Assembly (NCBI GenBank): GCA_903858935.1
Contig: CAIOKO010000180.1
Span: 1-64,000 of the forward strand
Length of the DNA: 64,000 nt
Direction: 5' to 3'
Source: an uncultured Schlesneria sp.
GTDB taxonomy: Bacteria > Planctomycetota > Planctomycetia > Planctomycetales > Planctomycetaceae
A program made the position numbers and the translations under genes. The stretch's first letter is position 1, and the number at the start of each line of letters is the position of its first letter. Shown here one piece after another: positions 1 to 64,000 of the stretch. Under the pieces are notes generated by a model that saw nothing but the letters and a program-made list of their open reading frames with translations, was not told the DNA's origin and did no database searches.

Positions 1-174
1 CCACCACGAGAAAATCGCAATTGATCCAAACATAAATATCAACAATTCACCGTCGATCCGCCCCGTTTTTTAGCCGCAGAGCGGCGACCGAATAAAGCCT
101 GGGGCAGCCTCTGCCCCAGGTTATGCCATGCCAATACCCAACCCATAGCCCCATCGGGGCGACCGAGATTCAAT
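1..174. repeat. REP-like hairpin unit, copy 1 (direct orientation)
   Basis: Intergenic unit of about 174 bp, nearly identical to 815-988. It carries three perfect palindromes: A at 73-85 (GCCGC-AGA-GCGGC), B at 98-120 (10-bp stem, CCT loop) and C at 148-160 (GCCCC-ATC-GGGGC). Hairpins A and C differ in stem sequence but both are followed directly by the same hexamer GACCGA. I see no gene anywhere in 1-1082; short open frames there simply read through the repeats. The left end may be truncated by the window edge. Confidence 0.85.
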
Positions 175-290
175 AGACATCCACAACAACGACCACCACA
201 AATATTGCAATTCGTTCAACCATAGATTTCGCTGATTCGACCGTTACATCAAACAACGGCGATGAAACACCGCGTGCAATCGCACCGCGC

Positions 291-390
291 ATCTCGGTCG
301 CCCCGATGGGGCTGATTGGCACCTTTTTTACGAACTCACCCGGGGCGGAAACCGCCCCGGGCTTTACTCGGTCGCCGCTATGCGGCTAAA
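291..390. repeat. REP-like hairpin unit, inverted copy
   Basis: Inverted copy of the same unit. Hairpin C' lies at 300-312, B' at 339-361 and A' at 374-386. The B' stem is CCCGGGGCGG paired with CCGCCCCGGG around an AAA loop; relative to copy 1 both arms changed together, so the 10-bp stem is still perfect. CGGTC (complement of GACCG) stands just before C' and A', mirroring the direct copies. Together with the direct copies this gives a BIME-like head-to-head arrangement. Confidence 0.8.
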
Positions 391-670
391 CACGGAGGAA
401 CAGTCTGCAGACACGACCTCAGGCAACGACTCGGGCGAACGGCCGCGATCAACGTGCACGCGGCAACCAAAAAACAGCAGGTTTTCGGCGACCACGTTGC
501 ACATGAATTCACGCCAAATGTTTGGAATCTGAGATTCGAAAACGCTGAACTCACACGCCCAAAACTGCCAGGCGGCTGGCCGGTTATTGGTGGCCGGTGA
601 TGATTCGTCGTTGATGATGATTGTTCGTCATTGGCCGACCAACACCATACATAACTCGGCCGTCAAATTC

Positions 671-802
671 ACCGTCGAACTTCCCCGTCTTTTAGCCGCA
701 GAGCGGCGACCGAATAAAGCCCGGGGTAGCCTCTGCCCCAGGTTATGCCATGCCAAAACCGAACCCAAAGCCCCATCGGGGCGGCCGAGATTCAACAGAT
801 AT
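671..802. repeat. REP-like hairpin unit, diverged direct copy
   Basis: Third copy in direct orientation with hairpin A at 695-707 and C at 770-782. Hairpin B (720-742) is degenerate here, with one mismatch and one G-T pair, and the hexamer after C reads GGCCGA instead of GACCGA. It lies immediately upstream of the fourth copy, giving a local tandem with about 192-bp spacing. Confidence 0.75.
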
Positions 803-814
803 CAATACCAACGA

Positions 815-988
815 CCACCACGAGAAAATCGCAATTGATCCAAACATAAATATCAACAATTCACCGTCGATCCGCCCCGTTTTTTAGCCGCAGAGCGGCG
901 ACCGAATAAAGCCTGGGGCAGCCTCTGCCCCAGGTTATGCCATCCCAAAACCGAACCCAAAGCCCCATCGGGGCGACCGAGATTCAAC
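815..988. repeat. REP-like hairpin unit, copy 4 (direct orientation)
   Basis: Direct copy matching 1-174 at a constant offset of 814, with hairpins A at 887-899, B at 912-934 and C at 962-974, each A and C followed by GACCGA. It ends about 95 bp from the 3' end of the transposase gene at 1083. Confidence 0.85.
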
Positions 989-1082
989 GGACATCAATAC
1001 CAACGATCACCACGGGAAAATCGAGATTGGTCCAACCACACATATCATCCATGCGACCGTCTCCACCAAACGCATTTCAGCC

Positions 1083-1550
1083 CTACAGGATGAGTTCCTC
1101 ATCAAAAACATATTTTATTTCAAATTCGACTTGATGTTTTCGCAAGATTGTCAGGAACTCTTCCTTGAACGACTGTTTTCGATGATGTTCTTCCTGATTG
1201 CGGATGTATGACTGGACTTTGTCAACTTGCGATGAGCTCACGGAAAACGCACCGTACCCCGCCTGCCACTCAAAACGTTGTTTCGAAGTCTGTCGTTCAT
1301 TGATCCATTTCGACGAGTCCGCCTTCACGTCGCGAAGAACATCCATAATCGCATATTTCGGACTGAGTTTTGTCAGGATATGGATGTGATCCGTTGTACC
1401 TCCGATTTCCAACGGGATTCCCTCTCGGTTAAGGAGGACCCCACCGATGTACGCATAAAGATCCGACTGCCATTCAGCAGAAATTGTCGTGCGCCGATAT
1501 TTTGTCGAATACACGATGTGATAAATCAGATTCGTAAATGTGTTGGACAT
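1083..1550 (-). CDS. IS200/IS605-type (RAYT-like) Y1 transposase
   Basis: A 155-residue single-domain Y1 (HUH) transposase of the family that moves single-stranded DNA by a tyrosine nucleophile. The HUH motif is His55-Ile-His57 in the context TTDHIHIL, and the likely catalytic tyrosine is Tyr115 in VQSYIRNQ. I start at 1550 (MSNTFTNL), where family homology begins; the frame is open 18 codons further upstream but that part looks non-coding. There is no TnpB partner. The gene sits between copies of a hairpin repeat in both orientations, the setting typical of REP-associated tyrosine transposases, although a plain IS200-like element cannot be excluded. It appears intact. Confidence is high for the family and moderate for the RAYT role. 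Confidence 0.85.
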   Translation of the reverse strand: MSNTFTNLIYHIVYSTKYRRTTISAEWQSDLYAYIGGVLLNREGIPLEIGGTTDHIHILTKLSPKYAIMDVLRDVKADSSKWINERQTSKQRFEWQAGYGAFSVSSSQVDKVQSYIRNQEEHHRKQSFKEEFLTILRKHQVEFEIKYVFDEELIL

Positions 1551-1688
1551 TCTTCGCACTCGATTGCGTTTGTCTGCCGAACCCGTCCTGACACGATGAA
1601 TCATATTTGCGGCATTTCATAAGAACAATTGCCATCGATTTTTCACGGGTAAACCGAGACGACACGGCGGTTGTCATCGAATCCGGTT

Positions 1689-1715
1689 CTCGGTCGCCGC
1701 GATGCGGCTAACAAC
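1689..1715. repeat. Solitary half of the REP-like unit (hairpin A only)
   Basis: Lone inverted hairpin A: CTCGGTC followed by GCCGC-GAT-GCGGC (1696-1708) and CTAA. The loop differs from the other copies while the stem and the CGGTC flank are kept. It lies upstream of the transposase gene, so repeats bracket that gene on both sides. Nothing else is seen in 1551-1765 apart from the hairpin at 1739-1758. Confidence 0.65.
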
Positions 1716-1738
1716 GAATCAGGGCAAAGGCCGGTTAA

Positions 1739-1758
1739 CCACCCCGAACGGGGGGTGG
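1739..1758 (-). terminator. Possible terminator of the apiosidase-like gene
   Basis: CCACCCC pairs with GGGGTGG around a 6-base loop, 7 bp downstream of the stop codon of the minus-strand gene ending at 1766. No U-run follows on the minus strand, so the hairpin is clear but its role as a terminator is only suggested. Confidence 0.4.
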
Positions 1759-1765
1759 GGTTTCG

Positions 1766-4060
1766 TTAGTTAGGTTTCCAGGCGGCTCGGCTTCCGTCCA
1801 TGGCACACTGGAAACGTAACGATTCAATCACGTGTGCTTCTGAGCCGTCGGGGCGGATAACCCAGACGGGGCGTTTATCAGTCGGCTTGTCTGCGTAGAC
1901 TTTTTTCATCTTTTCCGGATCGCTCCAATACCTTTCGTCAGTGTACCGGAACGAGATCCATTCCCCGTCAGAGGACCAGGCCGCTGGCGTGACCACTTTT
2001 TGCAGATTTGTCAGTTGCCGAAGATTCGTGCCGTCGGCATTCACCAAAAACAGTTCCAGTGCAGTGCCCACCGGGAACGAATAAACGATTGTCTTGCTGT
2101 CGGGCGACCAGTTCGGGAACGTGGCACCGACGCTGCTGGCCTCTTTCACGATTTGTGTTTTGTTCGATCCATCCAGCAGCATCGTGAAGACGGTCACCCC
2201 TCCACTCACGTGTCCTGTATAGCAAATCGTCTTTCCATCGGGCGAAAGCGTCGGATCGTGTCCTTCACCCAGGATTGTCAGGTCAGTACCGTCCGGCGAG
2301 ATACTCGCCATTTCCGGTTTATCACCATGCAATCCGAACACAATCCGCTCGCCGCTGGCGGTTCTCTGCCAGCTCGGCATGTAACAGACGGCAGGCGAAT
2401 CGACTAACCGCGTCACGTTCGCTCCGTCAGCGTCCATGACATACAGACTGTAGGGACCGTGTCGGTTTGAGGTGAAGGCGATCCGATTGCCGTCAGGCGA
2501 CCAGCAGGGATATCTGTCTTCGGAGGATGGGCTTCGCGAAACGTTAATGGCGTCGCCCGAATCGGGATCGACGATAAAGACTTCAGTATCTCCCGTCCGG
2601 ACGGATGTGATGAGTAAGGCTCGCTTCCTGGCTGCGACCGGGGTTTCGGCTGTTTTGCCCGGTGGCGGGTAATTCTTGCTGATGTCGTCCAGGACCAGTA
2701 CCCAGTCGAGTTGTTCGCCAATGTCAGGAGGACGAAATTCCTGTTCACCCTGGTTTGAGTACAGACCAATCGAGGTCGCTTCACCCGTACGGGGATTGAA
2801 CCACCACCCCTTTATTTTCGCGCCGTTGAGCTTGTCCATGCGGACTTTAAATGCGCGTCCGATCGGTGCGTAGACCATCGCAAACGTTCCGTCAGTATCG
2901 CGGGTCGCTACGAACCGGTATCGCCCGGCTCCAGGAACCGATGTGGCAACTCTGTCCGTGACGATAATACTGTCGTCGGGAATTCGCGACAGAATCGGTC
3001 GTGATTCAATCAGCCGTCGGCCAAAGATCATTTGATTAGCTCCTGGTTGATCGATGGCTTCCGTCCAGGGGACGAGTGGGTCATTCACAGGTGCCACACC
3101 CGGTTTCCAGAATCCCCAGATGGAATGGTGCCCGTACGTGTGTCCGCAGGCTCCGCTGAAAAGATCCCAGTACAACGGGCGGCGCACATCCGCTGCGATG
3201 GAATGACTGAGGCTTTTGGCATTGAATGAAATCGGATGCCCTTCATAGATCGGCTCACCATCGACGACGGGCTTGGTTGGTGTCCGGTCGTAATCAATTT
3301 TGGTCTGGTCATAGCGACCAGTGAATTCTGTCCCGTGACCATTTTGCCGCATGTTGAAATCGAGCCAGTCATCGGCGTGGAACCAGCGCGAGCTCCCTTG
3401 TCCGCCGTTGGGATGGAACGTGATCAGGTGCTTTCCGCCATCCCCTTTTTTGATCCCTTTGGCCATCGCCCGAATGATCTCTTTGTGTTCGTCCGTTTCA
3501 ATACTACGGTCGCCACCAAGCACCCAGATGATCCCTTTGTTTTTGTAACGAGCACCCAGCCATTCACCGTAGATCTCGGCATTTTGTGGCGTAAACAACT
3601 TTTTGGCGTCGTTTTCACGGAAGTGCCAGTAACGGCCCCAGGTGGGGAGAAACCCGACATACAAACCGTTGGCGTTTGCTCGATCGACAATATGATCGAC
3701 ATGATCCCAGTAATCGTTCTGGGGACCTTCTTTGATGGCAGGTCGTGCCGGGTCCAGATCTGTCAGTGGAAGATGTCCATAGGCATTCGGGACCGTGTGC
3801 CCGTCGAACTCACCGATGGCCACCGCCTGAATCACCGTATAACCTTGAGAAGCTCGTTTTTTCAAATACTTTTCGGCATCATCCCGATCGAGTCGATGGA
3901 AAAGTTCCCAGGCGGTATCGCCGAGATAGAAAAACGGCTTCCCTTCGTCCGTGACGAGAAACCGGTGGTTATCGCTGACTTTTAACGTGGGAAGATCGGC
4001 TGCACTAAGAGCACAAATGCTGCACATCATGCTGCATATCGACCAGATGGAATACCGCAT
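1766..4060 (-). CDS. Secreted apiosidase-like (DUF4038) glycoside hydrolase fused to a PD40 propeller
   Basis: A 764-residue exported protein. Residues 1-20 form a signal peptide (cleavage probably near LSAADLP). Residues about 25-370 match the DUF4038/apiosidase-like TIM-barrel family ([15 protein letters not shown] at the start, then IIWVLGGD and a VDGEP segment with acidic residues typical of the active-site loops). Residues about 385-470 resemble the small beta-sandwich that follows DUF4038 ([20 protein letters not shown]). Residues about 490-764 hold TolB/PD40-type propeller blades with the WSPDG signature repeated four or more times. Such hydrolases act on plant or algal glycans outside the cytoplasm; the substrate here is unknown. 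The propeller fusion is uncommon and may bind the polymer or anchor the enzyme. Start at 4060 gives the signal peptide directly. Confidence 0.85.
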
Positions 4061-4187
4061 ATTTCGTCTCCAGAAAAATCAATCAATGTTCGACTCGCCA
4101 ACCAATTACAACTGAAGGTCAAAAGCACGCATGCTCACGCATAATGCGAAAGTTTCGCGGAAAATCGAAAACGAAAAAAAGAAAGTT

Positions 4188-4292
4188 TGGAACGCTAATC
4201 AGCACTAATTTTCGCTAATCGGAAAATTCAAAAGGCTTCCTGGTCTTGCCTGATTCTTATCCGTGTCCATCTGGATATCCATGGTTAAAAAT
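4188..4292. repeat. Short helically phased degenerate repeats in a 341-bp gap
   Basis: The gap 4061-4401 holds no gene. It contains CGCTAATC at 4193-4200 and again at 4213-4220 with ACTAAT between them, then at 4258-4292 a second series (CCGTGTCCAT, CTGGATATCCAT, GGTTAAAA) with steps of about 11-12 bp. An A-rich purine tract (about 4160-4186) precedes them. I see no clear promoter. The pattern resembles widespread intergenic degenerate repeats, but this is from recollection and unverified. Confidence 0.4.
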
Positions 4293-4401
4293 CTTTTGTT
4301 TTCATCCTTCTCGTGCATCCTTCTTGTGCTGACGACCGAAGAGCTCTGCTTGATCCAAGACGGTCAAGCAGTGACACATGAATTTAGAAGACCATCTATC
4401 G

Positions 4402-7400
4402 TTATGGCTTGGATTCCGACAGTTCCTGGTCCTTCAAGTCAGGCAATGATTTTGGCCAGTCTCCGCGAAGGATGATATTGCGGACTCGAACGTCGGTCTG
4501 ATTGGCGTAGTGGAACAATCCAAATTGGCGCTGGTTCCAGTTCGCAACCGGCGACTGATAAATGTCGATGCCATTCAGGATCAACTGAACCTGATCACCG
4601 ACAAGTTTCAGTTGCAGCCGGTTCCACTCCTTGGGTTTCAGCGGAAGTTTTCCTTCCACGCGACGATGGGAGGGGTCTTCAATGAAATTGTCGGGTCGAA
4701 AGCCAATCCGTTCGGAATCCTGGTCAGTCAATACGTGCAGTTTGACTCCGTCGTCGTCGAGCAAAAATGCGATCCGTCCGAGTGCCGGATGGACATGGGT
4801 TTCGCCAGGTGCATAAAAGAACTCGTAACTGAGGTCGGCGTCTTCGGCGATCGGGCGGTGATATCGCAGCAGGCTTTGACGTTGCTGATTGCGAACAAGA
4901 TCAAATTTTGTCCCGATAATTTCACCGTTTGAGATCTTCCATGCTTCGTTTGATTGATTAAATCGACGATTGTTTGGGGGATTCATCGGATCACCATACA
5001 GACTGGCCGACCAGCCCAGCAGTTCGTCATTGGCGGACAAGTCGATTTCCCCGGGGATTTCGGGACTTCCAGTGATACGAACCTTGCGGACCTGGCCCGA
5101 ATGATTGGCCGACGTGGTCAGCGCCAGCCAGGGATCGGTTTTGTCCGGCAGCGTCAATTCGTGAACCTTCCGGTCATTGATGAACCACGTGGCCTTGTTG
5201 GGCTGGACATCCAGCAGCAAGCGACACCATTCGTCAAACTCCAGGATCGGTTCGAGCTTTGGTCCTGTCCCCTGTGTGGCCAGACTGCCGAATGTGACCA
5301 TCGTCTTCGTGTATTCCGACCCAACCCAATTGCCGTGATACATCAAACGAGACTCAGTCCAGCGCGATGTCGTCACCTCAGCATCGACTTTGAACGCCCC
5401 CCGAAGTGGCGATTGGAAGTACAAGACCCCGCCCCCTTCTCCGCCGAGGTGTGACACGACCCCATCCCGGAAGGACCAGCGTGAGGCAGGACTCCAGGGA
5501 TGATCTGCGGCATTTTCGATTCGTGACGAAATCCATTGAGCCTTCGGTGACGATCCTCCTGCAAACGGATATTTATCTGTTTCCATCAGAGATTTACAAC
5601 GATCCCGCAGCGCGACGACGCGCGTTTCCCAATAGTTATCAAACGGGCGTTTGCGATGTTGTTCGAGCAGCAGATTGAGCAACGGCAAGACCGCTGATCG
5701 AAGTTCAGCATGCTGCAATCCTGCGTGTGCTGCGATCAGGTCAGGCCAGCGTTCCAGAACGGACGCGTCATCGGGCAACTCTCCGGCCAGCGTGACGAGC
5801 TGATTGAAACCTTCTTTTGCCCTGGTCAATTGATCGCTGGCGATGTGAATCAGTGTTCGAAGCGCCAGCCTCGATCGTTTCAAGCTGGCATCATCGTCGG
5901 CTTGTGGTTCGGAATGAGGTTTCAATTCGTCCAGTCGATTCAGATTTTTCGCCAGCGTAATCAGTTCAAGAACAGGCGCGATAAGATCGCGACTTGCATA
6001 TTGCCGCGGACCTTCGTTGCCTGACCTGGCTGGACCGGACAATTTCGAAGCGAAATCTGTCACGGCCGGGATTCCGTTTGTGGCCGCGAACGAACCGTAA
6101 AGCCGCATCGAGTGATGATCATCATTGGGGAGAACCCATGCTGCCAAGGCATTGAAGCGATCCTCTGGTGATAAAACGCTGATTTCCACCAGACGATCTT
6201 GAACCGATTCCGAATGGAATTTTTCGTCAATCACGCGTGAATAACTGCGGCGTTCTGCAGGGGTTAATTCCCGAACAGGCGCCAACAGATTCAACGCAAT
6301 TTCGGGACTCAACGATTCTGGCCAGTCCCCCTGCAAGACGACGTTTCTTATCTGTACCGAAGTTGCATTTTTGTCGTGGTAGAAACCGAAATGACGGCTG
6401 TTTTCTCGCTCGAGCGGAGAGACACAAACAAGCGTCCCGTTCAGGCTGATATTGACCAAGCTGTCCTTAACCGAGAACTCGACGTTGTTCCAGGATTTTT
6501 CGTTGAGCCTGACGGATTCGCGACGAATCGATTCGTTGACCAGAACGTTATCTATCGACAGTCCATGCCGGATCTCGTCAGGTGAATTGCTGGCGGTCAT
6601 CCAATGCAATTTCAATCCATCCGTCTCCAGCAGGAATGCCAGACGGCCGATCGCGGGATGAACATGAACGGAATTTGCTCCTGATTCGTACCAGAATTCA
6701 TATCGAATCCGATCCCCTTCGGATAACGGATGTTCGTAATAGAGCCGACTTTGGATGAGGTGTTTCTTTTCCAGGCCTGAAGACGGTAATCGCCGACCTT
6801 GGATCGCCCCGTCTTTCACTTGCCAGTCCAGTTCATTCTCGACCTGCGGTCGCTGAATGATTTCCTCCACGTCCTCATCCGAGGCCGGATTGATCTGAGG
6901 CGGAGGCTGAGGCTGCGACTCGCCATAGAACGCACTCATCCAGCCAGACAGCAAGTCCGATGTGACAAGGTTCACTTCGCGCGGAATCTCAGGTTGACCC
7001 ATGATCTTCAAATTGCGGATCGCGGCTGACGAAGAGGACCCGTAACAATAGGTGAAAAGCCAGGGTGCGACCAAACCCGATTTCGCATCCTCCCGGATCA
7101 GATCCCCGTTGACGTAGTAATTCACTTTTTCGGGACCAACCTGCAAGCGAACGTGGTTGAAGCCATTGTGATTGATGCGAGCAAATCGCATTTGCTGCAG
7201 ATTGCGACCGTTCCCCTGGTAGCCATAATTCTGAGCGTAAATGAGGTCAGCCGCACTGTACACGACGCCTCCATATCCCAGCCCCAGGGCGTTATCCATT
7301 CCGTAACCTGACCAGGCGTCAAAGCTGATTTCAAAATCTCCCACCAGGGGATATTTTAAGAACAACTGGCTGGAGCCCGAGCCAAAAATGCGGCACAGAT

Positions 7401-10400
7401 GTCCTTCATTCACCAGCCACCAGTTCGGGAGCGCCCCGGCTGATTCCGATGCCGCAAACTCCTTGTCACTGGTGATCCAATGTTTCAGACCCGAGTTCCA
7501 GGGTTCGTGATCAAGTCGATCAACATTTTTCGCGTCGAGAACGGGAACGAAATAATCATGCCGACTCATGATCGAGAGCGGGGTCGTCCCGAACGACGTT
7601 CTCGCCAGGTACAAAGCCATTAATTCGCGACCTTTGTCTCGCAACTGGACGTCAGACATGGCAACCTTGGCCAGCACGACATCAGATAAGTCATGTGTAT
7701 TCTGATTCTGCTGCTGGGCTTCGAGACCCTCTTTGGGGCGTTTTCTTTCCGCGATCAGTTTTTGCAGGTCTGGCAAGACGTCCGAGCCTTTCCCCAGCGC
7801 AATCTGAGTCAATTGAAGCAGGAATTTTGATTGTTCGACATTCTGTTCGACATGCGGCAGCAGATCCTTTTGCAGTTCCTCCAGCCGACCGGCATCGATT
7901 GCCGCCTGAATCAAGAAATTCGCGGTACTACTGATCTGTGATTCACGTGGGGGTCGCGGGCTGTCGCCGCGCAAGATATCAAAGGCTTGCGGCGAATCCT
8001 CGCCCGGCAGGACACCAGCAATCAGACGAACCGATTTACGATCAGCAGTCGGCATTGTCCACGACTTAAGCAATTCATAGCGGTCCGCCTGCGGCAATGT
8101 GGCGAGCGCCGACATCATGGTACCACTGTAGTTTCCGACTGGTCCATAGTTTTGCGTGGCTGGCAGGTCGGCATAACGCCCCAGGCAATCGAGCAAGTCG
8201 GCTCGTTGTCCTCCCCTGGCGTATTCTTCCGCGACCTTCAGGAATTCCATCTTTCGCATGTATTGGCCGTAATCTCCTCCGTAATTCTGAAAGAGATTGG
8301 CCAACGATGAAAGATATTCTTCCAGCTGACGTTTGCCTGCGGCGAAATTCTGATTTCGAAAATGCGACCGTGCCAGCGAGAAACGGAAAGTCCGTAGTGG
8401 TTCTGCCGAAACATTTCCGCGTCCAGGATTCGTTGCCACAGCCAGATGGTCGATCACGAGTTCCAATAGCTCCGTCGCCTGTGGTTGAAGATCGGGCTCC
8501 GACAACGCGGCAATTGCAATATGGCTGGCGAGTTCATTCGATGTATGCGACGAATCCTGCTTAAGTCGATTCGTCAGCAGCGTGATCTGTTCTTTGGTCT
8601 GAAAAAAATCCTTTGCAGCCAATGCCAACTGGCAAAGCAGAATGCGGCTGGAAACTTCACCCAGCGGTTGCTTCAGCCGTGGCTCGACCAACTGCCTCAG
8701 CCTGTCGACTTTTCCCGCCCTCACAGTCGCAGCAGCCAACAAAGCACCAACGCTTTGCGGCGTTTGCAGGGCCGTTTGAAGCTGGCCATGCTGATTTGTA
8801 TCGGTCGGAGAATGCGGATGGAGAAAGACTTCGAATGGACGAGCCTCGGGGACAACGGCTCGTTCCAGGACACTGTAAATCGATTCATCCGAGACTCCTT
8901 TTTGCCGCCAGACTCGTTCAATGGTCGTCAGTCGCTCGTTAACCTTCGCCGCAACGGGTGATGGCTGGTTATCCTCGTTATTTCGGGAGGAAACATTCTG
9001 GTTGATGTCGATGGCGAGCAATGCTTCGATTGGTGGCCCGGATTGAATTGCTCGACCCATTGCCTCAAACGAAAGCTCCTCAAGTCCATTTTCAGCAGCC
9101 AGTTTGGCGAGTTGAGACAACTGCTCAAACTGAGCGAGTGTGACAACCGCCAGCTTTTCTTTAGGGGTTGCCGGAACGGCGGCCTTCGCAGGATTGTCCG
9201 TCGGCGACGTGGCGGACTTTTCGTCATCCGTCGCTTGTTGTTTCGATTTGTCACCTGGCTTGGGGAAGGCAATGTCCATCATCTCAGACCAGAGACGAGT
9301 GGCTTCCTGTCTGTCCCCGGCCTTTAATTCGATCTGGCCCCATTCGCGCAGGATGGCAAATGAAAATCCGTGATCGGCAAGACGCCGAGACGCTTCAAGC
9401 GCTCGCTGGGCCAGTTTCTGCCCGTCGGCGCGAAGTGACTCCTGTTTCAGGCATTCGCGAGCGGCCAGCCATAATCCAACTTGCTGCATCGCGGCTTCGC
9501 GCTGTTTGACTGAAAGCCCACCTTTTGCCGATTGCGGTTCGAGTGGGGTCTGTTCGACAAATGTAGTAAGTTCACTGACGGAAATCCCGGTTTTTTCCGT
9601 CTCTTTCAGGCTGTGCGCCAGAAGTGCTTCCAGGATTTTCACGGAGATTTCTGTCGAACGCAGTGCGGCAACTTCCGCCAGACCCTTCCGTGTCGGTTCA
9701 ACGAGTGACGGATTGGATGCCAGACCGGTCACGAGTTTGCCCAATACACTGGTTAATCGCGCCTGGTCCAGTTCGCGCGATTCGATTAACAGACCAAGGT
9801 CAATCGAAGGAGCGTCTCGCTCAGCCGGATTCGCTGAAGAATCTGTCAGTAGTTGAGGCAGTATCTCGGGTCGCAGTTCATTAATTGCCGTCTGCATTCC
9901 CGTTTGAATTTGTTTTTTGTACTGCTCCATTTGTTGCCGGCCCTGAGAAAGGCTGCCGAAGACATTTGCCCCGATGACAAAATCGTCAGACCGCCCCAGT
10001 TGCTCCTGGTACAAACGGATGGCATCCATCGGAAAACCGAGTTGGGAGACCTCCTGCGCCAACGACGTCACACTTTGAATGCGCTGGTAGGCTTCCCACG
10101 CTTCATTTCCTTGCTGACGCGAATTTTTGACACTTGTGGAAGAGAGGAGCAATCGGCGAGCATCGTCTCTACGGCCTTGCCTGGTGTAAATGGCGATCAG
10201 CGATTTGCCGGGCGAGTACTGGAATCCGTTCATCTGGGCCATCTGTATGACATTCGGGTCTCTACTGGCTGCTTCCAGATATTTCACAGCCAGATCGCCA
10301 CACTTTTCGTGTGCCATCAATTCCTGACCAATCTCCCATTGTGTGTATTGACCTCGCTGCACCGAATTGGCCGACTTGAACGTCGGCAGCATTTTTTCAA

Positions 10401-13400
10401 ACGTGACTTTCGCCGAATCAACGTTTCCGCGTCTGAGATCAATCAGGGCCAGCAACGCCGTTGCCCCTTCCCACTGCGGCAGTTTCTTTTTCGCCGATTC
10501 AATCTCCCTGGAAAGTTCATTCAGCTTTTTGCTGGATGCTGCCAGGGTCAGGAATCGAGTCATCAGCGTGTCGATCTTTCCATCTTGATTTCCCCAATTG
10601 TGAATCGATCCGAAACCAGGCCACTTACTGTTGGCCAGTGATGCCTCCGACTGAGGAATGATTCCTTCCCTGGCGTAATCATAAATCTCGGGCATCTGCC
10701 AGAAGATGTCGTTATTGAGGCTGGAAAGGATTTGCGATCGCTGATCGGGCATTTGTTCCCAAGCCCGTTTAAACATTTTGATCGCGGATGATTTTGATTT
10801 TTCCTGATACGACAGGTTGCTGATGATGTTGGTGATTTCCCAGGGATTCTGACGAAATCCTTTAAAGTCGATGTCGTCAAAGATGGCGGCAAGCTCTTCG
10901 ACTTTGTCAGCGTTCTGGAACGAATTCATAATCTGCCAGAAGTCGTTTCTCATTAACCGTGTATCCTTCTTGAACGCGATTTTGAAATGAGCCGCCGCTT
11001 CGGCGTGTTTCCCTTGCTCCATCAATTGCTTGCCCAGGTTGTACCGAAACTGTGGATCGTCCTGTTTAGTTTCCGCCAGGCTGTTGGCAAGTTCGGCCGC
11101 TTTTTTGTTGTCACCGTTGGCCAGGTAGTATTCGATCAGGGTCTCCAGCAGCTTTTGCGATTTGGGCGAATTTTTAATTTGCCCTTCGACCTTCTTGATC
11201 ATGTCGGGAAGCTTCCCCGATCGCTTCAGGACGGTGAAGGCATGCTGACGCGTGGCCAGCTCATCCCGGTTCGACATGTTACGATTGCCGGGATTTCGAT
11301 TGCCGGAACGACGCAATAACTGATAAGCCATTTGTGTGGCGACTTCATTCTTTCCCTGTGACTGATACTGCTGCATCAGGTTGGCCAAGACCTCGGTTCT
11401 GTTTCCTGCCTGACGTCCTGCACGTGCGAGCACCGCCTCGGCCTGTTCGTGCATGCCAAGCTGATGCATCTGCTGCGATAGCTGGATCTGGACGTTTGAG
11501 TCGAGTCTCAGTCCGAAAAGTCGTTCCGCCGCCAGTCTTGCTCGGTCAATGTTTCCACTGTTGACCGCCATTCGCAGTGCGGTGATTTCCCGCCGTTGCA
11601 TGGCTCGCTGGTCCGAAACCGGAAGTGAGTCGACAATCTGAAGCGCGAGGTCGTGCTCACCCCGTTTTTCGTGAACACGAGCAAGTTCAAACCGCATCTC
11701 GTCGCTGTCTTGCAGCTCGCCCGTTGCTTCGGTCAGAACCGTTAGTGCATCATCTTTATTCCCCTGCCACCAATGGAGATAACCCAACCCGAACTTCCAG
11801 AAGTTTTTCTGATCGTGGGGAGTATCTGCATCCGCAAGTTTCTGCTGAAAATGTTCGGTCAGTTCCTTTGTTTTTTCGGCGTCCTGATAAAGCTCGTAAG
11901 CTTGCCTTAACACCTGGATCGATGACTGGTCGAAGACCTCGTTCTGTACCGGGAAATCAAGGTTTTCATACTGGTTCGAATTGTTACGCCAGATGATGAC
12001 ATAGCCACGGGGGATGTTCTGAGACGATTGCGCATTTCGTTTGTTGGCAGCAGCCTTTGATGCCTGATTGCGAGCGATGGCAGTGGGCACATACCAGTCC
12101 CAGAGTGCCAGCACGTCTTTGATCTGTTCGCTCTGAACTCGCTTATCCATCAGTTGACCAACTGATTGTGCCATCGCTTCCGGCGTCAACTGGTTTAGTG
12201 CGTAGTTGAAATTGCCTCGCGACGCTGCCGCCGGGTTGGACGAGGAATCGGCTTTCAGTTCGTGGAGACGGTTTAAGAGACTCAGTGACAGTTCAAAATC
12301 ATTTTTCTCGACAGCACCAGGTATCAGCGACGCGATTTCAAGTTGAGTTTTTGCATTCTGGATCGTCTCCTTGCGCAACGCCTCTGCTTCTTCTTTACGG
12401 CCTGACCGAATCAACTCATCGCTGACAACCTGCAGATAGGATTGCGAGTTGTTTCTTAAGAGTGACTTATCATCGAGTGATTTGTAACAGGCGAGAATGT
12501 GCTCCATCTCGTCTTGATCGAGCTTTGATATTTTCGGTAGTGGATTCGGCGATTCATCGACAGGCGCATTCTCGTCAGCGACTTTGACTTCGTCGGGATC
12601 GATACCACGGCTCATCAGCGAGTTGAGATACAGCCGCCTGATATCGCTATCGGCATCGGGACGTAGTGAGAGTTTTTTGAGGACCTGGTATCGATCCCGA
12701 CCGTTTCCGACCATCCCTGCCATGTAGCACCAATCAAAAAACTCGCGACGGCTGCTGGCCTGCTGGCCGATTTCTCGGCGAGCATTGATAAACTCGGCTT
12801 CGGTCCCGGCATTTCGAGCGAGAAGCGTGAGCCAACCGAAACAGGCCATGCGCGCCTGGCCACAATCTCGCGGGGCCAGGAACTGGGATTGTCCGCCGTA
12901 GTTTCGATTTTCCTCCAGGCCAATCGACATGCGAAAGGCGGGGATCAGGTTCGACCGCTGGTTCATCGGATTGGAAAAATCGTAGTTAGCCGACGATGAC
13001 CGGGTAATTCCCTGCCCCTTTTTCACCTTATTTTTGTCGGCCAGGCAAAGTTCATCATCAGGGAATTTCAAAGCCAGGATCGATTCAAAGACCGCTCTGG
13101 CTTCCTCCGTCTTGTCCCTGGTTTTGCCCAAGGCGTACCCCTCCCGGTATAAAATTTCCCAATTGGTCGGTTGATCGCGAGCGAGCTTGGCCGCCACTTG
13201 CAGCGCGTTTTCGTAGTTCGACTGGGACAGCATTGCGTCCAATGATTTGAGGACCGTTTCCGGGTCTTTTTCTTCGATCGTGAGGCGACTCATGATGGCA
13301 ATTGCGTCTTCCGTCTCACCCGATTTCGCCATCAATTGGGACAGGCGCATCATCCCTTCTTTGCCCGGCGTCGCCTTAAGTAACTGTTGCTGGAACTTAA

Positions 13401-15969
13401 TCGCCGATTCGAAATCACCATCCGATTCGCAAAGTTTGACAAGTTGAGTTAACAACTGCGTATCGCGAGTCTCTTCCGTCAACAGCTTTTCCAGTTCTTG
13501 TCGCGCGTTACCATCATCACCTGCCGACTGATAGGCCTGAGCCAGGCAGATGGTCATTTCCCGCTGTTGATTTGGTTCGCGCCGCTGGCGTTCCAGTCGT
13601 TCCAGAATTCGGTCAATTTGGTTTGTTCGGAGATAAAGTTCTGTCAATTTCGGAACGACGGCGAGACGTTCCTCCAAACCGGCCGCCTTTTCAAAGGCAC
13701 GCCAGTAGAGCTCGATCGCCTCTCCGGTCCGGAACTGGTCTCCCAGTGCCGACGCGAGCAGCAGCAGGCCTTTGGGTTCTGTCGGATTGACGCGGACAGA
13801 ACGCCGCAAGGCCCCGAGCCCTTCTTCGTTCTCGCCCAGCTGAAAACAAAGCTGGCTGAAGAATTCGTAGAGTTCGGGGTTTCCGGGTGCGGCCGCAATC
13901 AGGTCGCGCCCCGCTTGAACGGCTCTGTCTTTTCGCCCCAGTTTTTGTTCGAGTGTCGCCACCTGTTTGAGATATTCAGTACGGTATCTTCGGTCGATCG
14001 CTGCGAGCCGGGTGTTGATCTCTACCGCTGCCAGAAGATTGTTCTGAGCTTCCTGAATTCTGGCCGAGGCCATCAGGATCGGAACCGATTGTGAAGCGAG
14101 TTCGCCCGCTTTTGTGATTGCCTGGGCTGCGTCTTTCAGTTGGCGTTCTGATTCGTAAGCCCGCGCCAGCCAGAACCAGAGTGAGGCCGTTTCCTCATTG
14201 GATTTCGTGTCGGAAACAGTTCCCTTTGCGTCCAGTTCTTTCCGAACTTCGGCGATGCGAGCCGACAATTTTTCCGTCGACTGCAGCTCGCGCAGGTCTC
14301 GCGATAGCCACGCTTCGCGTTCTTCATCGTTGGCGGCCATTTTCTTGACGATGGCCAAATGCAAAAGCGCATCGTCATGCTTGTCGGCTTGAGCCAGCAG
14401 ATCGACCTGCTTGACTTGCAAGAGAAAGTCCTTTGGATCAAGCTTGCAGGCTTCAGCGTTGGTTTCAACTGCCTCGGCCAGGTAGCCAAAGCTGGCAAGG
14501 ACTTCGGCAAGCCGGGCCACGTTGGCAGGGGTTTTCAGTTTTCCTGCCGCGATCCCTCGCCATTCGGCCAGGGCTTCTTCTTTCCGTTTCAGCGAGTGAT
14601 AGTATTCACCAAGATACTCGCGGTATTGTGCCTGATCGGGAGCCAGCTCGATCGCCTTGCGATACAGTTCGAGCGCTTCGTCGGTCATGTCGGCCAGTCG
14701 GAACAGTTCGCCGACTTGCGACGCGACCAGGGGATCTTTGGGTTTTGCGGTCGTCAGCCGGCGCCAGATACTCGCGGCAAGTTTCTTTCGCTCGGGTTCT
14801 TCCTGTTTCGTATCTTTGAGGATCAGGCGCCCCCATTCCCGCAAGGTATCCGGATTGTTCGGCTCGTGTCTATCGAGTTGCTCATATTGGGCAATCGCTT
14901 CCGGATACTTTTGCTCGTAAACCAGTTGATTGATTAAGGTCTGACGCAGATCCTTTGATTTGGGGGCGAGTTTCAGCCCTCGTTGTAACCATTCCTGCGA
15001 TTCAGGACCGCGGCCATAGCTGGCCAGCAACCGGGCCAGTCGAGCAATCGCATCCAGGTCGGTTGGTTTCTTTTCGATCCAGTTTTCGTAGTACTTGACC
15101 AGTCCCGACTGGTCGTCGGTTCGCAGATAGACCGCTTCGATCCGTCGCCGCACATCCCGGTACAGCCAGTTTTCGGGAAGCAATTGATTCAGCAGGCTTT
15201 CGAGTTCGGCAATCCCTTCGTCGGACTTACCAAGTCGCACCTTCAGCCCGGCCGCTTCCATCTGATACTGGGACTGTCGATACTTATCCTTGGAACTTTT
15301 TGCGAGTGCTTCGTACCTTGGCAATGCCGCCGCGAATTCGTTTTCTTCGAGCAGTGTCGTTGCGATCTGTTCCTGAACGCGGGCGTCGTTTGGAAACTGT
15401 TTTTCGAGCCGACTCCAGACCTCCAGGGCTTGATCAGTCTTTTGTGCCCGCTGGTAGACTCGACCTAACGCCTGATAGATGTCCAGCAGATCGGCTTGAG
15501 CCGGTTTCCGTTGGATTGATCGTTCAAAGGCCTGGGCGGCTTTGTCCGGTTGACCGACAAGGACCAGTGATTGTCCCAGGTAATAAGATGCCAGATAACT
15601 TTCTGGCGATAACGTCTCGGCCTGCTCGAAAGCGCTCACTGCGGCGGCATCCTGTCCACGCAAAGATTCGAGCAACCCGATCACCAGCCACGTCGACCCG
15701 GCATCTCCCCCTTTTTGCGTCTGAGCTTTGTCGCGATAGGATTTGACGAGGCCATCGAGCGACCCTCGTTCGACGTGATATCCATACACTTTGTCGAGTG
15801 CGGTTCCACGTCGCGGATTTTTCTCCAGCACCACCACGAATCGGTCAACGATCGCCTTCTCTTTCACGTCGTCAGGGTTCGGTTCCTGAGCCGTCGTGGG
15901 AGTGCACGTTCCGATGATCAGGCAACTGACTGCGATCCGGCAGATTGTCATGAAGCGAGTCGAAATCAT
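4402..15969 (-). CDS. Giant secreted TPR protein with duplicated DUF1583/LamG-like modules
   Basis: One uninterrupted gene of about 3855 residues. I start at 15969 because this Met opens a good signal peptide (MISTRFMTICRIAVSCLIIG, then TTAQEPNPDD); the frame is open 29 codons further upstream. From about residue 60 to beyond 1100, and again in stretches up to about 2700, the sequence is packed with TPR-like helix pairs (for example ALELYRKAIELAPDQAQYRE). Around 2830-3140 and again around 3480-3855 there is a duplicated beta-rich module: a LamG-like part (W...G.V..., GVVYS or GVLYF) followed by a DUF1583-like part with the shared signatures HVHPA(I/L)GR(I/L)AFLL and SPLE or SPVANW. DUF1583 is known mainly from planctomycetes. 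No enzymatic motif was seen. Likely an envelope or extracellular scaffold. There is no Shine-Dalgarno sequence on the coding strand in front of the chosen start. Confidence 0.85.
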   Translation of the reverse strand: MISTRFMTICRIAVSCLIIGTCTPTTAQEPNPDDVKEKAIVDRFVVVLEKNPRRGTALDKVYGYHVERGSLDGLVKSYRDKAQTQKGGDAGSTWLVIGLLESLRGQDAAAVSAFEQAETLSPESYLASYYLGQSLVLVGQPDKAAQAFERSIQRKPAQADLLDIYQALGRVYQRAQKTDQALEVWSRLEKQFPNDARVQEQIATTLLEENEFAAALPRYEALAKSSKDKYRQSQYQMEAAGLKVRLGKSDEGIAELESLLNQLLPENWLYRDVRRRIEAVYLRTDDQSGLVKYYENWIEKKPTDLDAIARLARLLASYGRGPESQEWLQRGLKLAPKSKDLRQTLINQLVYEQKYPEAIAQYEQLDRHEPNNPDTLREWGRLILKDTKQEEPERKKLAASIWRRLTTAKPKDPLVASQVGELFRLADMTDEALELYRKAIELAPDQAQYREYLGEYYHSLKRKEEALAEWRGIAAGKLKTPANVARLAEVLASFGYLAEAVETNAEACKLDPKDFLLQVKQVDLLAQADKHDDALLHLAIVKKMAANDEEREAWLSRDLRELQSTEKLSARIAEVRKELDAKGTVSDTKSNEETASLWFWLARAYESERQLKDAAQAITKAGELASQSVPILMASARIQEAQNNLLAAVEINTRLAAIDRRYRTEYLKQVATLEQKLGRKDRAVQAGRDLIAAAPGNPELYEFFSQLCFQLGENEEGLGALRRSVRVNPTEPKGLLLLASALGDQFRTGEAIELYWRAFEKAAGLEERLAVVPKLTELYLRTNQIDRILERLERQRREPNQQREMTICLAQAYQSAGDDGNARQELEKLLTEETRDTQLLTQLVKLCESDGDFESAIKFQQQLLKATPGKEGMMRLSQLMAKSGETEDAIAIMSRLTIEEKDPETVLKSLDAMLSQSNYENALQVAAKLARDQPTNWEILYREGYALGKTRDKTEEARAVFESILALKFPDDELCLADKNKVKKGQGITRSSSANYDFSNPMNQRSNLIPAFRMSIGLEENRNYGGQSQFLAPRDCGQARMACFGWLTLLARNAGTEAEFINARREIGQQASSRREFFDWCYMAGMVGNGRDRYQVLKKLSLRPDADSDIRRLYLNSLMSRGIDPDEVKVADENAPVDESPNPLPKISKLDQDEMEHILACYKSLDDKSLLRNNSQSYLQVVSDELIRSGRKEEAEALRKETIQNAKTQLEIASLIPGAVEKNDFELSLSLLNRLHELKADSSSNPAAASRGNFNYALNQLTPEAMAQSVGQLMDKRVQSEQIKDVLALWDWYVPTAIARNQASKAAANKRNAQSSQNIPRGYVIIWRNNSNQYENLDFPVQNEVFDQSSIQVLRQAYELYQDAEKTKELTEHFQQKLADADTPHDQKNFWKFGLGYLHWWQGNKDDALTVLTEATGELQDSDEMRFELARVHEKRGEHDLALQIVDSLPVSDQRAMQRREITALRMAVNSGNIDRARLAAERLFGLRLDSNVQIQLSQQMHQLGMHEQAEAVLARAGRQAGNRTEVLANLMQQYQSQGKNEVATQMAYQLLRRSGNRNPGNRNMSNRDELATRQHAFTVLKRSGKLPDMIKKVEGQIKNSPKSQKLLETLIEYYLANGDNKKAAELANSLAETKQDDPQFRYNLGKQLMEQGKHAEAAAHFKIAFKKDTRLMRNDFWQIMNSFQNADKVEELAAIFDDIDFKGFRQNPWEITNIISNLSYQEKSKSSAIKMFKRAWEQMPDQRSQILSSLNNDIFWQMPEIYDYAREGIIPQSEASLANSKWPGFGSIHNWGNQDGKIDTLMTRFLTLAASSKKLNELSREIESAKKKLPQWEGATALLALIDLRRGNVDSAKVTFEKMLPTFKSANSVQRGQYTQWEIGQELMAHEKCGDLAVKYLEAASRDPNVIQMAQMNGFQYSPGKSLIAIYTRQGRRDDARRLLLSSTSVKNSRQQGNEAWEAYQRIQSVTSLAQEVSQLGFPMDAIRLYQEQLGRSDDFVIGANVFGSLSQGRQQMEQYKKQIQTGMQTAINELRPEILPQLLTDSSANPAERDAPSIDLGLLIESRELDQARLTSVLGKLVTGLASNPSLVEPTRKGLAEVAALRSTEISVKILEALLAHSLKETEKTGISVSELTTFVEQTPLEPQSAKGGLSVKQREAAMQQVGLWLAARECLKQESLRADGQKLAQRALEASRRLADHGFSFAILREWGQIELKAGDRQEATRLWSEMMDIAFPKPGDKSKQQATDDEKSATSPTDNPAKAAVPATPKEKLAVVTLAQFEQLSQLAKLAAENGLEELSFEAMGRAIQSGPPIEALLAIDINQNVSSRNNEDNQPSPVAAKVNERLTTIERVWRQKGVSDESIYSVLERAVVPEARPFEVFLHPHSPTDTNQHGQLQTALQTPQSVGALLAAATVRAGKVDRLRQLVEPRLKQPLGEVSSRILLCQLALAAKDFFQTKEQITLLTNRLKQDSSHTSNELASHIAIAALSEPDLQPQATELLELVIDHLAVATNPGRGNVSAEPLRTFRFSLARSHFRNQNFAAGKRQLEEYLSSLANLFQNYGGDYGQYMRKMEFLKVAEEYARGGQRADLLDCLGRYADLPATQNYGPVGNYSGTMMSALATLPQADRYELLKSWTMPTADRKSVRLIAGVLPGEDSPQAFDILRGDSPRPPRESQISSTANFLIQAAIDAGRLEELQKDLLPHVEQNVEQSKFLLQLTQIALGKGSDVLPDLQKLIAERKRPKEGLEAQQQNQNTHDLSDVVLAKVAMSDVQLRDKGRELMALYLARTSFGTTPLSIMSRHDYFVPVLDAKNVDRLDHEPWNSGLKHWITSDKEFAASESAGALPNWWLVNEGHLCRIFGSGSSQLFLKYPLVGDFEISFDAWSGYGMDNALGLGYGGVVYSAADLIYAQNYGYQGNGRNLQQMRFARINHNGFNHVRLQVGPEKVNYYVNGDLIREDAKSGLVAPWLFTYCYGSSSSAAIRNLKIMGQPEIPREVNLVTSDLLSGWMSAFYGESQPQPPPQINPASDEDVEEIIQRPQVENELDWQVKDGAIQGRRLPSSGLEKKHLIQSRLYYEHPLSEGDRIRYEFWYESGANSVHVHPAIGRLAFLLETDGLKLHWMTASNSPDEIRHGLSIDNVLVNESIRRESVRLNEKSWNNVEFSVKDSLVNISLNGTLVCVSPLERENSRHFGFYHDKNATSVQIRNVVLQGDWPESLSPEIALNLLAPVRELTPAERRSYSRVIDEKFHSESVQDRLVEISVLSPEDRFNALAAWVLPNDDHHSMRLYGSFAATNGIPAVTDFASKLSGPARSGNEGPRQYASRDLIAPVLELITLAKNLNRLDELKPHSEPQADDDASLKRSRLALRTLIHIASDQLTRAKEGFNQLVTLAGELPDDASVLERWPDLIAAHAGLQHAELRSAVLPLLNLLLEQHRKRPFDNYWETRVVALRDRCKSLMETDKYPFAGGSSPKAQWISSRIENAADHPWSPASRWSFRDGVVSHLGGEGGGVLYFQSPLRGAFKVDAEVTTSRWTESRLMYHGNWVGSEYTKTMVTFGSLATQGTGPKLEPILEFDEWCRLLLDVQPNKATWFINDRKVHELTLPDKTDPWLALTTSANHSGQVRKVRITGSPEIPGEIDLSANDELLGWSASLYGDPMNPPNNRRFNQSNEAWKISNGEIIGTKFDLVRNQQRQSLLRYHRPIAEDADLSYEFFYAPGETHVHPALGRIAFLLDDDGVKLHVLTDQDSERIGFRPDNFIEDPSHRRVEGKLPLKPKEWNRLQLKLVGDQVQLILNGIDIYQSPVANWNQRQFGLFHYANQTDVRVRNIILRGDWPKSLPDLKDQELSESKP

Positions 15970-16504
15970 TGGAGGAACCCCAAGGAATTTTTTGAAACAA
16001 TTCAATTGCCGTGAAGACGTTGAGACGGGCAAGGCATTTTGTCTTAATGGAAACATGATTGGAAGTCTGACACGACGGATTTTTGCCGTTCATCAAGCGA
16101 CGATTTAAAAACACGAGATCCCAAAGTGACTGACCATTTTCCGATCAGTTGGCAGATTACCTGTCAATTACCGGAATTCCGTTCCAATGGCATCGACTGA
16201 TGCGTGTGTACCGATGTCACGTCAAAAACGAATTCGAGCGGTATCGATCCTGGTAAGATTCGAGAATTATGATGATTAGTCTGAAAAACTGTTTGACCGG
16301 GCCTTAACTCGGGAATACTGTTGATGGGAGGTTGCAGTGTCAGCGCGCAGCAACCACTCGACGTCAAAAGCTCGATCGAGTTGGCGCAACATGAACTGAT
16401 TGAAAGGAGTTATTCAGGTTTTGAAATGGTATCTCTGGCGCAGATGGAACGCGCGTCAAAACAGTGATCATCACTATCGGTGTAACCTGAAGGAATTCTG
16501 AATT
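15970..16504. other. Divergent intergenic region, 535 bp
   Basis: Separates the minus-strand giant gene from the plus-strand ATPase locus and must hold promoters for both. I see an interrupted inverted repeat GGTTGC...GCAACC (about 16329-16354) and an AT-rich stretch around 16258-16290, but no promoter, operator or small gene that I would defend. Confidence 0.35.
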
Positions 16505-16915
16505 ATGACAAACGAAACCTCGCCTGAGACAAACGCATTTCTGGCGGACGTGGCGGACAAATTGGAATCTGCCGCTTCAAATCTTGAAGCAGGCGTCGGT
16601 GCCACCAGCGCCGCGATCGGTGGATGGACCAGTAAATATGCGAATGCCAATTTTGCAAGCAAGCTGGCCTACACCGCTTGCTATGCCTTTTCATATGGAG
16701 TCTGTTTCCCGATTTTCGTCGCCTGCCACTACGTCCCCAAGAACAACAGTCTCGTGGACGGCCTGATGGATGGCGGGGCTTCTGCGAATGCGTCGGTCGA
16801 TCAATTCATCGAACGAGCAACGACCGGTCGTCGTGTTCGCAAAGAACAAGATTCGATGTCGAGTGAGTACTCGGAAATTGCGGAAGACGGTGCGGGAGCG
16901 CTTGAATTAACTTGA
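16505..16915 (+). CDS. Small membrane protein of the P-type ATPase locus (paralogue A)
   Basis: A 136-residue protein of unknown function. Residues 1-45 are soluble and Ala/Ser/Glu-rich; about 50-78 form a hydrophobic segment ending in FPIFVACHYVPKNNSLVDG, followed by a polar tail rich in charged residues. The segment GV.FP....(10 residues).P.NNSLV.G..DG aligns with the protein at 24511-24825, so the two are paralogues standing at either end of the ATPase genes. The ATG is preceded by AAGGA with a 10-base gap. It is the first gene of the co-directional block and is separated from the ATPase gene by a small hairpin. No family is recognised. A membrane adaptor or compartment component is possible, but this is inference. 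Confidence 0.75.
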   Translation: MTNETSPETNAFLADVADKLESAASNLEAGVGATSAAIGGWTSKYANANFASKLAYTACYAFSYGVCFPIFVACHYVPKNNSLVDGLMDGGASANASVDQFIERATTGRRVRKEQDSMSSEYSEIAEDGAGALELT

Positions 16916-16940
16916 TTTTCATGCTGATGCCAGAAATTTG

Positions 16941-16961
16941 GTACGCTTGTTGCGTACTTTT
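16941..16961 (+). terminator. Weak intrinsic terminator or attenuator
   Basis: GTACGC, loop TTGTT, GCGTAC, then TTTT: a 6-bp stem followed by four T, 25 bp after the stop of the gene ending at 16915. It could partly uncouple that gene from the ATPase gene. The rest of 16916-17216 shows no other clear feature; a GTG-started extension of the ATPase frame covers 17064-17216 but looks non-coding. Confidence 0.4.
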
Positions 16962-17216
16962 GTTGATAACCCATCACACAGATTTGTTTCACCCCTTATT
17001 GAGGCAGATTTGAATCGCGAAGGTCGTTGACGCCGAGCAATTTGGTCGACACCAACGATTTTCGTGGAATTGGAAAACGCAAGTTGCGTTTCGCCGTTGA
17101 GTGCTGCTCCAGACGATGCACGGATGCATGACCGCTGCCAGCCGATTTGTGGAGGATTCTACAAATCCTCATGGGACTCGGTATCGTTGAAGTTTGCATG
17201 TTTTGGAGTTGTTGAA

Positions 17217-20141
17217 ATGTTGGATTGTGTGGTCCTTCCTTCAGGTCCGGGTGCTCTTCGCATTGGCAGTGCGACGCTTTTTGCAGATTTGAATAACCCG
17301 TTGACGAAAGCCTTTCTCGGATGTTTGCTTGAGGCTGATCCCGCCGCACAGATTTCGATTCACGGCGGCGGCGTTGCCGGTCGACAGGCGATCGCTGAAA
17401 TTCGACATAGTCAGTCTTCAACGACTCAATTCTTGACTGCAGTTGTCAGCTACATGCGAAATCTGGCAGGTGTACCAGCGAAGTTTGCATCAAAGGTTGC
17501 CGAGCCAGAAGTTCATGCTGCACCACAACCACGTGCGAAGAAGGCCAAAGCGGCCGCCAAAACGCTGGTTTCCACTGGTGTGGGTTCAGTGAACGGAAGT
17601 CTGTTCCAGGGTGCGTCGGGTGACGACAATTCAGGCTCTTCGCATAGCAACACGCATAGCAACTCGCATAGCAACAGCACGGCAAATGGCAGCGTGCACA
17701 GCACGGCGAACGGCAGCGTGCACAGCACGGCGAACGGCAGCGTGCACAGCACGGCGAACGGCAGCGTGCACAGCACGGCGAACGGCAGCGTGCACAGCAC
17801 GGCGAACGGCAGCGTGCACAGCACCACAAATGGCAGCGTGCAACACGGGCCAGCTCAGTCGAAACGAACCAAAGCCGTATCGGAACGAACGAAAGTTTCG
17901 CTGGGCGACGTTCGGCTGATACCAGACCGAAAAGGGGTCACGCGGATTGGTCGTAATGGAACTCACGCCACGACATGGGAAGTCATCCATGAAACACCAG
18001 GCCGGTTGCGATTGAAGCACCCGGCACTTTATCGCCGAAAAGAAGTTTGCCAGGAGATCGAACGCGAGTTAATGAGTATCCTGGGGATCGACAGTTACAA
18101 AACCCGTCCTTCCACTGGTTCTCTGCTGATCACCTATAACAAGCGTGAGCTTCGCAAGGATCAGGTTCTGACGATTCTTGATCGTGCAATTGGACGCGCG
18201 GATTTATCAGCGAAACTCGATCCTCCGGACCTGGATTTCCCGCTCGCGGTCGCTTCAGTCCCGTTTGCGGCTGTCGCCCAGTTTGCAGCGCCGCCACTAC
18301 TGCCCGCTGCGGGGCTGCTGTTCGGCTACACGTCGATTACAACGTTTAAAGAAGCCTATCACGTGCTCGTACACGAACGTCGTTTAGGCGTCGACGTCCT
18401 TGACGCAATCGTCGTGACTGGCTGTGTCGCCACCGGTCAGATCTTTGCAGGATCGGTGTTGTGTCTGTGCCTCAGCTTTGGGCGAATGCTGGTGAAGAAG
18501 ACTCAGGACGATTCGAAGCGGCTTTTAGTTCAGGCCTTCGGCAAGCAGGCTCAGTTCGTGCGGCTTTACCGCGATGGCGACGAAATCGAGACTCCGCTGG
18601 AAGAATTGCAGAAGGGAGACATCATTGTCGTTCATACTGGCGACGCCGTTCCCGTGGACGGATTCGTCAAGGAAGGGATGGCAATGATCGATCAGCACGC
18701 ACTGACGGGGGAATCGACTCCTTCAGAGAAATCGCCTGGCGATCGCGTGTTCGCCGCCACGCTGATGGTCGCGGGAAAGATTTACGTCGAAGTCGAGAAT
18801 GCTGGTTCTGATACGACTTCCGCCAAAATCGCTCAGATCCTCAATGATTCGGCCGGGTATAAGCTGACCAGTCAGCATAAAGGGGAGCGGATGGCGGATA
18901 AGGCCGTCATCCCGACCCTGGCGATTGCTGCCGCAGGATTGGCAACTCTCGGTCCTCAAGGTGCTGTCGCAGTACTCAACAGCGACTTTGGTACCGGGAT
19001 CAGGATGGCGGCACCGCTGGGGATGCTCACTTCGCTGGCCCTGTGTGCGCATAAAGGAATTCTCGTCAAGGACGGACGAGCTCTGGAATTAATGAACGAC
19101 ATCGATACTGTACTCTTCGACAAGACCGGTACGTTGACTCGCGAACGCCCTGAAGTTGGTCACGTCATCCCCTTCAACGGTCATGAGCGAAACCGGCTAT
19201 TGCAACTTGTCGCTTCAGCAGAACAGCGATTCTCGCATCCGATCGCGAAATCAATTGTTTTGGAATTTGAAAAGACCGGCCTGCCGATGCTGCCGATTGA
19301 TGACTCCAAATACCAGGTGGGATATGGGCTGGAAGCGGTGATTGACGGACACAAGGTCATGGTCGGCAGCAGCCGTTATATCAAGCTGGAAAACATCGAA
19401 ATTCCGGTCGAAGTTCAGGAAGTTGTTGAGGTCGCTCATCGCGAAGGCCACACGCTGGTGATGTGTGCGTTGGACGGTCTCTTCGCGGGTGTCATCGAGC
19501 TTCGTGCCTCGCAGCGTCCTGAAGTCGTCAGCATCATCAAAGGACTTCGAGATCGCGGGATCAAGCACATTGCGATTATCTCGGGCGACCATGAAGGTCC
19601 CACGAAGAAGTTGGCTGAAAGCCTGGGGATGGACGAATACTTCGCAGGCGTATTGCCAGGCGACAAAGCCGACTACGTTGAACGCTTGCAGAAACAAGGG
19701 AGGAAAGTCTGCTTCGTGGGTGACGGTATTAACGACTCGATCGCCCTCAAGAAAGCCAACGTTTCGATTTCGCTGCGTGGAGCGTCGTCGATCGCCACCG
19801 ATACGGCTCAGATCGTATTTATGGAAGAAAGCCTGCATCGATTATGCGAACTGCGGGACATCGCACGAGACTTGGACAGGAATGTCAAAAACAGCTGGTA
19901 TCTGATCCTGGCTCCGAACGCATTGTGTATTGTCGGTGCATTTACCATGGGATTTGGGATCATGGCGTCGGTGTTTACCAACAATGTGGCAGCGATGGCC
20001 GCGCTGGCAAACGGGATGATGCCGCTTAAGCGAATCGCGGACGAACAGGCGATGAAACAAGCACAAAAGGAAATGACACTGATGGTTACAGAGTCACTTG
20101 AGGCCGCTCATCAGCCTCAAGTTCATTTGCAACCTGCCTGA
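17217..20141 (+). CDS. P1B-type metal-transporting ATPase with His/Asn/Ser repeat linker
   Basis: A 974-residue cation pump with all catalytic motifs: actuator TGES at 497-500, phosphorylation Asp635 in DKTGT, and GDGIND at 835-840. Residues 1-85 form an unassigned small alpha/beta domain; residues about 150-210 are a low-complexity Ser/Asn/His linker with seven 8-residue repeats; residues about 253-330 form an HMA_2-like domain (HETPGRLRLKHP) without a CxxC metal site. The intramembrane position normally occupied by CPC reads SDFGTG (589-594), so this is not a Cu/Zn pump of the classical type; the metal is unknown, and iron is one possibility. ATG at 17217 is chosen because GGAG lies 8 bases upstream; the longer GTG frame from 17064 lacks one. 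It heads the core of the locus with the degenerate ATPase downstream. Confidence 0.9.
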   Translation: MLDCVVLPSGPGALRIGSATLFADLNNPLTKAFLGCLLEADPAAQISIHGGGVAGRQAIAEIRHSQSSTTQFLTAVVSYMRNLAGVPAKFASKVAEPEVHAAPQPRAKKAKAAAKTLVSTGVGSVNGSLFQGASGDDNSGSSHSNTHSNSHSNSTANGSVHSTANGSVHSTANGSVHSTANGSVHSTANGSVHSTANGSVHSTTNGSVQHGPAQSKRTKAVSERTKVSLGDVRLIPDRKGVTRIGRNGTHATTWEVIHETPGRLRLKHPALYRRKEVCQEIERELMSILGIDSYKTRPSTGSLLITYNKRELRKDQVLTILDRAIGRADLSAKLDPPDLDFPLAVASVPFAAVAQFAAPPLLPAAGLLFGYTSITTFKEAYHVLVHERRLGVDVLDAIVVTGCVATGQIFAGSVLCLCLSFGRMLVKKTQDDSKRLLVQAFGKQAQFVRLYRDGDEIETPLEELQKGDIIVVHTGDAVPVDGFVKEGMAMIDQHALTGESTPSEKSPGDRVFAATLMVAGKIYVEVENAGSDTTSAKIAQILNDSAGYKLTSQHKGERMADKAVIPTLAIAAAGLATLGPQGAVAVLNSDFGTGIRMAAPLGMLTSLALCAHKGILVKDGRALELMNDIDTVLFDKTGTLTRERPEVGHVIPFNGHERNRLLQLVASAEQRFSHPIAKSIVLEFEKTGLPMLPIDDSKYQVGYGLEAVIDGHKVMVGSSRYIKLENIEIPVEVQEVVEVAHREGHTLVMCALDGLFAGVIELRASQRPEVVSIIKGLRDRGIKHIAIISGDHEGPTKKLAESLGMDEYFAGVLPGDKADYVERLQKQGRKVCFVGDGINDSIALKKANVSISLRGASSIATDTAQIVFMEESLHRLCELRDIARDLDRNVKNSWYLILAPNALCIVGAFTMGFGIMASVFTNNVAAMAALANGMMPLKRIADEQAMKQAQKEMTLMVTESLEAAHQPQVHLQPA
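17676..17843 (+). repeat. Seven in-frame 24-bp tandem repeats inside the ATPase gene
   Basis: Seven units of 24 bp, each encoding STANGSVH (last unit STTNGSVQ). Units 2-6 are identical at the nucleotide level, which points to recent expansion by slippage or unequal recombination. The units contribute one histidine each (six in total), after a short run with the pattern HSN that adds more His. Length changes would stay in frame. The GC-rich repeat also creates long antisense shadow frames, which are not genes. Confidence 0.95.
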
Positions 20142-20337
20142 GATGACAAGTCAAGATAACAACACGATTAACGAGATGCGGTGTAAGCTGAGTGAATTTC
20201 AAGTGAAGTCCAAACGGTCGTATTAACACGGGTTTCCTCGTTGATTTCATCATCAAAATCAGGCCCTGAAATACGAATCCCGTTTGAAATCTGCCTTGAA
20301 TGTTCATTGTGAATCTTCATCAGAGTTACTCGCAGAA

Positions 20338-20901
20338 ATGAGTGAAAAGATGGAAAGTTTCGATTCAAACCAGACACCGGTCGCTACCATGGAACAGAAC
20401 CATCCATTCCTTTCGTCAGCGACTCAGACAACGTCTAACTCTGCGGGAGCATCGACAACAAATTCCAGGGTTTTGGAGGTATTTCTTGTTGACTCGGGAT
20501 GGAACAACGAAGTCGGCAAGGCCGTACGGGAAAACTTGCCTGTGTTTGCGGATTACCTGCACGGACAGAGATTTTATGTCTTATCAGAAGAGCAATCTTT
20601 GGAGTTTATCAGAAAACATCCGTCACTGGTCGGGGCGGACCCGATCCTGATTGTTCTCGATCGAGAAGCAGCAAGACAGAAGAACCCGAAAGGATATGGA
20701 TTCCGTCTTTGTCTCGGACATATGCGAAATCCAGAAGCGGCCATTTCCATGTTAAAATGGGCCATTCAATTGTCGATGGCATCAAACGGCCCGCAAATGT
20801 CGACGATCGTCAAAGAGAGCGGACATCGTCAAACGATTCAGGGGACCATTGAATTGATTGGAGAAGGGACAGCTCATCTGCTTGAGTTTGCACCCGTCTA
20901 A
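20338..20901 (+). CDS. Soluble protein of unknown function in the ATPase locus
   Basis: A 187-residue protein. Residues 1-50 are polar, rich in Ser/Thr/Asn and probably disordered. Residues about 51-185 look like one alpha/beta domain beginning with VLEVFLVDSGWNNEVGKAV and containing DPILIVLDREAA and FRLCLGHMRNP. No signal peptide or membrane segment. I prefer ATG at 20338 (MSEKMESF) over an upstream TTG in the same frame at 20284. I do not recognise the family; a thioredoxin-like or Rossmann-like fold would fit the strand-helix pattern, but no active-site motif is visible. Its place between the two ATPase genes suggests it works with them. Confidence 0.65.
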   Translation: MSEKMESFDSNQTPVATMEQNHPFLSSATQTTSNSAGASTTNSRVLEVFLVDSGWNNEVGKAVRENLPVFADYLHGQRFYVLSEEQSLEFIRKHPSLVGADPILIVLDREAARQKNPKGYGFRLCLGHMRNPEAAISMLKWAIQLSMASNGPQMSTIVKESGHRQTIQGTIELIGEGTAHLLEFAPV

Positions 20902-21034
20902 TATGACAGATTGTTAACTGTTGCTGATTTAAGACCGGTATATTAATCGCAAATGGTGTCGAAGTGTTTTGAACGGCTTGGGCTTTTCGATAATTGAGAT
21001 GATAGGAATTGAAAACAGTGGGGGGTGAATCGCG

Positions 21035-21247
21035 ATGACCGAAGGGGGTTTGGGTGGAATACTGGTTGGTATCATGGGTGTCGTCGGACTGACTTATCTG
21101 GGAGTGAAAGTTCGTCAGAACCGACGCCGACTGCAAAAAATGGTTGGCGTCATTGATGAGCAACATACGTTTGAAACGGAGTACCTGCTCGGACTCGCAG
21201 ATTCAGGACAGTTACGATTGTATAAATCAGGGCTATCCTCGTCTTGA
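21035..21247 (+). CDS. Small single-pass membrane protein
   Basis: A 70-residue protein with one N-terminal membrane segment (GGILVGIMGVVGLTYLGVKV, about residues 7-26), then a basic stretch (RQNRRRLQKM) and a polar tail. GGGGGTG precedes the ATG by about 7 bases. It lies 49 bp upstream of the degenerate ATPase gene in the same direction. The Arg-rich juxtamembrane region puts the tail in the cytoplasm by the positive-inside rule. No family recognised; a small subunit or membrane-shape modulator of the neighbouring ATPases is a guess from position. Confidence 0.6.
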   Translation: MTEGGLGGILVGIMGVVGLTYLGVKVRQNRRRLQKMVGVIDEQHTFETEYLLGLADSGQLRLYKSGLSSS

Positions 21248-21295
21248 AAATCATTTGAGGAATTACTCGTTAAAGCAGCCCCCGGCGGTGGTCAA

Positions 21296-23632
21296 ATGTC
21301 TCAAGCGACTCAACTTTTCGTAGATCACGAATCACGCAAGGTGACGTTGCGCACGCCGGTGATTGGATACGGCCAGCCGTGGGATGTGACGCGAGAATTA
21401 GTTGGCCGATTGCTTGCCAGCAGTTGCGTTGAATCTGTGTCGCTGGATCGGCGGAATCAAACCGCCACGATTCAATTAAAAAACGATGAAACGCCATCTG
21501 TAAGGATTCCCGTTTCAGATGACGCGGCCGATCCTGACAGCCTTTCGCCTGATTGGTGTTTGAAATCGATTGCCAGTCGATTGCGAGATGCGACATCTGC
21601 GATTTCGACGATCAGCGACGAATACGCTTCGATTGAACTTCTGCAATTGCAGAAGACCAAATCAGGGGTGACCGCTGGAACGATCGTGCATTCGGTTCCC
21701 GGTCGAGTCCGAATTCGTCATCCACTTGCGAAAGGGGACTCTGACTTATCCTGTCGAATCAAAGATTCGATGGGTAGGATTTCTGGAGTTCAGGCCGTTT
21801 CTGTTTCTTCCACGACAGGTTCCGTGGTGGTGTCATTCAATCCGGCACGCACGAACGCGAATAAGTTGTTGTTGGAGCTGGAAAGCGTATTGATCTCAAG
21901 ACCGGATCAAATCAGCCTCCTCTCAGGCCCTCCAACAAGCAGATGGGTTGCCAGCGGCACCTGCCTGGGTCTGGCGGTGGCTTCTGAGTTCTTTGCGCCC
22001 GGTCTGGCACCTGTGACAGCAACCGCGCTCGTGGGTTTCAACTTGTCGACGATGGGAAAAGGGATTGTTGAACTTTGCACGCTGAAATGGCGAGTGGCGT
22101 CCCTTTACACGGTGATTATGGGGACAACCCTGATCAGCGGACAATTCCTTGCTGCGGCCCTGATGCATGCCTCGATTACGTGCTGGCACGGTTGGTCAAG
22201 TCATCGACTGCGCAAGATTGCGGATCGGCTGAAGAGTGAATCTCAACTTCCGCTTGTCATCTGTCGGTCGCATCACAATCTGTTAATGAACGGTGAGCGG
22301 TTTCCAGAATGTTTAATCGGAACGATTGTCACCGTTGAAGCTCAAATGACAGTCCCCTACGACGGCGTCGTGATTTGTGGAGAAGGATTGCTTGACGAAC
22401 GTTGTGTCCGTGGCAGCGAAGGTATTTCACGGCGAACGACGGGAGACAGCGTGTTTGCAGGGTCATATCTCACTCACGGGCAATTGCGGATTCAAGTCAC
22501 GGCTGTCGACAAACAGACGCGTGTTGCCAAAGTCCGCGAGACACTGCTTGCTTCGATTGCTGGATTGCCTGGCGAGGGGGGCCCAACGGAACGTGGAGAT
22601 GACTCGGCTTCCAGTTTTGTTCCTTACACGTTTGCGACAGGGACCGCAGCCCTGATGGTTGGCGACCTGTCGACGCTCGCGGCCGTCCTGCGACCCGACT
22701 TCGCCACAGGACCATCGATGTCGGAAAGATTCGGCACACTCAGTAGTGTCGGCCATTTGTGGAACCGAGGCTGGCTGGTCAAGAAATCCGAAACACTGCA
22801 CGACCTGGCAAAGACGGAAACCGTCGTTGTCGTTCGCACCAATGAAACCGTTCACCAGGATGCGGACGATTCACTCGATCCGGCGTTGGAGGATGAGCGT
22901 CAACTGGATGCCGATCAAATCGGCCGTCGCACTGTTACTTTGGGAACCAGAAAACTGGACATTCACGAAATCGAAGGCAACAGCTCTCAGTGTGTCGCCT
23001 ACATTCGCGAGCTACGGTCTTTAAATTACCGAGTTGCGGTGGTGGCAAACGGAAGTCTCTTGAACAGACTTGCTCATGATGACCTGATCCGGATTTCGTT
23101 AACCCCCGAGAATTCGTTCGGCAACAAGAACACGGACCTGGTTGCACTTCACTCTGAACCACATCGAGTTGAAGAATTATGGCAGGTGTTGCAAGAATCC
23201 CGCCGCCCGAATCAACAGGGTTGGGCAGCAGTCGTTGCCTGCAACATGCTGGCGGTGTCAGGAGCGTTTCTCGTTGGATTAACGAGCTTACACGTGGTTG
23301 TTTTGACAAACCTTGGCGCGTTGGCCGCCGGCGCACTTTACAGTCGGCACGTCAATCGCTCGGGTCTGATGCTGTCACCAGATAGCCAGCCCGGGTTACG
23401 AATCGAGCACGCCCCCCTTCAGTTCAATTCCCGGACAGGGAGTTTATCGAAGGAAAACCTTGTTGAAAATAACGCGAAAGAAAGCGATATCATTCAAACT
23501 GAGGCAATCAGTCCGTATCGAAAGTCGCTGAATGAAGGGGTGATTACTCCTGCGTCACCCGACAGTCGACAAGTTCAAATGACCGAAAACAGCGAAAGCG
23601 ACTTTGAGCGGCCCGTTTCGGCAACTTCTTGA
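21296..23632 (+). CDS. Catalytically dead P-type ATPase homologue (pseudo-ATPase)
   Basis: A 778-residue protein that aligns with the intact ATPase two genes upstream. It keeps the HMA_2-like domain (HSVPGRVRIRHP from His132), the actuator fold, the membrane helices and the intramembrane motif PDFATG (467-472, the intact pump has SDFGTG). All catalytic residues are lost: TGES is replaced by GSEG (373-376), the phosphorylated Asp of DKTGT by Arg514 (VVRTNET), the ATP-binding N domain is almost absent, and GDGIND is missing. The C-terminal membrane part still matches (TNLGALAA versus TNNVAAMAAL). The frame is open throughout and codon use looks normal, so it is maintained, not a pseudogene. Likely a partner, regulator or structural subunit of the active pump. 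Confidence 0.85.
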   Translation: MSQATQLFVDHESRKVTLRTPVIGYGQPWDVTRELVGRLLASSCVESVSLDRRNQTATIQLKNDETPSVRIPVSDDAADPDSLSPDWCLKSIASRLRDATSAISTISDEYASIELLQLQKTKSGVTAGTIVHSVPGRVRIRHPLAKGDSDLSCRIKDSMGRISGVQAVSVSSTTGSVVVSFNPARTNANKLLLELESVLISRPDQISLLSGPPTSRWVASGTCLGLAVASEFFAPGLAPVTATALVGFNLSTMGKGIVELCTLKWRVASLYTVIMGTTLISGQFLAAALMHASITCWHGWSSHRLRKIADRLKSESQLPLVICRSHHNLLMNGERFPECLIGTIVTVEAQMTVPYDGVVICGEGLLDERCVRGSEGISRRTTGDSVFAGSYLTHGQLRIQVTAVDKQTRVAKVRETLLASIAGLPGEGGPTERGDDSASSFVPYTFATGTAALMVGDLSTLAAVLRPDFATGPSMSERFGTLSSVGHLWNRGWLVKKSETLHDLAKTETVVVVRTNETVHQDADDSLDPALEDERQLDADQIGRRTVTLGTRKLDIHEIEGNSSQCVAYIRELRSLNYRVAVVANGSLLNRLAHDDLIRISLTPENSFGNKNTDLVALHSEPHRVEELWQVLQESRRPNQQGWAAVVACNMLAVSGAFLVGLTSLHVVVLTNLGALAAGALYSRHVNRSGLMLSPDSQPGLRIEHAPLQFNSRTGSLSKENLVENNAKESDIIQTEAISPYRKSLNEGVITPASPDSRQVQMTENSESDFERPVSATS

Positions 23633-23677
23633 AAGTCCTTTTTATCATCCTTCTCCTGTTGTGCAGGGAAAAATATC

Positions 23678-24184
23678 GTGTCCGAATTGAATACTCTCGA
23701 TCCACCACCGACGCAATCTTCTCACGAAGAACCTGGCGTGGAACGAGTCGTGAACGTTCCCTGGGTTGATGGAGCGGGTACTTCTGGTGAACCGCCTTTG
23801 GCGTCTCACGCGGAAAACATGGACGGCTCGAAGTCGCGAGTTGACCAAGCTGAACCGCTTGTCGAAAACGCGGTCGACACTCCGGACAATCCTGAAGATG
23901 CCCTTGCGAATGGAGGTGAACAGAATTCGAACGAGCTACTTGGAAAACTGCCTCCTGAAATCGGCATGCTACTCGTCATTTCGGGAGTCGCCGGAATTTT
24001 ACTGCCAGGTCTCGTCGGTACACCCCTTTTAATCGCGGGTGGTGTCTCGATCTGGCCAAAGACATTTGAACCGATCGAACGCTGGTTCAGTCGACGATTT
24101 CCGTCCGTTCATAAAGAAGGTGTGATCCAAATTAAGGAGTTCATTTCGGATCTCAATAAAAGATTTCCGAACGAGTCTCAATAA
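23678..24184 (+). CDS. PGPGW-like membrane protein with acidic N-terminal tail
   Basis: A 168-residue protein starting at GTG. Residues 1-88 are acidic and low in complexity, probably disordered. Residues about 95-125 hold a hairpin of two short membrane segments (IGMLLVISGVAGILLPGLVG, then TPLLIAGGVSIW), a pattern like the PGPGW family of small membrane proteins. The C-terminal 45 residues are basic and amphipathic (RWFSRRFPSVH). It follows the pseudo-ATPase gene by 45 bp. Function unknown; the family resemblance is weak and rests on the glycine/proline-rich hairpin. Confidence 0.6.
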   Translation: MSELNTLDPPPTQSSHEEPGVERVVNVPWVDGAGTSGEPPLASHAENMDGSKSRVDQAEPLVENAVDTPDNPEDALANGGEQNSNELLGKLPPEIGMLLVISGVAGILLPGLVGTPLLIAGGVSIWPKTFEPIERWFSRRFPSVHKEGVIQIKEFISDLNKRFPNESQ

Positions 24185-24287
24185 AATAATTCAGTGAATT
24201 GAGTTGATCGCGCCCGCTTCTTCTCTGTTTAATAAAGTTGTGAATTTGTCCCGCCCACTTTAAGCACTCTCGTGAGGAGTATTGATA

Positions 24288-24401
24288 ATGTCCCGCGCTA
24301 TTCGATCCTTGAAATTGTTTGCAGAGTCTGTGTTCGTCGGTTTCGCATTTGCGATTGGCTGGTTTCTCGCTGTCGTTGCCGTATCAGGAATGATTGCCTA
24401 G
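24288..24401 (+). CDS. 37-residue single-pass membrane microprotein
   Basis: A 37-codon gene with ATG at 24288 and TAG at 24399-24401, preceded by AGGAG eight bases upstream, one of the best ribosome sites in the window. The product starts MSRAIRSLKLFAESV and continues with a single hydrophobic helix (residues about 14-36). Basic N-terminus and hydrophobic C-terminus predict a cytoplasmic N-terminus. It lies between the PGPGW-like gene and paralogue B of the locus, same strand. Too short for most gene callers. Perhaps a small regulatory subunit of the neighbouring membrane proteins, comparable in size to KdpF-type ATPase peptides, but that is analogy only. Confidence 0.65.
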   Translation: MSRAIRSLKLFAESVFVGFAFAIGWFLAVVAVSGMIA

Positions 24402-24510
24402 TTTCCAGCGTTGAAAACTTAATTGTCGCTCAATATCCGTGACGCTTGACCGTTTGTACCTGTTTTTTAGTCCCGCGAGTGGGGCTTTCCTTTGAATGTG
24501 AGAACCTGAG

Positions 24511-24825
24511 ATGTCCGAAGCGATGACTGCGACGATTAACGAAACGATTGCCGAAACGTCGACGAATATTCTTGCGACGACGAAAAGTGCCTTTGAATCA
24601 GGGATGGCAGATGCTCGAGCTTCAGTCGAAGAGTCATGGCCAAAAATCGCTGAAGCCGTCAGCAAGGGAGTTTATAATTCCGCTTACTACGTAGCGTTTG
24701 GAGTGACTTTTCCAGTCCTGTTGCTAGCGAAGAGTATTCCACAGAATAACAGTCTCGTTGGAGGCTTCGTCGACGGTGCCCGGCGGGCGAGTATGAGATG
24801 CGACAAGATGTTCAGCGAGAAATAA
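24511..24825 (+). CDS. Small membrane protein of the ATPase locus (paralogue B)
   Basis: A 104-residue protein. The N-terminal 50 residues are Ala/Thr/Glu-rich and helical; about 55-75 is a hydrophobic segment followed by SIPQNNSLVGGFVDGARRAS. This matches paralogue A at 16505-16915 through the shared pattern G(V).FP......P.NNSLV.G..DG.(x)3.A. The presence of both copies at opposite sides of the two ATPase genes suggests a conserved locus component. No known family was recognised. The N-terminal helix could be amphipathic and lie on a membrane surface. Confidence 0.7.
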   Translation: MSEAMTATINETIAETSTNILATTKSAFESGMADARASVEESWPKIAEAVSKGVYNSAYYVAFGVTFPVLLLAKSIPQNNSLVGGFVDGARRASMRCDKMFSEK

Positions 24826-24858
24826 TCTTTTAACCTATGGATGGGCGGAAGGGACGAA

Positions 24859-25695
24859 ATGGCAATTCGAATTCTTGGCACGTCGCACGAATTGACGCTG
24901 ATTTTTGATCGCTCGTCAGTCCGACTGTCGACAGTGCAGATCGATCGATTGAGCCAGACGCTTGGCGACGTGGAGGGGGTGGAATCCGTCCATCCACGTA
25001 CTGCGTGGTTCTCGAGTCCCCGCATCACTGTTGTGTTTGACAAAAACACCCAACCAAACGAAATCCTGCGTCGAATGGCGAGTGCTTTACGTTCGCCGGG
25101 TGGATATGCCGCTTCCTCGTATCAAGCACCTTCATTCGCGACCGCAACTCCAGAACTCACGAGAGTCAATGAGCCTCGTCGCGACTCGTCATTGACCGTT
25201 AAACAAGATTCTTCGGTAGTCGTCGATACTCGGACCCTGGGTCGTCGCCTTTCTGTCCAGAAACGGCTTCGGGAATTGGGATATGGAATTCTGACGCTCG
25301 CCTCATTTGGAATGGCTTGGGTCGGGCTGATCGTACCTGGAATCCCAACCGTTCCGTTTGTCCTGTTGACTGCCCATTTCGCTTTACAAGCATCTCCGAA
25401 ACTCCGAGCCCGAGTGATGAAAAGCCGGATGTTCGGACAGATGATTCGCGATTGGCAGCAGCACGGAGCCATTCGCAGAAGCGTTCAGATCGAAGCGTAC
25501 TTATTGACACTTTTGATCATCGTGGTCGGACTAATTTTTTCGCCACCGATTCCAATCATCTACGCGGGAATGGCGTTTGGAAGTGTCTTAGGCCTTTATG
25601 CGGTTTCTCAAATACCAGTAATCGAGTCGGCCGAAGAGGGTGAAGCCGTGATTAAAACTGGGGGATTTCTCAAACATTTCCCGGCGAATGCCTGA
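24859..25695 (+). CDS. HMA-like domain fused to DUF454 (YbaN-type) membrane protein
   Basis: A 278-residue protein. Residues 1-80 form a small alpha/beta domain with a ferredoxin-like pattern (ELTLIFDRSS, GVESVHPRT, RITVVFDKN, ILRRMASALR) but no CxxC metal motif; it resembles the N-terminal domains of both ATPases here. A polar linker follows. Residues about 135-260 are DUF454: GYGILTLASFGMAWVGLIVP, then VPGIPTVPFVLLTAHF and two further membrane helices. E. coli YbaN is the named relative; its function is unknown. I choose ATG at 24859 because GGAAGGG lies just upstream; another in-frame ATG at 24841 lies before this ribosome site. It follows paralogue B by 33 bp. Confidence 0.8.
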   Translation: MAIRILGTSHELTLIFDRSSVRLSTVQIDRLSQTLGDVEGVESVHPRTAWFSSPRITVVFDKNTQPNEILRRMASALRSPGGYAASSYQAPSFATATPELTRVNEPRRDSSLTVKQDSSVVVDTRTLGRRLSVQKRLRELGYGILTLASFGMAWVGLIVPGIPTVPFVLLTAHFALQASPKLRARVMKSRMFGQMIRDWQQHGAIRRSVQIEAYLLTLLIIVVGLIFSPPIPIIYAGMAFGSVLGLYAVSQIPVIESAEEGEAVIKTGGFLKHFPANA

Positions 25696-25760
25696 TGCGA
25701 ATCGTCTACAATCCTTGTGGCGGCAAGAACAGTTACGCGTCATATTGAGATTGGTACCCG

Positions 25761-26627
25761 ATGAAAACGATCGATTATATCTACCGTTTTGATCCGAAGA
25801 ACACGTCCGTCAAGATTCCGCCTTCGGATGCTGAAAAAGCAAAACACGAGCTTGAAGTTGGCAATCGAATGTTTGCTGACTGGATGAAGAGCTGCCAGCA
25901 CGGTTCGTTGACTCCGGGTGATCCTCACTACGTTGTCGAATGTGCTGGCCTGAACTTTGGTCACACGCCAACCGGGGACGACGTTCCTCGACAGGATCCT
26001 TTTGCGATCGTGATTGGCTGCTCGGATGCACGAGTACCGATCGAAATGGTTTTCGGACAGGGATTCAACGAATTGTTTGTCGTTCGCGTGGCAGGAAATG
26101 TTCTCGCCGACGAATGCTGGGGAAGTATTGACTATGCGCTGAGGGAGCTCAGCGAAAGCGTCAAGCTGGTCGTTGTCATGGGCCACAGTGGTTGCGGAGC
26201 GGTCACAGCGGCTGTCGATGCATATCTCGACCCCAAAAAGTACTCATTAAATGCGATGTCCCTAGGGGTTAAATCGATTCTGAGGCATATTTTTGTCTCG
26301 GTGCATCGAGCAGCAATGGGGCTACAGGAAGTCTGGGGGCCTGACGCGCCAAATTCTCCGTCGTACAGGTCTGCGCTCATTGAGAGTGCTGTCTGTCTCA
26401 ATGCTGCTGCCGCCGCACAAAGCGTACGAACAGCAAATGACCGTATCAGACACGCTGACGTTCGAGTGCTTTACGGCGTCTATGATCTGCGATCACATCA
26501 TGTCTGCATGCCACCCATCTGCACTCACGTGTCAGATCGTGACACGCTCATCAACCTTGCTGATGCTCCAAATGATGCCGCTGAATTTGAATCACTGGCA
26601 CGAGAAATGGCCGTGCGTTTGAAGTAA
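25761..26627 (+). CDS. Beta-class carbonic anhydrase
   Basis: A 288-residue zinc enzyme that interconverts CO2 and bicarbonate. The zinc ligands are Cys87, His142 and Cys145: CSDARVP (87-93, with the Asp-Arg dyad Asp89/Arg91) and HSGCGA (142-147). The gene is longer than the usual ~210-220 residues because of extensions at the N-terminus (about 50 residues) and between the second helix pair. No signal peptide, so cytoplasmic. It lies 65 bp after the DUF454 gene, same strand, and its stop codon is inside a strong hairpin, so it is probably the last gene of the ATPase locus. Whether it works with the pump is unknown; pH or bicarbonate supply for mineral formation would be one reason for the link. 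Confidence 0.9.
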
Positions 26628-26639
26628 CGCACGGCCATT
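26606..26639. terminator. Bidirectional terminator hairpin overlapping the carbonic anhydrase stop
   Basis: AATGGCCGTGCGTT and AACGCACGGCCATT form a perfect 14-bp stem around a 6-base loop (TGAAGT). The left arm encodes the last codons of the carbonic anhydrase and the TAA stop is in the loop/right arm. The next gene is convergent and starts its 3' end at 26700, so one hairpin can serve both directions. No long T-run follows. Confidence 0.7.
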
Positions 26640-26699
26640 AAGATTATGATTTCTTGTCAGCGGTACCATTCACAAAGTGAATGAAAATCGTGACACGAT

Positions 26700-28553
26700 T
26701 TACTTCAATTTCGCCAGCGCCTGATCTGCGGCCTTTCGAACCGATTCATCAGAATCCTTCAGGGCGACTGTCAGCCCTTCCTTGACCGCGGCAGACCCGC
26801 TTCCGATTTCGCCGAGGGTTTTCGCCACTTCCGCTCGCGCCTTCGGGTTCTCGGCACCATGCAGTGCAGCGACGAGCAACGGGATCGCCGTTTCGATGAT
26901 TTGAGGATTTGGAGCGATATGAACAAGGGCCCATGCAGCCACGGACTTTTCGTAAGGATTTCGGCCTTTAAGCAATTTTTGCAGACTTGGAACAGCCGCA
27001 GCAGCGGGTGCTCCAATACGTCCCAATGCAAATCCAGCAATTGGACGGAGAGTTGAATCACCTTCGTTTAAGATCTTAATAATGTCATCGACCGCCGTTT
27101 GGCTGTCAGGACCAATTTCAGCCAAGGCAATCAGTGCTTCGCGACGCACGACAGGAACGTCGTCACTCAAATGTTTTTGAAGTCCTGGAACGGCACCTTT
27201 GGCGCGTTCTCCGATTCGTCCGAGAGTTGCTGCGACTTCACGACGAACTTCAGGTCGTTGACTGTCGAGTGCTTTGATCAACCTGGGAATTGCGATCGTT
27301 TCGTACTCAGCATTTGCGGGATCAAGTTGCAACAACGCCCAGACACTCGCAAGAGCAAGGGTCGGATCGTCGCTTTCGAGCAGACTTTTCAAGCTGGGGG
27401 TTGCTTCCTTGGCACCAATCTTTCCCAGAGCGTAAGCGGCTGCGGATCGGAAAGGGAACTGCTTGTTGTCGAGTGTTTTGATTAACTCGGGAACTGTCGA
27501 TTTCGCGTCGGCACCAATCGAAGCGAGTGCGATAAGAGCTTCTCGCTTTGTTTCGGCATCGTTCGATTGCAGCAGACCCGTTAAGGCTGAAACCGAGTCT
27601 TTTGCATTCGGACCGATGCCAGCAATCACGGGAAGGACCAGCTTTTGCAGTTTTTCACTTTTCAAGCCTTCGATCAGGCCAGGGACGGAAGCCGTTCCAA
27701 GCTGTTGAAGGGCCTGACCAGAACTGAACCGAACTTGTGCGTCCGGATCGGAGAGACCGGCGATGAGCGTCGGCACAGCAGATTTGGCAGCAGGTCCGAT
27801 GTCGCCAATCGCGCTGATCGCGTGCCAGCGTAGTTTCAAATCAGTTGATTTCGCGGCCGTGATCAAGCGATCAACTGCGGTGGCGGCTCCGTGGCCGATT
27901 CCAGCAATGGCATCAATCGCATTAAGGCTGGCGGTGGAACTTGGGCCACCAATGAGCTGCTGAAGTGATGGTACTGAGGGGGTGCCAATCAGGACCAGAC
28001 CTTGAATGGCTTCGGCAGAAACATCTTGTCGATCACTTTTCAGTCCCGCGACAAGGACGGGAACCAGCAACGCGGCATTTTCCGCCTTGCCTGATTCAAT
28101 CTCTGCAATTGCGTGTGCGGCGCTAACGCCGATTAACTGTTCTTTATCAAACAACAGTTTTTTCAGTTGCGGAACAGAAGACTGTGCCGCTGGACCAAAC
28201 TTTCTCAGTGCACTGATCGCACTGAGACGGAGTAATGGGAAGGGATCTGTGAGCACACTATTCAGTGCGGGTACAGATTCTTTTGGGTTCGAATCAATTC
28301 TTCCTAACGCTTCAATAATTTCATGGCGCAGGGCGGGATCGTTGATCCCGAGCGACTTGACCAGAAGCGGAACGGATTCGGCGGCGGCAGGGCCGATTTC
28401 CCCCAGTTGTTGAGCTGATTCCGTCTTTTCCTCCAAGCTGCCCGATTCGAGCAATTTGCGGAGTGTCGCGAGTTCGGTGTCTTGAGCCAAAGCGGACGAC
28501 ACCGCCAAACACATTACCAACGTTGCCAACGTTCCAGTCAGTCCAATTCTCAT
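26700..28553 (-). CDS. Secreted HEAT-repeat protein
   Basis: A 617-residue protein with a signal peptide (residues 1-23, ALAQDTE after the hydrophobic core) followed by about fifteen HEAT/PBS-lyase-type repeats of 36-40 residues, each with the pattern P.L...L.D....(R..A...LG.IG). Examples are AVPSLQKLLKGRNP and REALIALAEIGPDS. The repeats fill the whole mature protein, giving a solenoid for protein binding; no catalytic domain. Exported HEAT proteins are common in planctomycetes and their partners are mostly unknown. Convergent with the carbonic anhydrase gene and divergent from the gene at 28746. Confidence 0.85.
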   Translation of the reverse strand: MRIGLTGTLATLVMCLAVSSALAQDTELATLRKLLESGSLEEKTESAQQLGEIGPAAAESVPLLVKSLGINDPALRHEIIEALGRIDSNPKESVPALNSVLTDPFPLLRLSAISALRKFGPAAQSSVPQLKKLLFDKEQLIGVSAAHAIAEIESGKAENAALLVPVLVAGLKSDRQDVSAEAIQGLVLIGTPSVPSLQQLIGGPSSTASLNAIDAIAGIGHGAATAVDRLITAAKSTDLKLRWHAISAIGDIGPAAKSAVPTLIAGLSDPDAQVRFSSGQALQQLGTASVPGLIEGLKSEKLQKLVLPVIAGIGPNAKDSVSALTGLLQSNDAETKREALIALASIGADAKSTVPELIKTLDNKQFPFRSAAAYALGKIGAKEATPSLKSLLESDDPTLALASVWALLQLDPANAEYETIAIPRLIKALDSQRPEVRREVAATLGRIGERAKGAVPGLQKHLSDDVPVVRREALIALAEIGPDSQTAVDDIIKILNEGDSTLRPIAGFALGRIGAPAAAAVPSLQKLLKGRNPYEKSVAAWALVHIAPNPQIIETAIPLLVAALHGAENPKARAEVAKTLGEIGSGSAAVKEGLTVALKDSDESVRKAADQALAKLK

Positions 28554-28745
28554 GCCCGATGCCCTTTGAACGCGAGTTTATGCTTGATGGAGAGATATCG
28601 AAGCGGTACAACATCTTGTTGTTCTCTCTGAATTCTAACAGGGTGAACACCGCTGTCGCCACTCAATGAAATTGTTTTCGTGATGTGTTCGACAAGAAAA
28701 TTCATTCCAGATCGTTTGTGCTGTCATTCCGTGAAGGGGTTGGAC

Positions 28746-29447
28746 GTGAAGAAGTTGCTTGTCACTGCAAGTCTGTTTTTGGCTGCCACAGTAACTTGTG
28801 TATCCTCAGCAACCGCTTATGACAATTTTGGCATGTATGGCGGTGCTGCAATGGCAGGCTTTGGCGGCGGTTGGGGTGGTTATGGCTGGGGCGGTTCCCA
28901 GGGTGGCATTGGTGGCATCTACGACGGCCAGGCAAACGTCATCCGGTCGGAAGGGATGTACAATCAGATGACTTCCCAGGCCGCCATCAACTTACAGAAG
29001 GCGAATCAGGAAAACGAGAAGGCTCGGGCGCTCCACCTGGAAAACCAGCAGAAGATTCACGAAGAAAGGCTGAAACGCACACGTGAAGCCAAGGTTCGTC
29101 AATCGGAAGAACGCGTCGAAAATATGGCAGCGCGAGAGCGTCAGCAGGAATTCATTGACGCCCATAAGCCCCAGCCCTTGGCTGGCAGCCAACTCGATCC
29201 TTCAACCGGCCAAATCAACTGGCCGTCACCCTTGAGAACGTCGGATTTCGATGATTTTCGTAAGGCCGTGGAAGCGTTATTTGAAACGCAGACGAAATAT
29301 GGATCGACCTCAGACCTCACAATCCAGATCGTCAGAAAAGTCGGAGAAATGAAAGATCTGTTGCGAAAGCAGATCTTGAATATGCCGATGCCGGAATATT
29401 CCGAGTCACGTAAGTTTCTTGACAGTCTGGCAGCATCGGCACGCTGA
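28746..29447 (+). CDS. Secreted Gly-rich coiled-coil protein
   Basis: A 233-residue protein starting at GTG 28746, chosen because AAGGGG lies just upstream and because it starts the signal peptide (VKKLLVTASLFLAATVTC). After the cleavage site follows a Gly/Tyr/Trp-rich stretch (about residues 30-65), then a long charged coiled coil (about 80-145, KANQENEKARALHLENQQK) and a helical C-terminal part. No family recognised. A perfect 12-bp palindrome GCTCGCGCGAGC (29452-29463) follows the stop codon and separates this gene from the convergent GTPase gene; it may terminate both. Confidence 0.7.
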   Translation: MKKLLVTASLFLAATVTCVSSATAYDNFGMYGGAAMAGFGGGWGGYGWGGSQGGIGGIYDGQANVIRSEGMYNQMTSQAAINLQKANQENEKARALHLENQQKIHEERLKRTREAKVRQSEERVENMAARERQQEFIDAHKPQPLAGSQLDPSTGQINWPSPLRTSDFDDFRKAVEALFETQTKYGSTSDLTIQIVRKVGEMKDLLRKQILNMPMPEYSESRKFLDSLAASAR

Positions 29448-29492
29448 TTTCGCTCGCGCGAGCCAGAGTTGGTGTATTGTGATTTGCCGGGA

Positions 29493-30740
29493 TTATTCCG
29501 ATTTATTTTCGCGCCAGACCGAGACAGCGTGCTGCATCTGTTCGGCCCAGACTCGATTCAGGTCATCCGTCGAAGGGACGTGTCCGTCTTTCATCTCGCC
29601 GAAATACCAGCAGCAGGCTTTTCCAAGCGAATATGTGTAAGCAAACGCCATTGCGGCATTGGCCGTTTGTCCGACGAATGGAATGAATTTGAGCGGCGCT
29701 TTAATTAAAAACTTGACCGCCAGCCTGCCGCCGACGGCGCCTGCCATCTTGACCAGAAGACCCGCGTTCATTTTTTGATCATAGAGATCTGCGAGTAAAT
29801 AAATTAATCGCGTCTGTAGGGCCATAACGAGTGGGATGTCAACCCATGGCAACGGTGACGCGGCTGATGTCGCCGCCAGGCTGCTATAGGTCAGAATAGT
29901 TGGCATTGCTTGTTTTGCCGTTAAATCTCGCAGGGAATTTCGCACGTCGTCAAGGTGAATTAAGGCTTGGCGATAGGCTGCGGGGAGCAGTTCGATTAAG
30001 GCTTCTTCCAGCCGTGCCCCACCAAAGTTGGGTTGTTCAAAACCTTCCTCAGGTGGCGTCAAATCAATCGGAACGATTCGATCAACCAGACCTGAAAACC
30101 GTTCTTCCTGCTCTCGCAGGCTTCGTTGAAGCGAGGGATGACCAGCCAGTGACGAAGGGCGTTGACCCAATTCGTTTGCGGCTGTATCGACTTTGACTTG
30201 TGACGTTTCAGCGGGTGCATCGGTTTTCGGTTTGCGGATCACATCGAATGGGTCGGGATTGGGATGTTGCTCAAACGGATAAGCTTCATGCAGACAGGTC
30301 AGCACCAGCACGATTGGGCGGGTAGGACGAGCAGCCCGAATCTTTCGTAGCGGATCAACGATCTCCGCGAGTGCATGATCCATCACTCGAACCACGAGAA
30401 TCACCACGTGGGTTGAACTGTCGAAGGATTCAATGTCTTCCTTAGGGTCATAACCGGATTCACCCAGACCACGCGTATCTAAAAACCTAACAAGCGGCTG
30501 CGAGGAAGACGGAAAATCGTAACGAAATGAAGTCTTCGTCTGGGGCTGAAATCCGTTGCCGATTTCTGCCTGAGTCGACCCGGTGATAAAGCGGACAATC
30601 GTTGACTTTCCGCTACCGGTTTTACCGAAGAGCCAAAAGACCGGGACGGGTATTTTTTTTAACAGTTCCTGACGTTTCCGTTCGAACTGTTCGTCCGACA
30701 GCGACCCAAACCCGAGCAGGGACTTGATTCGATCGAACAT
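29493..30740 (-). CDS. GTPase with C-terminal DUF697 membrane-associated domain
   Basis: A 415-residue P-loop GTPase. Residues 30-175 hold the G domain: G1 GKTGSGKST (about 39-47), G3 DTRGLGES (about 88-95), hydrophobic strand VVILVVRVMD and the G4 region, which reads VLTCLHE instead of NKxD, so guanine specificity may be altered. Residues about 185-260 are a polar insertion. Residues about 265-400 match the DUF697 pattern of hydrophobic helices (AGAVGGRLAVKFLIKAPLKF, PFVGQTANAA), as in YcjF/YcjX-like and Era-like membrane GTPases. Function in planctomycetes is unknown; membrane-bound stress or envelope role is inferred from the family. Confidence 0.8.
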   Translation of the reverse strand: MFDRIKSLLGFGSLSDEQFERKRQELLKKIPVPVFWLFGKTGSGKSTIVRFITGSTQAEIGNGFQPQTKTSFRYDFPSSSQPLVRFLDTRGLGESGYDPKEDIESFDSSTHVVILVVRVMDHALAEIVDPLRKIRAARPTRPIVLVLTCLHEAYPFEQHPNPDPFDVIRKPKTDAPAETSQVKVDTAANELGQRPSSLAGHPSLQRSLREQEERFSGLVDRIVPIDLTPPEEGFEQPNFGGARLEEALIELLPAAYRQALIHLDDVRNSLRDLTAKQAMPTILTYSSLAATSAASPLPWVDIPLVMALQTRLIYLLADLYDQKMNAGLLVKMAGAVGGRLAVKFLIKAPLKFIPFVGQTANAAMAFAYTYSLGKACCWYFGEMKDGHVPSTDDLNRVWAEQMQHAVSVWRENKSE

Positions 30741-30841
30741 TGTCTGCAGCCTTGTAGTGGTGAGTTATATTGCGCATTGATCGCGTCGACTGTATTGAAG
30801 CACTAATCGACGCGACATGCGATGAACTCGCCCTCCATTGG

Positions 30842-32809
30842 TCATTTCGCCTTTTTACCCTGGGCTACGTTTTCCGATGGTTTCAACAAGTTGGGAAGTT
30901 CCGTTTTGATATCGGTGAGGGTCGCGTTCCGATTGACAACTTTTCCTTCCTTGTCGACCAGGAACATCGTGGGAAGCGATATGATTCCAAACGATTCGGC
31001 AATCGGACTGTTAAGTCCCCCTGTCTGGGTCGTCGGGTTTGGCTGATAGAGATGCTTCCAGTTCATCTTGTTTTTCTGGACAAACGGCATCGCCGTTGAC
31101 TTTTCGAAATCTAGAGCGACTCCCACGATCTCAAAGCCCTTGGCTTTATTGTCCTGATACAAAGCTCGCAATTGCGGAATATCTTCTTCGCAAACTTTGT
31201 ATTCACTGGCCCAGAACACGACCAGCACAACCTGGCCCTTAAGGCTCTTGATATCAATGTTTCCACCATCAAGACCCGGTCCCGACAGTGACAGAACCTG
31301 GCCTGTCAATTTGAGTCGACGCAATGCTCCTTGAGCCCGCGTTGCCATTTCTGATTTCGGCTTTTCTTTGAGTAACTTTTGATACCATTCCGTCGCTTCT
31401 TTGCTGCGTCCCTGCAATTCTTCGTGGGTTCCAAGCATGACCATCGCGTCATCCGAATCGTCCGAATTCGGATACTTTTTGACAAAATCATCCAACCCTT
31501 CCAACCACGCTTTTTGAATCTCTGCCTGCTTTTCTTTGTCTTCTTCGGCCTGCTGCAAGTTCACGTAATACTCGGCCTGCATCAACCTGTATGCGACATA
31601 AGGCAATAATGGGGACTTTGGCATCTTCCGTGAGATGTCTGTTTCGATCTCTTTGAGATCCTGAACACCCTCGGGGTAGGTCCCCATCTGCGATGCCAGC
31701 GCGTAACCATCGATGGTTTGCTTCATCAGCATGGTTCGTTCTTCTTCGGTCTCAGCCAGTTCAATGGCGTCTTTCAACAAACTCGCTCGTTTTGCCATCA
31801 GTGCCTTGACCGCCGGAACTGATTGACCTGGCTTCATCAATCCTTGTTCAATGTCCGTTAGATCCTTCAAAATCTTTTCAACTTTAGGAGACGGACCCGT
31901 TGTCCCGGCAGCAGTTGCATTGGAAGCCAGTAGTGGCTCCATCAGAATTCCACCGTTCGTGGTTGTCACTTCGCCTTCAATAGGGATAGGCACCTGGGTG
32001 ATTTTCCAGACGTCGCCGACCCGAATCATTTCTCCAATTTGAATCGCGTTAAATTTAGTTTGTGTTTCGACGATGGCCATCGCGCTTTCATAAACCTGCA
32101 AATCGGAATTCGCTTTCTCTTCATCCATGGGGATCGTGCTGGGCATTTGCGCATCAAACCGTGTCCAGCGTGACTGAGCGGATAGCGACTTTGATTTGGC
32201 CATGACTCCTTTCGCCTTCTTGGCGGGATCAGCGGCTGATTCGATCAATTTACCCGCCAATTGCGAATTGATTCCGAGTAACTTGAGATCGTCTTCATTA
32301 ATCATGATCGCTTGAAACGCCGCTTCATCGCCGGTGATTAACGCGCGTACGGCCTCCTTGGAGGCTTCAGCGGCGGACAGGACCTTCCATTGTTCGATAC
32401 GACCATCTTCGTTCTGATCGATGCCCCAGCGAGTCCCCCCAAGATTCAGCCAGCGACACTGGTCAACCTTGTTATTGTTGTTCGTATCGATGTCTCGGTA
32501 GACCTCGATCCCGTCCTTGAAGTAACGCCATTGATCGATACCGCCAACTCCGTCTGTATCGAGAAATTTGCGCAGGACCTGGCCAGTCGGTCCCATGACA
32601 ACCCAACCGTTGACCTTCCCTTTACGTTCGACTTCGACTTTACATTTTGCAAAATCAGCCGGCTTGGGGGTTTCGATTTCGACGTCTTTTTGACGAGGTA
32701 CGAATGCCATCGTGTCAGCGACTTTCGGTGGATCTGCAGCCCAACCCAAAGATCCGAATGTCGAACACGCCACGACCAGACCCAGCAGACACGTTTTTCG
32801 CGAAGTCAT
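30842..32809 (-). CDS. Secreted thioredoxin-fold (TlpA-like) protein with one active-site Cys missing
   Basis: A 655-residue exported protein. Start at 32809 (MTSRKTCLLG) because GGAG lies 8 bases upstream; a GTG three codons earlier is also possible. After the signal peptide (ends near GWAADPP) comes a region of EF-hand-like Asp/Asn-rich loops (DTDGVGGIDQW, DTNNNNKVDQC, DQNEDGRIEQW, about residues 75-140) that may bind calcium. A mixed alpha region with TPR-like helices follows (about 340-510). Residues about 520-640 are a TlpA/AhpC-type thioredoxin fold: GQVVLVVFWASEYKVCEEDI. The usual WCxxC is changed to EYKVC, so only the second Cys remains and disulfide reduction by the normal mechanism is unlikely; a single-Cys or binding role is possible. 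Confidence 0.8.
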   Translation of the reverse strand: MTSRKTCLLGLVVACSTFGSLGWAADPPKVADTMAFVPRQKDVEIETPKPADFAKCKVEVERKGKVNGWVVMGPTGQVLRKFLDTDGVGGIDQWRYFKDGIEVYRDIDTNNNNKVDQCRWLNLGGTRWGIDQNEDGRIEQWKVLSAAEASKEAVRALITGDEAAFQAIMINEDDLKLLGINSQLAGKLIESAADPAKKAKGVMAKSKSLSAQSRWTRFDAQMPSTIPMDEEKANSDLQVYESAMAIVETQTKFNAIQIGEMIRVGDVWKITQVPIPIEGEVTTTNGGILMEPLLASNATAAGTTGPSPKVEKILKDLTDIEQGLMKPGQSVPAVKALMAKRASLLKDAIELAETEEERTMLMKQTIDGYALASQMGTYPEGVQDLKEIETDISRKMPKSPLLPYVAYRLMQAEYYVNLQQAEEDKEKQAEIQKAWLEGLDDFVKKYPNSDDSDDAMVMLGTHEELQGRSKEATEWYQKLLKEKPKSEMATRAQGALRRLKLTGQVLSLSGPGLDGGNIDIKSLKGQVVLVVFWASEYKVCEEDIPQLRALYQDNKAKGFEIVGVALDFEKSTAMPFVQKNKMNWKHLYQPNPTTQTGGLNSPIAESFGIISLPTMFLVDKEGKVVNRNATLTDIKTELPNLLKPSENVAQGKKAK

Positions 32810-33147
32810 CCTCGCCACTCCATTGAAGCGATCAAAAACTTTTTTCCGCTTCCAAAAGCAATTTTGGACACGGAATCCATTCCCTTGTGGATTCTAGGTA
32901 ATGTCCAAAACCACGTCACCAGCAGTTTTTCGGCGGACAACCAGCTCCCCTGAACCTTCGAAACGTTCATGGCTGAGACCGGGGTTGAGCATAGTAACAG
33001 TAAGTCCTCGAGGCATCAAAAGTCCTATTCTTCATGTTAAAAGTGACAATACATCGAAAGGGTCTACTGCGTTAGAGCGACGTCTTGTCAATTCCAATCA
33101 GTTATCGTAAAGCTTTCAAAAAGACACTCTCAGGAAGGACGGGAGCG
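32810..33147. other. Divergent intergenic region, 338 bp
   Basis: Lies between the minus-strand thioredoxin-fold gene and the plus-strand exchanger gene. A TTG-started extension of the exchanger frame covers 33085-33147 but has no homology. I see no convincing promoter, riboswitch or small gene. Confidence 0.3.
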
Positions 33148-34290
33148 ATGAACCTGAATTGGCTGCTGGTGTTTATTCCGATCGGGTTGTGCCTGAACTG
33201 GATCGAGGCAAATCCGTTATTGGTCTTTCTGACTTCCGCGCTGGCAATTATTCCGTTGGCGGGACTGATGGGCGATGCCACCGAGGCACTTGCCACGTTT
33301 TTGGGGCCGATGATTGGCGGGCTGCTTAACGCGACCCTTGGGAACGCCCCGGAGATCATCATCGCTTCCTTTGCCCTGCACGCGGGCCTGGTCACGATGG
33401 TGAAGTCTTCGCTGACCGGCTCGATCATAGGTAATCTGCTGTTTGGTCTGGGGGTCTCGTTTTTCGCTGGCGGCATCAAATATGGCAGGAATCAGAAGTT
33501 CAGTTCTCAAGCCGTCAGAATGACCACCGCCTTGTTGACGCTGGCGTCGTTCGGGCTGATCATCCCGGCCGTCACTCAGTTTAATGCGTCGGCGACTCGA
33601 TCGATCAGTCTCGAAACGGCGGTCGTTCTGTTCGCTGTCTATCTGGCGTACCTGGCCGCTGTCGTCCTGAATCATAAAGCCTTAATCGGCAAGGAGGGGG
33701 TGAAGGCGAGCCTGAAGGAAAAGGACGTTCGACCCGACGAAGTTATCGAAACATCTGAAGCCGGATGGAGCCGGAATCAGGCGATCGGCATTCTTGCGAC
33801 GGTCACCATCGCTCTGGCGGTGATGAGCGAAGTCTTGACCGGAGCGATTGAACCAGCGTCGAAGACGATGAATCTCAGCCCGGAGTTTGCTGGCGTATTC
33901 CTGCTCGCACTGGTCGGAAACGCCGCAGAACTTCTCAACGCGGTTCGTTTTGCTCGCAAGGATCAAATGGATCTATCGATCGCCGTGACGGTCGGTGCCA
34001 GTGCCCAGGTCGCATTACTGGTCGCTCCAGTGCTGGTATTCATGGGACTGATCATGGGCCAGAACATGAATCTGGTCTTCACGCCGCTCGAATTGCTGGC
34101 GATTGTGATGGCGATTTATTTGACCCGAACCCTGACTTACGACGGGGAATCAAGCTGGCTTGAGGGCTTCATGCTGATCGGCGTCTACGTCCTGTTTGGA
34201 ATCGGATTTCTTCACATGCCGACCGCCGCACCGATCAATCAACTGTTCAATCCACTGTTCTCTCCTCCGACCGCTGAGGGGAAACCGTAG
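33148..34290 (+). CDS. cax: Ca2+/H+ antiporter of the CaCA family
   Basis: A 380-residue integral membrane protein that exchanges cytoplasmic Ca2+ for H+. It has the two inverted alpha repeats of the CaCA family: GNAPEIIIASFAL (about residues 66-78) and GNAAELLNAVRFA (about 257-269), with the acidic ion-coordinating Glu in each, plus about eleven hydrophobic helices. Length is typical for bacterial Cax (ChaA) proteins. ATG at 33148 (MNLNWLLVFIP) is chosen because AGGA and GGGAG lie upstream and the hydrophobic N-terminus begins there. It stands alone between two divergent/intergenic regions. Confidence 0.9.
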   Translation: MNLNWLLVFIPIGLCLNWIEANPLLVFLTSALAIIPLAGLMGDATEALATFLGPMIGGLLNATLGNAPEIIIASFALHAGLVTMVKSSLTGSIIGNLLFGLGVSFFAGGIKYGRNQKFSSQAVRMTTALLTLASFGLIIPAVTQFNASATRSISLETAVVLFAVYLAYLAAVVLNHKALIGKEGVKASLKEKDVRPDEVIETSEAGWSRNQAIGILATVTIALAVMSEVLTGAIEPASKTMNLSPEFAGVFLLALVGNAAELLNAVRFARKDQMDLSIAVTVGASAQVALLVAPVLVFMGLIMGQNMNLVFTPLELLAIVMAIYLTRTLTYDGESSWLEGFMLIGVYVLFGIGFLHMPTAAPINQLFNPLFSPPTAEGKP

Positions 34291-34720
34291 TCAGTAATTC
34301 ACGAGCAAAACGCATGGGCATTTAGAGTTTCGCGGTCTTGCGATAGATGCGTAACTCGATTTTTTGGATCGCAAAATTGGCGGCAACTTTTTTGAATGAA
34401 GATGTCGGTGTTTCGCCTCTACCGGTGAATCGTATTGTGCTCCCAACGACAAACCTCGAACGACCAGTTTTTCCCGCTTTCAAGTGTTGACTTCGCCGCA
34501 AGCGTCCATTATCGGTAAAACGTGGTATCTTCGAATTCCATGGAATAAATCAGAGAGCGTTTTGAGGTATCACGTCGTGCATCGAGGTCTTGGGGAACTT
34601 AGGAATCAGGCCGTATTTTGAAGTTAGCCGAGCAGCTCAGAAGACATCGGCCTCCCTGTTCTCTCGGATTAAAAAGCCCCTCTCAGGCCGTATTCTTTAA
34701 AAAAGGGCGAATTTAGCTCA
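34291..34720. other. Intergenic region, 430 bp, no gene seen
   Basis: Between the exchanger gene and the frameshifted SDR gene. Contains TTGACT (about 34482-34487) with a poor -10 (TATCGG) 17 bases later, and a repeated CTCTCAGGCCGTATTCTTT-like segment near 34605-34700 (GGCCGTATTTTG and GGCCGTATTCTT). Just before the next gene is GGGCGAATTTAGCTCA, which mimics the 5' end of a tRNA but does not fold as one. Confidence 0.3.
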
Positions 34721-35523
34721 ATGAACAAAAGATCTCTTCAGGGAAAGCGGGTTTTGATTACTGGGGCCGGCGGCGGAATTGGTCGTGCATTGGCCCTTTC
34801 GGCAGCAAAGCGTGGCATGCGGGTTGCGATTACCGACGTTGCATCTGACCGCCTTGGGGAAACTCGCGCGGCATTGCCTGCAAATGACAAAGACGTTAAA
34901 GCGATTACTGCTGATCTTACGGATCAAGGTGCTCGTCAGCGGGCAATTGACGTCATCGAATCGGAATGGGGCGGACTCGACGTTCTGGTGAATGCTGCTG
35001 GAGCTGGGGCATTCGGTTCGTTTCTTGATCTGGAGCCGGACTCACTACGTCGAATAATGGAGATCAATTTTTTTCGGTTGCCGAGTTGTGCCGTATTGCA
35101 TTACCTCTCTTGCGTGACGGAACCGACCCCTTAATTGTCAATATCAGCTCGATGTATGGCCGTCGGGGCGTTCCTCAATGGGCCGGTTATTGCGCAAGTA
35201 AGTTTGCACTGAGTGGATTTTCGGAAGCGCTTCGCGCGGAGCTCGTTCCGGATGGAATTGGGCTACTTTTGGTCCTTCCTGGCGTCACGAAAACAGATTT
35301 TGGCAGCAGGTTGATCGCCAATTCCACTCACCAAAAACTCGTGCTATCGACTGGCATAGCCCCAGAGTTTGTCGCAAAATCAGTTTTCGAAGGTGTGATC
35401 CGAAGAAAGAATGAACTGATCGTCGGTACCGATTCTCTGAGAATGATCTTGGCAAATCGATTTTTTCCGCGGTGGGTTGATCGACGTAAAGGGCATCAAG
35501 TACTGATGGGGACACGCCGATGA
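34721..35523 (+). pseudogene. Short-chain dehydrogenase/reductase, interrupted by a -1 frameshift at a T7 run
   Basis: Rossmann-fold SDR, probably a ketoacyl or sugar/lipid reductase, in two overlapping frames. The first frame (34721-35134) gives the NAD(P)-binding half: GAGGGIG (about residues 16-22), the AD. region TADLTDQ and LVNAAGAG. The second frame (from within 35075 to 35523) gives the catalytic half: SSMYGRRG, then Tyr-x-x-x-Lys in YCASKFALSG. The break falls exactly at seven T (35068-35074), read in frame as AAT TTT TTT. Adding one T, or a -1 slip on the heptamer T TTT TTT, restores a full 267-residue protein reading INFFSVAELCRIALPLL. It may be a sequencing indel, a decayed gene or programmed frameshifting. 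Its TGA overlaps the ATG of the next gene (ATGA). Confidence 0.75.
35068..35074 (+). other. Slippery T7 heptamer at the SDR frame break
   Basis: In the frame of the upstream half the bases read T TTT TTT, the X XXY YYZ form required for -1 ribosomal frameshifting; slipping by one base leads directly into the open downstream frame at TCG GTT GCC. Homopolymer T runs are also hot spots for polymerase slippage and for sequencing indels, so the functional meaning is open. Confidence 0.55.
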
Positions 35524-36457
35524 AATGGTTTGTCATCCGTGCAAAGTGGCTGGTTATTTCGATTGTGCGGACAGCGGAATTCACGCTGCCTCCTCGTTTG
35601 CTTTGGTGGTTTCTGATCCCTGGGGCTTGCTATCTGACAATATGCCAGTGGCGGAAGCAGCGATCCGCCATTCAGCAATCGACGGAACGCGCCACATGTC
35701 TCCAATCCGTGATGTCAAGGCATGGTCAACACGCCGATGGTTATCAGAAATCGACGCGAACGTCGCCCATTTCCATAACTGGTGGCCAGATCGTCTCGGA
35801 AACTCGCGCTGGCGACGATGCTTGGAAATAATGGGACAAGAGCATCTGGATCGCGCGCTGGTGTCAGGTCCAGTCGTGCTGGTGACTGTGCATTACGGCG
35901 ACTTGCGACTTCTGCTCTATGCGCTGCGTAGCACTAAGCTAACAGCGGCGTTTATGGCACGGCAGAATTCCACAAACCGTTGTCCGGTCCGCAGGTGGAT
36001 CGACAACTTGGCCGACGCTGCTAATGAAATGAGCGATATTCCCTCGGTTTTTGAGACAAACGAAATCGGCAAGGCGCACGACTACCTCGCTGGAGGGAAA
36101 CGGATACTTGGCATTGCCGTTGACGGATCATTGCGTCGAGCGATATCGGTACGCGACGGAGGCTCGCAGATTTCCTTGGCCCCTGGAGCGCTTACGATGG
36201 CGCAATTGACGTCTGCTCATGTCATTCCCTGCATTATTTCGCGAGTAGGCGGCTTTCGCTATGCCATTAATTATAGCCCGCCGGTAGCAGCCGACTTGCT
36301 TGTTGACAGTAGAGGCCACGAGGCGGCGATGAATTATGTTTGGTACGAATTGCGTTCGGTAATCTGGAATCGAATAGAGCAATCCTTGCCTACACTGATC
36401 GCGCGATTTCGCCATGACGTCGAGCATGTCGTTGCTCTCGATGATGTAAGGGCTTAG
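35520..36457 (+). pseudogene. Lysophospholipid/lipid A-type acyltransferase, in two frames
   Basis: Probable LpxL/HtrB-like acyltransferase of about 310 residues. The N-terminal part is in the frame of ATG 35520, which overlaps the SDR stop codon: membrane anchor-like MKWFVIRAKWLV and LPPRLLWWFLIPGACYL. The catalytic half is in another frame (ending at 36457) with PVVLVTVHYGDLRLL, GIAVDG, PGALTMAQLT and HVIPCII. The crossover is somewhere in 35670-35740 and needs a one-base deletion relative to an intact gene. In the HX4(D/E) motif of this family the His is present (HYGDLR) but the acidic position is Arg, another sign of decay or of a divergent subgroup. Alternatively the second frame alone (ATG 35525) is the gene, with a non-homologous N-terminus; I consider that less likely. 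Confidence 0.6.
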
Positions 36458-36493
36458 TGCCCTAATTGATTGATTAGGCAACGCGTCTCGAAT

Positions 36494-36568
36494 TCAGTGT
36501 TGGACGTTTTCTTGCCTGGTACCCACGATTTCAACCAGTTCGACGGGAGGGTCGTTTCCCAGTCCAAT
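36494..36568 (-). pseudogene. 3' remnant of a paralogue of the 37979-38416 gene
   Basis: On the minus strand 36568-36494 encodes IGLGNDPPVELVEIVGTRQE followed by NVQH and a stop. This matches the C-terminus of the intact protein at 37979-38416 (GMGKDPPVELIEVIGVGQE, then NSQR), with the same stop position. An in-frame TGA lies immediately upstream of the matching part, so only the last ~25 codons survive. The remnant sits right after the frameshifted acyltransferase gene. The palindrome CCTAAT-TGATTG-ATTAGG (36461-36478) separates the two. Confidence 0.75.
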
Positions 36569-36683
36569 TCAACAGTTTGAAAAATCGAAAAGTCTTTGAC
36601 TTCGAGAGCGAAAAGAATAAAAATGAAAATTGAACAGCGAATTGATTTGATTTTTATTGAAGTGAAATAAATAATATTTAACC

Positions 36684-37037
36684 ATGAACGTCAAACGCTG
36701 GGTAGAGTTGCTGGAAGAAGAGGACCTTGCGTTTCTGAAGCGGTTTGTAATGGCTTCAGGATCGCTCAAGGAAATGGCTCAGTTTTATGGGATCTCGTAT
36801 CCCACGGTTCGACTCCGTCTCGATCGATTAATTGCCAAGATCAAAATCTTTGATCACGAAAATTCCATGAGTGATTTTGAGCGGACGTTGCGCGGATTAC
36901 ACGCCGACGGCAAGATCGATCTCGCGACTCTGAAAACATTACTCGTTGCACACCGCAAAGAATCGGAGAAGGCTCATGTCCCTGCTGAAAAAGACATTCA
37001 TCGTTTTGACGGCCATCGCATCGACAATGTCGGCTAA
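36684..37037 (+). CDS. DUF2089-family HTH regulator
   Basis: A 117-residue protein. Residues 10-60 match the DUF2089 helix-turn-helix core: DLAFLKRFVMASGSLKEMAQ, followed by YGISYPTVRLRLDRLI, the recognition-helix signature of the family. The usual N-terminal zinc-ribbon cysteines are absent. The C-terminal part is a helical tail. Likely a DNA-binding regulator. Its last 62 bp overlap the next gene, which is read in another frame and whose ribosome site lies inside it; the pair is therefore translationally linked and the regulator may sense or control the membrane protein. Upstream 36570-36683 is strongly AT-rich and probably holds the promoter. Confidence 0.8.
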   Translation: MNVKRWVELLEEEDLAFLKRFVMASGSLKEMAQFYGISYPTVRLRLDRLIAKIKIFDHENSMSDFERTLRGLHADGKIDLATLKTLLVAHRKESEKAHVPAEKDIHRFDGHRIDNVG

Positions 37038-37833
37038 TATTACCTGGGCGACTGACTCGACAGTGAACCTCAATTTTTCCCCGATTGAAGAGATTGGCGG
37101 CCGCGCGACATCTGCGAAAGGGCCGAACGGGGAAGCGGCAGTTGAAGTCGCGGGCGGTGAAAAACCCAGTTCGACACGTTTAATCGATTGTGACGCTCCT
37201 GAATTCTCTACAAATCGATACACAGTTCGCGGCCAAGTGAAATATGAAGGGGTTGTGGGGGACGGCTATCTGGAATTGATAAACGACTTTGGCGGCAAAA
37301 AAGTCTATTTCAGTCGAACGCTCAGCCAGTTTGGCGGACTCAAAAAAGTTGAAGGGACAAGTGACTGGCGGGAGTTTGAGCTTCCCTTTCGTGCCGATCC
37401 CGGAACGAAGCCGGTCAAGTTGAGTCTGAATCTGGTTCTTAAGGGCGAAGGCAAGGTGATCGTGAGTGAACCTCGGTTTTCGAATTTAGCGGATTCGGCA
37501 GCAGCATGGTGGACGAACCAGCAAGGTGGAATCGTTGGTGGAGTTGTGGGGAGTCTTCTAGGAATCTTAGGGGGCTTGATCGGTTGGTCGGCAGCTTGGG
37601 GGAAATCTCAGAGGCTCACGATGGGTCTTTGTCATGCTGGAATCGCAATTGGATGCGTTTGTATCGCAACGGGAGCGATCGCAGTGGTTCTGCAACAACC
37701 GTTTCAAGTCTATTACCCATTGATGTTAGCAGGGATCATCAGTGTCTGCGTGATTGGAGCCAATCTGCGAACCATTTCTCAACGTTTTCAGGCCGACGAA
37801 TTTCGGCGGATGCAAGCCATTGATGCAGTCTGA
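36976..37833 (+). CDS. Exported membrane protein paired with the DUF2089 regulator
   Basis: A 285-residue protein. Start ATG 36976 (MSLLKKTFIVLTAIA) is chosen for GGAGAAGG just upstream and for the signal peptide (cleavage near ITWATDS). Residues about 30-180 form an extracytoplasmic beta-rich domain (YLELINDFGGKKVYFSRTL, VKLSLNLVLKGEGKVIV) similar in pattern to carbohydrate-binding-like beta sandwiches. The last 100 residues hold three membrane helices, the first very Gly-rich (GGVVGSLLGILGGLIGWSAA). No known family. It overlaps the regulator gene by 62 bp, so both are made together. Confidence 0.7.
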   Translation: MSLLKKTFIVLTAIASTMSANITWATDSTVNLNFSPIEEIGGRATSAKGPNGEAAVEVAGGEKPSSTRLIDCDAPEFSTNRYTVRGQVKYEGVVGDGYLELINDFGGKKVYFSRTLSQFGGLKKVEGTSDWREFELPFRADPGTKPVKLSLNLVLKGEGKVIVSEPRFSNLADSAAAWWTNQQGGIVGGVVGSLLGILGGLIGWSAAWGKSQRLTMGLCHAGIAIGCVCIATGAIAVVLQQPFQVYYPLMLAGIISVCVIGANLRTISQRFQADEFRRMQAIDAV

Positions 37834-37978
37834 CTTTGATCACGTGAAACGGGCAAAGTAGCGGCGTGTAAAACTGTAGCACCTTTTCGGCGGAAAAGTC
37901 GTCGACGCTTCTGACGTGCTAAGGGACTAAACGATGCGAGGGAAAGTATCGAAATCGTTTCGGTGATTCCTCATGAAT

Positions 37979-38416
37979 TCAGCGTTGCGAGTTTTCTTGC
38001 CCGACACCGATGACTTCAATCAGTTCTACCGGGGGATCCTTACCCATTCCGAAATAGACTTTGACGGCGTAGGTTCGAATTCGGCCTTTCCAGGTATATG
38101 TATCTACTTTCGTTGCGGCCAGTGAGTTTGGGCCCGCCTTGTCCGATGTCACGGAAGGGCTTCCCTTCACCGGAAGCCTGCTGAATTCCGACTTGGTCAG
38201 ATCATCGTTCTCGCCCTTGGAACGCAACGCATTTTGCCAAGTTTCGTTCGTAGACGAAAAATCCTGCTTGACCTGATACTCGTGCCATGCCAAACCCAGC
38301 AATACAACCACGACAGTTGCGATGGCGGCGCGTACGCCCCAGACCATTGACGGATTGATTGCTGGCTCGGGCTTAGCTTTGGGCTTTTTCTTCAAATTCT
38401 GCCGTGGTTCGCTCAT
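37979..38416 (-). CDS. Single-pass membrane protein of unknown function
   Basis: A 145-residue protein with a Lys/Pro-rich cytoplasmic tail (KKKPKAKPEPAINP), one membrane helix (about residues 27-46, GVRAAIATVVVVLLGLAW) and an extracytoplasmic domain of about 95 residues ending KDPPVELIEVIGVGQE. No family recognised. A 25-codon remnant of a paralogue lies 1.4 kb away at 36494-36568, with the same orientation and C-terminus. It is 64 bp downstream of the start of the M16 peptidase intergenic space on the same strand, so the two may be cotranscribed. Confidence 0.65.
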   Translation of the reverse strand: MSEPRQNLKKKPKAKPEPAINPSMVWGVRAAIATVVVVLLGLAWHEYQVKQDFSSTNETWQNALRSKGENDDLTKSEFSRLPVKGSPSVTSDKAGPNSLAATKVDTYTWKGRIRTYAVKVYFGMGKDPPVELIEVIGVGQENSQR

Positions 38417-38480
38417 GATCTTTTTTGGTATTGCATGTATTCGCTGGCATCAATAAATCCGACCAGCATCGGTTGAGAAA

Positions 38481-41231
38481 TTACTTTTTGAAATCTCCGG
38501 CACGGATGATGACCAGTTTTTTCGGATCGACGTATTTGCGGAATGCGTATGAGATATTGTCGGGTTTCAACGCCAGAATGGCCTTTTCCTGATCCGCCGC
38601 GTGCGCAAACTTTCGATCGAGTTCCAGGTTCGAAACGATTTGACCGGCGATTGATGCATCTGCCGTACGGTTTACCTTCTGCGATTCCACGAATGCCTGT
38701 TTCGCATCAGCTAACTCCTTCTCCGTTGGCCCCTCTTTCAGGAAGAGATTGAGTTCTTCCATAACGGCCGCAGTCACCTTATCAATGTTTTCGGGATTGG
38801 TGCTGACGGTGACAGATAACGAAGCGACGGGATCTTGTGCCGATGCAGTAAACGACGACGTTGCCCCATACGACAGGCCTTCCTTCTGACGAATCCGGTC
38901 TCCGAGTCGAGATGCAAGCGTGCTACCTCCAAAAATGTAGTTGCCGATCATGAGCGCCGGGTATTCCGAATCATCGTCCGACAGTGGAAAGGTCAGACCG
39001 GCAAGGTATTCTGCATTCGATTTATCCGGCGTGATAATGTCTTCCTGAGTCGGGACCACATTGTTCGAAACTTTGCGTGCAATCCGTTGATAAGGGACCT
39101 TGGGAGTCCACGCCGCCAGCATTTCCTCGACGAGTTTCAGCGTCGAATCTGGTTCGAAATCGCCAACAATACCCAGTTCGGCGTGCGTCCCATCAAGTTG
39201 CGTTTCATAGAGTTGTTTCACTTGTTCGAGTGTTACGTTCTCGTATCGTGCGAGCGACTCTTCTAAAGTCGGCACGTAGCGGACGTCCCCCAAAGCATAC
39301 GGCGAGAGCGCGCGGCTGATTTTGTTTCCGGCCAGGGCTGCGGGTTCCGTGCGACTCGAGGTCAACCCGGAAATCATGCGACGCTTCGAAGTCTCAAATT
39401 CATCGGCGGGGAAGGCCGGTTCACGCAGAATTTCTCCGAGTAGCTTCAGGCCCTTTGGAAGCGTGTCCCGCTTGGCTTCCATTGAGAACGTAAGTCGTCC
39501 AGCGGTTCCGGTCCCGCCACCACCACCTCCACGCCCACCACGTCGGCCACCAGCTCCGCCGCCCGTTCCGAGACGGATCCCCAGCGAGTCGAGTTCTTCT
39601 CGTAATGCCTGTCGATCATGTTTTAAAGTCCCGGCCATCATCAGGCCGGGGAGCATTCCCGCCGCAGTCGTCAGTTCGTTCAGTGACGACTCGTTGCCGT
39701 AATGCAGGGTCAGGACGAGTGACACCGTCTCGCCGCGGTTCTTTTTCTGCAGCAGTCCAGCTTTTAACCCTGGTTTCGAGACGATATTAAGCCGAGCGTC
39801 CAGATTGGCTGGGGAGGGATCAAAAGCTTCGCCCGCCTCAGCGACGGCTCCACCTTTGTAGTCCTTCACGATCGATGCGATCGCGGGTGCTGTGGGAACC
39901 GACAGCCGTTGAGCCTCTTTCGCAGGAATATAAATGCCTACGGTCCGATTCGGTTGTTGAAAATACGTTTTGGCAACTCGATTCACGTCAGCAGCAGTGA
40001 CTGCGGCGACCCGATCCCGTTGAATAAACAGTAATCGCCAATCTCCCAGGCTCGAAGCGGAACTGAGGGCCTGTGCCATCATCTGGCTGTTCGATTGCAA
40101 CATTTCGGCGTTGCGGGCACTGCGAAGCTTTGCTTTGTTCACTTCGTCGTCGGTAAAGGGGACTTCGCTAAGAGTTTCGAATGTTTTGACGAGCACTTCT
40201 CTCGTTGCATCCAGCGTTTCGGGGGGACATGAGGCCGAGGCAAAGAACAATCCGGGATCGTGGGAATTGTCCGATCCAGCGAACACAGTCGTCGCCAACT
40301 TGGACTCGACGAGTGCTTTGTAGAGGCGTCCGTTAGGGGCTTGCGTAATCAGGCCACCGAGAAGGCTAAGCGGTGCCCAATCATCGTGAGAGGCCGCGGG
40401 AACGTGATAGCCCAGACCAACGGAACCGACCGCTCCGACGCGCCGCAGGGTGACGACCCGTTCGCCATCCTGGGGCGGTTCTTCGGTGTAGGTTGCGTCG
40501 AGTCTACGTGTCGGTTTCGGAATGGAACCGAGATACTTCTCCACGATTGCCAGCGCTTTCGGCTCTTCAAACTTACCCGTCACAATGAAGACGACATTGT
40601 CGGGTTGATAGTACTTGGCGTAAAAGTCCTGAAGTTTTTCGATGGGTACTCGTTCGATGTCGGAACGATTTCCGATCGTCGATTTTCCGTAGTTATGCCA
40701 TTCATAAGCGGTCGCATAGATCCGCTGGTTCAGAATTGACGCGGGACTGTTTTCGCCTCGTTCGAACTCATTCCGTACGACTGAGAATTCCGACAGCAGG
40801 TCCTCGCGTTTAACGAAACTGTTCACGAGTCGATCCGACTCCAGCTTGATTCCGAATTCCAGGTTTTCGTCTGTGGCCGGCATCGTTTCGAAATAGTTGG
40901 TTCGATCGTTATTGGTGGTTCCGTTGAAGTTGGCACCGTGATCTCGTAATGCCTTGGGGACTTCCGGGAACGTCGGTGTTCCTTTGAAGACCATGTGTTC
41001 CAGCAGGTGCGCCATACCTGATTCCCCGTATCCCTCATGCCGACTTCCGACGAGAACCGTCATATTGACGGTGATACTGGGACGCGACATCTCGGGAAAC
41101 AGGAGCACTCGGGCACCATTACCGAGCCGGTATTCGGTCACACCTTCAATCGAGACAACTTTTTGAGTTGGCTCGGCCATCGCTGACGAGGCGGCCAAAA
41201 TAATCGAACCAATCACGAGCAACCGACGCAT
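38481..41231 (-). CDS. M16 (pitrilysin-like) zinc peptidase with two M16 modules
   Basis: A 916-residue exported metallopeptidase. ATG 41231 (MRRLLVIGSIILAASSAMAE) starts a clear signal peptide; AAGGG precedes it. The N-terminal module has the inverted zinc motif HLLEH (His75-His79) with the distal Glu in the NEFERGENSP segment, so it is active. The C-terminal module (about 480-900) lacks this motif, as usual for M16B pairs in one chain. A Gly/Arg-rich insertion of about 25 residues sits in the second module (about residue 570-595, GRRGGRGGGGGG), which is unusual. These enzymes degrade short peptides in the periplasm. Confidence 0.88.
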   Translation of the reverse strand: MRRLLVIGSIILAASSAMAEPTQKVVSIEGVTEYRLGNGARVLLFPEMSRPSITVNMTVLVGSRHEGYGESGMAHLLEHMVFKGTPTFPEVPKALRDHGANFNGTTNNDRTNYFETMPATDENLEFGIKLESDRLVNSFVKREDLLSEFSVVRNEFERGENSPASILNQRIYATAYEWHNYGKSTIGNRSDIERVPIEKLQDFYAKYYQPDNVVFIVTGKFEEPKALAIVEKYLGSIPKPTRRLDATYTEEPPQDGERVVTLRRVGAVGSVGLGYHVPAASHDDWAPLSLLGGLITQAPNGRLYKALVESKLATTVFAGSDNSHDPGLFFASASCPPETLDATREVLVKTFETLSEVPFTDDEVNKAKLRSARNAEMLQSNSQMMAQALSSASSLGDWRLLFIQRDRVAAVTAADVNRVAKTYFQQPNRTVGIYIPAKEAQRLSVPTAPAIASIVKDYKGGAVAEAGEAFDPSPANLDARLNIVSKPGLKAGLLQKKNRGETVSLVLTLHYGNESSLNELTTAAGMLPGLMMAGTLKHDRQALREELDSLGIRLGTGGGAGGRRGGRGGGGGGTGTAGRLTFSMEAKRDTLPKGLKLLGEILREPAFPADEFETSKRRMISGLTSSRTEPAALAGNKISRALSPYALGDVRYVPTLEESLARYENVTLEQVKQLYETQLDGTHAELGIVGDFEPDSTLKLVEEMLAAWTPKVPYQRIARKVSNNVVPTQEDIITPDKSNAEYLAGLTFPLSDDDSEYPALMIGNYIFGGSTLASRLGDRIRQKEGLSYGATSSFTASAQDPVASLSVTVSTNPENIDKVTAAVMEELNLFLKEGPTEKELADAKQAFVESQKVNRTADASIAGQIVSNLELDRKFAHAADQEKAILALKPDNISYAFRKYVDPKKLVIIRAGDFKK

Positions 41232-41868
41232 GAGAGACCCTTCTACTTCATGACACATGGAAAACCATCGTTCGGCGCGCGTGTCATACTACGATACCGC
41301 TGTAATCGACGCAAACGGATAGACAGGTGTTTCCCACTTCTCCCCATCGATCCAGGGTTACTTGTGCGACGAAAGCTGATGAGGCTGGCCCCGAATATTC
41401 ATTAGCTTGAGGCGCAAGCCAGACGTTTGGTTTGCCCTCGCTTTTGCGGCGGGTTTACGTGTACACGGTGTTCCAGAATGAATTAGCCGGACTAGATTGG
41501 CACGCGGACGAAACTTATTCGTGTGCGGTTGGTTGGCAGCGTTTTAGCCAGATTTTCAAGCTGCGTTATTCGGCTAAAGCCCTCGGCCGGCTTTTTCCGT
41601 TCCGAACCGCAATTGACCACCAACTTAACCAATACCGAAGAGTAAGAGGCGTTCGCGTCTGCGACTGGCGTTCCAAAACGGCGTTGGCTATCTTCTTCAC
41701 ATCGGCACGCTGATTGTTTTGGTGATAAACTTGATCTGTGAGAGTTTCGAAACGCATGGACCGTCGAAAAAACGATTTTCCTGATGATTTTTCTCAAATC
41801 GACTTGAGGAAACCGGCGTTCTAACGAAGCAAAAACCGACTCGAGAATTCAAAAGGTGATTTCGAATC
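41232..41868. other. Intergenic region, 637 bp, no gene recognised
   Basis: The largest gap on the right half. Short open frames on both strands (for example 41432-41713 and 41492-41797) have no recognisable product, no ribosome site and no bias. The divergent promoters for the peptidase gene and the PH-domain gene should be here, but I cannot place them. Confidence 0.35.
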
Positions 41869-42384
41869 ATGTTAACTAAAAAGCCTCAGGCGATTTCGGG
41901 TGTCAGTCCTGATCACGAGACAGTGATTGAAGAGCTGTATCCTTCGATCGCGATGACTCCCGTTGGCGACTTTATCAACCGAGTCCTCGGCTCAATTCCA
42001 AACCGGGTCTGGGGCCTGAAAATCTCGAACTTGTTGTTTGGACTGGCACTCGCCCCGCTTGCTGCAACCGTTTATCTGTGGATGAAAGTTTTCGGTTCTC
42101 GCTACGTTTTGACGAACCGTGTTGTAAAACGGGTCGATTCGATGGGCTTCCGTCAGCATGAATCAATACCGCTCTCACAAATCGTTACGGCCACTGTCGA
42201 TCCTGATTCCCGAATGGAATTTTACCAGACCGGCGATGTTCGATTGTCAGGGGCCGGCGGCCAATCGTTGCTGCTTCTTCGAGGTGTTCCTCGGCCTGAG
42301 CGATTCTGTCAAGTGATCCAAGAAGCTGTCGATGCCAAGCGGCTCGTGGCACTCTCTTTGTCGCAAATCAAATCACGACATTAA
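41869..42384 (+). CDS. Membrane protein with bacterial PH (bPH2) domain
   Basis: A 171-residue protein. A hydrophobic segment at about residues 55-75 (LLFGLALAPLAATVYLWM) is followed by a bacterial PH domain (about 78-150) with the family signature RYVLTNRVVKRVDSMGF, then IPLSQIVTATVDPDS and a helical end. Such proteins are anchored in the membrane with the PH domain in the cytoplasm; function unknown. AAAAGG lies upstream of the ATG. It precedes the HU gene by 340 bp. Confidence 0.75.
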   Translation: MLTKKPQAISGVSPDHETVIEELYPSIAMTPVGDFINRVLGSIPNRVWGLKISNLLFGLALAPLAATVYLWMKVFGSRYVLTNRVVKRVDSMGFRQHESIPLSQIVTATVDPDSRMEFYQTGDVRLSGAGGQSLLLLRGVPRPERFCQVIQEAVDAKRLVALSLSQIKSRH

Positions 42385-42627
42385 CTTACGCGTAAAAAAC
42401 AATTGACTGAGACAGCTAGATCGCACGCATTCCCGAGAGTGTTGGATGCGGATTTTGCAAAGTTCGAATAAGTGCATAACGTAAAGTTATGGAGAACTTT
42501 GCCGGTTGTAGCAGTTTTTCCAAAAGTTCTCGTTGTCACGAGCCGATAAAGTGTGCAAGGGAAGACTGCGCGTCGGGTTGCCGAATACAGTTTTCCTTGA
42601 GAATTGGTCGGTTGAGAACATGGCGAC

Positions 42628-42657
42628 TTGACATTAAGTCTTTTTTGGGAATACAGT
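42628..42657 (+). promoter_or_regulatory. Candidate sigma-70 type promoter of the HU gene
   Basis: TTGACA at 42628-42633, an 18-bp spacer and TACAGT at 42652-42657. The -35 box is perfect and the -10 matches four of six positions. A start near 42664 would give a ~63-nt leader. The rest of the 342-bp gap 42385-42726 shows no gene; a GAATACAGTT sequence occurs twice (42592 and 42649). Confidence 0.45.
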
Positions 42658-42726
42658 TGAGTCTTATCAGCACCATCGAATACTGTTCGATCGCTCAAGG
42701 TCGGCATTCTTCGGGAGACTCATGTC

Positions 42727-43173
42727 GTGACCAAAAAAGAAATCGTCAAAGAGATCTCAGAAGCCCTGGGAATGACTCAGCTCAAGACGAAAGAGATTGT
42801 CCAAAAGACTTTCGACGCGATCGTTAAAACGCTCGTAGAAGACGGGCGAATTGAGTTGCGTAATTTTGGAGTTTTTGAAGTTAAGAAACGAGCGGCTCGG
42901 AAGGCGCGGAACCCACGAACGGGAGACAAGGTTTTTGTCCCGGAAAAATTCGTGGTTACATTCAAGCCGGGCAAAGAAATGGAAGAGAAAGTCCGTCTCT
43001 TAGAGATGGAAGCAGCTGCAAAAGCGGCAAGTCAGAATGCGGAACATCATCAACACGTTGACCATCAGAATGTTGCTGCAGACCACCATCAACATTCTGA
43101 TCACCACCAACACAACAGATTACCAGAACACAAAACGAATCCGACTGATATTCATTCCAGTTTACCTGAATGA
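42727..43173 (+). CDS. HU/IHF-type nucleoid protein with histidine-rich tail
   Basis: A 148-residue DNA-bending protein. Residues 1-92 are a complete HU fold: [20 protein letters not shown] at the start, [18 protein letters not shown], then the arm with [23 protein letters not shown]. From about residue 98 there is an extension of some 50 residues with a His/Gln/Asp-rich segment ([21 protein letters not shown]; at least a dozen His), which is not part of ordinary HU. It could bind Zn, Ni or Cu, or modulate DNA condensation. GTG is the start; GGGAG lies upstream and the ATG five bases before it runs into TGA. Confidence 0.88.
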
Positions 43174-43382
43174 CTTTGACACTCATGAAGTGGCCGTCTT
43201 TCAATAAGCGGGATTGATGTCAGCGGGATCGAAAAATCGCGAAGACATCTATCCAGTGGATTAATCACTGGGCGGATTGAGGGATGTATCCATCACAGGT
43301 TGACCTAAAGCCTGTGACAGATAGTGTCGCTATAGGATTGAGCGAACAAGACCGTCTTTTGGCGGTTGGCACGGAGGCCATC

Positions 43383-43604
43383 ATGCGAAATCGACTGTAC
43401 ATTACGTTGTTGCTGCTGGCATGCAGTTTAGGGCAGGTCGGATGCATCGTGCCAATCTGGTCGTCTTCGCCGGATGTCCGGGCTCGACAACTGATTTATC
43501 AATCGGAAAACTATCGACATATTCCCGAAATCTGGGAGCGGATCTGGTTTTTGGATGGGCCAGACCCAATGACTCCTTACCGCACACACGGTGGCGTCAT
43601 TTGA
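43383..43604 (+). CDS. Small exported protein, possible lipoprotein
   Basis: A 73-residue protein. The ATG at 43383 is preceded by GGAGG at five bases, an excellent site. The N-terminus is a signal sequence (RNRLYITLLLLACSLGQVGC) with a Cys where a lipobox would end, although Gln at -3 is atypical. The mature part is about 53 residues, polar and Trp/Tyr-rich (SENYRHIPEIWERIWFLDGP). No family recognised, but the layout is common among planctomycete small lipoproteins. 43605-43848 downstream holds nothing I can identify. Confidence 0.7.
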   Translation: MRNRLYITLLLLACSLGQVGCIVPIWSSSPDVRARQLIYQSENYRHIPEIWERIWFLDGPDPMTPYRTHGGVI

Positions 43605-43848
43605 TGTCGGTGCTCGGTGCCCCCTTTATGGGGGCTGAAGTTCACGCCATATGGGACAGTATGATTGCCTGGCGATTCCCCTCGCGGGTTTGATGGCAAA
43701 ATCATCATTGATCGCCCCATGTGAATGTTGCGTCGATGAACTGCCGGATAAGATAATCGGTTCACAATTGCTCTGTTGGAGGCGGCCAATGCCATCGTGG
43801 CACGATTGGCGTCAATCATATGGGCATCGTGACTGAGAGAATATCTTC

Positions 43849-44799
43849 GTGCCGAGTCTTGACGTTCACCTCAATCGACTTCACCTCAAAAACCCAATTC
43901 TGGTTGCATCGGGAACATTTGGGTACGCCCGAGAAATGGTCGCGTACGCAGATTTCGCTCAATTGGGTGGGATTATCCCGAAAACCGTGACACCGTTACC
44001 ACGTCCTGGAAACCCGCCTCCAAGAACTGTTGAAACAACTTCCGGGCTGCTGAATTCGATTGGCTTGGATAACGACGGACTTGACGCATTCATTTCCAAA
44101 CATCTGACCGGTCTGCTCGGCTTGGGGACATCAATCATCGCGAATATCGCCGGTAAGAACACGAGCGAGTTTGTTGAGATGGCCCAAAAATTAAACGCCT
44201 ATCCCGAATTGTCGGCACTGGAACTGAATATCTCATGTCCGAACGTGTCGGGTGGAGTAGATTACGGAACAAACCCGAAGATGGCAGCAGAAGTCGTTTC
44301 TGCTGTGCGAAATGCGTGCGAACTTCCCATCATTGCCAAGCTGACCCCGAACGTCACCAGCGTTGTCGAAATTGCAATTGCGGCAAGCGAAGCAGGCGCT
44401 GACGCACTATCACTGGTAAATACGTTTCAGGGGCTAGCGGTCGACTGGCGCAAGCGGAAACCGATCCTCGGAAACGGAATTGGTGGCCTGAGTGGCCCCG
44501 CAATCAAGCCCCTTGCGCTACGTATCGTCTGGCAGGTTGCACAGGCCATTAAGACCCCGATCATCGGTATTGGCGGAATCCAATCAATTGACGACGTTAT
44601 GGATTTTTTGATCTGCGGGGCGACCGCCGTCCAGGTTGGAACTGCAAACTTTTATAACCCAACCCTTGCAACAAATCTGGTCTCCGAATTGGAGTCGATT
44701 TTAGAAATTGAAGGCTGCGAATCGGTCCGCGATCTGGTCGGCACGATTCAGCCCTCAACCGTGGCAAAAATGGCGGCAGCGGCTTGTGCAACGACGTGA
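43849..44799 (+). CDS. pyrD: Dihydroorotate dehydrogenase, class 1
   Basis: A 316-residue TIM-barrel FMN enzyme of pyrimidine synthesis that oxidises dihydroorotate to orotate. It has the class 1 features: ASGTFGYA at the start, [17 protein letters not shown] with the catalytic Cys in the active-site loop, and [10 protein letters not shown] plus AVQVGTANF in the FMN phosphate site. Cysteine (not serine) as base and a soluble protein without N-terminal membrane helices mark class 1; the 1B type (NAD, with PyrK) is likely, though no pyrK is in the window. GTG start. Confidence 0.93.
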
Positions 44800-44982
44800 A
44801 TCGAGGCACGACATTTTAGACAGAAGTGCATGTGAGCGACTTGCCAGTTTTCCCCTCGTTTGCGCGGCCATCTAAAGTTTCCAAGTGTTCCAGCTCTGCA
44901 AATACCTGTTTGCGTCGCTACAATAGAAGCGAGCTGGATTCTCAAGTTCATCGAACTGCTACGCTGTGGAAATCCGTCACGC

Positions 44983-46383
44983 ATGACCGACATCAGTGCT
45001 CATCAAAAAAGCGATTTCACCGAACACACGGCATTCGAAGTCACCTCGAAGACATCGGAATCTCGTGTAGGCAGCGGAATCGATTACGAACGATTTCTCG
45101 ACTGCGTTCATTGCGGACTCTGCACTGCTTCTTGCCCGACGTATCTGGAAACGGGCAACGAAAACGACAGTCCGCGGGGCCGAATCTATCTTATGCGAGC
45201 TGTCACCGACGGTCGGCTCGAATTAACAGAGACGGTCAAGGGACATCTGGACCTTTGTCTTGACTGTCGCAGTTGCGAAACGGCTTGCCCTTCGGGTGTT
45301 CAATACGGCAGACTGATTGAACCATTTCGGGTCGAGATGCAGCAGAAGTCGAAAGAATCCAGCGGCGGACAGAATCGGGATTGGTTTCAAAAATGGATTC
45401 TTTACGGTTTGTTTCCGTATCCGAATCGACTCCGTTGGGCACTCGCACCTGCGAAGCTGATGCAAACTCTGAAACTGGACCAATTCGCCGAGAGAATGGG
45501 GCTGACAAAACTGCTTCCGGAACGCCTTCGCCGGATGCAGCGACTATTGCCGCCGTTGAAGGCTCGCGAACCGCAACTCCCTGAGTTCTTGCCTGCGATC
45601 GGTCCAAAGCGAGCTCGGGTTGCCCTGTTCACGGGTTGCGTCGCCGACGCTATGTTTCATCACGTTAACTGGGCGACGGCAAGAGTCCTGCAAGCAAACG
45701 GTTGCGACGTCGTTATTCCCCGAAATCAGGCATGTTGTGGAGCGATTCATTATCACAGCGGGGCTGGTGGTCCCGCCTTAGAATTGGCTCGAACAAATGC
45801 CGATGTGTTTCATTTGAATGATGTCGACGCAATTATCGTCAATGTCGCGGGATGTGGATCGATGCTTAAGGACTATGGACACATCGCGTCTGAATTGGCT
45901 TCACAAGACAAGTCAACGTCGACTTCTTTAAACAAATTCGCAGGAAAAGTGAAAGACGTTTCCGAGTTTCTCGCAGCCCTCGGACCAGTTGCCCCTCGCG
46001 GAGAAGTCCGGTTAAAAGCCACATACCACGATGCATGTCATCTATGCCACGCACAAAAGATCCGCGAGCAACCGCGAGACTTGCTCAGCCTTGTTCCTGG
46101 ACTCGAACTCGTTCCGCTTGCCGAATCAGAAATTTGTTGTGGTGCGGCCGGTAGCTATAACCTGACTGAAGGCAAAATGGCTGACCAGTTAGCGAATCGA
46201 AAACTCAAAAATATCCTGGCGACCGGTGCTGAGTCTGTCATCATGGGAAATGCAGGCTGTTCTTTACAAATTCAGGCGGCTCTGCGTCAGGCGGGAAGTT
46301 CAATTTGGGTCGCGCATCCGATGGAAATCCTTGACCTCAGCTATTCTGGACGCGACTGGCGAACCGCAAAGTCATCGAAATGA
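44983..46383 (+). CDS. glcF: Glycolate/lactate oxidase iron-sulfur subunit (GlcF-like)
   Basis: A 466-residue protein. Two 4Fe-4S ferredoxin motifs open it: CVHCGLCTASCP (from Cys41) and CLDCRSCETACP (from Cys92). Then two CCG-type cysteine-rich domains: FTGCVADAMFHHVNW with QACCGAIHYHSG, and YHDACHLCHAQKI with SEICCGAAGSYNL, ending with GNAGCSLQIQ. This order is that of GlcF, which passes electrons from the flavoprotein GlcD/GlcE to quinones. No glcD or glcE gene is nearby, so the partner is elsewhere or the role differs (LutA-type). ATG 44983 is chosen; an upstream TTG frame extension is not conserved. Confidence 0.88.
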   Translation: MTDISAHQKSDFTEHTAFEVTSKTSESRVGSGIDYERFLDCVHCGLCTASCPTYLETGNENDSPRGRIYLMRAVTDGRLELTETVKGHLDLCLDCRSCETACPSGVQYGRLIEPFRVEMQQKSKESSGGQNRDWFQKWILYGLFPYPNRLRWALAPAKLMQTLKLDQFAERMGLTKLLPERLRRMQRLLPPLKAREPQLPEFLPAIGPKRARVALFTGCVADAMFHHVNWATARVLQANGCDVVIPRNQACCGAIHYHSGAGGPALELARTNADVFHLNDVDAIIVNVAGCGSMLKDYGHIASELASQDKSTSTSLNKFAGKVKDVSEFLAALGPVAPRGEVRLKATYHDACHLCHAQKIREQPRDLLSLVPGLELVPLAESEICCGAAGSYNLTEGKMADQLANRKLKNILATGAESVIMGNAGCSLQIQAALRQAGSSIWVAHPMEILDLSYSGRDWRTAKSSK

Positions 46384-46544
46384 TAAACGCCCGATAGCTC
46401 TCAAAGAGGCGTTAAGCTGGGAAGGATATCAGCGATCTTTCTAAGTTCAACGATTATTCTCAAAATCGCGGGCGCACGACGTCGATTCATATTCGACGGT
46501 GGCGTCTTCGGCTTGTGAACTGCATTTCAATGCGAGCGGACAAA

Positions 46545-46931
46545 ATGGCTGACCCAAACATCATGTTGACGATTGATAACATCGCACATGAAGTGCTGAT
46601 GTGGATTGGATTTGGTACGGTCGTTGGACTGTCGGCAAAAGGTCTGATGCCTGGTCGCGATCCTGGAGGTGCCATTGGAACGATGCTGATGGGGATTGTC
46701 GGAAGCTTGATCGGTTGCAGTGTTTTATTGCTGTTTGACACGAGCTTCAAAATTACTCCCATCAGTCCCATTGGTTTCGTCGCAGGAACTGTTGGTGCTT
46801 TTTTGCTCCTGTTCTTCTTCAGACTGCTGTCGAATTCCTATGTCGTGGAAGCTGTCGACGGACGGGTCGCTGGAACACCAGGTACGACTGTGACATCTTA
46901 CTACCGCCGACGAAACCGTCGCGCGGCTTGA
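46545..46931 (+). CDS. GlsB/YeaQ-type (transglycosylase-associated) small membrane protein
   Basis: A 128-residue membrane protein with three helices: about residues 13-32 (HEVLMWIGFGTVVGLSAKGL), 40-62 (GGAIGTMLMGIVGSLIGCSV) and 77-97, followed by a polar basic tail. The GLMPGRDPGGAIGTMLMGIVGS pattern is the hallmark of the transglycosylase-associated protein family. Function in the envelope unclear; often stress-induced. Start may be 46545 or 46530; in-frame GTG at 46515 is also possible. Confidence 0.75.
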   Translation: MADPNIMLTIDNIAHEVLMWIGFGTVVGLSAKGLMPGRDPGGAIGTMLMGIVGSLIGCSVLLLFDTSFKITPISPIGFVAGTVGAFLLLFFFRLLSNSYVVEAVDGRVAGTPGTTVTSYYRRRNRRAA

Positions 46932-47124
46932 ACTGGATATTTCATCGGCATTGTCGCGCAATCGAGGATCTCGTTTTGTTGTCCCTTGTTTGCGGGCTGA
47001 GCTATCAAGACAATGGGATTCTGGCGATATCGACGCAATGTTTTATTAAAAAACGCTGTTTTGAATCGCACTGATACGAGCAATCTGGATCAACGTTTTG
47101 GTCTGTTAAGCAAAGTCCTTGTGG

Positions 47125-47973
47125 CTATTGCAAAGAAATGATCGGTTCGAGCTTTCCATCCGCAGTGTTGCGATAAACGGCCTTCGTATGTGGGTCGACG
47201 ATTAGCAACTCGCCCTTCCACCACGCCAGCCCAACCGGATTTTTTAACGGCTCGCCTGCGATGAACGCCTCAGGCTTCTCGCCTTGCTTAATCTTCCAGA
47301 TCGTTTTCGCATATCCATCCGCGACAAAGGCTTCGCTCTGTTTGCCAAGTACAATATGGTGCTGGAACTGAAACGGACGTCCTTCGACAATCACATCACG
47401 TTGCTTGCCATCGGGCGATAGCCTGATAACTGCATCCTTGCCATGTGACACAACCCACACCCTTCCCTCCTCGTCAATCGCCATCCCGCGTGGTGCGGTG
47501 ACTTCTGCAATAATTTCTGGAGTTCCCCCTCCTGCAGGAATCTTGACGATTCGCTGAATTTCAATGTCGCCTGCGAAAATTGATCCATCTTTCGCGACGG
47601 CCAGTGACATCGGAATCCCGACCCCTCCCTTTGTCAGTGGCTGGGGCTGATTGGCATCATCAAATCGGTAGATCTCACGAGTGCTCGAATCACCCGCAAG
47701 CAACTTTCCCTGGTGATCAATTGCCAGGCAGCGGACCGCATTCAGCGGAGTTCGAAATTTTTTGGAGCCTTGGAAATAGATCGACCACTTTCCATCGGAA
47801 TATTTCCAGACGCCGGGAAGATCTCGATCGGCAACATAGATTGTGCCGTCTTCCGCGACTGCGGCTGCTAAGGGATACAGCATTCCATCGGCGGCTTGGC
47901 TACGGCGAACCGAACCAAACAACAGAATAAACCCCACAAGCCAGGCAGACATGAAAAGGCGTGTCATCGACAT
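47125..47973 (-). CDS. Secreted NHL/SMP-30-type beta-propeller protein
   Basis: A 282-residue exported protein. Start at 47973 (MSMTRLFMSAWLVGFILLFG) gives a signal peptide ending near SQAADG; an earlier frame extension is open to 48066 but not conserved in appearance. The mature part has six blades of NHL type with the pattern DG.(I/V)(Y/W)V.(D) (VAEDGTIYVADRD, VAKDGSIFAGDIE, IDEEGRVWVVSH, LLIVDPHTKAVYR). Related to gluconolactonase/SMP-30 enzymes and NHL binding modules; no clear catalytic metal site, so ligand or enzyme role is uncertain. Divergent from the ribokinase gene. Confidence 0.8.
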   Translation of the reverse strand: MSMTRLFMSAWLVGFILLFGSVRRSQAADGMLYPLAAAVAEDGTIYVADRDLPGVWKYSDGKWSIYFQGSKKFRTPLNAVRCLAIDHQGKLLAGDSSTREIYRFDDANQPQPLTKGGVGIPMSLAVAKDGSIFAGDIEIQRIVKIPAGGGTPEIIAEVTAPRGMAIDEEGRVWVVSHGKDAVIRLSPDGKQRDVIVEGRPFQFQHHIVLGKQSEAFVADGYAKTIWKIKQGEKPEAFIAGEPLKNPVGLAWWKGELLIVDPHTKAVYRNTADGKLEPIISLQ

Positions 47974-48165
47974 TATGAAGCAATCCGAAATCAATGCAGA
48001 AATTAAAACAGAGCGTTCCCTGATTATAGCGATTGTGTTTGTCAGGATGCCATTCGGCTGGCACATTCTGGCTCATTTAACTGTCAACTGTTGATTCCGA
48101 ATCGCGATTAAATCAGAGTGTTTCAAACCATTTCGATTCAGCAGAAAATAGAAGCCCGTCATTTT

Positions 48166-49128
48166 ATGTCAAATGAAAAGCCGAATACGAGTTTGCGTCC
48201 ACAAATCGTCGTAGTGGGATCGATCAATATGGACCTCGTGGCTCGAATGGATCGGTTACCGAAACCAGGGGAAACGGTCACGGGCGAAACGTTTCAAACG
48301 ATTTCGGGTGGCAAGGGGGCAAATCAAGCTGTGGCCGCAGCTCGTTTAGGCGCCCATACCAAAATGATAGGACGGCTAGGGGACGATTCTTTTGGGGTCA
48401 CATTACGAAAAGATTTGAACTCAGCGGGTGTTGATACGAATCACATCCTGGAGACCCCCGGGGTTTCAAGTGGAGTTGCGCTGATCGGTGTTGAGCAATC
48501 AGGTGCCAATGCAATAACAGTTATTCCCGCTGCAAACGGCCGGTTGACAGCTGATGACGTGAATTCATTTCAGGAGATAATTTCGACCGCTAACGCATTG
48601 ATCGTACAATTAGAGACGCCGATCGAAACTGTCGCAGCGGCGATTCAAGTCGCCAAAAAGTACGGTGTTTTGACGATTCTCGACCCTGCACCCGCGCCAA
48701 AGGGACCGCTGCCTCAAGAATTAATGACTGTCGATATCCTCAGTCCGAACCAGTCCGAAGCCGAGGCGTTGACTGGTATTCCCGTTATCGATTGGGATTC
48801 TGCGAAACTTGCAGCAGCGGAGATGAAAAGGCTGGGGGCAAACGCTGTCGTTTTGAAAATGGGAGCACTCGGCGCACTGGTTTATGCTCAAGACGGTTCG
48901 ATTCATCAGATCACTGCTGGCGAAGCCGAAATCGTGGACACAACGGCTGCAGGGGATGCGTTTACGGCAGCGATGACAGTCGCATTGTGCGAAGGGCAAT
49001 CGCTCAAGAATGCGGCTCATTTTGGATCTCTTGCCGGGACCTTGGCTTGCACTCGATTTGGAGCTCAACCGGCAATGCCGACTCGTGATGAAATCAAGGC
49101 ATGGGCTGATTCTCACCCTTCATTCTGA
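48166..49128 (+). CDS. rbsK: Ribokinase
   Basis: A 320-residue PfkB-family sugar kinase phosphorylating ribose at O5. Motifs: VVVGSINMDLVARMDRLPKP at the N-terminus, GGKGANQAVAAARLG (PfkB signature 1), the K+/ribose loop, and the catalytic-site segment DTTAAGDAFTAAMT with the base Asp. Length and order are exactly those of RbsK. ATG 48166 chosen (MSNEKPNTSL); no transporter genes are nearby. Convergent with the NtrC-type regulator. Confidence 0.9.
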   Translation: MSNEKPNTSLRPQIVVVGSINMDLVARMDRLPKPGETVTGETFQTISGGKGANQAVAAARLGAHTKMIGRLGDDSFGVTLRKDLNSAGVDTNHILETPGVSSGVALIGVEQSGANAITVIPAANGRLTADDVNSFQEIISTANALIVQLETPIETVAAAIQVAKKYGVLTILDPAPAPKGPLPQELMTVDILSPNQSEAEALTGIPVIDWDSAKLAAAEMKRLGANAVVLKMGALGALVYAQDGSIHQITAGEAEIVDTTAAGDAFTAAMTVALCEGQSLKNAAHFGSLAGTLACTRFGAQPAMPTRDEIKAWADSHPSF

Positions 49129-49227
49129 CCGATGTATTGAATCAGCTGAATTGAAGCCCGATGACTTTTCGGACGAACTGACAATAGCCGATCTGGCCGC
49201 ATGACCGCCCGGTTTCAACAGTGGACT

Positions 49228-50556
49228 CTATTTCGTAGCAAGTCCAAGACGCTCTAATAATCGATAAAGCTTCCGTCTGTGAACTCCAAGCATTCGCGCG
49301 GCTTGGGATTTGTTCCACTGGCATTTTTGAAGGACATCCATAACGTGAGTCCGTTCCATTGACTCCAGATTTGCGTCGCCGGGAACTGCTGTCCGCGCCT
49401 CGGGATCATTGGTCGAATTCACGATTTCCGAAGGAAGATCATCAATTGTCACAATGTTACCTTCGGCGAGGATCTTCGCGCGTTCGAGGACGTTCTTGAG
49501 TTGTCGAACGTTTCCATGCCAGCGGTATTGGGTCAGTATCAATTCAGCGCCCGCTTCGATACTCCATTCATCGGGCAAGAAGTAACGGATGAGTAATGGG
49601 ATATCCGATGCGTGATCCCGAAGTGAAGGCAATGTAATTGCCATTACATTAATCCGGTAAAGAAGGTCTTCCCGAAATCGCTGCTCGCGAACTTCTTTTA
49701 CAAGATCCCGATTTGTTGCGGCGATAATGCGGACATCAACTCGACGCTCTTGCGTCGCCCCAACTCTTCGAAGTGATCCGTCTTCAAGAACTCGCAATAG
49801 TTTTGGTTGCAGGCTTGGTGGAAGTTCGCCGATTTCATCGATGAACAGTGTTCCTTGATCAGCGATCTCAAAAAGACCCGGCCTGGACTTCACCGCCCCG
49901 GTAAAAGCCCCTTTCTCGTGGCCGAACAATTCGCTTTCAACCAGCTGTTCTGATAAGGCTGCACAGTTCACTATCACAAACGGTTGATCGACACGCCGAC
50001 TCGTCTGCTGGATCGCGAGTGCGGTCAGTTCTTTTCCCGTTCCGGTTTCACCCTGAATGAGAACGGGCGCATCCGTTGGGCCTACCCTGGCAATCAGGCG
50101 ATAGACTTCGCGCATCTCTGGTGATTCGCCGATCAGGACAGGCGTAGGACGATTTCGTTCGGCAACGGTTTTCCATCGTATCCCATCACGTCGCAAACGA
50201 CCCCGCTCAGCCGCTTTGACACACCTTTCCTCCAACGCAGCCAGAGGAAACGGCTTTGAGAGATAATCACATGCCCCCCGTTTCATGGCCTCAACCGCAG
50301 TTTCGACCGTGGCTTCACCCGTGAGGATGATCACTTCGATTTCATCCGATTTATTGCGAAGATCTTGCAGCAGATCGATTCCAGAAAGATCAGGCAGGTT
50401 CGCATCGAGGATTGCCACGTCGAATTGTCGTTGCCGAACTAGCTCCAACGCAGATCGGCTATCTGCGGCTTCGGCAACACGGTGGCCTTTGCGCACCATC
50501 CACTTGCAAGCGATGGTACGGAATTCGTCGTCGTCTTCAACAATCAAAAGTTCCAT
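49228..50556 (-). CDS. NtrC-type sigma-54 response regulator
   Basis: A 442-residue regulator in three parts: receiver domain 1-115 with the phosphorylated Asp51 in VAILDANLPD; AAA+ sigma-54 activation domain about 140-370 with Walker A GETGTGKE, the sigma-54 contact loop GAFTGA, and DEIGELP; and a Fis-type HTH at the C-terminus (QAARMLGVHRRKLYRLLER). Start at 50556 (MELLIVEDDDEF). It is divergent from the cbb3 oxidase operon, and a sigma-54 promoter lies between them; the matching kinase is probably that at 59007-60467. It would thus activate oxidase expression, perhaps under low oxygen. Confidence 0.92.
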   Translation of the reverse strand: MELLIVEDDDEFRTIACKWMVRKGHRVAEAADSRSALELVRQRQFDVAILDANLPDLSGIDLLQDLRNKSDEIEVIILTGEATVETAVEAMKRGACDYLSKPFPLAALEERCVKAAERGRLRRDGIRWKTVAERNRPTPVLIGESPEMREVYRLIARVGPTDAPVLIQGETGTGKELTALAIQQTSRRVDQPFVIVNCAALSEQLVESELFGHEKGAFTGAVKSRPGLFEIADQGTLFIDEIGELPPSLQPKLLRVLEDGSLRRVGATQERRVDVRIIAATNRDLVKEVREQRFREDLLYRINVMAITLPSLRDHASDIPLLIRYFLPDEWSIEAGAELILTQYRWHGNVRQLKNVLERAKILAEGNIVTIDDLPSEIVNSTNDPEARTAVPGDANLESMERTHVMDVLQKCQWNKSQAARMLGVHRRKLYRLLERLGLATK

Positions 50557-50701
50557 ATTCTGATTGTGACAAATCCGCACACATTCCGCACGTGTCGTGA
50601 CAGGGACGCACACCGGCGTTCCCATTTCGTTAATTCATATTCAATGACCGTTTTCCCTGAATTTCGGCCTTGAAACGTATCATTTAACGCTGCGACCCAA
50701 T

Positions 50702-50717
50702 TGGCATTCGAATTGCA
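50702..50717 (+). promoter_or_regulatory. Sigma-54 promoter of the cytochrome oxidase operon
   Basis: TGGCATTCGAATTGCA: GG of the -24 element (50703-50704) and GC of the -12 element (50715-50716) are exactly spaced, matching TGGCA-N6-TTGCA of the consensus. Start of transcription is expected near 50728. The next gene starts at 50831. A sigma-54 activator gene lies immediately divergent. A small hairpin CAGGC-GGGA-GCCTG (50753-50766) lies in the leader. Confidence 0.85.
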
Positions 50718-50830
50718 AAAGGATTCAACCAGCAGTGATTTCGCAGACGAGTCAGGCGGGAGCCTGCTTTTCTGGTTTTGAAAAGACAGTCACTGCATAA
50801 CCTTGGTATCGGTCTCCTTGGGAGAGTAAT

Positions 50831-51850
50831 GTGCTTCATCCGGATCGATGGATGTCTCTGTGCGGCGCGCTGGCGCTGGTGTGTGTGATCGGTTGTCATC
50901 GATCTGAGCCGCCTCAATTCGTGATCAGCGAAACGGCAAAAGACTTGTCGGCTGAATTGCAGCAGGCAGTGCAGGCCGAAATGCAAAAACAAACCGGAAC
51001 GTTTCTCAAGCCGAAAATGTTGATTTCTGATGGAGATAGCCACCAGGATCTCGGTCGCGGTCAAGCGGTCTATCAGGAGCGTTGCGTGCAATGTCACGGG
51101 GTCAGCGGCGATGGCAACGGTCCTTCAGCAAAATATATGTACCCACGCCCCCGCGATTATCGAAAAGGGATTTTCAAATTCGCATCGACCCCCTACGGCT
51201 ATCGCCCGTTACGCGACGACCTGGTCCGCACGGTTCGGCAGGGGATTCGTGGTACTTCGATGCCTGGATTCAACCTGTTGCCAGAAGCTGATGTGCAGTC
51301 GGTCGTCGACTACGTACTGACTTTAGGACGCCGGGGTGAGTTAGAGCGGCAGGTGATTGACATGGCCGATTCGGACAGCGCTGTGAATTCCGACGAGGTG
51401 AAAAGCGACTTGATTCCTGCAGTGCTGACCCGTTGGTCAGAAGCCGAAGCTGCTGAGGTTCTTCCGGCATCGCCGCAACCGCGATTTACTCCTGAGTTTG
51501 TTGAACGGGGGAAGAAGGCGTTCCTGACTCGGGGCTGCTCGAAGTGCCATGGTGAGGATGGGCGAGGTCAGACCGCAGACAATCGCGGAGCCGATGCCTG
51601 GGGCTTTCAGACACGAGCGGCTGACCTGACCTCTGGCATGCTGCATGGCGGCAACAGGCCCATCGACATTTATCGCCGGATTTACAACGGAATCAACGGT
51701 ACCCCGATGCCCAGTTTCGCGAATGTTTTGAAAGAAGAACCGGAAACTGTCTGGGACCTGGTGGCGTACGTATTGTCTCTGACGGACAAGCGACGTCGTG
51801 GAGATATTCCGACTCCCGGTGCGATTAAGCCGTATGTCCCGGCGAAGTAG
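50831..51850 (+). CDS. Diheme cytochrome c lipoprotein
   Basis: A 339-residue exported cytochrome with two c-heme sites, CVQCH (85-89) and CSKCH (236-240). Each is in a cytochrome c domain; SMPGF and PMPSF supply the axial Met. The signal sequence ends in VIGC, a usable lipobox, so the protein is a lipoprotein. It starts the oxidase operon at GTG 50831 with GGGAG upstream. CcoP of cbb3 oxidases is normally a diheme cytochrome with a membrane anchor; none other exists in the operon apart from a 59-residue membrane stub at 55328. I infer that this protein supplies the heme-bearing half of CcoP or delivers electrons to the oxidase. Confidence 0.9.
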   Translation: MLHPDRWMSLCGALALVCVIGCHRSEPPQFVISETAKDLSAELQQAVQAEMQKQTGTFLKPKMLISDGDSHQDLGRGQAVYQERCVQCHGVSGDGNGPSAKYMYPRPRDYRKGIFKFASTPYGYRPLRDDLVRTVRQGIRGTSMPGFNLLPEADVQSVVDYVLTLGRRGELERQVIDMADSDSAVNSDEVKSDLIPAVLTRWSEAEAAEVLPASPQPRFTPEFVERGKKAFLTRGCSKCHGEDGRGQTADNRGADAWGFQTRAADLTSGMLHGGNRPIDIYRRIYNGINGTPMPSFANVLKEEPETVWDLVAYVLSLTDKRRRGDIPTPGAIKPYVPAK

Positions 51851-51883
51851 TTGTTCGTAATCTCGTTCAAAAGGACTATCTCT

Positions 51884-52540
51884 GTGACAGTCGACGCTCG
51901 CAAGGTTCAGGAACTGGAAGAACTCCGGACTCGGGTCAGGGAGCTTGAAACCCAGGTTGAAGCTGAAAAAACGGCCGGCCAATGGCCACCAAAAGGCTTC
52001 TACGCAGAATACTACGCTACAACCGGGTTCATTCTGGGAATGTTCGGTGCAGCAATGAGTTTGCTGGTCAACGTGATCGGTGCCCCGATTGCCAAAAAAA
52101 GTCCGCTGGAATTAATCCGCATCTACCTGACCTTTCCGCTTGGAGAGAAAGCTCTGGAGCTTGCGTCGGGCGTCAAAGACGTTTACGTCATCGGCGACGG
52201 CGTGATTCTGGCAATCGGTTGCTGCCTGTATCTTGGGACGGGAATGGTGCTTGGGATACCGTTCTTTGTGTCTCTGGTCTGGCTGACTGAAGGCAAGTCA
52301 GCCATCTATCGGTTGTTCATCGCAACGATCCTCGCCGCACTGTTGTGGGCCATCAATTTCTGGGGAATTCTTGCCTGGCTCCAGCCGTTATTGTTTGGCG
52401 GCAACTGGATCACAAACCCTGAATACTTGCCAAGCTGGGTTGCTCTGGTGACCCACTTGATCTTCGGATGGACTTTGGCGCTGCTTTATCCGTGGACCAA
52501 ATTCCAGCCCTACACACAGCCCACCAGTCACGAAACATAA
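51884..52540 (+). CDS. Membrane protein with N-terminal coiled coil, cbb3 operon
   Basis: A 218-residue protein starting at GTG 51884 with AAAAGGA upstream. Residues 1-32 form a coiled coil (ARKVQELEELRTRVRELETQ), then come about four membrane helices with ILGMFGAAMSLLVNVIGAP and AIGCCLYLGTGMVLGIPFFV, and a short C-terminal tail. I do not recognise a family. Constant position between the diheme cytochrome and ccoN suggests an assembly or subunit role. Note the downstream His-poor loops: no heme motif. Confidence 0.7.
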   Translation: MTVDARKVQELEELRTRVRELETQVEAEKTAGQWPPKGFYAEYYATTGFILGMFGAAMSLLVNVIGAPIAKKSPLELIRIYLTFPLGEKALELASGVKDVYVIGDGVILAIGCCLYLGTGMVLGIPFFVSLVWLTEGKSAIYRLFIATILAALLWAINFWGILAWLQPLLFGGNWITNPEYLPSWVALVTHLIFGWTLALLYPWTKFQPYTQPTSHET

Positions 52541-52629
52541 CGAACGACTTAAGGCAGATCTGGGACCAGAATTGTCAGGATCGATCGAACTAAATTCATG
52601 GAAATGAAACGACTATCAGGAATTTTCGC

Positions 52630-54054
52630 ATGAGTGCTGGAACAAATATTGTCACTGCCGATCGTAATTTCCCCAAGCATCATGATTTGGTGGAAGAGCG
52701 GCTGGTGCTCTGGTACTTCGTTGCCGCATTGACATTCATGACGGTGTCGATGTTGGCGGGCACATTGATGGGGCTGCAGCTGATCCGACATAATCCTCTC
52801 CCCGCAATCGAAATCCTTTCGCCCGGCCGATGGCGAATGATTCATACGAACGCGATCGCCTACGGATTTCTCGCAAACGCGTTTCTGGGAATCATGCACT
52901 GGGTCATTCCAAGATTGACCCTGCGTCCATGCCTCAATCGCCAGCTCTCATACCTGATCTTTGCAGCCTGGCAGTTTGTTGTGCTTGCAACGGCAGTTGG
53001 GCTCATTTTTGGTCAAGCCCAGGGGCTGGAATGGGGAGAGACACCAGTCTGGATTGACCCTGTTGCTCAGCTGGGGCTTTTGCTAGTCGCGATTAACTTC
53101 GGGGCGCCGATATTACAGACGCGTGGCCCGATGTATGTCACGCTTTGGTATTACCTGGCGGCGCTGGTGTGGACGTTTCTGACATATGCCATGGGTAATT
53201 TCGTGCCGGAGTACTTTGTCTGTGGATCAAGTGCAGGGGCCGTAGGGGGACTTTTTATTCATGACCTGGTCGGGCTGTTTGTCACGCCACTTGGTTGGGG
53301 AATGATGTATTACTTCGTACCGATCCTGTTGAAACGACCAATGTGGAGTCACGGCCTGTCACTTGTCGGATTCTGGGGTCTGGCGTTCTTTTATCCGCTG
53401 CAGGGGATTCACCATTTCCTCTATACACCGATCCCGATGTTCCTGCAGTATGGGGCCGTGCTTTCCACAATTGCTCTGGAACTGGTTGTCGTAACTGTCA
53501 TCATCAATTTCGTTGGAACGCTATACGGGACCGGCGGACTGGTCGTAACAAACCTCCCCTTGCGATATTTCTACACGGGAATTTTGTTCTACTTTTTGAC
53601 CTGTCTGCAGTGTGCGCTGCAAGTGACCATGACATTCCAGGCACTGATCCACTTTACTGACTGGGTTGTGGGTCACGCACATATGGTGATGTTCGGTGTC
53701 TTCAGCATGTGGCAACTTGGAGTCATGACCTACCTGATTCCTCGGCTACTCAAAACGGAATGGTACAGCACGAAGTGGTGTGAATGGCACTACTGGGCTT
53801 CAGCAGGCGGGTTGTTGGTCATGTCTGGCGACCTGATTCTTGGCGGCTTGTTCCAAGGCTGGTCGTGGGCGGCACTTCAACCGTGGGATGCCTCCATTCG
53901 ACTTTCCATTCCTTTCTGGTCAGTTCGTCTCGTAGCGGGATTTGTGATCTTTGCTGCCCAGATATTATTCCTTTTGAATTTCTATCTGACCTGGCGCAAT
54001 GCTCCGCGAACGACTCCCGTCACGGAACCTGCTTCGGGACTGGCCACAGCGTGA
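52630..54054 (+). CDS. ccoN: cbb3-type cytochrome oxidase subunit I (CcoN)
   Basis: A 474-residue catalytic subunit with about 12 membrane helices that reduces O2 to water. Heme b ligand His72 (HTNAIAYGF), Cu-B ligands His211 (FIHDLVGLF) and the pair His261-His262 (HHFLYTP), and heme ligands in GHAHM (His349/His351) are all in place. It is the family-standard length. It follows the membrane protein gene by 90 bp and is followed by ccoO. Confidence 0.95.
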   Translation: MSAGTNIVTADRNFPKHHDLVEERLVLWYFVAALTFMTVSMLAGTLMGLQLIRHNPLPAIEILSPGRWRMIHTNAIAYGFLANAFLGIMHWVIPRLTLRPCLNRQLSYLIFAAWQFVVLATAVGLIFGQAQGLEWGETPVWIDPVAQLGLLLVAINFGAPILQTRGPMYVTLWYYLAALVWTFLTYAMGNFVPEYFVCGSSAGAVGGLFIHDLVGLFVTPLGWGMMYYFVPILLKRPMWSHGLSLVGFWGLAFFYPLQGIHHFLYTPIPMFLQYGAVLSTIALELVVVTVIINFVGTLYGTGGLVVTNLPLRYFYTGILFYFLTCLQCALQVTMTFQALIHFTDWVVGHAHMVMFGVFSMWQLGVMTYLIPRLLKTEWYSTKWCEWHYWASAGGLLVMSGDLILGGLFQGWSWAALQPWDASIRLSIPFWSVRLVAGFVIFAAQILFLLNFYLTWRNAPRTTPVTEPASGLATA

Positions 54055-54227
54055 CGGAACGTCCGCGAAATGAAACGATTCGAACCTTAAGTATCACAGT
54101 TATGCGATCCGGGCCGCTTCGGCACTCGGACAATTGAACGGCGAAAGTTCAGTCAGTGACGGCGGAATAATTCGGAAGCAGACCCCGTTAAGTTCGCCTT
54201 GACCGCTTATCCTGAAGGGCAGATGAC

Positions 54228-54914
54228 ATGTTCGAACGTAAGTCCGGCATCATTTTGATTGCAGGCATTGGCTTTTTCGCCTTGGCCTTTCTTTCGAATG
54301 CCGTTGTTCCTGTATTGATGTATCAGCACATGCCGGAAAAGTCGGTTAAGGAACTGATCAACGGCAATTTGCGTTATCAGTTTGAAGACCTGGCTCAACG
54401 ATTCCCGGAAGCATTTGAGAAAGCCTATGGCCAACCGCCTGCGGATCCTGATCAAGCCAGTACCTGGTACAACGATCACTGCGAAAGCGCGTTAAAGCTG
54501 GGACATCAGATCTATGTCGGCGAGGGGTGTTGGCACTGCCATAGCCAGTTCGTACGGCCGGTTTCAAACGAAGATCGCAGGTGGGGTCCCGTGTCAAAAT
54601 CGTGGGAATACCAGAACGAACTTCAGCGTCCCGTGATGTTTGGTACGCGACGTGTCGGCCCTGATCTTTGCCGTGAAGGTGGTCGACGATCCAGCGACTG
54701 GCAGGCGGTCCATTTCTTCAATCCAGAAGCACTCTCCGTTGGGTCGCCAATGCCGAAATATCCGTGGTTATTCGACGGTGCGCCTGACAAGCCAACCATC
54801 CGCGGCCTGGCACTGCTCACCTATATCCAATGGCTCGGCTCATGGCACGAAACGTATCCGTACTATGAAGACTACATCCCTGTCCCCATCAAAACTGCTT
54901 CGAAAACGGAGTAA
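54228..54914 (+). CDS. ccoO: cbb3 oxidase monoheme cytochrome c subunit (CcoO)
   Basis: A 228-residue protein with one N-terminal membrane helix (residues 7-27, ILIAGIGFFALAFLSNAVVP) and one c-heme site CWHCH (101-105), followed by the conserved SQFVRP and the PDLCREGGRRSSDWQ region that marks CcoO; the axial Met is in GSPMPKYPWL. Typical size (~200-240). Cotranscribed with ccoN. Confidence 0.94.
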   Translation: MFERKSGIILIAGIGFFALAFLSNAVVPVLMYQHMPEKSVKELINGNLRYQFEDLAQRFPEAFEKAYGQPPADPDQASTWYNDHCESALKLGHQIYVGEGCWHCHSQFVRPVSNEDRRWGPVSKSWEYQNELQRPVMFGTRRVGPDLCREGGRRSSDWQAVHFFNPEALSVGSPMPKYPWLFDGAPDKPTIRGLALLTYIQWLGSWHETYPYYEDYIPVPIKTASKTE

Positions 54915-54920
54915 CAGATT

Positions 54921-55214
54921 ATGACTGAGCAACGCCAGCCTTATCGTACGCATTGGCTGACCTGGTTCTTTTCCGCAGTCGTTCTGATCCCCACAATCCT
55001 GGGATTTGCAAACAAATTTCTGGATCTGGTTCTTGTCGTTCAGGGGGACGAAGATGGCGCTTTCGCCGTCACGCCAATCTGCAATTATCTGTTCGCAACG
55101 GCTGGATTCCTTTGCCTGTTTGTCTGGACCGCAACTCAAGGAGCCTTTCAAAACCTTGACGGCCCCAGTCACACGATGATGGAAAACGAAAGACGATTCG
55201 ATTCTCAACCCTAA
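54921..55214 (+). CDS. Small two-helix membrane protein, cbb3 operon
   Basis: A 97-residue protein with two membrane helices, about 12-30 (LTWFFSAVVLIPTILGFANK) and 52-70 (NYLFATAGFLCLFVWTAT), and a polar tail. It lies 6 bp after ccoO and is not a canonical CcoQ (a ~60-residue one-helix protein). I do not recognise it; it may fill the role of a small oxidase subunit in this lineage. Confidence 0.7.
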   Translation: MTEQRQPYRTHWLTWFFSAVVLIPTILGFANKFLDLVLVVQGDEDGAFAVTPICNYLFATAGFLCLFVWTATQGAFQNLDGPSHTMMENERRFDSQP

Positions 55215-55327
55215 GCGATTTCAACGTTTTTCAGCAATGTCAGCGACAGGCACTGGCCAGGCGGCGAACCGCACACCCCCAAAACTTTTTGCTCGATTCG
55301 GAATGAGATTCGATGGAGACAATTTAA

Positions 55328-55507
55328 ATGAACTCGACACCGGAATCCGCCACGCCGGAACAAGAATCACGTTTCCATACGTATGCCAGTCACGTCATTC
55401 CGTGGTACGTTCGTTTGATCTGGTTGTTCTTCTGGGTATTTGCAATCGGATATGTGGTTGCTTACTTTCTACCTGCCATTCAAACTGAGCTGTTGACACC
55501 TCCATGA
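55328..55507 (+). CDS. CcoP-like N-terminal membrane stub without cytochrome domain
   Basis: A 59-residue protein missing from most gene calls because of its length. ATG 55328 has GGAGA eight bases upstream. A polar segment (residues 1-20) leads to IPWYVRLIWLFFWVFAIGYV and a short tail (FLPAIQTELLTPP). The W/F-rich IPW..R..W..F...(A/G)...(Y)..  pattern is the N-terminal membrane anchor of CcoP/FixP, which precedes two cytochrome domains in normal CcoP. Here the gene stops after the helix and its TGA overlaps the ATG of ccoI. With the diheme lipoprotein at 50831 it would make a split CcoP. Confidence 0.75.
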   Translation: MNSTPESATPEQESRFHTYASHVIPWYVRLIWLFFWVFAIGYVVAYFLPAIQTELLTPP

Positions 55508-57693
55508 AATCAGTGAAACAGTTAACGGATGTCGCGAATGATGCAGCAACCTGCGATTATTGCGGGTTACCGTTGTCGGGATCGACACCACAGGACGAAT
55601 CCTCGTACTGCTGTTTCGGCTGTCGTTTTGCGGCGGGAATTTCTGCCCAGCCGGAGATGTCGGCAAACCCCATGGGTCCCGCCACAGCCTTAGGTTTCTC
55701 GGTTTTTTTCACGATGAATGTTGTCATGTTGACGATGTCGCTGTGGAGTTACGCCGCGCAACCGCAAACTGCGTTTGAAGAGGCCTTGGCTGCATTCCTG
55801 CGATACGGTGCGATGGCCTTTTCGCTTCCCGTATTATTACTGCTCGGACGACCTCTCGTCAGCCATGCGCTTACGGGCCTGCGACGAGGACTCTTCACAA
55901 CGGATCTCCTTTTGGCGACCGGAGTGATCGCGGCCTTCGCCGTATCAATTGTCAGTACGTTGCGGGGTGTTGGTCACGTTTATTACGAAGTTGGTTGCGT
56001 GATTCTTGTCCTGGTGACGATTGGCAGATGGATGGAAGCAGCAGGTCGGTCTCAAGCCTCGACCGCGTTAGACCAACTTGAACGACTTGTTCCCGCGACC
56101 GTCCGCCTGCGAGAATCTGGTGTCGATATCGTAACACCAAGGGAGCAGATTTCTGTCGGCCAACACTTGCATGTGATTGCAGGCGAGAGGATTCCAGTCG
56201 ATGGACGTGTCGTCAACGGACATGGGGTCGTCGATGAGCAATTCTTTACGGGTGAGAGCACGCCGGTCGAAAAGCGATCAGGCGACCCCTTATTGGGGGG
56301 CAGCTTGAACCTTGACGGCGATTTATTAATCGAAGTCACAGCCCACCCCAATGCCGGGGCCTTGGGGCGGCTTGTCAACGCCGTTCGTGCTGCTCGTTTG
56401 TCAAAAGGGCATTATCAGTTACTGAGTGATGCGTGGTCGCAATGCGTCTTTCCCATCATTTCTGCAATTGCGCTAGTCGCATTCATATACCACGGCATTA
56501 AAGTTGACTGGGACTATGGACTACTGACGGCATTGTCGGTTGTTTTGATTGCCTGTCCTTGCGCATTGGCTTTGGCAACACCACTTGCTGTCTGGGTGGC
56601 ACTTGGAACTGCTGCGAAGAAAGGGGTCCTCGTTCGCAGCGGATCGGCATTAGAGACGCTTGCAGGGATTCACGCGATCCGGTGGGACAAAACCGGGACA
56701 CTGACGACCGGCAAACCAAGTGTATTAAAATTAAATTGTGAAGATTCTGCGGACCGCGTATCAATCGAACAAATTGCAGCGTCGATTACCGAAGCGTCCA
56801 ATCACGTCTTTTCGCTGGCGATTCGCGAATTTCTGGTGGGTGTCGATCCACTCGATGCTTCAGTCAATGTGCAGACGGTTCCCGGGAGGGGACTTCGCAC
56901 ATCATTGGATAATGGCCAAATCGTGTTACTTGGGGCAATTCGCTGGATGAACGATTGCGGACTGGCATGGGGTCCAAATCTTTCACGCATCATGAACGAT
57001 CCGGCCACGTCCGACTGTCCGATGACAGCCATCGGTTACAACGGACGAGTCCAAGGATTGTTCCTGCTGGAAGAAACGATTCGACCTGAAGCATTTGAAG
57101 CGCTGCAGGACTGTCAGCACCTGGGTCTTGACCAGGCCGTGTTAACGGGTGATCGAGCGGCCAGAGCCGCTGGACTGGCGAAGATTTTTGGAATTCCGGT
57201 CTCGGCAGAACTCTTGCCGCAAGACAAGCTAACCGCGATTCGTTCTGCACATGAGCAGTTTGGCAGCGTCGCAATGGTCGGCGATGGCCTGAATGACGCT
57301 CCGGCCTTAGCAGGATCTGATATCGGAATTGCCTTGGGTTGCGGAGCAGATGTCAGCCGCGATTCCGCCGGTGTTTGCCTGCTTTCAAGCGACTTACGTT
57401 TAATCCCATGGACGTATGAATTTTCCCGACGGACCGTAAGAACGATCCGTACAAATCTTGCATGGTCATTTGGTTATAACAGTATTGGTGTCATCCTCGC
57501 TGCCTGCGGACAATTGCATCCCGCCGTCGCGGCCGTTTTGATGGTCGTCAGCAGCTTGATGGTGCTAGGTAATTCGCTCCGATTATCAGCCGACGGACCT
57601 TTCGCTCCGTGGGAAACGTACAACAGCAACGGTCCAGGATCGGTTACCGAAGCGACGTTGAATGCAATGACACCGAAAGAGGCCACATCATGA
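55504..57693 (+). CDS. ccoI: Copper-transporting P-type ATPase of oxidase assembly (CcoI/FixI)
   Basis: A 729-residue P1B pump loading copper for the oxidase. A Cys-rich N-terminus (CDYCGLPLSG, YCCFGCRFAAG) replaces a plain HMA CxxC. Motifs: transport site CPC at 351-353 (IACPCALALATP), actuator TGES (about 257), phosphorylated Asp395 in DKTGTLTTG, GDGLND at about 593. It overlaps the preceding stub (ATGA), so translation is coupled. Shares the same fold but not the DFGTG site with the ATPases at 17-24 kb. Confidence 0.93.
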   Translation: MKSVKQLTDVANDAATCDYCGLPLSGSTPQDESSYCCFGCRFAAGISAQPEMSANPMGPATALGFSVFFTMNVVMLTMSLWSYAAQPQTAFEEALAAFLRYGAMAFSLPVLLLLGRPLVSHALTGLRRGLFTTDLLLATGVIAAFAVSIVSTLRGVGHVYYEVGCVILVLVTIGRWMEAAGRSQASTALDQLERLVPATVRLRESGVDIVTPREQISVGQHLHVIAGERIPVDGRVVNGHGVVDEQFFTGESTPVEKRSGDPLLGGSLNLDGDLLIEVTAHPNAGALGRLVNAVRAARLSKGHYQLLSDAWSQCVFPIISAIALVAFIYHGIKVDWDYGLLTALSVVLIACPCALALATPLAVWVALGTAAKKGVLVRSGSALETLAGIHAIRWDKTGTLTTGKPSVLKLNCEDSADRVSIEQIAASITEASNHVFSLAIREFLVGVDPLDASVNVQTVPGRGLRTSLDNGQIVLLGAIRWMNDCGLAWGPNLSRIMNDPATSDCPMTAIGYNGRVQGLFLLEETIRPEAFEALQDCQHLGLDQAVLTGDRAARAAGLAKIFGIPVSAELLPQDKLTAIRSAHEQFGSVAMVGDGLNDAPALAGSDIGIALGCGADVSRDSAGVCLLSSDLRLIPWTYEFSRRTVRTIRTNLAWSFGYNSIGVILAACGQLHPAVAAVLMVVSSLMVLGNSLRLSADGPFAPWETYNSNGPGSVTEATLNAMTPKEATS

Positions 57694-58493
57694 CGCCTCT
57701 GTGGTTAACGATGCTGGGAGGTCTTTTAGGGTCCTCACACTGCGTAGGCATGTGTGGTGGTTTTGCGGCGATCGTCGGGCTTCGAACGGGATCAATGATC
57801 GGAAATCTGCGGGCTCAACTGATCTATAGCGCTGGTCGATTAATGAGTTACGCGACCCTCGGCGCGATTGCCGGATTTGCTGGACAGCGGCTTTCCGACT
57901 CTCTTCCAAAAATGATCAACGTTCCGGCAGTGCTGTGCCTTATCGCCGGTTTGTTTCTTGTACGGGAGGGGTTATTGGCAACGGGCTTGTTTGCTCGACG
58001 AGTCACGGGAACGTCAACCACGGGTTGCCTTTTAGGTCCATTATTTTCGACGATATTAAAATCACCAGGAGCACGAAATACGTTTGCTGCGGGAATTATC
58101 ACGGGGCTTTTGCCGTGTGGACTGGTCTATGCCTTCGTCTCACTTGCCGCCAGTTCCGGTGACTTGCTGCTCGGTGCCAGTACGATGATTGCATTCGGAT
58201 TGGGGACAGTACCACTGATGGTTGTCACGGGATGCGGAGCCGCACTGCTCAGTTGGACCGCGCGCCAGCGACTGTGGCAGGTCGCTGCCTGGTCCGTTGT
58301 CGTGACGGGACTGCTGACAGTTGGTCGCGGTGTTGGATTCCTTCAATTGCAAGCCGAACCACAAGCCGTTTCGTGCCCCTTCTGCAAAGAAACGTCGTTG
58401 AAGGCCCCAGTACGACTTCAAGGTGATTTGCTCCCGACAGTCGACTTGACCGTCAGCCCGGTCGCAAACATTAATCAGAATTCCCAACCATAA
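57690..58493 (+). CDS. DsbD-like transmembrane protein of oxidase assembly (SafE/CcoH-type cluster member)
   Basis: A 267-residue membrane protein starting at ATG 57690, which overlaps the ccoI stop. Six helices; the start LGGLLGSSHCVGMCGGFAAI and the internal LLPCGLVYAFVSLAA match the DsbD_2 (cytochrome c biogenesis-like) family that is common behind ccoI. The Cys in SSHCVGMCG and LLPCG fit thiol or metal handling in the membrane. The C-terminus carries a CPFCKET motif in a soluble tail, unlike most family members. Probably helps copper or heme delivery. Confidence 0.85.
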   Translation: MTPLWLTMLGGLLGSSHCVGMCGGFAAIVGLRTGSMIGNLRAQLIYSAGRLMSYATLGAIAGFAGQRLSDSLPKMINVPAVLCLIAGLFLVREGLLATGLFARRVTGTSTTGCLLGPLFSTILKSPGARNTFAAGIITGLLPCGLVYAFVSLAASSGDLLLGASTMIAFGLGTVPLMVVTGCGAALLSWTARQRLWQVAAWSVVVTGLLTVGRGVGFLQLQAEPQAVSCPFCKETSLKAPVRLQGDLLPTVDLTVSPVANINQNSQP

Positions 58494-58499
58494 CATGCG

Positions 58500-58991
58500 A
58501 TGTTGTCGATCATGAAGCCACTAGACGCAGAGGTTGTGCCGCCAGGAACTCCATCATCGGAGCACATCACTGTTGCGCAAAAAATCTCGCCAAAAGGGAC
58601 TTTTTGGAGTCGTTACAACACGATCATCAATTTTTGGCTCGACGTACTTCTTTTGATCCTGTTTATGATACAGGCATGGATGTTCGCGGTACTTCGCGTG
58701 GTGTTTCCGCGCGGGGCTGGATCTGACTGGAAAATCTGGGGCGCGACGCCACTCGACTGGTCGGAAGCCTTATTTACAACCTATTGTATCTTTGCGGCTG
58801 CCGTTGTGGTGCACGTCATGTTTCACTGGACATGGATCTGCGCAGTCGTAGCAACCAGGTTTTTTCATTGCAAACCAGGTAAAGATGACGGTTCGCATAC
58901 GCTGATCGGTGTCGGCGTACTGGTGTTGCTTGTCCACTTGCTTGTGATAGGCATTTTAGCAGCGAAGGTCGGATTGGTGAATTCGACGTAA
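58500..58991 (+). CDS. DUF4405-type membrane protein
   Basis: A 163-residue membrane protein with three or four helices. Features: NFWLDVLLLILFMIQAWMFA, VVHVMFHWTWICAVVATRFF and a final hydrophobic helix, with His residues (HVMFHW) in a position like that in DUF4405, a family often with b-type heme-like helices. Start ATG 58500 (MLSIMKPL) or 58512. It lies 6 bp after the previous gene in the oxidase operon. Function unknown; electron transfer or heme binding is possible. Confidence 0.7.
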   Translation: MLSIMKPLDAEVVPPGTPSSEHITVAQKISPKGTFWSRYNTIINFWLDVLLLILFMIQAWMFAVLRVVFPRGAGSDWKIWGATPLDWSEALFTTYCIFAAAVVVHVMFHWTWICAVVATRFFHCKPGKDDGSHTLIGVGVLVLLVHLLVIGILAAKVGLVNST

Positions 58992-59006
58992 CATGGACTT
59001 TCGATA

Positions 59007-60467
59007 ATGACTTACAACACCAATCCCCTGGAATTTCTTCCGGATGCACGCTTTCGCCAGGTCGTTGAAGCGTCACCTGCTGGAATAATCCTCGTAGACG
59101 AACATGGAAGAATTCAACTGATCAACGCACAAATCGAAAAGTGGTTTGGTTACACGAGATCTGAAGTGATGGGCCAATTCATTGAATTCCTGGTTCCCGA
59201 CAGCATCCGACCATCACACGTCGGACTTCGAAATCAATATCTGAGTGCACCCGATGTCCGTCAGCTGGGTTCAGGCCGCGACCTTTCCGCTCGCCGAAAG
59301 GATGGAACCGAGTTCCCCTGTGATATCAGCCTTCATCCGTTGCCTTCAGAGCACGGCATGCAAGTCATGGTTCATATTGTCGACATTACCGATCGACGAA
59401 GGCTTGAGGCAGAACGTCGACAATTGGAATCGCATAAGCGACTTCGCTTCATGGTTGATAACTTGCCCGCAGGGGCTGTTAATATCTCGGCCGATTCGAT
59501 TCAAATGAACCGAGCTACCGAAGAGATCACCGGATACAGTCGCCAGGATCTGGACACTGTCGAACGTTGGTTTGACGTGCTCTTCCAACAGCGGGCGCCC
59601 AAAGTACGCGAACAATACCTGATTGATCGGGAAGCAAATTTTCCTCAGACACGCACGTGGGAATTGATCCGCCGCAATGGTCAATCACGCTGGGTCGAAC
59701 TGACCGCCTTTCGTGACGGGCACGACGAAGTCTGGCTTCTACACGATGTCACGGATCAAATGAGAGCGCAACAGCAAGTCGTTCAGGCCGAGCGTCTGGC
59801 AGCGATTGGCCAGATGATGACCGCCTTGGCGCACGAAAGCCGTAACGCCCTGCAACGAGCACAAGCCTGCCTCGAAATGCTTGAACTGGACCTTGAAGAT
59901 CGGCCCGAACTTTTGAACCTGGCTCGGCGGTCTCAAGTTGCGGTCGATGAATTGCAGCGTCTGTATGAGGAAGTGCGTGGGTATGCTGCGCCACTGGTCC
60001 TCGAGATTCGTGAGTGGAATTTACAGACGATCTGTGAGGAAGTCTGGGAACACCTGAAAACATCACGCAGCCAGAAGCAGATTGAGTTCACGGTTGATAC
60101 GACAAATAATTCCCCGATCCATCACATCGACCGACACCGTTTCGGACAGGTGTTACGAAATGTCCTCGAAAATTCGATCTCTGTCCTTCCCGCATCTGGC
60201 GGAACAATCAAGATTGTTTTTGGCTTAGAACCCGACGCAGCGACGCCAGGGTTGACGATCTCGATTCAAGACAATGGATCTGGCCTGAACGCCGAACAAC
60301 GAGCCCGCATTTTTGAACCTTTTTATACGACGAAATCACGTGGAACTGGATTGGGAATGGCAATTGCCAAACGGATCATGGACGCCCATGGCGGAGACAT
60401 TACTGTTGGGAATACCGGGCCTGGTACTGAGATCATTTTGCTTCTGCCGAGCGAGGAGCGTCGGTGA
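59007..60467 (+). CDS. Cytoplasmic PAS-PAS sensor histidine kinase
   Basis: A 486-residue kinase without membrane helices. PAS 1 about 12-130 (FRQVVEASPAGIILVDEHGR), PAS 2 about 145-255, then a dimerisation helix with the phosphorylated His276 in ALAHESRNALQ and the ATPase domain with NVLENSI, DNGSGL, FEPFYTTKSRGTGLGMAI. It resembles the FixL/NtrB type. No heme-binding His is evident in either PAS from reading. It lies in the oxidase operon; the NtrC-type regulator at the other end is its likely partner. Confidence 0.9.
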   Translation: MTYNTNPLEFLPDARFRQVVEASPAGIILVDEHGRIQLINAQIEKWFGYTRSEVMGQFIEFLVPDSIRPSHVGLRNQYLSAPDVRQLGSGRDLSARRKDGTEFPCDISLHPLPSEHGMQVMVHIVDITDRRRLEAERRQLESHKRLRFMVDNLPAGAVNISADSIQMNRATEEITGYSRQDLDTVERWFDVLFQQRAPKVREQYLIDREANFPQTRTWELIRRNGQSRWVELTAFRDGHDEVWLLHDVTDQMRAQQQVVQAERLAAIGQMMTALAHESRNALQRAQACLEMLELDLEDRPELLNLARRSQVAVDELQRLYEEVRGYAAPLVLEIREWNLQTICEEVWEHLKTSRSQKQIEFTVDTTNNSPIHHIDRHRFGQVLRNVLENSISVLPASGGTIKIVFGLEPDAATPGLTISIQDNGSGLNAEQRARIFEPFYTTKSRGTGLGMAIAKRIMDAHGGDITVGNTGPGTEIILLLPSEERR

Positions 60468-60536
60468 AACAATATTAACAACCTACTGAATTCCGGGGCG
60501 AGCCAACTTCCGACTGTTCGCCCGAAGGGATGTCCC

Positions 60537-60920
60537 GTGTCGAAAAAGTCTCTACGAATCGTGATTGCTGACGACGAAGTCGATATGCGCGACTATCTGA
60601 AGAAGGTGTTGCCGCGTTGGGGACATCTTGTTGTTGGTGTCGCGGAAAATGGGACTCAACTTGCCAGCGAATGTCGAAACACCCGGCCCGATCTGGTGAT
60701 TACCGATCTGAAAATGCCAAACGGAGATGGTGTCACAGCGATCAATGAAATCTGGCAGGAACAACTGATTCCGGTCATTGTGATTTCAGCGTACCCCCAA
60801 GACATACCCGACTGGCTGAGAGGGCATCCTTTGCTGGCATCGGTCTTGATCAAACCGATCAAAACCGCAGACTTGGAGCCTGTCGTATCACTCATAGCCA
60901 CATCAACCGTCAGCCATTAA
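60537..60920 (+). CDS. Receiver-only response regulator
   Basis: A 127-residue single receiver domain: acidic pocket Asp12/Asp13, phosphorylated Asp57 (VITDLKMPNGDG), conserved Ser/Thr and Lys (IVISAYP, VLIKPIKT). No output domain. GTG start. It follows the kinase by 69 bp, so it may act as a phosphate sink or relay between kinase and the NtrC-type regulator. Confidence 0.88.
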   Translation: MSKKSLRIVIADDEVDMRDYLKKVLPRWGHLVVGVAENGTQLASECRNTRPDLVITDLKMPNGDGVTAINEIWQEQLIPVIVISAYPQDIPDWLRGHPLLASVLIKPIKTADLEPVVSLIATSTVSH

Positions 60921-60997
60921 CAACGTGGGAAACATCTCACAAAGGTCTGTGCCATTGCATCGGAGAAGCAGGGAATCTCGTTCTGATTTTCAAATAG

Positions 60998-61027
60998 CAC
61001 TGCGTGACCAAAGCCGGTCACGCAGTG
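60998..61027. terminator. Bidirectional terminator between response regulator and ftsH
   Basis: CACTGCGTGACC and GGTCACGCAGTG form a perfect 12-bp stem with a 6-base loop (AAAGCC), in the gap between two convergent genes. No strong T-run on either side. Confidence 0.7.
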
Positions 61028-61058
61028 GGTTCCTAACTCGAAAAACTGACACGAGGCT

Positions 61059-63065
61059 CTAACCGCTTTGCGAAACATCGCCCTGTATGACAGCGTCGTC
61101 CTGCGTACGGAGCGGCGTAGACGTCGTTGCTGCAAATGTTCCGGGCTTCAATTGCGGGCCGGTCTTGTACTGGTCAAGAATCGCTTGCAATTGATTTGCG
61201 TCGATCACTTCTTTCTCCAGCAATTCCCGAGTGATATGTTCCATCACGCTTCGACGCGATAATAACACTTCATGAGCCGTATCGTACGCAGCATCAATGA
61301 TCCGGCGAACTTCGAGGTCGATTTCCCGGATCGTTTCTTCGCTGTGGGAATGATCAGCAGGTGCGCTGCTTCCGCCCAGAAAGGGACTACTTCGGGATTC
61401 GCTGTAGTGAACCCGGCCGAGTTTCGCACTCATACCAAACTCGGTAATCATCCGTCGCGCGAAATCCGTTGCGCGCTGAAGATCATTTGAAGCACCGGTT
61501 GAGTTTTCGTTATAGATGATTTCTTCGGCCGCGATCCCACCAAGCAGCACGCAAATCCGGTTCTGGAGCTCGGTCTTCGTAATCAGTTGTCGATCGTCTT
61601 CCGGACGCTGCAACGTATAACCCAGGGCACCAAGCCCTCGCGGAATGATCGAAACTTTGTGCACCGGATCGACATTTGGCAGCGAACAAGCGACGAGAGC
61701 GTGCCCCACTTCGTGCCATGCAACACGTTGCTTAACTTCTTCGGGCATCACTCGTGCCGTCTTTTCCAGACCCGCGACGACGCGGTCGAATCCCTCTTCA
61801 AATTCATCGTTTGAAACGGACGTTTTGTTCTTTCGTGCGGCCAGAAGTGCGGCTTCGTTAACCAGGTTTGCAAGATCGGCCCCGACAAACCCTGCCGTCA
61901 ATTTGGCCAGGTGCTTTAGATTGACCCCTTCGTCCATTTTGACCTTGGCGGCATGAACTTTCAGAATCGCTTCACGGCCGCGGATATCTGGTCGATCGAC
62001 AAGGATATGCCGGTCGAATCGCCCCGGCCGCATAAGAGCGGGATCCAGTGTCTCTGGACGATTTGTCGCCCCCAGCACAATCACGCTCTGATCGGAACCA
62101 AAGCCGTCCATTTCGACCAGCAGCGCGTTTAATGTCTGATCCCGTTCTTCTCCACCACCCGGCGCACCGTGGCTGCGAACTTTACCGATTGCGTCCAATT
62201 CGTCGATGAAAATGATGGCAGGCGACCGCTGACCAGCCTGCTGGAACATGTCGCGGACACGAGCTGCACCAACACCGACAAACAATTCGACAAAGTCCGA
62301 TCCCGATAGGCTGAAGAAGGGAACACCTGCTTCCCCTGCGACCGCTTTTGCCAGCAGTGTCTTCCCGGTCCCCGGCGGTCCGACTAACAACACCCCGCGA
62401 GGAATTCGTCCTCCCAGCGCCTGATATCGGGAAGGATTGCGAAGAAAGTCCACGATCTCGCGGAGCTCTTCCACAGCTTCTTCAATACCTGCAACGTCGT
62501 TAAACGTGATGCCAACATCTTCCTGGGCAAACAACTTTCCTCGACTTCTGCCAAATGCAATGGCAGAGCCAGGTCCATTCATCCGTCGGAACATTACCCA
62601 GAAGCATCCCAGGCAAATCGCGGTGAAAAGCGTAAGATAGAGCAGGTCACGATAAGGCGAAGGGGGTTCATCGTAACCCCAGTCGTCGATGTGTTCCTTA
62701 CGTAGCAGGTCGTCCAGACGAGCCTTCTCGGCGTCGCTCATACTGCCAACGGAAACGGTGTATTGTTCAGGACTGCGTTTGGCATTCATCAGGCTCTTCG
62801 GCTGGTCCTGAAACGTGATTGTGCTGTGTCCACGTCGAAGTTCAAAGACGTTTTCTGCATGTAACGTATGATCCTCAAGTCGTTTGACGAATTCACTGTA
62901 GGTCAATGTCTTGCCACGCCACTTCCCCGAAAATCCAAACAGGATTGCTCCGACGACCGCGAGAATCATCAGAAACCAGAATAGATTACTGGAATTGCCT
63001 TTGTCTGGCTTTTTACTGGGTGGTTCCGGCAAGTCCGCCGGGCGTTTTGGATCTGATTTAGACAT
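61059..63065 (-). CDS. ftsH: ATP-dependent membrane zinc protease FtsH
   Basis: A 668-residue AAA+ protease in the cytoplasmic membrane. Lys/Pro-rich N-terminus, first membrane helix at about 28-46 ([19 protein letters not shown]), periplasmic part, second helix about 142-160, AAA domain with Walker A GPPGTGKT (229-236), Walker [10 protein letters not shown] and the SRH, then the zinc motif HEVGH (451-455) and a C-terminal coil. Longer cytoplasmic N-terminus than E. coli FtsH. Degrades misfolded membrane proteins. Confidence 0.95.
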
Positions 63066-63217
63066 AAATTGGCAAGCATCCTGTGTTAACGGCGGCTACC
63101 AGGAAAAATGATCGAAATTAAACGGAAGGTTTCAAAGGTCCAACCAACAAACCATTAACTCTAGGCCGTCAAACTATCGAGGTCAACTGCTGGGGCACGG
63201 AACAATAGGCTGTCTGG

Positions 63218-64000
63218 TTAAGGGATTGTGCCGATGGCCAGAATGGCGTGCTCGCCATCGCTATCATTTCCCTTACGCGATGTCACAAAGATCTGGCGGC
63301 CATCGGTGACCGGTGACGTAAAAAGTTCAGAATCTTCCGAGGGACGCAACTTCCATAGTAACTTGCCAGTTTCAATGTTAACAGCAAAAAAAACTCCGCT
63401 GCCCGAGGGGAAATAGGCTGTATGCTGAGAAATGATGGGGAACGAATAGACAAGTCCCTTTCGATCCGCTTCGTCCGGCGGTTCAAATGTTCGAATCAGT
63501 TCGCCCGTCTCGGCCTTGAACTGATACAGCTTTCCGCCGTGGTGTGGCAAGTAAACAACGCCATCGTGTACGGCAGCCTGAGATGCCAGCCAGCTGTGCG
63601 TTTTTTGTCTCCAGATCATTTTCCCCGTCTCCAGGCTGAGGCAATAGATGTGCTTATCCTGGCTTGAAATATAAACGCGCCCGTCTGCGATTGTCGGTGC
63701 CGGCCTCATCCAGCCACCCGTCTGAAATGACCAGCTCCGTTTTCCGGTTTCGCAGTTAATCGCGATCACGCGCGACTGGTCAAATACCGACTGAAGGAAC
63801 AACTTTCCATTACAAGCGGCACCATTGGGTCTCGCCTTAATGTCCTGAAAACGAGCCCTCGCTCCGGCAAATTCAGGAGGATCAGGAGGAGCGTCCTCGA
63901 CAAAATTATGTTCCCAAACGACTTTCCCGTCGGCTCGATTCAGGCAATAGGACCGACCGTTGTATCCCGATGTATAGACACGTTCGCCGACGGGGATCGG
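63218..64000 (-). CDS. PQQ-type beta-propeller protein, 5' part beyond the window
   Basis: Gene continues past the right edge: the frame is open from 64000 down to 63218 without a start that must be used, so at least 261 residues are present and the 5' end is missing. Blades have the PQQ-like pattern with GKLLWKL, TGKMIWRQK, ADGRVYISSQDKHIYCL, and DGVVYLPHHGGKLYQF. Such proteins (PQQ_2, BamB-like) are either quinoprotein-like enzymes or assembly scaffolds; no PQQ-binding or Ca site can be judged from this part. The stop is at 63218, convergent with nothing; ftsH lies downstream on the same strand. Confidence 0.8.
   Translation of the reverse strand, partial: PIPVGERVYTSGYNGRSYCLNRADGKVVWEHNFVEDAPPDPPEFAGARARFQDIKARPNGAACNGKLFLQSVFDQSRVIAINCETGKRSWSFQTGGWMRPAPTIADGRVYISSQDKHIYCLSLETGKMIWRQKTHSWLASQAAVHDGVVYLPHHGGKLYQFKAETGELIRTFEPPDEADRKGLVYSFPIISQHTAYFPSGSGVFFAVNIETGKLLWKLRPSEDSELFTSPVTDGRQIFVTSRKGNDSDGEHAILAIGTIP

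Follow-up and report, generated by a model that had tools for sequence, protein, structure and literature searches.

An active P-type ATPase and an apparently inactive counterpart in a ten-gene membrane locus of an uncultured Schlesneria sp.

The window analysed here is a stretch of 64,000 nucleotides from an uncultured Schlesneria sp. (contig CAIOKO010000180.1). Between positions 16505 and 26627 it contains ten open reading frames, A to J, all on the plus strand and separated by intergenic gaps of 15–148 bases (Table 1). A preliminary description of the sequence had listed ten co-directional genes with short gaps, and all were found as listed there. The gene order A to I is retained in four relatives (G109, G140, G075 and G130), while in a fifth (G034) it is spread across two contigs. 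An Rfam scan of positions 15500 to 35000 gave zero matches, and a scan for promoters and terminators, which returned fewer sites than the shuffles did, was uninformative. Located 3' of A, at position 16940, a stem with a T-rich tail is a hint only. The other P-type ATPase of the window (55504–57693) was considered and set aside; its neighbours are COX1/FixO genes, and it carries a CPC motif.

Table 1. Genes of the locus and the exchanger downstream of it, with positions in the window
Gene	Position	Strand	Product	Family matches
A	16505–16915	+	A/H family small membrane protein, 136 aa	none
B	17064–20141	+	active-type P1B ATPase, 1025 aa	HMA_2, E1-E2_ATPase, Hydrolase
C	20284–20901	+	soluble, putative thioredoxin-like protein without CxxC	none
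D	21035–21247	+	70-aa single-TM protein with basic juxtamembrane stretch	none
E	21296–23632	+	pseudo-ATPase, 778 aa	HMA_2, partial E1-E2_ATPase; no Hydrolase domain
F	23678–24184	+	PGPGW/DUF454-like membrane protein	weak, below cut-off
G	24288–24401	+	membrane microprotein, 37 residues	none
H	24511–24825	+	second A/H family member	Ldh_1_C only, E 0.11, chance level
I	24841–25695	+	HMA-like domain fused to DUF454	
J	25761–26627	+	beta-carbonic anhydrase	Pro_CA
CAX	33085–34290	+	Ca2+/H+ exchanger, 6.5 kb downstream of the module	TIGR00378

The product of B scores 422.5 bits against TIGR01525 (cut-off 346.25), which places it in the P1B-type (heavy metal) family. It has two HMA-like domains at its N-terminus, the motifs DKTGT, TGES and GDGxND, and DFGTG instead of CPC in TM6. 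Among its relatives, 77 rows were called active, of which L092 (743 aa) proved to be a CPC pump, leaving 76; two further rows (L089, 902 aa; L149, 793 aa) are counted as active although they lack an intact DKTGT. An intramembrane Asp is present in 75 of the 76 true active pumps, the remaining one having Glu, and an N-terminal CxxC occurs in 2 of the 77 active and none of the 51 pseudo-ATPase rows. We built a quick tree, which has long pseudo-ATPase branches and gave warnings, and from which the outgroup rows L003 and L007 had been dropped beforehand; in it the five CPC rows branch off on their own (SH-aLRT 99), without B. B shows neither a CPC in TM6 nor a place among the CPC pumps, the two features that would assign it to the Cu/Zn/Cd P1B pumps, and a firm position in a known Cu/Zn clade, which the preliminary description had named as an argument against its own proposal, was not found.

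The product of E retains the motif RPDFATG, the membrane core and HMA-like domains, further ones of which lie in its N-terminus. DKTGT is absent, and the TGES stretch is replaced by VRGSE with the loss of the TGE Glu; with 62.3 bits against the same TIGR01525 cut-off of 346.25 and no DKTGT, E does not qualify as a P1B-type ATPase by these marks. Rows were called pseudo-ATPases by a missing GDG[IV]ND, so that this absence is there by construction, and DKTG was counted afterwards; ATPase-family ORFs shorter than 600 aa were not taken, and one of the 51 rows (L126), a truncated active pump, was removed to give 50. In these the intramembrane Asp is present in 50/50, the TM7 Asn in 48/49 and the TM8 Asn in 47/49, while DKTG is found in 0/50 and the TGE Glu is retained in 1/49. 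The DFGTG of B and the DFATG of E, neither of them CPC, are as first read, and the analysis supports the earlier view that the locus centres on two P-type ATPases, one active and one apparently inactive. The 29 pseudo-ATPases sampled all fall into a single clade (SH-aLRT 100), next to 35 of the 36 active pumps sampled. Azomonas groups with Alphaproteobacteria, and Rhodopila with Methylococcaceae, in both the active and the pseudo half of the tree, the two Rhodopila rows coming from two contigs of one genome. Distances between active partners and between their pseudo partners are correlated (r 0.85 over 44 pairs, with none of 2000 permutations as high), a result that is compatible with mere shared descent.

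Relatives of the ATPase were found in Planctomycetota, Methylococcaceae, Alphaproteobacteria, Azomonas and Verrucomicrobiota (among the 80 of 164 relatives kept), and the module is also carried on a mobilizable plasmid of Methylobacterium radiotolerans, beside a CorA-family gene; viral contigs yielded no relative. In the 33 well-flanked loci, window included, a pseudo-ATPase was called in 28 and the A/H family was present in 31. The five loci without a called pseudo-ATPase comprise two with no partner gene at all (L077, L130), two in which A/H, C and D are present (L148, L149), and one (L142) with a 559-aa ATPase-family ORF that lacks DKTGT and is below the length limit for a pseudo call. Six of the 81 loci (L085, L094, L116, L126, L132 and L147) have no active pump by rule and stand outside the 33-locus count. 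All 12 genomes that contain the system also have the A/H family, versus none of 18 chosen genomes that lack the system. The 18 comprise 17 chosen from 137 without a match, plus G048, in which a pump carrying a PC-type motif gave a weak match. In a set of 45 genomes labelled Isosphaeraceae, a label that rests on Aquisphaera insulae, 28 have both the ATPase system and A/H, 15 have neither and 2 are discordant. The preliminary description had held that its proposal would fail if homologous genes never co-occurred in other genomes; they do, and the neighbourhood recurs across Planctomycetota and beyond. The locus is a genuine module, widely shared among bacteria, and not a local oddity. We found no description of a paired active and pseudo P-type pump in the open-licence literature searched, nor, within that same literature, a described system of this composition, as had been stated from the sequence at the outset.

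A and H, initially described as small membrane paralogues, belong to one family, which is present in 64 of the 81 loci (window included) and has one Pro and two Gly invariant in an alignment of 85 rows. An AlphaFold model of A (pLDDT 75.7, pTM 0.41) predicts a helix, one TM helix, a P-x-N-N turn and a long helix, and A is a putative scaffold. The A/H gene ends at most 1.3 kb from the start of the pump in 51 of 66 pumps. The F family is found in 37 of the 81 loci, relatives of D are present at other loci, and the microprotein G shows 57–92% identity in five relatives (G109, G140, G075, G130 and G034). C, whose family occurs in 34 of the 81 loci, had been described as an unknown soluble protein; it is soluble, and its model weakly points to more, since the best Foldseek match is thioredoxin-like (probability 0.97 but E 0.045), so that C is probably a thioredoxin-like protein without CxxC.

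In HMM-HMM comparison, the HMA-like domains carried by B, E, I and the CAX fusions match one another at 91–99.7% in 14 of 15 cases, the outlier being the HMA_2 of B against the CAX domain (3.5%), while the maximum among 48 negative controls was 9.2%. I, whose family match is DUF454, carries a further HMA-like domain at its N-terminus. These domains match HMA_2, rarely contain CxxC and have frequent Arg and Lys residues. CoBaHMA, a domain of the calcyanin system, has the HMA fold without the metal-binding Cys and with conserved basic residues.

The CAX of the window scores 302.1 bits against TIGR00378 (cut-off 211.15), has the vacuolar calcium transporter (4k1c) and YfkE as solved relatives, and no second copy was found in this genome. 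At these loci CAX lies within 1.5 kb of another module gene in 20 of the 21 instances, the exception being the window's own. It is fused to an HMA-like domain in three loci (L087–L089), two of them near-identical, and it occurs in separate mini-clusters of the form CAX-MEM-EcsC and CAX-I-MEM-F-MEM. Within the Isosphaeraceae it is located at most 7 kb from the pump or A/H in at least 10 of 29 ATPase-bearing genomes, a minimum because some weaker rows were left out of the placement. Physical linkage of CAX with the module is thus recurrent. CAX as an obligatory part was rejected because its presence is not associated with the ATPase in Isosphaeraceae (27/29 genomes with it versus 13/16 without, p 0.33) and because CAX was not found in four genomes that bear the locus (G075, G109, G140 and G084, the last 66% complete); in four relatives of the genus it is not at the position it has in the window. 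The carbonic anhydrase J, given as a module member in the preliminary description, lies outside the conserved core. Its place next to the module is confined to the three nearest relatives (G109, G034 and G140), and its family appears in 3 of the 81 clustered loci, namely the window, L071 and L095; we rejected it as a core part, and it is probably peripheral.

Several known arrangements are partly similar. P1B ATPases with DYSCA or DFICG motifs, for example on the Priestia plasmid pBM400, occupy neighbouring branches of the tree and have HMA2-domain proteins beside the pump, but their TM6 motif, unlike that of the module, contains Cys; within the 12 kb examined, only short HMA2 proteins match the pseudo or active profiles, and weakly, and no full pseudo-subunit was found. 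In a plasmid cluster of Gloeothece verrucosa, a 522-aa HMA2 protein close to a DFGTG ATPase looks like a pseudo-ATPase, with FAAKS where DKTGT is expected. The neighbouring genes of this cluster differ (DUF1345, DUF5132), however, and its DFGTG ATPase lies outside the main paired clade. KdpFABC is a multi-subunit P-type pump whose extra subunits are not P-type ATPases.

The preliminary description saw a resemblance to ferrosomes in the general idea of the locus, and a metal-storing compartment or vesicle is possible. In a ferrosome-like system, the small membrane proteins would build a membrane-bound vesicle for storing iron, and the ATPase would fill it with Fe(II). FezB is assigned to P1B-6, the group to which the DYSCA-motif ATPases that neighbour the pump in the tree presumably belong. 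Fe(II) is given as the P1B-6 substrate in the available table of a review (PMC7558416), and the Fez cluster, as far as the available text of two papers describes it (PMC10979944, PMC12574912), likewise combines a transporter ATPase with a small membrane protein, FezB with FezA (PMC12574912). That cluster, however, includes FezC, a DUF4405-like haem protein according to the same text (PMC10979944, PMC12574912), whereas none of our ten genes is DUF4405- or FezC-like (Pfam, E up to 1), a pseudo-ATPase is present, and the recurrent partner is a Ca2+/H+ exchanger. The resemblance therefore stands for the general idea only, and a ferrosome-like store is unlikely in our view. A calcium-carbonate or calcium store, in which the pump, CAX and carbonic anhydrase would feed intracellular calcium carbonate and the HMA-like domains would be CoBaHMA domains, would agree with the linkage of CAX, the frequent basic residues and rare CxxC of those domains, and the carbonic anhydrase adjoining the module in the window. 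An ordination of bacterial genomes, in the part of the study available to us, also linked Ca2+/H+ antiporter copy number with calcification (PMC12710302). The carbonic anhydrase is nevertheless not conserved with the module. To our knowledge none of the hosts is a calcifier, which also counts against a store of this kind, and we consider it very improbable.

A detoxifying efflux platform, in which the active pump, a regulatory pseudo-subunit and scaffolds would expel surplus metal through the inner membrane without any compartment, would be closest to PacL1-CtpC of Mycobacterium. There a P1B-ATPase stands beside a small single-TM protein that the pump needs, apparently in one operon and by the same logic, and the foci and large complexes of the pair were proposed as platforms; CtpC is a zinc exporter, and the available text mentions no pseudo-ATPase (PMC9374683). 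The plasmid-borne copy of the module beside a CorA-family gene would also suit efflux. On the other hand, the TM6 motif has no thiol ligand, N-terminal CxxC is as rare as given above, and the module is larger, with HMA-like, DUF454, thioredoxin-like and often CAX partners. Neither A, with no Pfam or NCBIfam match, nor H, with its chance-level one, could be linked to the PacL family. We regard efflux of this kind as a possible but doubtful explanation. That E is a decaying, functionless duplicate carried by chance might be suggested by its missing catalytic motifs and its faster evolution (median pairwise distance 0.76 for pseudo-ATPases versus 0.43 for active pumps). Its retention in most well-flanked loci and in several phyla, its long open frames, its single clade, the invariant intramembrane Asp and, in one locus (L053), its fusion to an F-like domain make this extremely unlikely.

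The reading that we prefer, and to which we give nearly even credence, is a membrane cation pump with active and pseudo subunits and small scaffolds that acts on a hard cation, most likely Ca2+. B would be the phosphorylating pump and E a dedicated pseudo-subunit from an ancient duplication, which would have lost the phosphorylation and dephosphorylation motifs while retaining the residues expected at the membrane ion site. Since those residues are kept, a hetero-oligomer of E with B is probable, in which the ion path could be shared or widened, or B could be regulated. A/H, with D, F and G, may act as small scaffolds by which the pumps are brought together in patches or internal membranes, comparable to the PacL-CtpC platforms. 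The HMA-like domains, carried by B, E, I and some CAX proteins, mostly lack CxxC and frequently have basic residues; they may be common docking modules. We infer that the cation would be driven against its gradient, with CAX as a frequent partner acting on the same ion, with protons. Several of the host groups, namely methanotrophs, purple bacteria and planctomycetes, are rich in internal membranes. A more tentative proposal, against which we incline, is that the module represents a new, hetero-oligomeric class of P-type pump: the pseudo-subunit would supply part of the ion path, and A/H scaffolds and HMA-like docking domains, often with CAX, would assemble the pump into a platform in the membrane or an inner compartment for loading Ca2+ or another hard cation, the whole having spread horizontally among bacteria.

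P-type pumps are usually regarded as catalysts made of a single polypeptide, or as catalysts assisted by unrelated helper subunits. If our reading is true, the superfamily would also form hetero-oligomers of active and pseudo subunits, in which the dead twin keeps the ion site and not the phosphorylation site. The module, which has cultured carriers in Rhodoblastus acidophilus DSM 142, Azomonas macrocytogenes, Methylobacterium radiotolerans JCM 2831 and Aquisphaera insulae, would then provide a genetic handle on the building of cation-handling membrane patches or compartments.

The core of this locus is a conserved pair of P-type pumps, one active (B) and one a pseudo-ATPase lacking DKTGT (E), together with the small membrane proteins A and H (the A/H family). 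ORF analysis and Pfam confirmed the ten plus-strand genes, A to J, with the positions and composition of the preliminary description. B carries HMA_2, E1-E2_ATPase and Hydrolase domains and exceeds the P1B family cut-off; E has HMA_2 and a partial E1-E2_ATPase domain and lacks the Hydrolase domain. Both HMA_2 matches found in the window's genome lie inside the locus. In Pfam, I is DUF454 and J is Pro_CA, F gives a sub-threshold PGPGW/DUF454 match, H a match at chance level only, and A, C, D and G none. For the soluble protein C, which lacks CxxC, the model (pLDDT 76.3) points weakly to a thioredoxin-like fold, as the top Foldseek match has a probability of 0.97 but an E of 0.045. The A/H model, of low pTM, predicts a helix, a TM helix, a turn and a long helix, a shape such as a scaffold might have.

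Features of the window and of two related loci
Feature	Position	Strand	Observation
Giant protein	4402-16056	-	3884 aa, many TPR repeats and DUF1581/DUF1583_N; upstream of and divergent from the locus; also beside it in G034 and G140
Genes A to J	16505-26627	+	Ten-gene locus
Linker between the two HMA-like domains of B	~17650-17860		Low-complexity HSTANGSV-type repeats, by eye
Genes after the locus	26700-32818		HEAT-repeat protein, unknown 255-aa protein, DUF697 GTPase, thioredoxin-like protein; order retained in G034, G109, G140 and G130
Ca2+/H+ exchanger (CAX)	33085-34290		Above the calcium/proton exchanger equivalog cut-off
Cytochrome oxidase region	52630-58493		Ordinary; COX1, FixO, CPC-type ATPase, DsbD-like protein
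Pump in locus L149 (second cluster of G030)	9998-12379		Active type, with a gap and DKTST for DKTGT: sequence error, decay, or a pump becoming a pseudo-pump
HMA2 protein in locus L173 (Gloeothece verrucosa plasmid)	9819-11387		Annotated by domain only; near a DFGTG pump

The preliminary description would have been refuted had homologues of these genes never co-occurred elsewhere, but they do co-occur across other genomes. With E as query (threshold E 1e-10), 13 of 150 genomes of the family, including the window's own, gave matches. The order A to I is retained in G109, G140, G075 and G130, and in G034, where it is split across two contigs; G030 and G093 have one cluster comprising A, B, E, F and H alongside another comprising A to D and F, and G057, G062 and G099 have more divergent versions. 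The 37-aa gene G is conserved and thus probably real; the carbonic anhydrase J adjoins the locus in the three closest relatives only. A wider scan of genome contigs, using the B profile and the patterns LNSDFGTG and DQHALTGE, gave 164 relatives, of which 80 were retained. By record titles, relatives occur in Schlesneria, other Planctomycetota, Verrucomicrobiota and others, among them the Methylococcaceae Methylolobus aquaticus and Methylotetracoccus oryzae, and elsewhere Rhodoblastus acidophilus DSM 142, Azomonas macrocytogenes, Acidocella and Rhodopila. Plasmid pMRAD05 of Methylobacterium radiotolerans JCM 2831 encodes ExoD, an A/H family member and an active pump; a pseudo-ATPase lies on the other side of the record's origin, and a CorA-family gene sits between the two ATPases. 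In a phylum sample of 294 genomes (query B, E 1e-80, two candidates scored per genome), the window's genome and 10 others gave matches; those 10 ATPases have DYSC[AS] in nine cases and CPC in one.

In the alignment, TM6 of the active pumps mostly reads D-[FLM]-G-T-G-I-R. Its Asp is present in 75 of 76 true active pumps and replaced by Glu in one (L139), and TGE and the phosphorylated Asp are retained in all 77 active rows. DKTG occurs in 0/50 pseudo-ATPases and the Glu of TGE in 1/49, against an intramembrane Asp retained in 50/50, Thr or Ser three residues after it in 44/50, and Asn in TM7 (48/49) and TM8 (47/49). To judge from these residues, the pseudo-ATPases appear to have lost catalysis and held the membrane ion site, the pattern expected of a non-catalytic transport subunit. 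A quick tree of 78 rows, in which the program warned about long pseudo branches, united the 29 sampled pseudo-ATPases in a single clade (SH-aLRT 100), next to which stands a group of 35 of the 36 sampled active pumps (support 81). A firm place of the ATPase in a known Cu/Zn clade would also have refuted the preliminary description; in this tree it falls away from CPC pumps, within a broader D[FY] group that includes DYSCA pumps. Pairwise distances of the partners correlate (r 0.85, 44 pairs), and on the pseudo-ATPase and active sides of the tree alike Azomonas groups with Alphaproteobacteria and Rhodopila (two contigs of one genome) with Methylococcaceae; the two ATPases thus seem to move as a pair. 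The pseudo-ATPase of L053 has an F-like domain fused to it. The cyanobacterial HMA2 protein of Gloeothece verrucosa, with FAAKS at the expected DKTGT position, looks like a second, different pseudo-ATPase.

ORFs chosen as genes were clustered over 81 loci (the window and 80 others). The A/H family was present in 64, F in 37, C in 34, CAX, f5 (D-like, 68 aa) and f6 (about 104 aa) in 20 each, and an EcsC family, of which one member was checked against Pfam, in 12; relatives of I that combine DUF454 with an HMA-like domain were present in 11 plus 6. Thirty-three loci, the window among them, are well flanked, having 2.5 kb or more upstream of the pump and 5 kb or more downstream. In these, A/H occurred anywhere within the fetched locus in 31, the pseudo-ATPase in 28, F in 20, C in 15, D in 12, and CAX and I in 9 each; L077 and L130 had not one partner gene. 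The A/H profile matched 12/12 genomes with the system and 0/18 chosen genomes without it. Across 45 genomes from the Isosphaeraceae, the family to which Aquisphaera insulae belongs, the A/H (E 1e-10) and active-pump (E 1e-130) profiles each matched 29, with both in 28, neither in 15, A/H only in G448 and pump only in G475 (Fisher p 7e-10, which overstates independence because these genomes are related). Four proteobacterial loci (L134, L136, L137, L144) have the pseudo-ATPase divergent from the pump, with recurrent amino acid permease (f14) and ExoD (f10) families and a small protein, f17, in which we read a J-domain-like HPDxGG stretch and which has no Pfam match.

Besides Pfam HMA_2, B, E and I have HMA-like domains at their N-termini, and so do the CAX proteins of L087-L089, three sequences of which two are near-identical, in an N-terminal extension. 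HMM-HMM comparison related them at 91-99.7% probability in 14 of 15 comparisons; the remaining one, B HMA_2 against the CAX extension, gave 3.5%, and 48 controls with unrelated segments 9.2% at most. In the N-terminal region, 2/77 active and 0/51 pseudo rows have CxxC, and basic residues are frequent in the N-terminal domains. A published family of domains of this kind, CoBaHMA, is linked to calcyanin and cyanobacterial calcium carbonate; the HMA-like domains here may belong with it, which we take as a lead only.

The window's CAX has a vacuolar calcium transporter and YfkE as solved relatives, and no second CAX turned up in its genome. Of 21 CAX instances in the clustered loci, 20 are no more than 1.5 kb from another module gene; the exception is the window's copy, 7.4 kb away. 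Separate mini-clusters exist (CAX-A/H-EcsC in G057; CAX-I-A/H-F-A/H in G030). CAX lies within 7 kb of the pump or an A/H gene in at least 10 of 29 ATPase-bearing Isosphaeraceae genomes, where its presence is unassociated with the pump (27/29 with, 13/16 without, p 0.33); elsewhere it was found in 7/11 other genomes with the locus versus 2/13 without. The position matching the window's lacks CAX in four genus relatives. On these grounds, and as none was found in some locus-bearing genomes, we rejected CAX as a fixed part and regard it as a frequent partner.

An open-licence library yielded nothing relevant on pseudo or inactive P-type ATPases, on DUF454 linked with P-type ATPases, or on any two together of P-type ATPase, DUF454, EcsC, HMA2 domain and PGPGW; most subscription papers lay outside this search. 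Rivals to the hard-cation pump reading given below are an efflux platform, a ferrosome-like system and a calcium store. For these comparisons we used excerpts of PMC10979944 and PMC12574912 on the ferrosome (Fez), PMC9374683 on PacL1-CtpC, PMC11773610 and PMC12710302 on calcification transporters, and PMC7558416 on P1B classes. As the side chains at the ion site are oxygen donors, a hard cation seems likelier than Cu, Zn or Cd. We give slightly less than an even chance to the reading that the locus encodes a hetero-oligomeric hard-cation pump, for which Ca2+ would be the first candidate.
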